33,577 bases of DNA from Chthonomonadales bacterium. GTDB taxonomy: Bacteria; Armatimonadota; Chthonomonadetes; Chthonomonadales; CAJBBX01. The DNA is taken from the NCBI GenBank assembly GCA_027459625.1, contig DAIDHP010000044.1:1-33577 (forward strand). The letters run 5' to 3'. The notes beneath the pieces were generated by a model. The model saw nothing but the letters and a program-made list of their open reading frames with translations. It searched no databases and was not told the DNA's origin. How positions within the stretch are numbered: the first letter of the stretch is position 1; every line of letters starts with the position of its first letter. This document shows, in pieces, positions 1-33,577 of this stretch. The position numbers were made by a program, and so were the translations under genes.

Positions 1-31
1 CGTCCTGAGCCAGGATCAAACTCTCCGTAAA
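1..31 (-). rRNA. rrs: 16S rRNA, 5' end only (gene runs off the window)
   Basis: The minus strand of positions 5-24 reads AGAGTTTGATCCTGGCTCAG, the universally conserved start of bacterial 16S rRNA (the 27F primer site). Placing it as in E. coli, where this motif starts at base 8, puts the mature 5' end near position 31. Only the first ~31 nt lie in the window; the rest continues beyond position 1. The leader to about position 230 holds a terminator-like hairpin and the promoter is further upstream. Confidence 0.95.
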
Positions 32-84
32 AATATCATTCCGACCGACCCGAACGGACCGATCGAGACTTTTCGTTTGGAGTT

Positions 85-111
85 TAAAAACGCGTCGACA
101 ATGCGACGCGT
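85..111 (-). terminator. Terminator-like hairpin inside the 16S leader
   Basis: The minus strand reads ACGCGTCG, a 6-nt loop, then CGACGCGT running into TTTTT: a perfect 8-bp GC-rich stem followed by a T tract. It lies between the rRNA promoter and the 16S gene. It could be an attenuator overridden by rRNA antitermination, or part of the precursor processing stem. The sequence does not decide between these. Confidence 0.45.
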
Positions 112-232
112 GACCCCGACCCTCGTCTCACCTGCTCTTCTTTTGTTTCCGCAAAGCTCTTCACTCGCCCGGTTTTCAAGGATCGTTCACTGAAAAACAG
201 CGCGCCGGACTTGACCGTCCTGACGCCTCATT

Positions 233-262
233 ATACTACCGCCTTTGGGAAGCCCTTGTCAA
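233..262 (-). promoter_or_regulatory. Probable rRNA operon promoter
   Basis: On the minus strand a perfect -35 TTGACA (257-262) is followed after 18 nt by TAGTAT (233-238). A perfect TATAAT also overlaps at 230-235 but would need a 21-nt spacer. It faces the 16S gene, about 200 nt upstream of its mature 5' end, as expected for an rRNA operon. The exact -10 register is uncertain. Confidence 0.65.
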
Positions 263-439
263 CCCCCGCCCGGTCTTTTTTTTGCGGAGACCCCGGCGGA
301 GGGGTCGGCTTCGTTCATTGGCGAAAGTTAAGTATACGCATTTCAATTCCGTTTGTCAAGGGCTTTTTGAAAAATAATCAAAAATTTCTCCTCTGGCGCT
401 CTCACTCAGATCAACAAAGGTGCCGAAGAGGTGTTCGCT

Positions 440-934
440 TCAACCACAATTCTCCTTTCCCCCTTCAAATGCGCATTGCAAGACGGAGATATCCAGCTTC
501 CTCATTTTCAGGAGCGCCTGGGTCACTCGTGCAGCCTTCACGGGGTCCGAATCCCCTAACAGATCCCCCATAATGCGTGGGACAATCTGCCATGAGAGTC
601 CATACTTGTCCTTCAACCACCCGCATTCCACCTCCTGACCTCCGCCGCTAGTAAGTCTATCCCAGTAGTAATCGATCTCCTCCTGCGTATCGCATTTGAC
701 GATGAATGATATCGCCTCGTTGAACTTAAACAACGGTCCAGCGCTGAACGCCATGAACTCCTGACCGCAAAGCTCGAAGCTGACAATTTCCACAGCCCCG
801 GATGGCGTATCATGAATAATGTTGATATTCGTGATTCGTGAGCGCTCGAAGATCGAAACGTAAAACTCAGTCGCCTCCCTCGCCTCCTTGTCGAACCACA
901 GGTGCGGCACGATTTTCTGTTGGATCGACGCCAT
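440..934 (-). CDS. VOC-family (PhnB/glyoxalase-like) protein
   Basis: A 164-aa protein of the vicinal oxygen chelate superfamily, PhnB / 3-demethylubiquinone-9 3-methyltransferase-like branch. It starts MASIQQKIVPHLWFDKEA and carries the features typical of the branch: FYVSIF, the strand with FELCGQEFMAFSAGP, and a C-terminal WLKDKYGLSWQIVP followed by the VTQALLKMRKLDI helix. I chose ATG at 934 because AAGGAGGAG lies just upstream and family similarity begins there; the reading frame is open to 1102 but the extra residues are unlike the family. Substrate and activity cannot be inferred: many members are uncharacterised or resistance-like. It lies 247 nt downstream of cobS on the same strand and probably has its own promoter. 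Confidence 0.85.
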   Translation of the reverse strand: MASIQQKIVPHLWFDKEAREATEFYVSIFERSRITNINIIHDTPSGAVEIVSFELCGQEFMAFSAGPLFKFNEAISFIVKCDTQEEIDYYWDRLTSGGGQEVECGWLKDKYGLSWQIVPRIMGDLLGDSDPVKAARVTQALLKMRKLDISVLQCAFEGGKENCG

Positions 935-1181
935 AACGCTCCTCCTTCGTGTGTGAAAAATCTCTTGTTTCTTAGCATACCAAGGAACTTGCCTCCCACC
1001 TCTTCCCGAGGGCGTTAAGCGATGATATCGCCGGGACGCATACGAAGCAATACGCGACATAGGATATCTATGTATCCGAACTTGGAAACCTTTTGAAGAC
1101 ACGAGGAGCAGAATTCAACTTGAACATCAGTCTTCATGTAAGTGAGAAGAGAAGAGAATTTGAAAGGATGATTGAGCGATA

Positions 1182-1949
1182 TTACCGGAAAAGCGGCTTC
1201 ATGATTACAAGATAACAGACCAATTCGGTAACTTGGATCACTGCACCCAGGCAATCCCCTGAAATTCCGTTGATCCACTTGAGAAAGAAATAACCCGCCG
1301 CTTGGCAAAGTAGGATCGTGGCGATCAGAAGCAGCAAGGAGGGAATGACGCCAAGCGGAAGACAAAGGGAAAACGCAATGAGACCGGATATCATGAGCCT
1401 GCCAAACGTCGCATGGGAGCCCAAGGGTCCGGTCATGGAGTTCTTTCTCGCATTGCGCGGAAAGCGGGATATCATGTAGAATGAGGACCATCTCGACATA
1501 ACAGGCGCGGCGATGAGGCCTAACACCGCCGAAGCTGGATTCATGCTCGATAGAACAGCCACTTTTGCGAGGATCATCAACACTAAACCCGCGACGCCGA
1601 ACGACCCCACGCGGCTATCCTTCATAATCTCCAACCGCCGCTCCGGAGTCATCCCTCCAAAGGCGTCGCACACATCCGCGAAGGCGTCTTCATGGAATGC
1701 TCCGGTAATAACCACCATGGCGGCGATGGCGAAGACCGCGGCCACGAATTGCGAGTACAGCCGACACATCACAAAAAAAACACCGGCACCCACTCCCCCC
1801 ACTAGTGCGCCCGCCAAAGGGTAGTAGAGCAGGGATCGGGACAACCGCGTTTCATCGCCATCCTGGAAAGTCGGACAAGGGATACGGGTTAGAAACGTGA
1901 TCGCAGTGAGGAAGGTATTCCATTGTTCCCATAGGTAGTCCACGATCAA
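1182..1949 (-). CDS. cobS: Adenosylcobinamide-GDP ribazoletransferase (cobalamin synthase)
   Basis: A 255-aa polytopic membrane enzyme that joins adenosylcobinamide-GDP and alpha-ribazole (or its phosphate) to give adenosylcobalamin (phosphate), the last step of nucleotide-loop assembly. Family motifs are visible: HEDAFADVCDAFGG (residues 86-99; most homologs have DGLAD), TPERRLEIMKDSRVGSFG (101-118) and NGISGDCLGA near residue 228. The rest is hydrophobic, with several membrane segments. Length matches the family (about 250 aa). The start codon overlaps the stop of cobT by 4 nt (1946-1949), so the two are translationally coupled. It is the last gene of the riboswitch-led operon. I see no clear terminator after it. 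Confidence 0.95.
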   Translation of the reverse strand: MIVDYLWEQWNTFLTAITFLTRIPCPTFQDGDETRLSRSLLYYPLAGALVGGVGAGVFFVMCRLYSQFVAAVFAIAAMVVITGAFHEDAFADVCDAFGGMTPERRLEIMKDSRVGSFGVAGLVLMILAKVAVLSSMNPASAVLGLIAAPVMSRWSSFYMISRFPRNARKNSMTGPLGSHATFGRLMISGLIAFSLCLPLGVIPSLLLLIATILLCQAAGYFFLKWINGISGDCLGAVIQVTELVCYLVIMKPLFR

Positions 1950-3002
1950 TCCTTGTTGGAGACCCCCGCGTCCGCGAATGTCGCCATCTCGTCTCTTATC
2001 GCCACCGCGTCATCCACTAATTTCATCGCGATGGCGGCCCCCGTTCCCTCCCCGAGGCGCAAATCCAATTGCAATAACGGCTTCAGATCCAGATAATCGA
2101 GAATAATGCGGTGCCCGCACTCCACCGAACTGTGGGACGCAATCATAAACATTTTCGATTCCGGCTTTATTTCCGCCGCGATCAACGCCGCCGCGCCGGA
2201 GATGAATCCGTCTATCAAAACCGGGACCCTCGCAGCCGCAGCGCCGAGGATAACTCCCGCCAATCCGCCGATTTCGTATCCGCCCACCTTCGCCAGGACA
2301 TCCAAAGGATCGGACGCATTGACGGCGTTATGGCGAATCGCTTTCTCGATCACCGATATTTTCCTTTGAAATCCGGCATCGTCAACTCCGGTTCCTCTGC
2401 CGGTCACCTCTTTGACGGGTTTGCCGGTAATGACCGCGGTGATCGCGCTTGAGGGTGTGGTGTTGCCGATTCCCATTTCCCCCGTGGCGACGAGGTCGAG
2501 CCCTTTGTCCAATTCCACCTGAAACACCTCAATTCCGGTCTCAATCGAGCGTACCGCCTCATCGCGGCTCATCGCCGGTTCCCGAGCCATGTTGCGCGTG
2601 CCGTTGGCGATACGACGTTTGCGCAGATCTTTGTGATCGGGCAACTCCCATGCGACGCCAATATCCGTCACAACCACTCGCGCTCCGGCGCGTCGCGCCA
2701 ATACGTTAATCCCCGCCCCGCCCGCCAAAAAAATTCAAAACCATCTGGGCGGTGACCTCCTGCGGATAGGGTGAGACCCCCTCCTCCGTCACGCCGTGAT
2801 CCCCCGCCATGACGATCACCGCCTTACGCGGGAAGGTGGGCCGAGCCTCCCCCCGAATTCCCGCCAGTTGTATCGCCAGTTCTTCCAATCTCCCCAAGCT
2901 GCCAGGAGGATGCGTCAGGGAATCCAACCTCGCAGACGCCTGCATCATCGCGTCTTGATTCAACAAACCGATATGATCGATCGTTCGCTGTAATAAGCCC
3001 AT
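1946..3002 (-). CDS. cobT: Nicotinate-nucleotide--dimethylbenzimidazole phosphoribosyltransferase, frameshifted
   Basis: CobT makes alpha-ribazole phosphate from dimethylbenzimidazole and nicotinate mononucleotide. Here it is split into two frames. The N-terminal piece (3002 down to ~2733) carries [14 protein letters not shown] and [19 protein letters not shown] and ends on the strand VTAQMVLNF. The C-terminal piece (from ~2727 to 1946) starts [20 protein letters not shown] and contains the catalytic-glutamate motif RLGEGTGA near its end. The break is in a run of seven A on the plus strand (2727-2733). Removing one base joins the halves into a seamless family consensus of about 350 aa, the normal length. 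The start ATG at 3002 has AGAGGTG upstream. It is either a genuine inactivating indel or a sequencing error; all other family features are intact. Confidence 0.9.
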
Positions 3003-3094
3003 GTCTCACCTCTTTTTTTATTTTGGTTATGTAATCGCAAATTCCGTTCCTCGGGTCATCCGCGCAGTAAGATTTATAAGCCTATGTCTCCGTT

Positions 3095-3664
3095 TTATAA
3101 ACGCCTCTTGATTTTGATATTAAGGGGAATTCCAGCCACAAGCATAAAAACCTCGTCAGCCTCCTTGGCAAGGAGTTGATTGATGCGTCCGAGCATATCC
3201 CTGTACGCCCTGCCCAGCGGGGTGGGAGGCACCACGCCAAGTCCCACCTCGTTGGTCACTATCACCATATCACACGACATGCCATACACATATTCCAAAC
3301 CCTCATGAATTGCCCCCAACAACTCGGCCTCCAAAGATTCACACCTCCGCCACCATTCCCGCGTGATCTCCTCGCCAAGTGTCAGCAAGCGATTTGCACT
3401 CCAAACGGCGACGCAGTCAACCAATACCAGTTCCGTGTCCCCCGAGATTGTTTTGATATCCCCCCAAAGGTTTAAAGGCGATTCCAAAGTGCGCCAATGA
3501 GTGGGGCGGCGATGGAGGTGTCGGGCGATGCGCTCCGCCATCTCCTCGTCGCACGCCTGAGCGGTCGCCACATAAACCACGGAGTGCGCGTGTTCAGCCG
3601 TCTTTTCCGCAAATGCGCTTTTACCGCTCCTCGCGCCTCCGGTTATAAGCGTGATTTCCCCCAT
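3095..3664 (-). CDS. cobU: Adenosylcobinamide kinase / adenosylcobinamide-phosphate guanylyltransferase
   Basis: A 189-aa bifunctional enzyme that phosphorylates adenosylcobinamide and then transfers GMP to give adenosylcobinamide-GDP, the CobS substrate. The P-loop GGARSGKS is at residues 9-16. The segment RHLHRRPTHWRTLE (48-61) contains the histidine that is guanylylated in characterised CobU. VTNEVGLGVVP (136-146) and the GRAYRDMLGRINQ helix are diagnostic. Start ATG at 3664 has GAGGAG seven or so nt upstream. It lies 38 nt after cobO and 92 nt before cobT in the same operon. Length is normal (Salmonella CobU is about 180 aa). Confidence 0.96.
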   Translation of the reverse strand: MGEITLITGGARSGKSAFAEKTAEHAHSVVYVATAQACDEEMAERIARHLHRRPTHWRTLESPLNLWGDIKTISGDTELVLVDCVAVWSANRLLTLGEEITREWWRRCESLEAELLGAIHEGLEYVYGMSCDMVIVTNEVGLGVVPPTPLGRAYRDMLGRINQLLAKEADEVFMLVAGIPLNIKIKRRL

Positions 3665-3702
3665 ACGTCTCCTCTATGCGATATGCTGTAAACCGAAGCG
3701 AA

Positions 3703-4242
3703 TTAAAACTCCACTCCCGGTTGCGCCAATATCCCTGAATGATACGGATGCTTGATCTCCCGCATCTCCGTGACTAAATCGGCGTACTCCACCAACCATG
3801 TAGGAGCGTTCCGCCCGGTGATGATGACGTGCAATTCAGGCTTCCTTTGTCTTAACTCCGCAAGCACCTCCTCCGGATCAAGCCATCCGTATTCAAAGCA
3901 GTAGGTCATCTCATCCATAATGACGATATCGTATTCCCCGCTTCGAATCTTATCTCTGCACAGTCTCCAGCATTCCTGGGCAAAGGATCGATCCTTCTCG
4001 ATATCCTTGCTTTGCCAAGTGAATCCCGCACCGAGGGGAATAATCTCCACCCCCATCTTTTTCGCGGCGCGAATCTCCCCCCAGTTGGCGGTTTTCGCCT
4101 TGATGAACTGAAGCATGACCACGCGCATGTCTCGACCCCAAGCTCGCACGAGTGTGCCTAGGGCGGCGGTGGTTTTCCCCTTCCCATCGCCCGTGTTCAC
4201 TATAACCAACCCCTTGCGTTGGGCATTGTTTGTCTCCGACAC
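3703..4242 (-). CDS. cobO: Corrinoid adenosyltransferase (CobA/CobO/BtuR type)
   Basis: A cytoplasmic ATP:corrinoid adenosyltransferase that installs the upper adenosyl ligand on reduced corrinoids. It has the Walker A motif NTGDGKGKTTAALG near the N-terminus, VVMLQFIK, the Walker-B-like YDIVIMDEMTY and the C-terminal segment EMREIKHPYHSGILAQPGVEF characteristic of this family. The reading frame allows a GTG start at 4251, but a good Shine-Dalgarno (AAAGGTGG) sits 5 nt before the GTG at 4242, so I prefer 4242 (179 aa). It begins 36 nt after the pseudopilin stop and is followed by cobU after 38 nt. A second, unrelated adenosyltransferase (PduO type) lies at 22393-22962. Confidence 0.95.
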   Translation of the reverse strand: MSETNNAQRKGLVIVNTGDGKGKTTAALGTLVRAWGRDMRVVMLQFIKAKTANWGEIRAAKKMGVEIIPLGAGFTWQSKDIEKDRSFAQECWRLCRDKIRSGEYDIVIMDEMTYCFEYGWLDPEEVLAELRQRKPELHVIITGRNAPTWLVEYADLVTEMREIKHPYHSGILAQPGVEF

Positions 4243-4278
4243 TTTATCCACCTTTCGTCTTGCGCACCAAAATCGCCG

Positions 4279-5028
4279 TCACTGGCGCACGAACATGGCG
4301 TCCGTCACTTGGGATTGGCTAAGGGGCTTGAGATGCCCGTCTGCGAAAACCACGTTCGCCAACCCTTTTTCCGTCACGGTGTCGTTGCTGGAATTGATTA
4401 TTTTCGTATTGTCCACATGGCGAAAATCCATGGTCGGGGTGCCGTACCATTGACTTGGCGGATCGATACCAACCGTCTCCACCATTTGTCCATTGCCCCC
4501 ATACCATGGAGCGTTGTAATAACCGGAATCGGAATACATAATGGTGTTTGCCGGAGCGGAGACGGAGGCGTCATTCGCCGGGTTTTGTATTGGGTAGGGG
4601 GAGGAGTAGCAGTCATAGGTGATATAGCAGTCAGAACCGAGATACCCCCAGTTATACCCGTAACCCGTGTTTCCGTATTTCGGAGTGCCATTCCAGTCCG
4701 GGCAACGCTCAATATCCTGGTTTTTCAGATAGGGGTAGAGTATCCCGATGGTTTTGTCCCATCCGCCGGAGGAGGTGTATCCTCCTGACCAGTAGATGGT
4801 CCAATTGATCGCGTATAAAGGGTAGGTGTCGTCAAAATCCTGCATATACATCATAGTTGCCAAGCCGATCTGCTTGAGGTTTGAGGCGCAGCTAGCCTGC
4901 CTAGCCTTCTCCCTTGCCTGGGCGAAAACCGGGAAAAGGATCGCGGCGAGAATCGCTATTATCGCGATAACGACGAGCAACTCAATCAACGTAAAGCCCG
5001 TTTTCCGTCTTGAAACGGTTTGAATCAT
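4279..5028 (-). CDS. Type II secretion/type IV pilus pseudopilin, H-X9-DG type
   Basis: A 249-aa prepilin-like protein. The class III leader [18 protein letters not shown] has its prepilin-peptidase cleavage site between G11 and F12, with Glu at mature position 5, followed by a long hydrophobic helix and [16 protein letters not shown]. The C-terminus carries FRHVDNTK and [11 protein letters not shown], the H-X9-DG style end abundant in Armatimonadota and Planctomycetota. The middle is rich in Tyr, Gly, Ser and Trp, as in surface-exposed pseudopilin heads. ATG at 5028 has GGAGGAAT just upstream; the frame is open further but the leader fixes this start. Oddly, it is the first gene after the cobalamin riboswitch and terminator and lies 36 nt before cobO, so it should be transcribed with the cobalamin genes. 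Function is unknown. Confidence 0.9.
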
Positions 5029-5125
5029 GGGATTCCTCCTGTATGGTTCATATGGCGCGCCTGACAAAGCGGGACGCGACCGATTGATGGGCTTCACGAG
5101 AGGAGGAGGGTATTGGACAAGGCGT

Positions 5126-5150
5126 AAAAAAACCATCCCGAAAGGATGGT
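5126..5150 (-). terminator. Intrinsic terminator of the cobalamin riboswitch
   Basis: On the minus strand ACCATCC, a 5-nt TTTCG loop and GGATGGT form a 7-bp stem running straight into a T tract (A run 5126-5132 on the plus strand). It lies between the riboswitch aptamer and the first gene, so it is most simply the OFF-state terminator that halts transcription when adenosylcobalamin is bound. Confidence 0.88.
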
Positions 5151-5224
5151 GTGAGTGTCGGAACGCCTTTCCCCGTGCGGGGATTCCAGGACCATCACAC
5201 CCTTTCTCGCGAAGGGCGATTGTG

Positions 5225-5365
5225 ATGCATCCACAGGCGGGCATTCGGGCTTGAGGCGTTTTTTCGATGCAAGACTGCCTCTTACCGTAGCGGGACTGCG
5301 CCGGATTTTCACCGGACTTCCCCCGACTGGCCGCTCCTATGAGGGCGACCCCTGCGGACTTTGCA
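5225..5365 (-). promoter_or_regulatory. Cobalamin riboswitch aptamer
   Basis: Read on the minus strand, this leader contains the hallmark core GGTGAAAATCC followed by CGCAGTCCCGCTACGGT, and a B12-box-like AAGCCCGAATGCCCGCC (within 5231-5252). The ends pair as stem P1: TCCGCAGG (5351-5358) with CCTGTGGA (5230-5237). This is a textbook cobalamin (B12) riboswitch. It sits about 12 nt downstream of the predicted transcription start and upstream of a terminator and the pseudopilin-cobOUTS operon, giving transcriptional repression by cobalamin. Two further hairpins can be drawn between the B12 box and the terminator, around 5192-5224 (ATCACA/TGTGAT arms) and 5164-5190. Confidence 0.95.
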
Positions 5366-5383
5366 CATTTCGTATTGTCAACC

Positions 5384-5412
5384 ATTATACACACGCTTTA
5401 AGTGGGTGTCAA
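5384..5412 (-). promoter_or_regulatory. Promoter of the riboswitch-cob operon
   Basis: The minus strand has TTGACA (5407-5412), a 17-nt spacer and TATAAT (5384-5389), a perfect sigma-70-type consensus. The start point would be near 5377, about 12 nt before the riboswitch aptamer. A promoter this strong fits control by attenuation downstream rather than by an activator. Confidence 0.88.
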
Positions 5413-5465
5413 GCGAAGCGATGTCTTTTTCACGCATACGCAAATGCAATCATGCATCCCAAACT

Positions 5466-5494
5466 TTGACTAAGGAGCGATTGTGTCGTACAAT
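5466..5494 (+). promoter_or_regulatory. Promoter of the SecD-like gene
   Basis: TTGACT (5466-5471), a 17-nt spacer and TACAAT (5489-5494) form a good sigma-70-type promoter on the plus strand, divergent from the cob operon promoter. The expected start point is near 5501, about 65 nt before the chosen ATG. Confidence 0.7.
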
Positions 5495-5565
5495 ACAAAA
5501 GGCACCACTAAGAACTCAATCGAATTTCAATGGGATATCCCTTCCCGGGAAATGGATGGACACCA

Positions 5566-6369
5566 ATGAAGCGTTATTATGTGATCTCCATCGTTGCTAT
5601 TGTCGTAGTTTTCATTACCGCGATCTCCGTGCTCTCTTATTTAACCTTGCAATTAAAAAAAAGTGTCACCGTGACCCTTGAGGTGAATACCAACGCTCCC
5701 TCCGTGAAGGGAGTGAAATGGAAAGAGTCGGACATCGAAAACACCGCGCAAATCATTCACAATCGCCTGATCAAAATGGGAGTGTTCAAAGCGGTGGTAT
5801 CCGCCAATCCGCCAAATCGGGTGATTGTTAAAATGCCGGACCTTCCGAACAAACAGCGGATATTGGATGCCTTGATAACCCAAGCGAATTTGACTTTTCG
5901 ATATGTGCCCCAACTCGACCCAGATGGAATATGGACCACCGAGGATATCACCGATAAGAACGGAGATGAAACCGGTTATGAACAAATAGTGGGTAGGAAT
6001 GGCATGCCGGTTCCCAAATGGAAATTGCAGGCGCTCGTTTTCAACATGCCTCCCATATTGGATGGCTCTCAATTGCTGCCCTATTCATCCGTTGATCTAT
6101 CAACCGGAGAACCAACGATTTATTTCGAATTCAATGACAACGGAAAGAGAATTATGAAGATGTTCACACAGAGCCATATCGGTAAAACCCTCGCAATCTT
6201 CATGGATGACAAGCTGGTATGCGCACCTGTTATTACATCTGCGATCCCTGGCGCCGGCATCATACATGGCAGCTTCACGGTTGGGGAAGCGAAAACTCTC
6301 GCCGATCTCCTCAATGCCGGAACCCTCCCGTTTCCGATGAGAATTCAAAACATATCCGTTAAGCCGTGA
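5566..6369 (+). CDS. Membrane-anchored SecD P1-domain-like protein (lacks the SecD membrane domain)
   Basis: A 267-aa protein with one N-terminal membrane helix (MKRYYVISIVAIVVVFITAI) and an extracytoplasmic part matching the periplasmic P1 region of SecD. It shows the base-domain pattern ENTAQIIHNRLIKMGV, then IVKMPDLPNKQRILDAL, and the head/base segment SHIGKTLAIFMDDKLVCAPVI ending GSFTVGEAKTLADLLNAGTLPFPM. In full-length SecD this last motif directly precedes TM2-TM6; here the protein stops about nine residues later. The gene has its own promoter and no sign of frame disruption, so it looks like a stand-alone P1 protein, not a broken secD. An upstream in-frame ATG at 5530 is possible, but the membrane anchor and spacing favour 5566. 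Its role is unknown; it may assist export or interact with SecYEG/SecDF. Confidence 0.82.
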   Translation: MKRYYVISIVAIVVVFITAISVLSYLTLQLKKSVTVTLEVNTNAPSVKGVKWKESDIENTAQIIHNRLIKMGVFKAVVSANPPNRVIVKMPDLPNKQRILDALITQANLTFRYVPQLDPDGIWTTEDITDKNGDETGYEQIVGRNGMPVPKWKLQALVFNMPPILDGSQLLPYSSVDLSTGEPTIYFEFNDNGKRIMKMFTQSHIGKTLAIFMDDKLVCAPVITSAIPGAGIIHGSFTVGEAKTLADLLNAGTLPFPMRIQNISVKP

Positions 6370-6861
6370 ATCGGGTCTCGGGAGTCGTGAGACAGGAATC
6401 GGAGCCGGGCATGGAGAGTATGACGGACTGGCGGTGAAATCCAGCGCATCTTGGCATAAGCCTTTCACAGGAGGAAGATATCCAAAATGATTGCATCATA
6501 ATAGACACCGTCGCAACCATTTTGGAATATGGCTGGTGACCGTGTCATTTTACGCTCCTTCCTCCTCACAAGGGAGAGTTAGCAGCGTCAACACGTTTCC
6601 TGCGGATTTATCATGCTAAGCACAAAGAGCTACCAATGCATTAACCTGCTCAGCCTATTGGTGTTCGCCAATTCGGGAGTTTACGGCGTATGGCTCCTTG
6701 GACGGGGAATCCACAATATGATGCCTATTGGGGACCAGGCAAATTCACGCTTTTCCGGTAATTGAATTATAGCTTTTACACCGCCATAATTCACGTTATC
6801 CGGAGGCTTATGGGGGGTGACGTGGAGTGAAAACGCGCCCCGTGAAAGGATAAGGGAACCA
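6370..6861. other. Convergent intergenic region without a supported gene
   Basis: This 492-nt stretch lies between the 3' ends of the SecD-like gene and the URO-D-like gene. I see no clear terminator. A 50-codon frame (6613-6765) contains a hydrophobic stretch, NLLSLLVFANSGVYGVWLLG, but has no ribosome binding site. A strong AGGAGG (about 6470) precedes a four-codon frame at 6487. Neither is supported as a gene; the region may be decayed coding sequence. Confidence 0.5.
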
Positions 6862-7962
6862 TCATTCATAAACGCACTCATTCATAGCCTCCGCGTACGC
6901 CTCCAGACTGGCGACGGGAACATGAAAGAAATGGTCGCTGGGGCTCATAATGTAGCCGCCGTTTTCGCCATAGGTCTCGAAGAGATGATGAACATGACTA
7001 CTTATCGACTCCTTGTCCCCCTCCTCCAGATAGGTGTTCTGGTCCAATCCGCCAATCAGCGCCACCTGAGCCCCGATACGCCGCTTCAACTCGCTCGGAC
7101 GCGCATCTCCCCCCATCTCAGGCGGGGTGAGCGTTTCACTGGCGTCGCATCCGTTCGCCACGACCCGTTCCAGAATGGGCATCATCCCTCCGCATGTGTG
7201 ATACACCGCTTTGTGGCCAATGGCGTGCAGAGCGTCATGCATTTTGCGATCGAAAGGCAGGCAGAATTTGTCGAAATACTTCGGAGATATGACCGTGGAG
7301 GACGCCGCTCCGCCGCCAGTCTCCACCAAATCATACGCGGCTCCAGACAAGCTCTCCTCGATGAACCTCTCTTTCTTGCGCCATAACGCCTCAAGCAGGG
7401 ATAACACCCAGTCAGGCTTATCCGCCGCCGCCATGATAAGCTCCTCGGTTCCCATAAGACAGGCGGCGTGCTGCCAGCAGCCTCCCTGATCCCCCCACAC
7501 GAAGCCTCTCATGATGCCGTCCTGTCCCAGTTCGTCGTAATCCCTCTTCAACGCCTCCTTGTCCAGTACCGGCACCGGCATATACCTCTCCAGAAGATCC
7601 AAATCCTCCTCTTTTTTGATGAGACCGGAGATGATCCATGTGGTGATGGGATTCGCCCCCATGGTTTGTTCGAGAGTTCCTTTCGGCGTGGTGACGACGT
7701 ACCGCCATCGGCGCTCTCCTTCCGGCGCGTCAAGCTCCACCGTATCCAATATCCAGTTCGGGGTCTCCTGCGGAATCGTGGGGAAACGGGATAGAGAGGC
7801 GTCCAACCCGAAACGACGAAAGGCTTCTATATCCGATATCCCACCCAGGTAGGTATTGAGGTGAAATGGTTGCCACTGATGAACGGACGCCGGAACCCGA
7901 TCCGGCTTTCCCCTGTTCAGTGCGATTAGCATTCTTTCCTTGGAGGTCATGGGTTTTGGCAT
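6862..7962 (-). CDS. URO-D superfamily protein, corrinoid methyltransferase-like (MtaA/MtbA-like)
   Basis: A 366-aa protein of the uroporphyrinogen decarboxylase superfamily. It starts MTSKERMLIALNRGKPDRVP, the usual opening of the methyltransferase-like branch, and has the C-terminal YHTCGGMMPILERVVANGC segment: His-X-Cys plus a later Cys, the pattern that binds zinc in MtaA/MtbA-type methylcobamide:thiol methyltransferases. VALIGGLDQ and the final YIMSPSDH also fit. The FRQAGRYLPEY-like active-site segment of true HemE is absent, so haem synthesis is unlikely. Start ATG at 7962 has AAAGGAA upstream. It lies 53 nt after the serine ammonia-lyase on the same strand, so the two are probably one transcript. 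Substrate unknown; no corrinoid protein gene is in the window. A link to the B12 genes is inference. Confidence 0.82.
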   Translation of the reverse strand: MPKPMTSKERMLIALNRGKPDRVPASVHQWQPFHLNTYLGGISDIEAFRRFGLDASLSRFPTIPQETPNWILDTVELDAPEGERRWRYVVTTPKGTLEQTMGANPITTWIISGLIKKEEDLDLLERYMPVPVLDKEALKRDYDELGQDGIMRGFVWGDQGGCWQHAACLMGTEELIMAAADKPDWVLSLLEALWRKKERFIEESLSGAAYDLVETGGGAASSTVISPKYFDKFCLPFDRKMHDALHAIGHKAVYHTCGGMMPILERVVANGCDASETLTPPEMGGDARPSELKRRIGAQVALIGGLDQNTYLEEGDKESISSHVHHLFETYGENGGYIMSPSDHFFHVPVASLEAYAEAMNECVYE

Positions 7963-8015
7963 GATATGTTTCCTTTCACATCCTTAAGGAATTATGTATT
8001 TTTTATCGTATCCTA

Positions 8016-9227
8016 TTACCTGTCTAAGCCGGATTGTCGCAATTCGATGCTCGCGAGTCCTCCGCTTGAGGTTTCGCGGTACCGGCTGTTCAGGTCCAGC
8101 CCCGTTCGCATCATCGTCATCACCACATCATCAAAGGAGATACGGTGCGTTCCATCGGAAAGGATGGCGTATTGAGCGCAATCCAAAGCGCGCGTGGCGG
8201 CGAAAGCGTTTCGCTCGATGCAGGGAATTTGCACTAGCCCCGCAACGGGGTCGCATGTGAGCCCGAGATGGTGCTCTATGCCCATCTCCGCGGCATACTC
8301 AGTCTGCCTAGGGGTGGCTCCAAGCAGTTGAGCCGCCGCTGCTGAAGCCATGGCGCAGGCGGTTCCCACCTCCCCCTGGCACCCCACCTCCGCGCCGGAT
8401 ATGGAACCGTTGAACTTCACGATGTTCCCTACCAAGCCTGCGGTTGCCAGTGCGCAATATATCTCATGATCCGTGTGCTCATGCGCCTTCTTCAGATAGA
8501 GCAGAACAGCGGGAAGGACTCCGCACGATCCGCAAGTGGGAGCCGTAACCACCACTCCGCCCGCCGCATTCTCCTCCGACGCACCCAGGGCGTAGGAGAA
8601 GAGAAGAACCGCGCGGCGCAGATGCGTGCTGGAGAGTTTGGCTCTGGCGTGATAATCCGCCGCCTTGCGCGATAGATGCAGGCTGCCTGGAAGCACCCCC
8701 TCCGTGCTGACTCCGCGCTGGACACACTCGCGCATTACTCGCCATATCTCCGCCAAATAATCCCATATCCCCTCGCCTTCACTATCGGTTGCAAGCTCCC
8801 AAAGAGGCTTTCCGCTGGAGAAGGATAGCTCCAACGCCTCGCGCATGGTTGAGAATTCATATACTTTGGAGGTTTGCGCGGTTCCGTTCTCATCCGCCAC
8901 GGCTCCCCCACCGATGCTGTACGCTCTCCATTTGCGAATTGTATTTCCGAATTCATCCAAAGACTCGAACTCCATGCCGTTCGGATGGAATGGCAATCGA
9001 ATATCCGGCTCCCATTTGATAGCGACCTCATTGCCAAGCGCCTCCTTGATCGCCTTGTCCGTCAGATGCCCTTTGCCGGTGGCGGCCAAGCTGCCGTAGA
9101 GGGTTACGCGAAATCCGCTCGCCTCGGGATTTTCCCGACGAAAACGCAACGCGGCGCTTTTGGGGCCCATCGTGTGGCTCGAAGATGGACCCGTTCCTAT
9201 TCGATACAACTCCCGTATCGATTGCAT
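8016..9227 (-). CDS. sdaA: L-serine ammonia-lyase, iron-sulfur type
   Basis: A 403-aa single-chain L-serine dehydratase that deaminates serine to pyruvate. The N-terminal beta part opens with GTGPSSSHTMGP, and the alpha part has the cluster cysteines in TAPTCGSCGVLPAV, GAEVGCQGEVG and LTCDPVAGLVQIPCIERN, plus EYAAEMGIEHHLG. These bind the catalytic 4Fe-4S cluster of this family. Both domains are fused, as in the bacterial single-polypeptide enzymes (about 400-460 aa). ATG at 9227 is preceded by AAAGGGTAGAG. The upstream promoter is at 9299-9327; the URO-D-like gene follows 53 nt downstream. Confidence 0.96.
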   Translation of the reverse strand: MQSIRELYRIGTGPSSSHTMGPKSAALRFRRENPEASGFRVTLYGSLAATGKGHLTDKAIKEALGNEVAIKWEPDIRLPFHPNGMEFESLDEFGNTIRKWRAYSIGGGAVADENGTAQTSKVYEFSTMREALELSFSSGKPLWELATDSEGEGIWDYLAEIWRVMRECVQRGVSTEGVLPGSLHLSRKAADYHARAKLSSTHLRRAVLLFSYALGASEENAAGGVVVTAPTCGSCGVLPAVLLYLKKAHEHTDHEIYCALATAGLVGNIVKFNGSISGAEVGCQGEVGTACAMASAAAAQLLGATPRQTEYAAEMGIEHHLGLTCDPVAGLVQIPCIERNAFAATRALDCAQYAILSDGTHRISFDDVVMTMMRTGLDLNSRYRETSSGGLASIELRQSGLDR

Positions 9228-9298
9228 AAAATCTCTACCCTTTCCCGCATGGCGAAAAACTCAAACAAAGGCATCATCCATTGCGCATCATGCAATTC

Positions 9299-9327
9299 AT
9301 TATAGACCTGAAGATGCAAATACACAA
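9299..9327 (-). promoter_or_regulatory. Probable promoter of the serine ammonia-lyase gene
   Basis: On the minus strand TTGTGT (9322-9327), a 17-nt spacer and perfect TATAAT (9299-9304) lie about 70 nt upstream of the start codon. It is divergent from the FG-GAP gene promoter, whose -35 starts 34 nt away. Confidence 0.65.
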
Positions 9328-9360
9328 ATAAAATGACTCGGTCATATTGTGAAAATTGCG

Positions 9361-9389
9361 TTGCCGAGTAGGAAGAAACAGTTTATAAT
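9361..9389 (+). promoter_or_regulatory. Promoter of the FG-GAP protein gene
   Basis: TTGCCG (9361-9366), a 17-nt spacer and perfect TATAAT (9384-9389). The predicted start point near 9396 falls at or just before the upstream in-frame ATG (9398). This argues that translation starts at the GTG at 9419, or that a leaderless message starts at 9398. Confidence 0.72.
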
Positions 9390-9418
9390 GCAAAAGAATG
9401 AAATTGCGAGGGGTGAAT

Positions 9419-10690
9419 GTGAAACTCAAAGTTGCTTGCCTAATGTTTCTGGTTCTCGCCGGGACGCTTCTGAATGCGAAAGCATCGTTACCCAACTTTC
9501 AAAGCATCATCATCGACAGTACGATACAAGCGAATTCCCATAAACCGAAGGTTTTCGCCGTTTTCTCCAAGGATGGTTACAACGACCTTGGCAGTCTGGA
9601 TTCGCAAGGCTTCAAACTTTATCGCTACACCCGGCATTGGAAGGCTTATACTATCTTCCAGCCCGGTGCGCCGCCATCCGGATTCGAAGATTCCTCCGTG
9701 GCGGATATTAACGGCGATGGCTGGAATGACATCGTGCTTGGCGGGTGGGCGAATCGCACTATCTGGGCGGAGAATCCGGAGGGTGAGGGCAAGGACCCCT
9801 ATACGACACCATGGAAAGTGCATGTGGTGGATACAAAACGCTTCTCGCACGAGGTCGTCGCCGCTCATCTCACACCGAACGGCAAATGCGATATCGTCAC
9901 CACATCCGGCATCTATTTTCAGGGGAAAACGCCGGATGATTGGACATATGTGGATATCGGTCGCGGCGGACAGGGCACCTGCGTGGGGAACGTTCTGCAC
10001 AACCATGACGGCTACAAGGATGTGGTCGCCATCTACGTTAAAAACGGCAAGAATCAGATCGCATGGTTTGAGAATCCGGGGCACACCGGACGCAACCCCA
10101 TCACCGGACATTGGAAGGTTCATATCATCGATCCCAATCCCGGAGGTGACGAGGATAATCGAGACATGGATGAAATGGCGCTTACCTTCGGAGACATCAA
10201 CGGTGACGGGCGTCCGGATATCATCGCCGCGAGCATGGGGGAGGGGCCGGACCCCATGAACGACGAGCGGCAGATCGGGGACGGCTTGGTGTGGTATGAA
10301 TGCCCCGCAAATCCGCGCACAGGAGTCTGGGTGAAGCATGTGATTGATCCAACTGTGGCTTGGGTTCACGCCACCTCCATTCAGTTGGCGGATTTCGGCG
10401 GTGATGGTCATACGGACATCTGCTTCGCGGAGCAGGATCAGAGCCGCATGCGTAAGGACGGCAAGCCAGGGCAACTCCTTGGAATCTATTATAACGTTCG
10501 TGGGAACGGAACCGTTTGGCGGCTTCAGACTCTAAGCCAATATCCGTATCAGTTCGCAGGAGGTTTTAATTCGAGAGTGGGGATCATTGGAAAGGATAAG
10601 CTGCCAAGCATTTTAACTTCAAGACACGGCTTTTTCAACGATCCCAACCCATTGATATTGTGGAGAAACAGATCCAAGCCGTTGAGGTGA
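9419..10690 (+). CDS. Secreted FG-GAP/VCBS-repeat protein
   Basis: A 423-aa exported beta-propeller-type protein. The N-terminus (KLKVACLMFLVLAGTLLNAKA) is a classical signal peptide. Calcium-binding FG-GAP blades are visible as DINGDGWNDIVLGG, DINGDGRPDIIAA and DFGGDGHTDICFAE, with recurring WKVHVVD and WFENPG segments between them. Such proteins bind carbohydrates or other surface ligands, or act in degradation; the specific role is unknown. I chose GTG at 9419 because GAGGGG precedes it by 5 nt and the promoter places the message start at about 9396; ATG at 9398 is the alternative. A degenerate copy of the 3' end lies at 13326-13556. Confidence 0.85.
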   Translation: MKLKVACLMFLVLAGTLLNAKASLPNFQSIIIDSTIQANSHKPKVFAVFSKDGYNDLGSLDSQGFKLYRYTRHWKAYTIFQPGAPPSGFEDSSVADINGDGWNDIVLGGWANRTIWAENPEGEGKDPYTTPWKVHVVDTKRFSHEVVAAHLTPNGKCDIVTTSGIYFQGKTPDDWTYVDIGRGGQGTCVGNVLHNHDGYKDVVAIYVKNGKNQIAWFENPGHTGRNPITGHWKVHIIDPNPGGDEDNRDMDEMALTFGDINGDGRPDIIAASMGEGPDPMNDERQIGDGLVWYECPANPRTGVWVKHVIDPTVAWVHATSIQLADFGGDGHTDICFAEQDQSRMRKDGKPGQLLGIYYNVRGNGTVWRLQTLSQYPYQFAGGFNSRVGIIGKDKLPSILTSRHGFFNDPNPLILWRNRSKPLR

Positions 10691-10744
10691 CGGTACCCCA
10701 ATGAATATCGATTATATGTATTTTTACGTCATACGTGGCGGAAC

Positions 10745-11587
10745 AGTATTTAATTGTCAAACAGTCTAACCATGCGTAATTTGACAAGAGTGAATCTTAC
10801 CCCGTATATGCATAAAGCAAGCGGAATCCAAAACCATAAAATGTATGTGTGAGGGATATGGCGATCGCCTGGAAACGGATAGACCACTAAAAAAACGGAT
10901 AATACATCCCAATATTATAAACGAAATCCATCTTCGAAATGTGGCTTCAACGAATAACCGGTGAAGCCATGAGACCCTTCAAACATTACTCCAAGAATCA
11001 ATCCCGCAATTATCCCAATGTAAACAAGGATGGTCGAGTGGAATTGATAAGTTAATCGGAAATTGATAAAGTAACTGCACATCACCCATGCCGTCAAACC
11101 GCCTATTTGATATGGAAGAACACCTGACGCAACACCCTTCGGGAGGGTGCCCGAGTTTACATAGTTGAACACGCTACGATTCTCCAAATCGCGTAAGCGG
11201 TTCGCCTCGACGCAAAACAGACCTAAATCCAGCATCCTCAGATCATCCGGCAAATCGATTGTGACGTCCACTCTGGTGGCATCGATAATCGCCGCAAAAT
11301 AATCCCCAGTCGTAATAATGCTCTCCGGAGATGAGGCGCACACCTCCTTGATATGAGCTACTGCGCTTTTTAAAACTTTCTCATCGTTATTCGAGATCGA
11401 AGTCCCATTATCCGCAGTAATCGAAGTTGTCGGATCACATCTTCCGTAGAGTCTCCGAGGCGTTCCAAAGCCTCCCGCGCCACCGCCCTCACTGATAAGA
11501 GCTTGCATAAAAAAAAGCATACACTACCATTGCAATTAATACACTTATCGAAATACTCCCTTTTTCTTTAAAGGTATTAGGTGACAT
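10745..11587 (-). pseudogene. Decayed multi-span membrane protein gene
   Basis: The clearest open stretch is 10915-11520 (201 aa), with hydrophobic segments such as LTAWVMCSYFINF and ILVYIGIIAGLILGVMF. Upstream, an ATG at 11587 opens a frame with a membrane helix (KGSISVLIAMVVYAFF) that joins the main frame if one base is removed from the run of eight A at 11509-11516. Downstream, the frame continues past a TAA at 10915 with a further membrane-like stretch (YILWFWIPLALCIYG) to a stop near 10750. I do not recognise the family. The most economical reading is one membrane protein broken by a homopolymer indel and an in-frame stop. The ATG overlaps the stop of the next gene upstream by 11 nt, so the two were probably one operon. 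Confidence 0.55.
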
Positions 11588-11990
11588 CCATCTGTGACGC
11601 ATCATCAGTGTTATCATCTTGCGAAACATGCTTATTAACCAAACGCCTGAACTGTTTCCTAACGCTTCGGTTTAAGAAAAACCGAAGGTTGTCCCAGATT
11701 GCAAACTCAACTCCCAATCGATTGCCAACGCCTTTGCCGGCACTCCTCCTGATCCATCTTAGTTGCGCCTTGGAAAGTTCCGAGGCGTATTTCAATGCAT
11801 ACGAAGAGGAAGCGACGTCCCCGCGCTCTTTTGAGATATTTTCCCTTTTCAAACCCGGGCGAAATATCGCCGCGCATATGATGAAATAGAGGTATGGATA
11901 AGCGACAAGATAAATATAGGGTTTATTGCCAGTTACAATCGCTAATGTTAAAATCAGGATGACACTAAAAACTACGCCTATAGCAACGGC
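11577..11990 (-). pseudogene. Membrane protein remnant lacking a normal start
   Basis: The frame is open from 11990 to the stop at 11577. It encodes two probable membrane helices (VVFSVILILTLAIV and IYLVAYPYLYFIICAAIF) followed by a basic soluble tail (KAQLRWIRRSAGKGVGNRLG, later NRSVRKQFRRLVNKH). No ATG or GTG occurs in frame before the helices; the only usable start is a TTG at 11852, after both helices. A neighbouring frame begins ATG at about 12008 and ends just where this one opens, which would fit a small indel. Family unknown. It overlaps the next membrane gene by 11 nt. Confidence 0.5.
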
Positions 11991-12057
11991 TTAAGATAAC
12001 ACATCGTTTCCACACTACGAGATATAAGTTCCTGACATAATGGCATATGAATCTCAT

Positions 12058-12345
12058 TCATTCCGTGGTTTTCTCGTAAAACACCACCCCAAACATCCGG
12101 ATATGGTTGACGACGTCCGCATCGCTTATATCTTTTAAAAGGGAGAGATCGAAGGTGTAGGGCAGGAGCAAGTCGTCTATCTCGTCCGTGATGCTGTATA
12201 AAATCTTACGGTTTAGATCCTCCCCGCCGGTCAGGGTCATGTCTATATCGGAGCCGTTTCGGTAATTCCCCTTGGCGCGAGAACCGTAAAGAATCGCTCT
12301 CTCCACCTCGGTATGACATGCCAAGACCTCACATATCTTCTCCAC
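12058..12345 (-). CDS. MntA-like minimal nucleotidyltransferase (antitoxin)
   Basis: A 95-aa protein with the minimal nucleotidyltransferase signature GSRAKGNYRNGSDID (residues 21-35), which fits GSX10DXD exactly. In characterised MntA-HepT pairs this enzyme AMPylates a tyrosine of the HEPN partner and so neutralises it. The start is a GTG at 12345, with the frame open a few codons more to a stop. It overlaps the HEPN gene by 103 nt, far more than usual for such pairs. Length is typical (about 100 aa). The HI0073/HI0074 pair of Haemophilus has the same architecture; activity here is inferred. Confidence 0.88.
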   Translation of the reverse strand: MEKICEVLACHTEVERAILYGSRAKGNYRNGSDIDMTLTGGEDLNRKILYSITDEIDDLLLPYTFDLSLLKDISDADVVNHIRMFGVVFYEKTTE

Positions 12346-12791
12346 TGTCTCATCATATAATCCGTATCACATTCCTCCCGCCTCCGGATAATATCCATTG
12401 TCTCCCAAAACGCTATGAATTCTTGAATATAGGTATCAAGTATGGCATGAGCAATATCGAGTGCCACGTCTTCATTATATGTATGCGAAGTGAGATTTCG
12501 ATCCCTTATCATACTCATCCAGGCATCCCCATTTTGGATGATTTCTCTTTTGTACGCCTCGCACGTGGCATCCTTCGAACCGTACAGGATTTGCGTCCCC
12601 CTACTCTCAAGAAAATCCTTCATGGTGTTCCAAGCCAGTTCGTGCGTAAATTCAAATGCTTGGATAAGTCCTTGTTGTTCGAGATCGGTAAGCGGCCTTT
12701 CATTGGCTAAGTTAACCGCGTCCTTCAACCTATTTACAGCCGACTGATAATGATTTAAACGTTGTATCCAACATACATCCTGTTCGTTCAT
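12243..12791 (-). CDS. HepT/HI0074-like HEPN protein (toxin, nucleotidyltransferase substrate-binding family)
   Basis: A 182-aa four-helix HEPN protein of the HI0074 family. Diagnostic segments are LEQQGLIQAFEFTHELAWNT, GSKDATCEAYKREII and MIRDRNLTSHTYNE. The last contains R98, H103 and Y105, exactly the RX4HXY motif that forms the RNase active site and the AMPylated tyrosine in HepT toxins. ATG at 12791 has AAGGCG upstream. Relatives are about 140-150 aa; the last 30-35 residues here are arginine- and tryptophan-rich and are read out of frame over the mntA start, so a lost native stop is likely. It precedes mntA in one transcript. The pair sits in a decayed stretch, as is common for mobile toxin-antitoxin units. 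Confidence 0.87.
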   Translation of the reverse strand: MNEQDVCWIQRLNHYQSAVNRLKDAVNLANERPLTDLEQQGLIQAFEFTHELAWNTMKDFLESRGTQILYGSKDATCEAYKREIIQNGDAWMSMIRDRNLTSHTYNEDVALDIAHAILDTYIQEFIAFWETMDIIRRREECDTDYMMRQWRRYVRSWHVIPRWRERFFTVLAPRGITETAPI

Positions 12792-13325
12792 TGTTCGCCT
12801 TGTGTTTCAGACCTCGTTTACCGCAATTACATAATGATAAAAATGATCCGCATGCTCTATTTCAAAAGAACTCCGCCTTCCATTCGAAGGAGTCTCGTGG
12901 ATATTCTTACTTGATAGTATCACCAATTGAAGTGGAATCAGCGTTTTCGACGCCTCAGTCTATCAAGCCATAAAGCTTTACTATTTGGGTCTTGAGAGGA
13001 TATCCTCCATCGGGCGTAAAATGGTTACATAGAGATTGGCGATGGACTATTGAAGGTTGGACTCATCTTCGAAAACATCCTACTCATAAATGAAGAGGTT
13101 GACATACGAGCGTAATTTGTACAAAATACGAGATATGCAACGTTCTTTTCCTCCCTGTTCCGGGAAAGTTTATAATAGCTTGATTACTTTGTTGCATAAC
13201 ATTGGAAACTGTTCTTTCAATCTCCGTAACGAAAGTAGCATGCCGGCTTAATAAGGGACAGAAAGACGGTAATATCTTTTGTCGTGCCGTCAAGGAGGGG
13301 ATGTCAGGCTTGGCGATCAAAAGAT
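12792..13325. other. AT-rich intergenic stretch without a supported gene
   Basis: These 534 nt separate the HEPN gene start from the FG-GAP remnant. Frames are short and unlike known proteins. Promoter-like hexamers occur (TTGACA near 13099; TATAAT near 13170), but spacing to partner elements is poor. No terminal repeats, tRNA or complete insertion sequence is evident. I read it as non-coding or eroded sequence. Confidence 0.5.
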
Positions 13326-13556
13326 GAAAGTTTAAAAGCCTCGTTTACGCGAACCGGGAGCGTCTGGCGATTTCAAGTGTTTAGCAAATATCCGGATCAG
13401 TACGCCTGAGGATTCAATTATAGTGTGGGGATTATTGGCAAGGATAAGCCGCCAAGTTTCTTCACCTCAAGACACGGCGTTCTTAACGATCCCAACCCAT
13501 TTTTACTATGGCGTAATATGACCCACTCATCATTGAAAGGCGGATCCTTCCGTTGA
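13326..13556 (+). pseudogene. Degenerate 3' fragment of a second FG-GAP gene
   Basis: In frame this reads TGSVWRFQVFSKYPDQYA, a TGA stop at a position where the intact copy has Gly, then GFNYSVGIIGKDKPP, SFFTSRHGVLNDPNP and FLLWRN. It aligns with the last ~60 residues of the protein at 9419-10690 (GFNSRVGIIGKDKLP, ILTSRHGFFNDPNP, LILWRN). By hand, 27 of 36 residues after the stop are identical. No start or upstream blades remain. Its terminal TGA overlaps the TTG start of the GH78-like gene, so the remnant directly abuts that gene. Confidence 0.85.
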
Positions 13557-15890
13557 AGCTATCTCAAATTCTATTAAGCATTTGTGGCGTAATTACATGC
13601 GTCTCGTCGCTGCAGGCGCGTCCGCCCACGGTTGACCCAACGTATGGAATGAAACCAACCGCAATCAAAAAAGTCGCCGTGAAATCAGTACCGACGGCGC
13701 AATGGATATGGGCGTCCCGCACATCCGACATCCAGACGATATACGCGCGAAAGACGTTTTACTTGAAACGCGTCCCCCGCAACGCATATTTGTATGTCAC
13801 TGCGGACAATATATTCACGGCATGGTTAAACGGACACCGTCTGGGTTCCACTCCCTCCTCCTCCGACGACCTCGCTTGGGAGCTCACGCAACACTACTCC
13901 CTCGCTCCTTATCTTCTCCCCGGCAAAAACGTTCTCGCCATAAGGGGGGTGAATCAAGGCGGCGCGGCGGGCATCCTCGCGATGTTGCGGGCGAACGAAT
14001 CGTGTATCCTCGTTACCGACGTGTCTTGGCGGATTCTGGACGCCTCCACCCCGCCGCTATCGTGGAACTCTCCGGAATTCCACGATAACTCTTGGCGGAA
14101 AGCCACGGTCATCGCGCCTTACGGCAAAGGCGTATGGGGAGGAAACCTTCAAGGCTGGCCAGGGGGGGGAGAAAACGTGAGCTTTCTCGCTCACATGACC
14201 ATCCCGGCTGTCAAAGTGACAACCCTCATGGGCGCGGATTCGATCTCAGGTGCGCAATCGCTTGTCGGTAACAAGCGAGGCGACGCGACTATCAAACCGG
14301 ATTCGTCAATGAAGAGCGCAAGGCGCGTACTCCTCCTTGATTTTGGGAAGGAGTTGGCGGGGCGCGTACAAGTCTGGGGCACGGCGGGGGCGCAGGTGAT
14401 CATCACAACCGGTGAATCGCTGCAGGAATGCGATCCATCAGGAGCCGGCTCTGGATAATCACGGCCCGTTCACGCTTCTTTTGCAGGGTTCACAGCCAGC
14501 TTCCACGCCCTACACCGCTTTCCGTTACGCCGAAATCAGTTACAACGGAACCGCCCCGATTCGCCTCACGAAATCTATTTGCGACTTCAAGTACTATCCT
14601 GTTGAATACAAAGGCTCGTTTAGCTGCTCCGACCCTCTTCTCACCCGGATTTGGTACGCCGGAGCCTACACCGCACATCTCTGCATGCAGGAGTACATCT
14701 GGGACGCACCGAAAAGGGACAGGGGGCTATGGATCGGGGACATGCAGGTAACGGGGCAAACGATTAACAATGCATTCGGTGACCGTTTCCTTCTCGAGCG
14801 TTCCATAAACGAGGTCAGGGATCAGGCTCAGGGGGGTCGCCCCTATAACGAACTTCCCGTCAGTGAAGTCAACAGCATCCCCGGGTATTCCGCTGCGTGG
14901 TACTGCACCCTTTCGGATTTCTACCTCCATTCCGGCGATAAAACCTTCCTGAGACGCCAGCACGCGAAAATCATCTCATTGCTGAGATATATGCAAACGG
15001 ATTTTGATCGCCAGGATCTATTTAACAATCCGCGCAAAACATGGGATTTCTGCGACTGGTCCCCGGGATTTATCACGGACAGTCCCCTCGCTCGCGCCAC
15101 CACGGATATGTATATCATCTGGGGCGTGCGAAAAGCCATCTATCTCCTCGACCAATTAGGGGATCGGAGCAACGCCGTGCGATTCACCGCGTGGGAAAAG
15201 AGACTCGTTCAAGCGGCGAGAGCCAGCCTCTTCGACTCGCAAACAAATACATACGGTGACCGTCTCCAGGAGAACGTAATGTCCGTCCTGTCCGACACGG
15301 CGACAACCGCTCAGACGCCTCTTATCTACAGGAAGATCATCAAGCCCGGAGGGTCCGCATGGGCCGTGCCGCAGGGGGTCACCCTTGCGGACAGCGAGGT
15401 GATGTCGCCCTATTACGGGTATTTCGTCCTGCTGACGATGGGCAAGCTTCACGAGGATCAGGACGCTCTCAACCTCCTGAGAAGCTATTGGGGAAATATG
15501 CTTTCGCGTGGAACCACGACGATGTGGGAGATGTTCGATCCCTCATGGCCGCGAAACTTCACCTGGGTGATTGACCGTTTGCCCTACCTCAGCTTATGCC
15601 ATGGTTGGTCCTCCGGTCCCACGTCCTTTTTATCCCAGAGGATATTGGGGGTTCGTCCTACCACCCCGGGATATGCGAATATGGTTATCCAACCGAACCT
15701 GTGTGATCTCCAATGGGCGATGGGGAGCATTCCCACCCCGCACGGAGTCGTTTATGTAAAGGCGGTGAGAATTAATGGTCGTGTCAAAGTTAGGGTGAGC
15801 ATTCCCGCAGGAGTGCTTGCGAAGATCACACTTCCAGGCGTGTCGCGATTGATTCAGCGCAAAGGGGATTACTCGCTTGTATCGAAATGA
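13553..15890 (+). CDS. Secreted GH78-like alpha-L-rhamnosidase, frameshifted
   Basis: Two frames make one protein of about 780 aa. The N-terminal part (13553 to ~14426) has a signal peptide (KLSQILLSICGVITCVSSLQA) and beta-sandwich segments (QWIWASR, ARKTFYL, YVTADNIFTAWLNGHRLG). The C-terminal part (~14427 to 15890) carries the six-hairpin rhamnosidase domain: FRYAEI, DAPKRDRGLWIGDMQV, MWEMFDPSW and HGWSSGPTSFLSQRILGVRP. A +1 shift near 14424-14429 (around TGCAGGAATG) is needed to join TTGESLQ to AIHQEPALDNHGPF; it is not in a homopolymer. The enzyme would release terminal L-rhamnose from plant or bacterial polysaccharides. The start is TTG with AAAGGCGG 9 nt upstream. Whether the shift is real or an assembly error is undecided. 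Confidence 0.85.
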
Positions 15891-15996
15891 TGGATTTGAT
15901 CGCTATCATTTCGACTAAGGCATCCATCAGTGTGTTTCAAGCCATTTTACGTAAGTATCCGATGCTAAAACGATTTCCACACCCCACTACATATCC

Positions 15997-16030
15997 TGTG
16001 GGTCCGCATTGTCCACCATACGGACCCACA
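15997..16030 (+). terminator. Strong hairpin after the GH78-like gene
   Basis: TGTGGGTCCG (15997-16006) and CGGACCCACA (16021-16030) form a perfect 10-bp stem with a 14-nt loop, 107 nt after the stop codon. Only three T follow, so it may be a weak terminator, an RNA stabiliser or a regulator binding site. Confidence 0.5.
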
Positions 16031-16167
16031 TTTCAACCACACACTTCACAAACACCATATAAATAACTCATAATCAAGCAGGATTTCATATGGCCGCGAA
16101 GAAATCTGTCAAAAGCCGGTGTGATAATCGGCTAAAACTCTCCCTTTGGGGGGAAGGAGCGAAGCGA

Positions 16168-19100
16168 ATGCGTCAATATTCCATTGTTATTGTTCTCATG
16201 CTGTTCGGAGCCTTCCAGGCTCTTGCAGCCACAAACCCCATTCTCATGCCAACTCCGCAAAAGGTGTCATGGGGAAGCGGGAGGTTTGTCGTGCGTCATA
16301 ACGAACCTGTGCAAACCACGACACCAGAGGCGATATCCGATTTTTCATCTTATTTCGACAAAGTGACCTCAGGCTCTCATCCAATCCGTTCGAGTGCGAG
16401 GATTCACTTCGACCTGTTATCATCCCGCAACACTCAAATCGGAGATCAAGGGTATCTGCTTACCGTTACCCCGTCCGAGATAACGGTGAAAGCCAACACG
16501 CCGCAAGGGCTGTTTTACGGCTCACAGACCCTGCGGGAACTACTCGTCAAAAATGGCGGCGTCGCCTATTTCCCGTCCGTCAGCATCACCGATTGGCCCG
16601 CCATGGGGTACCGTGGCGTAATGGTGGACATCAGCCGAGGGCTAGTGCCGAACACCGCCACCTTCGAGCGACTCATTCGAGGCTTGGCTCGCATGAAGAT
16701 CAATGCGGTGCAACCCTATATCGAGGACACTTTCGCCTTCAAGAAATATCCATTTATCGGTCGCGACAGAGGCGCCTGGACCCCTCAGGAGGTCGCAAAG
16801 ATGGTGAAGGTGGCGAAAGCCTATTATGTCGATATGTCTCCATGCTTTGAATCTCTCGGGCATATGTATCAGATTCTCAAGCACCCTGAGATGGCGGACC
16901 TTCGAGAGACCATGGATGTCATCAGCCCCGCGAAACCAGGAACCTACACGTTCCTCAATAACTGCTACACGGAACTGGCCAAAGCCTTCCCGTTCCCCTA
17001 TCTCAACGTGGGATGCGACGAGACCTTCGATCTTGGCAAGGGACCCAGCAAGGCCCTGGTTGCGAAGGAAGGACTCGGAAAAGTTTATGCGGACCATATG
17101 ATGAAACTGGATCAGCTTTGCCAGGAGCATCACAAAACGATGCAATTCTGGGGCGATATGATGCTTCGATACCCGGGAATTGTAGGCGACATGCCGAAAG
17201 ACGCTATTGTGATGAACTGGGATTACGGCGATCAGACTCAGTTCCCTACCATCGCCACCTACAAATCCTACGGTTACAAGCAGATAGTCTGCCCTGGCAT
17301 TGAAAGTTGGGGGGACATGTTCCCCGACGTCAATTTCGCCAAGGGAAACATTCGAGGCTTCATTCAAGCGGGAAAGGCTGCGAATGTCATAGGCGTGCTG
17401 AACACCTGCTGGAGGGATAACGGAGAGGTCTTTTACGATTACGACTGGTTTCCAGACGCGATCGGAGCGGAATTCTCATGGGCGTCCAAGCCAGTTGTTG
17501 GCAAGACGTTCGATGAAGGGTTCGACCGCTGCTTCTACGGCATCGGCGGGGATGACCTCGCTCAAGCGTTCCGAATTCTCGGAGACAGTCTGAGCGCATT
17601 CCCCGGAGCGCCCGCCAATCAAACTCTCCAGTATTATTACGCAAACCCCTTCTCCGATCTGTCGATCGCCTTCACGAAAAATGGCAAGGCGGGAATGGCG
17701 AAGCTGGTATCTATGGCGCACCAGATCCGCAACCTCACCGACCATGCCCGTCCTACGGATGGGGAGGAAACGTTTCTCTATTTGCAATACGGCGCCGACC
17801 GAATCGCCTTCATTGCGCAAAAATACGACATGGCGAAACAGATCGCGGAGACCTATAACTCCGCATATTCGAACAGTTCCAACAAAGACGAAGCCACCCG
17901 CCATATCAAGCGGGCGATTCAACTGCTCGATAAACTCAATCAAGAAACGGTGCTCATGCGAGACCGCTACTCCGCACTATGGAATCTGGAGAATCACCCG
18001 CAGGGATTAAGCAATGTTCAAGGAAAATACGATGGCAGCCTGACAGCGTATGTGAATCTTACCCAACAGCTTCGAAACGCCCTTACGGATATCGCCACTG
18101 GCAAACCGCTGCCCTCACCTGCAACCCTGGGGCTGGTGCTGCCTCAGAGCACCTCCAGCGGTTATCGCCGGCCCTCATCCATGGCGAAGAACCCGAGTTG
18201 GTCGTTGCACTCGATATACGCTATTCGGGTCGCCCTGTCCGAGCCGTTGCAAACTCCGATACCGGCGCAGATACTCGTGAAATCGAATGAGCTGCCCGAA
18301 AATCTGCCCCTTGTCACCCAGATTCGCCTTATGGATCAGAGCGACACAACGGTGAGCGAACTTCCCTGCCAGGTGAATCATCTCAACAACAAAGAGACGC
18401 TGCTCACATTCATCATCCCTTCTGGTTTGGGGGGGAACCTGGATTTCGCTTTGGACAACACCCCCGCACGCGTGGAGAACCCTATCACCCTATCCAACGC
18501 AACGCAGATCAAAGGCGGAATGTGGATAGATAACTCAAAATATCGCGCCCTTCTGGGGAAGGAGGGCGCACATATCTATCGCTTCGACGTGGCGGCGTTG
18601 AAGGGGAGGGACGTTACGATGCCTGGGGATACTCAATGGCACGGATTCGACGATGTGGGAAGCGAGCGTGAGACAACCTTCACTCTTCAGCCGATCCTTA
18701 AAGGGCCCCTCTGCGTCCAGATAGATTGCAAGGCGTCGGATGGATTCGACAAATTGCTTTCCTTCTTCGATGGAACCGGTTGGTACGAAACACGTTTCGG
18801 TGAACCGGTCTCCTTCTTCTGGAACTATGACGACCCCGCCGTTATGGGTTCAAGCTCCCCCACCCCCGGTCAATACCGTTATGCGGACGGTAAAACCGGT
18901 CCCTTGCCGCAGGAGGGCGATATGAGTATCGCGGATCAGGCTCCGTGGGTGGCGAAATATCGTTCCGACGGCTTCACTCTCGGGCTTGTCTCCCCTCAAG
19001 GAGACGCCACTCTGCGCGCTGGCCCCGGCGATGGCATGGGTGGCGTGGGTGTGGAGGGCGGCGGCTCGACCTCCAACCTGCTAACCTATGCGAATGTCAC

Positions 19101-19188
19101 GCCGAAAACATGGAATACCGTCGCCTCGCTCTATCAAAGCTGGAAGGCGTGGGAAAAGGCGAGCATATCCGCGAGAGCGATTCGATAG
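16168..19188 (+). CDS. Secreted GH20-type beta-N-acetylhexosaminidase, long form
   Basis: A 1006-aa exported glycosidase. The signal peptide is MRQYSIVIVLMLFGAFQALAA. Residues ~30-140 form the GH20b-like domain (PTPQKVSWGSGRFVV, TPQGLFYGSQTLRELL). The TIM barrel follows (YRGVMVDISRGLVP, MKINAVQPYIEDTF), with the catalytic Asp-Glu pair at residues 284-285 in YLNVGCDETFDLG. The last ~500 residues are an unassigned helical part and then probable beta-sandwiches, longer than in most GH20 enzymes. I chose ATG at 16168: AAGGAG lies 8 nt upstream and the signal peptide begins there; the frame is open to an ATG at 16090. Likely substrates are terminal GlcNAc/GalNAc residues. The symporter downstream may import the released sugar. 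Confidence 0.85.
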   Translation: MRQYSIVIVLMLFGAFQALAATNPILMPTPQKVSWGSGRFVVRHNEPVQTTTPEAISDFSSYFDKVTSGSHPIRSSARIHFDLLSSRNTQIGDQGYLLTVTPSEITVKANTPQGLFYGSQTLRELLVKNGGVAYFPSVSITDWPAMGYRGVMVDISRGLVPNTATFERLIRGLARMKINAVQPYIEDTFAFKKYPFIGRDRGAWTPQEVAKMVKVAKAYYVDMSPCFESLGHMYQILKHPEMADLRETMDVISPAKPGTYTFLNNCYTELAKAFPFPYLNVGCDETFDLGKGPSKALVAKEGLGKVYADHMMKLDQLCQEHHKTMQFWGDMMLRYPGIVGDMPKDAIVMNWDYGDQTQFPTIATYKSYGYKQIVCPGIESWGDMFPDVNFAKGNIRGFIQAGKAANVIGVLNTCWRDNGEVFYDYDWFPDAIGAEFSWASKPVVGKTFDEGFDRCFYGIGGDDLAQAFRILGDSLSAFPGAPANQTLQYYYANPFSDLSIAFTKNGKAGMAKLVSMAHQIRNLTDHARPTDGEETFLYLQYGADRIAFIAQKYDMAKQIAETYNSAYSNSSNKDEATRHIKRAIQLLDKLNQETVLMRDRYSALWNLENHPQGLSNVQGKYDGSLTAYVNLTQQLRNALTDIATGKPLPSPATLGLVLPQSTSSGYRRPSSMAKNPSWSLHSIYAIRVALSEPLQTPIPAQILVKSNELPENLPLVTQIRLMDQSDTTVSELPCQVNHLNNKETLLTFIIPSGLGGNLDFALDNTPARVENPITLSNATQIKGGMWIDNSKYRALLGKEGAHIYRFDVAALKGRDVTMPGDTQWHGFDDVGSERETTFTLQPILKGPLCVQIDCKASDGFDKLLSFFDGTGWYETRFGEPVSFFWNYDDPAVMGSSSPTPGQYRYADGKTGPLPQEGDMSIADQAPWVAKYRSDGFTLGLVSPQGDATLRAGPGDGMGGVGVEGGGSTSNLLTYANVTPKTWNTVASLYQSWKAWEKASISARAIR

Positions 19189-19315
19189 ATTTTGAACGGC
19201 GATCCTATCGCACTCCGCCAGAACGCGGTTCGATGATTTTTCGTGAAGATATGGATTGTCCGCCACAACGCCGGTTGGAAATATGCTTTAATGATTTAAT
19301 AATCCGGGAGGAGGT

Positions 19316-19330
19316 ATGGCGCTTCAATGA
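19316..19330 (+). promoter_or_regulatory. Four-codon leader frame overlapping the symporter start
   Basis: GGAGGAGGT runs directly into ATG GCG CTT CAA TGA; the last A and the TG of TGA form the symporter ATG (19327). The strong Shine-Dalgarno is too close for the mini-frame's ATG and about 12 nt from the symporter ATG. It may simply be the symporter ribosome binding site, with the mini-frame an accident, or a translational-coupling device. Confidence 0.35.
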
Positions 19331-21108
19331 AATTAACCATAACGGATTGGGTTGTTATCGCGCTCTATTTCGTTTTTAACCTTGCAATCGGTCTTTATTA
19401 CCGCAAAAGAGCCACCAAGAATATGAGCGAGTTCTTCATTTCCGGTAGGAATGCCGCGTGGTGGCTCGCCGGGACCTCCATGGTGGCGACCACTTTCGCA
19501 GCGGACACCCCTTTGGCGGTGACAGGCTTCGTGGCGAAAAACGGCATCGCGGGCAACTGGATATGGTGGAGCATGGCGTTCAGCGGAATGCTCACCGTCT
19601 TCTTCTACGCCCGATTATGGCGGCGCGCCGGGGTGATGACGGACGTGGAGTTCGCCGAGATACGATATAGTGGTCCGGCGGCACGCTTTCTGCGAGGCTT
19701 TCGAGCGATCTATCTCGGATTGCCCATCAACTTGATCGTCCTTGGCTGGGTGAATCTTGCGATCGTCAAAATCATGCAGTTAACCCTTGGAATTAACAAA
19801 ATGGAGGCGTTGGTCGTTTGCATCCTGATGATGTTCCTAACCGCATCCATCTCGACTCTCTCCGGACTATGGGGGGTGCTAGTGACAGATCTTTTCCAGT
19901 TCGTCCTGAAAATGAGCATGGTGACGGTTCTCGCCGTTCTGGCGGTGAAAGCCACGGGGGGAATGGGACCCCTCCTGCAAGGTCTGCATGAAGTGAACAA
20001 GTCAAGAGGTGCGAACGGTTCCATCCTCGCGTTCTTCCCGGACATGCATTCCGTCTGGATGCCGATGATCACCTTCTTTGTCTATATCGCGGTGAACTGG
20101 TGGGCGACATGGTATCCCGGAGCCGAACCCGGCGGAGGCGGTTACATCGCTCAGAGAATCTTCTCCTCCAAGGACGAGAAAAACTCCCTTTTGGCGACCC
20201 TTTGGTTCAATATCGCCCAATACGCCGTGCGTCCATGGCCCTGGATCGTTGTCGCATTGGTCGCAGTCGTGAAGCTTCAGCACAACCCAATGTTTTTGAA
20301 GGATCCGGAAACCGGCTATATTATCATCATGGTTCGCTACCTGCCCGCAGCGTTACGGGGTTTGATGCTTGCAGCTTTCGCCGCCGCGTATATGTCCACC
20401 ATTGGGACGCAATTAAACTGGGGCGCCAGCTATCTTGTGAACGATGTGTATCGACGATTCATGGTGAAGGATGGAGAGGAACGGCACTATGTCGTTATCT
20501 CTCAAATGGTCACAATAATCCTGATGATCCTTTCCGCCGTGGTCACGTTTTACATGAGTTCCATTGGCAACGCTTGGAAATTCCTCATCGCGGTGGGGGC
20601 TGGGACGGGGCTTGTGTATATCCTGCGCTGGTTCTGGTGGAGGATAAACGCTTGGAGCGAGGTCTCGGCGATGATCGCGGCGTTCATAACCTCTCTCACA
20701 CTGCAATACGTATTTCATTTGAGCGATGCACAGCCTGTTCAGTTCGCCCACCTTGTGCTCTGGACCGTAAGCATCACCACTCTCGTATGGTTAATCGTGA
20801 CCATGATGACGCAACCGGAGGATATGGAGGTGCTCCTAAGTTTTTATCGCAAGGTGCGCCCCAATGCGTCCATGTGGGGACCGGTTGCAAAGGCGGCTCC
20901 GGAGGTTCAAACGGACAAGGACGGGCTCTTCAACTTGCTCGATTGGCTTAGCAGCGTTGCGATGGTCTACTGCTTCTTGTTTGGAACCGGATATCTAATC
21001 TTGGAACAGTACGCTCTCGGTTTGGGATTATTCGTAGGCGGATTTCTCTTCGGAGCGATCATCTATCGTGATCTCAATAATCGAGGCTGGGAGACTTTGG
21101 GAAAATAG
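19327..21108 (+). CDS. Sodium:solute symporter (SSS family)
   Basis: A 593-aa polytopic inner-membrane transporter. It opens TDWVVIALYFVFNLAIGLYYRKR and has the SSS family segment MSEFFISGRNAAWWLAGTSMVATTFAADTP, then about 13 hydrophobic helices including LAAFAAAYMSTIGTQLNWGASYLVNDVYRRF. The closest familiar types are SGLT-like sugar symporters, but the substrate cannot be told from sequence. It starts 138 nt after the hexosaminidase gene, in the same direction, so uptake of a released sugar is a reasonable inference. The ATG overlaps the stop of a four-codon frame (19316-19330) that carries the best-placed ribosome binding site, GGAGGAGG. Confidence 0.93.
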   Translation: MKLTITDWVVIALYFVFNLAIGLYYRKRATKNMSEFFISGRNAAWWLAGTSMVATTFAADTPLAVTGFVAKNGIAGNWIWWSMAFSGMLTVFFYARLWRRAGVMTDVEFAEIRYSGPAARFLRGFRAIYLGLPINLIVLGWVNLAIVKIMQLTLGINKMEALVVCILMMFLTASISTLSGLWGVLVTDLFQFVLKMSMVTVLAVLAVKATGGMGPLLQGLHEVNKSRGANGSILAFFPDMHSVWMPMITFFVYIAVNWWATWYPGAEPGGGGYIAQRIFSSKDEKNSLLATLWFNIAQYAVRPWPWIVVALVAVVKLQHNPMFLKDPETGYIIIMVRYLPAALRGLMLAAFAAAYMSTIGTQLNWGASYLVNDVYRRFMVKDGEERHYVVISQMVTIILMILSAVVTFYMSSIGNAWKFLIAVGAGTGLVYILRWFWWRINAWSEVSAMIAAFITSLTLQYVFHLSDAQPVQFAHLVLWTVSITTLVWLIVTMMTQPEDMEVLLSFYRKVRPNASMWGPVAKAAPEVQTDKDGLFNLLDWLSSVAMVYCFLFGTGYLILEQYALGLGLFVGGFLFGAIIYRDLNNRGWETLGK

Positions 21109-21200
21109 CGGTCATATCGTCATTGATAGACTTGCGGAAGCGTTGAAGAGGTTTTCTCGTTATTGGCTTATAATTCGTATCGGGGGCGAGGGTTATTATT

Positions 21201-21830
21201 GTGTCATTGAGTTCCATGCTTAGATCCATCGTATTAGCGGGGTGCCGAATGGTATTGTGGGTTTACGCCGAGACGGAAATGGAGGGGGTGGAAAGAATCC
21301 CGGAGAAAGGGGCCGTATTGATCGTGGCGAATCATAGAAGCCTCGCGGACCCTCCCCTCATTGCCCTGTCCACAAAAAGACCGATCTATTTTATGGGGAA
21401 ATCGGAACTGTTCAGCGCACCGCTTGCGGCTTGGATATTGAGAAACATACTGGTGTTTCCCGTCAATCCAAGATCGGCGGACCGCAAGGCTATTCGGCAT
21501 GCGGAGAGCTTATTGAGGGCCGGGGAAGCTGTATGCATGTTCCCCGAGGGGCAACTGACCGAGACCGGAGAGATGCAGGATATGAGCGGAGGCGCGTTAA
21601 TGATCTCCCTTCATACGCAAGCTCCCATCCTCCCCATCGGATTGATAGGTACGGAGGCGATAGTCCCCTATGGCTCCCTGAAACCTCAGCGCGCGTGGAG
21701 TAAAATAAAACTGAGAGTGGGGAAACTCATTCCACCGACGGTTCTAACAGGGGGAATGGAGGGGAGGGAGGCGTTGAGGCACGGCATGCGTTACATAAAG
21801 GATGAATTATCTAAATTGACAACGGATTAG
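21201..21830 (+). CDS. plsC: 1-acyl-sn-glycerol-3-phosphate acyltransferase
   Basis: A 209-aa membrane-associated acyltransferase that converts lysophosphatidate to phosphatidate in phospholipid synthesis. The catalytic NHX4D motif is NHRSLAD (residues 44-50), followed by GKSELF (66-71), and the glycerophosphate-binding motif is FPEGQLTETGEM (from 114). An N-terminal hydrophobic segment (SIVLAGCRMVLWVYA) anchors it. Length is standard. The start is GTG at 21201 with GCGAGGG 8 nt upstream. A TATAAT at 21169-21174 may be its -10 element, but no well-spaced -35 is seen. It has no functional tie to its neighbours. Confidence 0.93.
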   Translation: MSLSSMLRSIVLAGCRMVLWVYAETEMEGVERIPEKGAVLIVANHRSLADPPLIALSTKRPIYFMGKSELFSAPLAAWILRNILVFPVNPRSADRKAIRHAESLLRAGEAVCMFPEGQLTETGEMQDMSGGALMISLHTQAPILPIGLIGTEAIVPYGSLKPQRAWSKIKLRVGKLIPPTVLTGGMEGREALRHGMRYIKDELSKLTTD

Positions 21831-21932
21831 CCACTTCCTTAACCATTTCTTTCCGTCACGCATACAATATTAGAACAACCGCGCATTGTTTATCGTAAAC
21901 AAAAGAAGCTAAGCTATAAAGTGCCGTATTAC

Positions 21933-21962
21933 TTGCAACGAATAGCTAAAGATGAGTATAGT
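21933..21962 (+). promoter_or_regulatory. Probable ferredoxin promoter
   Basis: TTGCAA (21933-21938), an 18-nt spacer and TATAGT (21957-21962), about 42 nt upstream of the ferredoxin start codon. Confidence 0.55.
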
Positions 21963-22003
21963 AAATCGTATCACAAACGACTAATTAGGAGGCTGAAAGT
22001 CCA

Positions 22004-22252
22004 ATGGCGTATATTATTGCGGAACCCTGTATTGGAGTGAAGGACAAGGCGTGCGTGGCGGTATGCCCTGTGGATTGCATCAAAGAGGGCGCCGAACCTT
22101 ACGATATGCTCTATATTAACCCGGATGAGTGCATCGATTGCGGTCTGTGCGAGCCGGAATGCCCCGTATCGGCAATCTTCGCCGACAGCGACGTGCCGAA
22201 GGAATGGGAAAGCTACATCGAGGTGAATGCTGATTTCTTCAAAGGCAAATAA
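22004..22252 (+). CDS. Seven-iron-type ferredoxin ([3Fe-4S][4Fe-4S])
   Basis: An 82-aa soluble electron carrier. Cysteines 9, 17, 21 and 25 are in CIGVKDKACVAVCPVDC; the usual second cysteine of a CX2C pair is missing, as in 7Fe ferredoxins. The second motif is C43-X2-C46-X2-C49-X3-C53-Pro. By analogy with FdxA and Azotobacter FdI, C9, C17 and C53 would hold a 3Fe-4S cluster and C21, C43, C46 and C49 a 4Fe-4S cluster. AGGAGG lies 11 nt before the ATG. It appears monocistronic, with its own promoter and a hairpin after it. Partner enzymes are unknown. Confidence 0.93.
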   Translation: MAYIIAEPCIGVKDKACVAVCPVDCIKEGAEPYDMLYINPDECIDCGLCEPECPVSAIFADSDVPKEWESYIEVNADFFKGK

Positions 22253-22261
22253 TCAATGCGT

Positions 22262-22295
22262 TAAAGACGGCGAAACCCTAAGGTAACCGTCTTTA
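22262..22295 (+). terminator. Hairpin after the ferredoxin gene
   Basis: TAAAGACGG (22262-22270) and CCGTCTTTA (22287-22295) form a perfect 9-bp stem with a 16-nt loop, 10 nt after the stop. A short T tract lies within the 3' arm, which fits an intrinsic terminator of moderate strength. Confidence 0.6.
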
Positions 22296-22392
22296 TCCCC
22301 AATACTTTAATCACGGAGGGATGAGACATAGCCCCGTAATAGCGCAACGCTGGCAGGCTATGGACTCATCCCTTTATTCAAAGAGTGACATC

Positions 22393-22962
22393 ATGAAGCA
22401 TCGTATTTACACCCGCACTGGCGACACAGGACGTACGCACCTTGCCGGAGGCGCAAGCGTGGGCAAGGAGAATCCCCGTATCGAGGCTTACGGCGACGTG
22501 GATGAACTCAATAGCGCCGTGGGATTAGCCAAGTGCGATTGCGACGACACTGAATTGAGTGCGCTCATGGATAACATCCAGAACCTTCTCTTTCAGGTGG
22601 GAGCCGATTTGGCGGCTCCGCCCGATGTCACTTCCCATTTAATCACCCGAATCTCCTCCTCGGACATCACCCCTCTGGAGATGGCGATCGATCGCCTTGA
22701 GGAGGAGTTGCCAACGCTGAAAAACTTCATTCTTCCCGGAGGATCCGCTCTCTCCTCAAGACTGCATCTCGCAAGAGCAATATGCCGCCGCGCGGAGAGG
22801 CGTTGCGTTTTATTGCACCAAAAGGAAACAATGAACCCCGAGGTGATCCGATTGCTGAACCGGCTATCCGACCTGCTCTTCGTGATGGCTCGGGTCGCCA
22901 ACCACAGGGCAGAAATTCCGGATCGGATATGGTTAAGCCAAAACCGCAATCCCGATACATAG
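22393..22962 (+). CDS. ATP:cob(I)alamin adenosyltransferase, PduO type
   Basis: A 189-aa enzyme that makes adenosylcobalamin from cob(I)alamin and ATP. It opens KHRIYTRTGDTGRTHLAGG, the N-terminal ATP-binding motif of PduO-type enzymes, and continues with EAYGDVDELNSAVGLAK, FILPGGSALSSRLHLARAICRRAERR and LLNRLSDLLFVMARVAN, which hold the conserved ATP and cobalamin contacts. ATG at 22393 has AAAGAGTG upstream; the frame is open to 22321 but similarity starts here. It is evolutionarily unrelated to the CobO at 3703-4242, so the cell carries two routes for the same step. No riboswitch is seen upstream. Confidence 0.95.
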   Translation: MKHRIYTRTGDTGRTHLAGGASVGKENPRIEAYGDVDELNSAVGLAKCDCDDTELSALMDNIQNLLFQVGADLAAPPDVTSHLITRISSSDITPLEMAIDRLEEELPTLKNFILPGGSALSSRLHLARAICRRAERRCVLLHQKETMNPEVIRLLNRLSDLLFVMARVANHRAEIPDRIWLSQNRNPDT

Positions 22963-23029
22963 AGGATCACTCGCATTTCAAAAATGTCCATCATGTAAAA
23001 ACGCCCTGCAAGAGGATAAGGAGTTCCGA

Positions 23030-26000
23030 ATGTCCCTCACTCGTCGCGCCTTTATTCAATCATCCGCCGTATCGGTTGCTGGGTTTGCTTTTGGAACGCA
23101 AGCCTCAAACGCGCACCGAACCAAAACCTCGAAATCACGCTACCGCGTGATTCGCCTTCGCGGACTTGGAGCCCTCATCGTCAATTCTCGCATTAATACT
23201 CGCGCACACTCTAGTTGGATCACACTTACAGCGGAAACCCCCGAACTCGCTAGGATGTGCGGCTCCAAGTTTCTGTCGGATTTGCTAGGATTTGGGGACG
23301 CAATCTTGCTCTCCGGTGGAGATTTACCCGCAACGACGGTTTCCTTGGAGAACAGGGTTTGGTGGGTCATTGGAGAAAAGGGGAGAGACTGCCACATCCT
23401 CTGTGCGCACTCCAAAAAAGAGATGACCGCTTTGGCGAGGAAAACGAAAGCATCGCTCTGGTCGTCGATTCCTCAATATATCCATCCTCCCTGGCTGGAT
23501 TGCATGGATAACGCCGCGCTCGGCTTTTGGTTCCTGGGAGGAGGTGCCCTGCCAACGGATGTCAATGCCGATTTCGCACAATTCCACCGTTTCGATTTAA
23601 CCGCATGCATGGCTTCGGGTGTGGATGAAACGCGGCTTATAGCCCCCGGATTACTCGACACCACCATAATGGATTGGTGGCGTGTGATTGCAAGGGAAAA
23701 TCATACGCCTTATCGCATGCTCTTGAACTGGACTCAGCCCATGCAACCCCCCATGCTATGGAACCGAACGCCCCTGCCGTATGTGGAACCGGAGAAAGGG
23801 GCAGTGCCCTTCGACGATTTTCAGCACGCCTCCCTTCAAGTGTTCGACGCCTTTGTGCCAGTGCCGAAGGGAGACCCCCATACCTTGGATTTGCGCCGTC
23901 GTGTGGCGTCGCGCGTCTCGCAAGACCCCTATTTCATGGGACATCACGGATCGGCGGAATTGGGTGGTCAGACGTTGGTGGAGCTATCCAGATATTCCGG
24001 AATGCCCTCCTGCACGGAAGCCTGGCGTGATTATCTGCGGCGAGACCTTGGCTTGAACTTGCAGCAAGTCGGCTTGAGACACCTTGGGGATTGGGAAGGC
24101 TACAAGGATTGGAGCGAGGTTCCCGTGCCGAGCGTAAGGGATTTCATCGGTTGGGGCGACGATAGTCTGGACCTGTCCGGCACCTGGGGGGGACGCCTCG
24201 ATCCGATGGGCGTTGGCGATAAGGAGAGGTGGTATGCTGACGAATCGCCGACGGGCTGGTCCTCAATACGGAATAACGATGTCATGCTGCTGAAGTGCGC
24301 CGAAGACAATTCGCCGCGATTCTGGCTTCGCACGAGTGTCACCCTTTCTGCGCCTCAACTCAACGACTTAAAGTTTCTGCACATCTCTCGCGCAGGATGG
24401 CACGCCCTCGCGCCCCCTACGGCGATGGAGGTCTATCTCAACGGACAACTGTTGAAGGATGTCACCGTGGATCATCCCATATGGCCAGATCAGGATCAAT
24501 GCCTCGAAATAGGCAACGCCGCCCGAATTGGTGAAAACCGTCTGTCGATGAAGGTGTGCGGACCGCTCTCCTATATCTTTCTCAGTTCCAAGGGAAGATG
24601 GTCCTATCCTTCCGAGTACCGACATAAGAATCAGTTATGGTACGACGCGATAGATTTCACTTGCGTCTACAAACTCAAAACGGTGGAGAACAACCTCAAA
24701 GCCATCCGCGCGGGCGACGCCACTCGCCCCATCAAGGTCATGGCGCCGTGGAACGTGATGGACCGACTTCCGAAGCTGTGCAAAAAATACGGGGCGTACC
24801 CCCACGACACCGGTCAGGGCGCTGCGTGCTGGGGGCCGTGGATGCCGCGCTATGTCTCCTGGATGGGAATCCCAACCAGCAGCGAGCCGGGCGGTCCCGC
24901 CGGATCGCCTCAAGAGTTACGTCAATTTTTGACGTTCTTCCTCATGCTTGGAAACAGCATGGTGGATGTCGTCTTCGATTTCAGCGAGTACGCAGGGAAA
25001 CCGGATATGGCGCAATGGATGAATGATAATCGTGAGATGATGCGCTGCATCGGGAAAATGGCGATGCGTCAGCCTCAAATCGCCGTTTTGCGCTCTCTTC
25101 GATCCGTGAGGCTGAATTTCCAAGCGCCTTGGAGCTGGGATGTCGCTCGCGGAGAGGTGCAAGCGACGGGCAGAACCGCTGATTACGTGGACTTGCCGGA
25201 TTTTCACTCGGGCGAGGCACGTCGCTTCAAGGTGATTTTCGACGACGGCACGGCGGTGTTGACACAGGAGGATATTGCGGGCATTGAAAGGTTCGTCAGC
25301 GATGGCGGGGTCTTCGTCGCCATGCATCTCACTGGCATGCACACTCCCGATGCCGCCTACTCCTGGCCAATTTCAAAGTTGACGGGATTAAAGGTGATGG
25401 ATCGCAAGCCCCCCTTCGGAGATATCGCGTTCTCAAAGGAGCAATCTCTGTTACCCTCTCTGCGCGGGCGATCCGTCAAGGGGGACGGCTTGGCTCTGGA
25501 CTGGATGAAGGAGAACGAAACAGGCGCATCACTCGCACAATGCGTTCGAGCCGACGGTGTTCAAGTTGTCGCGACATGGAGCGGTCGGACCAAAGAGGAG
25601 GGAAATATCGCCGTCGCCACACGAAAAATCGGCAAGGGGATGGTTGTGACGCTCGGCTCCTCCTTCTGGAGAGGGGCGCAGGACCGTGACGGACACTGGA
25701 TGAGCCGCGCAAGCCTTTCCAGCCTGTTGGATGAACTCTTCCAATCCCTTGGGGTTCCAAGGCAAAGCTGGGTGACCGGTGCGGAGGACGTGAACGAGGA
25801 GATTTGGGCGGAGCATTGGGTGAGCAAAAACGGGGTCTACAATCTCTATCCCGTCGCGAGGATCAACACCGACGCCAAGCAACCGCCCCTGTCCGCATTC
25901 ATTCGAATTCGCTCGAATAACCCCATGAGGGATCTGCGCGATCTCTCCGTTCCGGGGCATCCGGTTGTGCGTGTCGCCTCCGATTCCTCCTCCTTCTCTC

Positions 26001-26986
26001 TGCCGCCAATCGCGCTGGAGCCAATGGAGTGCCATGTCTACGCATCCATTCGACCGGATGCGGAGTACGCCACGCTGAGATGGCTCGAGGTTCAAAAGGA
26101 GCAATGGGGGGAGTTGCCCCCGGTTTCGGTGCGCGAGCTTCCACCCGTTCCCGATTCCGCAACGGACACGATCTCGCTCGCGGATGACTGGCGCATAGCT
26201 CCTGAACAGCCGGAGGAGGGCTGGCCGCTCCAGAATTTCATCGATCGCAAATGGCGAGTCGTTAAACCGGAAACCTTTGCATCCCTTGGCGTGCCGGAGA
26301 ATTCAGTGGCGCGTTTCAGGCGCACCGTTCGGATTCCGCGTCAATGGAAAAAACAGATCGTCACCCTCTTTTTCGATGCTCCATACTGGTTTTGGGGGTT
26401 CAAGCAGAGCGATAGGATGTGGATTAACGGCAATGAGATTTCAGCCGACCTTATTCCGACAAATAATAACGGCGCATTCTCCATCGATGTGACGCCGTAT
26501 GCGCGGAAAGGCGCGATGACCATCGCCTTGGAGATGGACGGTCATCTTCCCGCAGGACAAAAACCTTGGCGCCCCAGACCCGCAGGCGTCACGGGGACGT
26601 TCTACATCCAAGCCACCCCAACTCCGGTGCGCACAACGCCCCTCTACGATTGGTTGATAGCGACGGACGTGGGAGTAATGCAACCGGCGGCGGCAGGTTC
26701 GCCGGGGAAATATCTCTATTTTGAAACGCGATTCCACGTGCCGAAGGAGTGGGTCGCGAAACGATTGTTCCTGAAGTCGGACCGATCCCTGAACTGGGTG
26801 ATACTGAATAATCATGTCATCGCCGTGCCTGCGCTCTATCATACTCTTGATATCACTCGACTGGCGCTGCGCGATGGTGAGAATATCCTCCGCTGGATAC
26901 CGGATGTGAACGCCATCGAAAATCCGACGGGTGTGCGTGAGTTCTCCGGAACGATCCCACCACTCACATTGGTATGGACGACATAA
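23030..26986 (+). CDS. Very large Tat-exported protein, glycoside-hydrolase-like
   Basis: A 1318-aa protein. The N-terminus LTRRAFIQSSAVSVAGFAFG is a twin-arginine (Tat) signal. Residues ~320-670 resemble the barrel of clan-A beta-galactosidase-like hydrolases (SCTEAWRDYLRRDLGLN, later SEPGGPAGSPQELRQFLTFF), interrupted by a beta-sandwich insertion (~420-517: MEVYLNGQLL, ENRLSMKV). Near residue 740 VLTQEDIAGIERFVSDGG is like the Rossmann-type trimerisation domain of GH42 enzymes. Residues ~1040-1200 look like a GH2 sugar-binding sandwich (ARFRRTVRIPRQWKKQ, FDAPYW, MWINGNEI). I cannot place it in a named family or identify catalytic residues. AAGGAG lies 6 nt before the ATG. It heads an apparent operon of exported proteins. 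Confidence 0.75.
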   Translation: MSLTRRAFIQSSAVSVAGFAFGTQASNAHRTKTSKSRYRVIRLRGLGALIVNSRINTRAHSSWITLTAETPELARMCGSKFLSDLLGFGDAILLSGGDLPATTVSLENRVWWVIGEKGRDCHILCAHSKKEMTALARKTKASLWSSIPQYIHPPWLDCMDNAALGFWFLGGGALPTDVNADFAQFHRFDLTACMASGVDETRLIAPGLLDTTIMDWWRVIARENHTPYRMLLNWTQPMQPPMLWNRTPLPYVEPEKGAVPFDDFQHASLQVFDAFVPVPKGDPHTLDLRRRVASRVSQDPYFMGHHGSAELGGQTLVELSRYSGMPSCTEAWRDYLRRDLGLNLQQVGLRHLGDWEGYKDWSEVPVPSVRDFIGWGDDSLDLSGTWGGRLDPMGVGDKERWYADESPTGWSSIRNNDVMLLKCAEDNSPRFWLRTSVTLSAPQLNDLKFLHISRAGWHALAPPTAMEVYLNGQLLKDVTVDHPIWPDQDQCLEIGNAARIGENRLSMKVCGPLSYIFLSSKGRWSYPSEYRHKNQLWYDAIDFTCVYKLKTVENNLKAIRAGDATRPIKVMAPWNVMDRLPKLCKKYGAYPHDTGQGAACWGPWMPRYVSWMGIPTSSEPGGPAGSPQELRQFLTFFLMLGNSMVDVVFDFSEYAGKPDMAQWMNDNREMMRCIGKMAMRQPQIAVLRSLRSVRLNFQAPWSWDVARGEVQATGRTADYVDLPDFHSGEARRFKVIFDDGTAVLTQEDIAGIERFVSDGGVFVAMHLTGMHTPDAAYSWPISKLTGLKVMDRKPPFGDIAFSKEQSLLPSLRGRSVKGDGLALDWMKENETGASLAQCVRADGVQVVATWSGRTKEEGNIAVATRKIGKGMVVTLGSSFWRGAQDRDGHWMSRASLSSLLDELFQSLGVPRQSWVTGAEDVNEEIWAEHWVSKNGVYNLYPVARINTDAKQPPLSAFIRIRSNNPMRDLRDLSVPGHPVVRVASDSSSFSLPPIALEPMECHVYASIRPDAEYATLRWLEVQKEQWGELPPVSVRELPPVPDSATDTISLADDWRIAPEQPEEGWPLQNFIDRKWRVVKPETFASLGVPENSVARFRRTVRIPRQWKKQIVTLFFDAPYWFWGFKQSDRMWINGNEISADLIPTNNNGAFSIDVTPYARKGAMTIALEMDGHLPAGQKPWRPRPAGVTGTFYIQATPTPVRTTPLYDWLIATDVGVMQPAAAGSPGKYLYFETRFHVPKEWVAKRLFLKSDRSLNWVILNNHVIAVPALYHTLDITRLALRDGENILRWIPDVNAIENPTGVREFSGTIPPLTLVWTT

Positions 26987-27048
26987 ATTCGCATGGCTTC
27001 CGATGTAAGAATGACCTGGATGAATTACAGAATTTCCGAGAGCGATAT

Positions 27049-30000
27049 ATGAAAATCAACAGACTGGATTTCATACGAATTGCCTTCGGCATGACAATCA
27101 TGCCGCTGAATGCCACAAAGACGGCAAAGAACCCCTTACTGGCATCAATGCCGCATATCAAGGATTACACGCATATGTGGTGGGTGAAGGGATTCCCCTC
27201 GCTCATTCCGAATTCGCCGTGGGTGCGCTGCATTCAGACCGGCTATTATGCTGTGGCGCTTGATACCGAGACTCTGCAAATCCCCCATTTTGGCACGTTA
27301 CATACGGATATGGATTACATCTCCTGTGCGCGAAGTGATAATTCCGCCTGGCTGAAATTGCCCCCTGCACAACTTGAGTTGAGCATCACAGCCAACGGGA
27401 AAACATACCGATGCCGCAGTGGGGGCAAATGGACCAGCTTTACCGGACCACGATTGATCGAGTCCGGGCGGTTTCTTCAGCGCGCAGATGTGACCGATCT
27501 GGTCTTCATCTCAAATGATGGCTCTCGACTAAATGCGGAAGCACGATTCGAAACCGCCGCGTGGCCCAATCGCCTGGGATTGATACTCGCGGCACGTCCT
27601 GGTTTGATACCTATCCCGGCGGGAGAGGCTTGTTTTGGAAGGGTTGGAGGTGGATATGGATTAAACGGCGCAAATCATCTTGATATTCCTGATTGTCCTG
27701 AACTGGACACGGATCGGTTTACGCTGGAATTCTGGGTTTATCTACCTACGGATTACCAAGTTACCAAGACATTTCCCTGGGTGGCGTGCAAGAATGGCAA
27801 CGAGGAGGCGGATGGCAACTATGGCATTGTTATTTTAAATGACATTCCCCAAGCTCGCATGAACATCGGCGGGGGCCGAGATAACGAGTTCACGATCAAT
27901 CCAAGCCCGGGGCATCCGATGAATTTCGAGGCGTGGAACCAAATGGCGCTGAGTTATGACGGATATATCATGCGATTTTATCTCAATGGGGATATTGCGG
28001 GTGAGTTGAAAATCGACAGGAAACGCAACCCGAAACATGGCGACTTGGCATTCGGACGGCGACAGGACAACTCGGGGGATGGGTATTACTTTCGAGGCGG
28101 GATTGATGAAATCCGTATCTATGATCACGCTCTGACACCCGCCGAGGTGCACGCGCTGTACGAACATCCCGAGGCGCCAGGTTTGGAGATGAAGCCCGTC
28201 CTTGAGAGACATTTCCGAGCGGACGGAAAGGCGTTCATGACCAGACCTTATGAACAATGGGAGAACGCCTCCTTGGAGATTGGTTTGACCGCTCATAACA
28301 AATTCCTTTATAAGCGTATGAATTTGCGGGACGATCATGGGGGCGATATCCAATGGCATGAGGCGTATCTGACGTTTCATCCGATCGATTCCCATGAAGA
28401 GAGTTCGCCAAATCCCATAAGGGTTACAGCATTCGAAATCCCGACGGGGAAGGCTCGACCAGTCGAATTCGATGAGGCTCGCGGCTGGCACAATATAAAT
28501 CTGGATGGCGTTGTTCCCATAACTCCGCAGGGGGATTATGAAAAACAGAATGACGCCATGGAGAGAGTAAGGCTGTTACTTACCAATGGAACGGGGGTGG
28601 AGAGGATTGCACGGCTGCGTTTTGAAAAGAGCGCGAATGGCATCGCTCAAAACATAGGTTCCCCCATCACGGGAATGTCCGCCATGCTGAGGGATGTGAA
28701 CGGCCAACCCACAGGCATTCCCGTTCAGCTTAGTAAGAATTGGCATAACAGGCCTGAAGGGGGAGTTTACGTCGGACCGTGGTTCCATGGCGTTTCACAG
28801 ATTCGACTTCCCGCCAAATCCCATGTCGAATTGGAACTGACAATCGTTTATGGTCACTGGGGTGGCGTGGCGGCGGCATCGCACACCCAGTTATGCCTAA
28901 TTGGCTGGGGTAGCAATCAGCTTTGGGATGAGAGCGCACTTGGTTCTTGGGGGGAGAGTATTTGTTATGAACCCGACCAGGTGCAGGGTGAATGCGGAAT
29001 ACTGGATGTGCGACCTGTAATGGTTCTATCCATGAATGACAATCTCAAGTGGAATTGGACGAACAATGTGGGGGGCGGTGACTTTGTACGCCTATTCAAT
29101 GCGTCAGGAAAGCGCATATACCCGGAAAGAATGCATAGTGCATATCAACGATATGGACCATGTCTGACGGAAGTGACTTACGCTGGCAAAACCGGAGACG
29201 CCATGGAACATGAAGTAACGGTGAGCCTTACCCGTTCCGATGATATTGTGCGAGGATATTACCGTCTCCGACTTAATGTAAGAAAAACGATGAAATTCTC
29301 CCGTTTCGTTATTTTTCAGATAGGCGCAGACACATACAGTTACACAGGTGAACGCAAGATGGCGTATGGAAACGAAAATGGATTAATGCTGGAATGGAAC
29401 ACGCATTGGGGAGGCGATGTCTACCGCACAAAGCCGATGGAGTGCATGGGTCGCACGCCGTGGATGTCGCTACATCAGGCTGTCGCCCGATCAGCAACGG
29501 GCGCCTGGGCGAATCGGGGGATCGTCATACGAACTTGGAACGCACGTATCGGAGGCGAGAAAACCCCGCCTTGGATTGCGGAACACGGGGTGAATACACA
29601 AGGCGCGGATACTTCCACGATGGATATCATACCTCCGCCTGGCGTGTCCCGTCTCGAACCCGGTGATTACGTGGAAGCCACCTTTGAACATATCATCATG
29701 CCGCAGTATGCAAAGGATTATTATGGACCGAATCAAGCACTTCACAGCGCACTGACGCGTTGGGAGAACACCTGGCAAATGGTTCATCGGGAGGCTATGG
29801 GAAATGATCGGCGTGTCAGCATACGAACAGGTTCCTTGGAATTGCTTTATCCTGATATTAGAATCCGCTCCAAGGGAAACAGGGCTGAGTTCATGCTTAC
29901 GGGTGGGCTCGGTTATGTGCCAATCACCTTCATGGGACTAACCGCCATGGATGGTTATATCCTTCATTATGACGGAACAACGCTGAATCAGAGCGTGCAT

Positions 30001-30117
30001 GGTAATGATTTCTGGCAAACCGACTACGATCCGACAACCCACACTTGGAGTCGAACCTATAATATCAAAACGGATGATGATACGCAGCACCGGATAGTTT
30101 TCAGCCAGGTGACATAA
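27049..30117 (+). CDS. Exported LamG-domain protein, family not recognised
   Basis: A 1022-aa protein. The N-terminus (MKINRLDFIRIAFGMTIMP) resembles a Tat leader in which the twin arginine is degenerate; export is inferred. Residues ~195-377 are a LamG/concanavalin-A-like domain: GYGLNGANHLDIPD, FTLEFWVYLP, WNQMALSYDG, RFYLNGDIAG and FRGGIDEIRIYDHALTPAEV. The C-terminal two thirds is beta-rich and unassigned, with motifs such as WFHGVSQIRLPAKSHVELEL and RFVIFQIGADTYSYTGERKM. The frame is open to an ATG at 26974 overlapping the previous stop; I prefer 27049, which starts the leader-like segment. It lies 62 nt after the Tat protein gene, so the two are probably co-transcribed. A polysaccharide-binding or -degrading role is likely but unproven. 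Confidence 0.75.
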   Translation: MKINRLDFIRIAFGMTIMPLNATKTAKNPLLASMPHIKDYTHMWWVKGFPSLIPNSPWVRCIQTGYYAVALDTETLQIPHFGTLHTDMDYISCARSDNSAWLKLPPAQLELSITANGKTYRCRSGGKWTSFTGPRLIESGRFLQRADVTDLVFISNDGSRLNAEARFETAAWPNRLGLILAARPGLIPIPAGEACFGRVGGGYGLNGANHLDIPDCPELDTDRFTLEFWVYLPTDYQVTKTFPWVACKNGNEEADGNYGIVILNDIPQARMNIGGGRDNEFTINPSPGHPMNFEAWNQMALSYDGYIMRFYLNGDIAGELKIDRKRNPKHGDLAFGRRQDNSGDGYYFRGGIDEIRIYDHALTPAEVHALYEHPEAPGLEMKPVLERHFRADGKAFMTRPYEQWENASLEIGLTAHNKFLYKRMNLRDDHGGDIQWHEAYLTFHPIDSHEESSPNPIRVTAFEIPTGKARPVEFDEARGWHNINLDGVVPITPQGDYEKQNDAMERVRLLLTNGTGVERIARLRFEKSANGIAQNIGSPITGMSAMLRDVNGQPTGIPVQLSKNWHNRPEGGVYVGPWFHGVSQIRLPAKSHVELELTIVYGHWGGVAAASHTQLCLIGWGSNQLWDESALGSWGESICYEPDQVQGECGILDVRPVMVLSMNDNLKWNWTNNVGGGDFVRLFNASGKRIYPERMHSAYQRYGPCLTEVTYAGKTGDAMEHEVTVSLTRSDDIVRGYYRLRLNVRKTMKFSRFVIFQIGADTYSYTGERKMAYGNENGLMLEWNTHWGGDVYRTKPMECMGRTPWMSLHQAVARSATGAWANRGIVIRTWNARIGGEKTPPWIAEHGVNTQGADTSTMDIIPPPGVSRLEPGDYVEATFEHIIMPQYAKDYYGPNQALHSALTRWENTWQMVHREAMGNDRRVSIRTGSLELLYPDIRIRSKGNRAEFMLTGGLGYVPITFMGLTAMDGYILHYDGTTLNQSVHGNDFWQTDYDPTTHTWSRTYNIKTDDDTQHRIVFSQVT

Positions 30118-30200
30118 TTCATAGGACATCTTGGTTATGTCTGTTGATTGATACATGCTGACTTGAATGGTTGGATTCATCCGACTTAAAAGGAATTGAC

Positions 30201-32288
30201 ATGCATAATATTCTCATAACGATATCCGCGGCATTCATTGTCGCGCCATGCTTCGCATCTATGGCTGTCACACCAAATCAGTCCGACGATCATGCGGAAG
30301 CCAAATCGCGGCTTATGCATATCAAGGATAAGACTCTCGTCGTCTGGGTCACACTCGCAAACCTCACGCAGCGCGGCGGAAGTGCGCTCACCATCGAGGA
30401 CACGAAAGCTCATTTTGACGGGATCATCTTCGGTGAACTGTCTCCGGGGAAATGGATGGCTGGGAGCGATTTATATAACCGAACGGAGAAAGATCAAACC
30501 GGCTATCCGGAGGAAACCGCCGATTCAAATTCATTGATTCAAATCGCCATCGTCTATCGCAGCGCACAGGTGACGATATACCGCTCGGGAGTCGAATACA
30601 CTCGATATCATATTGAAAAACCCCAAGAGTTCGGTAAGGATAGCCTCGTGGTTTTCGGGATCCGTCATCTGGAGGCGAATGACGGTGTATGTTTCAACGG
30701 CTCCATTGCGGACGCCCGCATCTACGATGTCGCCCTCACGCAGGATCAAATCCATGCCCTCCGTCCCGGGCGGGTTTCCGATCCCAAACCCTTGGCTTGG
30801 TGGAATTTCAAGGAGGGACTTCAGGATCGAATGGGAACCTACCCCTATGGCAAGCTAAGCGGAGGCGCACATGTCGCGGGAGGCGAATTAACGCTTGTAG
30901 GCGATGATAGCTGCTTCATCGCCCGTTCATACCACACTCCTCCCCAATATGATTCTCCCATCCACTTTCGCCCTGCATTCGGAGTCCTGGCGGATACCAT
31001 CCCCTACTACATTCATGGCGAGTACCACGTCTTCTACCTGCACGCGGTGGCGGGAACCCCATGGGAGCATATCGTTTCCAAGGACCTTGTCCATTGGAGG
31101 GAGTTGCCGACCGCTCTGAAACCCAATAAAAACGATCCCGACGGTCCTGATGGCGGGAATATGTTTACGGGCAGCGTCATTGAATATAACGGCGTCTATC
31201 ATATCTTCTACACCGGGCACAACCCCCGAAACCCGAACGGTATGGAGATGATCTGCCACGCCACAAGCCCCGACGGAGTGAAGTGGACGAAACATCCGGA
31301 GGATGTATTCGGAGCGGACGGTATCCATTACATGCCCCAAAGCGATTTCCGCGACCCTTATGTTTTCTGGAACGCGCGAGAGAAATGCTTCTGGATGCTG
31401 CTCTGCACCCGAAACGCCGCTGACGGCAAGCCCGTGGTGGGGGTGGCTCGATCAAATGATCTGACCATGTGGGAACAGATTATGCCTCTCACTCTCGACC
31501 CGTCACTCACCACCGGAACGCCGGAATGCCCCGACGTGTTCAAAAGCGGAGGGACATGGTATCTCCTCTATTCTCCGTGCGCGGGTACGACGGATATTAG
31601 ATACGCCAAGGACTTGAACGGGCCTTGGCGTCAATCCTCCACCATGTCGATCGACACCTCCATCCTTTACGCGGCGAAGCGGATGTTTGACGGCAAACGC
31701 CATATTTTGGTGGGATGGATTCGCGACCTGGGCGGCGACAGGGATAACGGCTCGGAGATGTGGGGAGGAACGATGTGCCTTCACCGCGTGGCGTATGAAG
31801 GTGCGAACGGGGCCCTATACTTCAAGCCAACCCCGGAAGTTGTGAATCTCTTCACGAAAACCTTCCGCTCCGCTAATCCGACTATACTCCCCGGGAAAGA
31901 CTTCACCATGGATGCGCCGGAAAATTACATGCTGGATTGTCGCATTCGTTTGAAGCCGCACGCGGAGTTCACCATCTCGTTCCGAGAAAGTAGTGACGGG
32001 AAAAAGGCGTATCGACTGACTCTCGCGCCCGAAAGGAACGAGGCGGGGTTATCCGGAGAGGACTTCAACTCCTTCCGCGCCTGCATCGTGGACACATCCA
32101 AACCCGTAAAAATCCAGGCGTTTCTTCAGGGGACTATTTTAGAGTGTTTCATCAACGACAAGTACGCACTCAGCAGGCGCGTTTACAACCTGGCGCATGG
32201 GAATCTCGGGTTCTCGGTGACGGACAATGAGGTGACTGTGGAGGAGATACAAATCAGGCTCCCTGAAACCGTTCCTGCGGAACACTGA
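30201..32288 (+). CDS. Secreted LamG plus GH32-like (fructan hydrolase-like) protein
   Basis: A 695-aa protein with a signal peptide (MHNILITISAAFIVAPCFAS). Residues ~43-186 form a LamG-like sandwich ending IADARIYDVALTQDQIHAL. Residues ~250-545 form a five-bladed propeller of the GH32 type: HFRPAFGVLADTIPYYIHGE (Asp near 265 aligns with the nucleophile of WMNDPNG), HIVSKDLVHWRELP, the RDP motif (FRDPYVF, ~385) and the acid/base Glu-Cys in TPECPDVF (~442). The C-terminal sandwich (~573-690) has FLQGTILECFINDKYALSRRVY. All three catalytic acids appear present, but the nucleophile motif is very divergent, so specificity may differ from fructans. ATG at 30201 has AAAGGA 7 nt upstream. It is 83 nt after the LamG protein gene. 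Confidence 0.85.
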   Translation: MHNILITISAAFIVAPCFASMAVTPNQSDDHAEAKSRLMHIKDKTLVVWVTLANLTQRGGSALTIEDTKAHFDGIIFGELSPGKWMAGSDLYNRTEKDQTGYPEETADSNSLIQIAIVYRSAQVTIYRSGVEYTRYHIEKPQEFGKDSLVVFGIRHLEANDGVCFNGSIADARIYDVALTQDQIHALRPGRVSDPKPLAWWNFKEGLQDRMGTYPYGKLSGGAHVAGGELTLVGDDSCFIARSYHTPPQYDSPIHFRPAFGVLADTIPYYIHGEYHVFYLHAVAGTPWEHIVSKDLVHWRELPTALKPNKNDPDGPDGGNMFTGSVIEYNGVYHIFYTGHNPRNPNGMEMICHATSPDGVKWTKHPEDVFGADGIHYMPQSDFRDPYVFWNAREKCFWMLLCTRNAADGKPVVGVARSNDLTMWEQIMPLTLDPSLTTGTPECPDVFKSGGTWYLLYSPCAGTTDIRYAKDLNGPWRQSSTMSIDTSILYAAKRMFDGKRHILVGWIRDLGGDRDNGSEMWGGTMCLHRVAYEGANGALYFKPTPEVVNLFTKTFRSANPTILPGKDFTMDAPENYMLDCRIRLKPHAEFTISFRESSDGKKAYRLTLAPERNEAGLSGEDFNSFRACIVDTSKPVKIQAFLQGTILECFINDKYALSRRVYNLAHGNLGFSVTDNEVTVEEIQIRLPETVPAEH

Positions 32289-32398
32289 CTTAAATGCGAC
32301 GGGATGATTCCGATGAATCGGATATCGAATCGACTCCGCTTTACCACCATCTACAAAATGGTTTGAGGCTCTCATGCCTCACGAAGGATAATCCGAAA

Positions 32399-33223
32399 AT
32401 GAACTTGCTCTTTTACCTGAAACATTTGGGCGGATTGTTACTCGGCGTCCTTATGGGGGCGATCGGATTGGGGGCGACGTACCTTTTCATCAAATTCCTC
32501 GTCAAGAGCAGTCTCTGGTCCATACCGTGCTCGGTTTTGGCTCTTCTTTTACTGGTCGCCATGTCCAAGGTCTTTGAAAATCTCTACTCCCTCCACGCCA
32601 ACGTGATCCGAAACGATCTCGTCAGGATGGAATATCTTCTGGAAAAAGGCTCCGACGTGAATAAAACGGGGCAAAAAAAGCGAACCGCCCTGATGGTCGC
32701 GACGGCGAGAAACGACATCAAGGCGATGAAGCTCCTTTTGGAGTATTACCCCAAGCTTGAAGCGCGTGACGAAAGAGGCGACACCGCGCTCACTTTGGCG
32801 TCCCATCCTGATGCGTTGAGGCTACTGCTTGTCAATGGCGCGGATGTGAACGCCAAGGGACGCCTCGGACGCACTGCGCTGATATTCGCCTCGGAGGTGG
32901 GAAGCCTGGAGACCACGAAGGTCTTGGAGGAGCACGGCGCGGATATCAACGCGGCGGACAACTACGGATGGACCGCCCTCATGTGGGCGTCCGACGCCAC
33001 AATGGCGGAGTTCCTTGTCGCCAACGGGGCGGACATCGAAGTGCGGGATTGCGACGGCTGGACTCCCCTGATGGCGGCGGCTTATTGGGGGAGGGAGGAT
33101 GTCGCACGGATGCTGATAGCGCATGGGGCGGACGTTGCGGCGACGGATAAGTTCGGTGTCACTGCGAAGATGCGAGCCGAACGAACCGGTCACGAACTTG
33201 TGGCGAAACTATTACCCTCCTAA
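32399..33223 (+). CDS. Membrane-anchored ankyrin-repeat protein
   Basis: A 274-aa protein. Two N-terminal hydrophobic helices (HLGGLLLGVLMGAIGLGATYLFI and WSIPCSVLALLLLVAMSKVF) are followed by about six ankyrin repeats: VRMEYLLEKGSDVN, TALMVATARNDIKAMKLLLEY, DALRLLLVNGADVNAKG, GRTALIFASEVGSLE, GWTALMWASDA and GWTPLMAAAYWGREDVARMLI. The repeats mediate protein-protein binding; the partner is unknown. I prefer ATG at 32399 (GAAGGA upstream) over an in-frame start at 32294, because the hydrophobic anchor begins there. It follows the GH32-like gene after 110 nt, in the same direction. Confidence 0.85.
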   Translation: MNLLFYLKHLGGLLLGVLMGAIGLGATYLFIKFLVKSSLWSIPCSVLALLLLVAMSKVFENLYSLHANVIRNDLVRMEYLLEKGSDVNKTGQKKRTALMVATARNDIKAMKLLLEYYPKLEARDERGDTALTLASHPDALRLLLVNGADVNAKGRLGRTALIFASEVGSLETTKVLEEHGADINAADNYGWTALMWASDATMAEFLVANGADIEVRDCDGWTPLMAAAYWGREDVARMLIAHGADVAATDKFGVTAKMRAERTGHELVAKLLPS

Positions 33224-33577
33224 CTCGAAAATCACCCTGCTGCGCTGAAGAATCGGGCGTTGAGACTCCGGCATGCGCCTATTTCCCTCGCTTTGGACCC
33301 TTTCGCATCGACTTTGAAATCGTTCGCGCAATTTTTTGATCCGTTGAAAACAGTTTTTTAGACACTTTACTTATCGCAATCATTCGTTAAGCAAAAACAA
33401 CGACATGCAAAGCGAAAACCAAGGCTTGTAAAACCATCCCAAATGATTATTAAGCAAATACAGTTCATAGTTATGCGAAATCAATCAATGCAAAGCAAAT
33501 ATGGCTCTATGGGGAAGTTTGTGGACTGAGATCAAGCTTTCCCAGAAAAAACAAGACTGCGACCCTGAAATTATCGA
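33224..33577. other. Non-coding end of the window
   Basis: No frame of interest on either strand. The right half is AT-rich and repeats short AAGCAAA / TGCAAAGC words (near 33390, 33410, 33452 and 33490), without a regular period. No terminator hairpin was found. Confidence 0.5.

Follow-up and report, generated by a model that had tools for sequence, protein, structure and literature searches.

Three large genes in tandem, P1, P2 and P3, raise the question of whether this stretch of an Armatimonadota assembly encodes a dedicated polysaccharide-degrading system. The first-pass annotation had described an operon of a 1318-aa protein, a 1022-aa LamG protein and a LamG-GH32-like protein with gaps of 62 and 83 nt. 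ORF calls and Pfam matches in the window, by which we mean the whole 33,577-nucleotide stretch analysed, agreed on the three tandem ORFs and on the gaps (62 nt between P1 and P2, 83 nt between P2 and P3) when the starts at 27049 and 30201 are used; with the longest P2 ORF, a 13-nt overlap with P1 results (Table 1). Judging from their length and from similar-length homologues elsewhere, none of the three ORFs is a chance one. Between the end of the cobalamin adenosyltransferase gene and P1 lie 67 nt, and the ankyrin gene starts only 5 nt past the end of P3. In both gaps, no terminator-like site was found on the + strand by a consensus scan that performs at the shuffle mean, the counts of promoter- and terminator-like sites being equal to that mean.

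Table 1 Genes and protein domains of the locus (nucleotide positions refer to the window, residues to the protein)
Feature	Position	Strand	Remark
PduO-type cobalamin adenosyltransferase gene	22321..22962	+	67 nt before P1
P1 ORF	23030-26986	+	1318 aa
P1 N-terminal part			Tat-like signal; barrel with inserted GH2-like beta-sandwich
P1 GH42 trimerisation-type domain	residues about 734-883		
P1 C-terminal GH2_N-type sandwich	residues about 1076-1167		
P2 longest ORF	26974-30117	+	1047 aa
P2 from ATG at 27049	27049..30117	+	1022 aa
P2 LamG insert	residues about 199-398		Laminin_G_3, 77.6 bits vs cut-off 27.6 (Pfam)
P3 longest ORF	30171-32288	+	705 aa, TTG start
P3 from ATG at 30201	30201..32288	+	695 aa
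P3 LamG	residues 27-185		Laminin_G_3, 48.4 bits vs cut-off 27.6 (Pfam)
P3 GH32	residues 255-685		GH32 N-terminal catalytic domain, 132 bits vs cut-off 22.1 (Pfam)
Ankyrin-repeat protein gene	32294..33223	+	domain match

P1 itself gave no match to Glyco_hydro_42, the Pfam catalytic domain; its score for GH42M was 18.5 bits against a cut-off of 25.8, and both of its domain matches lay under the Pfam gathering scores. Among seven P1-family members, Glyco_hydro_42 was matched by four (best 2.9e-9), Glyco_hydro_42M by five and Glyco_hydro_2_N by six. The family profile matched beta-galactosidase structures, which we take to be GH42, at 1e-9; these matches, whose best stretch gave 7.7e-6, lay mainly in a portion of the barrel. 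In that beta-galactosidase chain the stretch for the trimerisation domain matched weakly (i-E 2), and the beta-sandwich inserted in the P1 barrel gave weak profile matches (8e-4 to 0.6). In a comparison with 18 other family sequences, P1 showed about 20-23% identity to 16 of them, and its nearest relative outside the genus was 49% identical. E619 was invariant in all 19 aligned family sequences, and a Glu stood in the acid/base motif in all 17 rows reaching that motif (judged by eye; gaps shift the column). The P1 family resembles GH42 beta-galactosidases in a barrel with a Glu pair and a GH42M-type domain after it, whereas P1 differs from them in the sandwich inside the barrel, an added C-terminal GH2_N-type domain and a length of 1300 aa. 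With the help of its family profile, which the placement needs, P1 can be placed as a divergent GH42-like, multidomain protein of clan GH-A; at 1300 aa, it would stand for a divergent branch next to GH42 within Armatimonadota. The N-terminus of P1, MSLTRRAFIQ, carries a twin-arginine motif, and tatC is present in the genome (175.6 bits); the curated Tat model scored 14.0 bits on P1, below its cut-off of 16.7, and by eye the motif was absent at the start of G095, G216 and one of G017 in the P1 family. With its TRRAFIQ motif, P1 is a candidate for the Tat route proposed in the first-pass annotation; the accompanying suggestion of folded or cofactor-containing export is weak, some family members having no such motif. 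P1 would most likely be a Tat-exported, retaining beta-glycosidase of the GH42/clan GH-A type, with E310 as candidate acid/base and E619 as candidate nucleophile.

P3 spans the catalytic domain of GH32, the beta-fructofuranosidase/levanase family, and its C-terminal GH32 domain scored 19.6 bits, slightly below the cut-off of 21.9. The GH32 triad is formed by an Asp nucleophile, the Asp of the RDP motif and the Glu of the EC motif. In an alignment with 1uyp the triad fell on D265, D385 and E442, so that the D-D-E triad is intact in P3, and it was kept in 12 of the 12 sequences aligned with P3. Differences from GH32 are the first motif, ADTIP versus NDPNG, and the N-terminal LamG. P3 would most likely be a GH32-type, beta-fructosidase-like hydrolase whose LamG domain holds the substrate.

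Outside its LamG insert, P2 matched no Pfam or NCBIfam family. Most of its relatives came from Verrucomicrobiota and Planctomycetota, one scan giving 281 stretches, and no match was found on the plasmids searched. By these searches the P2 family is widespread and is undescribed in the Pfam and NCBIfam copies searched; nor was a family of this type met in a surface-level search of mainly open-access literature. A 62-row family alignment contained dozens of nearly invariant polar residues, and those of the core included Asp, Glu, Lys, His, Arg and Tyr, with E636, D653, D678, D732 and E845 among the invariant carboxylates. Laminin_G_3 was matched by 20 of the 27 members scanned, and relatives without LamG (L162, L174, L177, L180 and L181) were accompanied by two more in other Armatimonadota. 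Pfam matches of the 27 members to the 3-keto-disaccharide hydrolase (seven members, best 1e-4), DUF1583_N (seven) and sialidase N-domain (three) families were rejected as probable cross-matches of LamG-type sandwiches, and the single-member matches to Plug (0.023) and, in NCBIfam, to PRK06183 (0.0011) and fosfomycin (0.066) were taken as chance. By eye, the N-terminus of P2 shows a weak export signal only. Of the two proteins that had been called unassignable, P2 outside LamG remains so and P1 does not; the carbohydrate-active character ascribed to the locus is supported for the GH42-like P1 and for the GH32 protein P3, and is likely for P2.

The gene neighbours of P2 in other genomes were compared over all 80 P2 loci, some of which are near relatives of one another or truncated at the end of a contig, with 3 kb present on both sides in 47. 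The neighbours were ORFs called mechanically and grouped by BLAST with single linkage, and their labels are approximate because the names rest on a single scanned member for the sulfatase, SASA and GH29 groups and on two for the esterase group. Seven of the 14 members of the esterase cluster lay no more than 200 nt from P2 and in its orientation, as did 48 of 528 ORFs outside the cluster (Fisher p 1.5e-4 without correction, with four neighbour clusters tested). Both SASA esterases (3/8 beside P2, p 0.04 uncorrected) and GH29 (2/5, p 0.08 uncorrected) were too few to count. Sulfatases were present in 26 of the 80 loci, and the phyla carrying the P2 family are rich in them; a linkage to P2 was not accepted as proven (8/45 vs 47/497 beside P2, p 0.07 uncorrected). 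In the window, Pfam recognised no esterase of the P2-partner type, no sulfatase and no GH29 among the part of the ORFs searched.

AlphaFold2 models of P2 reached pLDDT values of 91.5 and 91.1 and consisted almost entirely of beta structure; helices in the core were 9-10 residues long at most. The Foldseek list for whole P2 was filled by LamG-type folds, and the LamG region aligned with LamG/pentraxin-like domains (Z up to 21.1 to PAPP-A), from which it differs in being an insertion that is missing from several family members. When the LamG-less core was compared by VIA-align, PL26 scored highest (Z 15.6-15.9 over 240-247 residues, rmsd 3.5) and was tied with the C-terminal domain of GH38 (Z up to 15.6), followed by GH186 OpgG/OpgD (Z 14.4-15.0, 244-291 residues), the GH174 fucanases (Z 12.8-12.9, 261-274 residues) and the YidC periplasmic domain (Z 12.8, about 3 units below PL26). 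Foldseek TM-scores of the core were low, at most 0.23 of the query among the 50 matches listed. The P2 core shares its beta-sandwich with GH186 and with the endo-1,3-fucanases of GH174 over 244-291 residues, but P2 is longer and identity is 6-9% with no profile match found; no OpgG-type model was among the families matched by the 27 members, and no OpgG/OpgD or GH174 chain appeared in P2 profile searches of the PDB. By its resemblance to GH186, GH174 and the PL26 beta domain, the core would most likely be polysaccharide-cleaving, and LamG would supply an extra module for binding. The enzymatic role is only predicted, because the fold matches include non-catalytic domains (GH38 C-terminal, YidC). 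We tentatively propose, at somewhat less than an even chance, that P2 represents an enzyme family not yet described, whose members cleave polysaccharides by a large beta-sandwich catalytic core, carry an optional LamG and often have an esterase partner. This family would span Verrucomicrobiota, Planctomycetota, Lentisphaerota and Armatimonadota and would act on acetylated, possibly sulfated or deoxyhexose-containing glycans. Rather unlikely, though it deserves to be weighed, is that P2 is no enzyme but a large exported protein that binds or sits at the surface, with a LamG lectin domain joined to a beta-sandwich scaffold. LamG is indeed the sole recognisable domain of P2, and its top core folds include the non-catalytic sandwiches; however, members without LamG show that this domain is dispensable, many Asp, Glu, Lys, His, Arg and Tyr residues of the core are nearly invariant, and the esterase neighbour recurs.

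Gene order was not conserved around the three genes. In a congeneric genome, P1 and a decayed 5' stub of P3 are neighbours and P2 is absent at the site; the ankyrin gene lies downstream there too, and no cobalamin adenosyltransferase was found in the 251 nt of contig that precede P1. P1 occurred in none of the 80 other P2 loci, and neither P2 nor P3 in nine neighbourhoods of other P1-family genes, that of the nearest relative outside the genus included. Six Armatimonadota genomes had strong matches to both P1 and P2, on the same contig only in the window genome; these phylum searches scored two candidates per genome for P1 and for P2 and three for P3, and further copies may therefore be missed. 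The congeneric site, the P2 loci, the P1 neighbourhoods and the phylum tables all argue against a conserved P1-P2-P3 operon, and the kept gene order of a polysaccharide-utilisation locus was not found in the genomes searched. Conservation of the three-gene order, on which the first-pass annotation had staked an undescribed polysaccharide-degrading locus, thus failed, and such a locus is unsupported as a conserved unit; what stands is that it holds an undescribed protein family, P2. The tight spacing of the trio is not special, the flanking cobalamin and ankyrin genes being equally near.

We consider it unlikely that P1, P2 and P3 form a recently assembled functional operon whose products jointly degrade one polysaccharide. 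Putative co-transcription would fit the common strand and the short gaps free of + strand terminator-like sites, all three proteins are carbohydrate-active-like, and P1 adjoins P3, as a stub, in the congeneric genome as well. On the other hand, no substrate would obviously suit both a GH42-like and a GH32 activity, the order is not kept, P1's 49% relative and eight other P1-family neighbourhoods are without P2 and P3, and the flanking genes are spaced as tightly. We lean instead towards three probably exported carbohydrate-active proteins in a neighbourhood recently reshuffled in the genus, with no dedicated conserved operon; their grouping looks ad hoc, more a local accident than a system kept by selection across genomes.

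P2 probably also stands apart in its origin. Its GC3 was 0.541, compared with 0.619-0.687 in seven neighbouring genes, and its identity was 63% with a verrucomicrobial protein, as against 43-47% with four relatives from other genera within the host's family and 37% with the copy in the congeneric genome. In a quick, midpoint-rooted tree, in which the window row had a branch of 0.56 and a deviant composition, P2 was placed inside a 66-row planctomycete/verrucomicrobial set (SH-aLRT 99), and no starred set of at most half the tree rows contained it. This grouping together with the lower GC3 makes lateral acquisition probable, and P2 was probably gained from a planctomycete or verrucomicrobial donor. 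P2 could also be ancestral and have been lost in the congeneric genome along with most of P3.

Within the proposed enzyme family, a lyase of the PL26-like type rather than a hydrolase is quite improbable: although the exo-rhamnogalacturonan lyase PcRGLX of PL26 gave the top Z-scores and Lys, His, Arg and Tyr are invariant, GH38 and GH186 score within 1 Z unit and are thus tied, no PcRGLX model was among the families matched by the 27 members (E 0.1) and no PcRGLX_2nd match was found in the host genome, and the P2 models have no long helices for the C-terminal alpha/alpha toroid of PL26. The three-gene locus as such matters little because its order is not conserved, and the P2 family is the part of it that deserves biochemical work. 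If P2 is an enzyme, as we tentatively propose, a function would be gained for a family that tens of species or more possess and that the searched copies of Pfam and NCBIfam lack, and the breakdown of algal and plant polysaccharides could be better annotated in the phyla that bear P2.

The window corresponds to contig C44 in assembly G000 (4.55 Mb, 114 contigs, completeness 96.6%) and carries P1, a 1318-aa protein with a Tat-like signal, P2, a 1022-aa protein with an inserted LamG, and P3, a 695-aa protein. The open reading frames and intergenic gaps claimed for them in the first-pass annotation both matched the sequence. Of its further suggestion of a polysaccharide-degrading locus, the cluster itself stood, being real and encoding probably exported proteins of carbohydrate-active type, but the idea of a conserved unit did not, since the order was not kept in the other genomes searched.

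Coordinates of the cluster and of other features discussed in the text
Feature	Coordinates	Location
P1 ORF	23030-26986	window
P2 ORF	27049-30117	window
P3 ORF	30201-32288	window
P3 5' stub, 356 nt, two in-frame stop codons	~4232-4587 of reverse complement	L033 (contig C94 of congeneric genome G006), P1-ankyrin interval
Second P1-family gene	7717-11673	L042 (G000:C5)
GH78-type alpha-L-rhamnosidase	13553-15890	window
Rhamnosidase, first frame	13553-14458	window
Rhamnosidase, second frame	14412-15890	window
GH20-like gene	16090-19188	window
Sodium/solute symporter gene	19327-21108	window
279-aa ORF	5530-6369	window

Conservation of the P1-P2-P3 order was found neither in the congeneric genome G006 nor in 80 P2 loci nor in nine other P1-family neighbourhoods (L039-L043, L194-L197), where P2 and P3 gave no matches at 1e-3. 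DNA of G006 contig C94 aligned to the window over P1 (89%), then a piece of the P3 start (84%), then an ankyrin gene (84%), while P2 and the rest of P3 were missing between these shared flanks. Since both are absent between the same flanks, P3 has decayed in G006, and P2 was either gained in G000 or lost in G006. Strong matches to both P1 and P2 occurred in six phylum genomes (G000, G006, G017, G037, G216 and G250), among which G000 alone has the two on one contig. P1 was present in none of the 80 P2 loci, 47 of which hold 3 kb on either side, and a GH32-like stretch was present in one (24% identity, opposite strand, 3.8 kb off; L114); at L103, a LamG-type P3 match is located inside P2 itself. 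The cluster has the look of an ad hoc assembly. The explanation that we moderately favor is a recently reshuffled neighbourhood, with no dedicated conserved operon and with P2 probably acquired; our confidence was lowered slightly because few candidates were scored per genome in the phylum searches and four Armatimonadota rows are missing from the P2 tree.

P1 is a divergent GH42-like protein. Its sole Pfam matches were GH2_N and GH42M, both sub-threshold, and among P1 and six relatives from its own order GH2_N was matched by six, GH42M by five and Glyco_hydro_42 by four of the seven. The family profile matched structures of beta-galactosidases, which we take to be GH42, at 1e-9, with the match lying mostly in one section of the barrel (227-381). 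The trimerisation-type domain stretch weakly matched the same beta-galactosidase chain, residues ~390-550, which interrupt the barrel, weakly matched GH2 chains (8e-4 to 0.6), and the C-terminal part matched GH2 sugar-binding domains from 3e-9. E619 was invariant in all 19 aligned sequences, and the acid/base motif HHGSAE (E310) had Glu in 17 of the 17 rows reaching it, with gaps shifting its column. P1 shares 89% identity with a G006 protein, 49% with a protein of G056, a genome from another taxonomic family, and ~20-23% with the other 16 P1-family sequences compared. With two candidates scored per genome, 13 of the 291 genomes of the phylum had strong matches (<=1e-156); short matches made up the remaining seven of the 20 genomes listed. 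G000 encodes a second P1-family protein (27% identity to P1), whose gene adjoins 299-aa and 1026-aa genes in an order that recurs in G006 (95% and 91% identity).

P3 is an ordinary GH32 with a LamG + GH32 architecture. Its triad D265, D385 and E442, located by alignment to 1uyp, was kept in all 12 aligned sequences (L183-L193 and P3); the first motif, NDPNG in GH32, reads ADTIP instead. P3 matches at <=1e-20, some covering the LamG or GH32 part only, occurred in 88 of 291 phylum genomes when up to three candidates were scored per genome. Elsewhere in the window, the rhamnosidase lies in two overlapping frames, implying a frameshift-broken gene or an assembly error, and is followed on the same strand by the GH20-like gene and then the symporter; matches of the 279-aa ORF were confined to P1-domain models of SecD.

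Lateral acquisition of P2 is likely, not proven, on compositional and phylogenetic grounds. GC3 was 0.541 in P2 vs 0.619-0.687 in seven neighbouring genes, and identity reached 63% with a verrucomicrobial protein but 43-47% with four same-family relatives of different genera and 37% with the copy in the congeneric genome. A quick 80-row tree placed P2 inside a 66-row set (SH-aLRT 99) whose other rows are planctomycete or verrucomicrobial by title, save one untitled 'bacterium'. The tree includes eight further Armatimonadota sequences and omits those of G250, G017, G037 and G090, whose P2-matching loci contain open frames; the placement is weakened by midpoint rooting, a 0.56 branch, deviant composition and these four missing rows.

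The family to which P2 belongs is widespread and has no description in the libraries searched. LamG-type models were the sole family matches of P2 itself; for 27 family members, Pfam gave LamG-type sandwich models and one weak single match, and NCBIfam gave single matches and TafC, which falls in the LamG part of P2. Profile searches against the PDB matched chains in the LamG region and none outside it. One scan of genome contigs confirmed 281 relatives, the best 80 loci comprising, by title, 72 from Verrucomicrobiota/Planctomycetota (some genus names being presumed to belong there), two from Lentisphaerota, four from Armatimonadota and two others. With two candidates scored per genome, core matches reached <=1e-44 in 16 of 291 phylum genomes and ~1e-11 in two more, and for the remaining 30 of the 48 genomes listed the match was limited to the LamG region. 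LamG is missing from relatives in G006 and G007 and also from members such as L162, L174, L177, L180 and L181, which makes it an optional insert. An alignment of 62 rows, drawn from 61 of the 80 loci and the window after removal of fragments, near-duplicates and broken frames, has dozens of polar core positions that hardly vary.

A dienelactone-hydrolase/acetyl-xylan-esterase-like gene was present in 14 of the 80 P2 loci and lay <=200 nt from P2 on the same strand in seven of them, vs 48 of 528 other ORFs of at least 250 aa within these loci (p 1.5e-4, uncorrected). Sulfatase-cluster genes were present in 26 of the 80, with no significant enrichment of adjacency to P2. In G006, two ORFs that by eye look like this esterase and had no Pfam match precede a LamG-less homologue (L038), and a gene GH29-like by eye lies ~4.5 kb from it. 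In three related genomes (L034, L035, L036), a long protein with 79-84% conservation comes after the P2 homologue (45-47% identity), and beyond that protein lie ~930-990-aa proteins with an FE(K/R)NTG motif.

The AlphaFold2 model of P2 from the 62-row alignment (pLDDT 91.5, pTM 0.89) had mostly LamG-type structure matches, one of 50 rows lying wholly outside LamG: PL26 (Z 16.4, 243 residues, model 608-960). For the LamG-less member L162, folded from 53 rows (pLDDT 91.1), the best matches were to PL26 exo-rhamnogalacturonan lyase, at Z 15.6-15.9 over 240-247 residues (rmsd 3.5), to C-terminal parts of GH38 (Z 12.5-15.6), to a galactosaminidase (Z 15.2-15.4), to GH186 OpgG/OpgD (Z 14.4-15.0) and to GH174 fucanases (Z 12.8-12.9); the YidC periplasmic domain scored up to Z 12.8. 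GH186 and GH174 are glycanases according to two reports (PMC10514313, PMC11943901), the former of which notes that the similarity of OpgD to GH38 involves the C-terminal domain and not the catalytic one; the same caution applies to the P2 core, and function does not follow from a shared fold. P2 and its relatives are a reasonable candidate for a new family of CAZymes.
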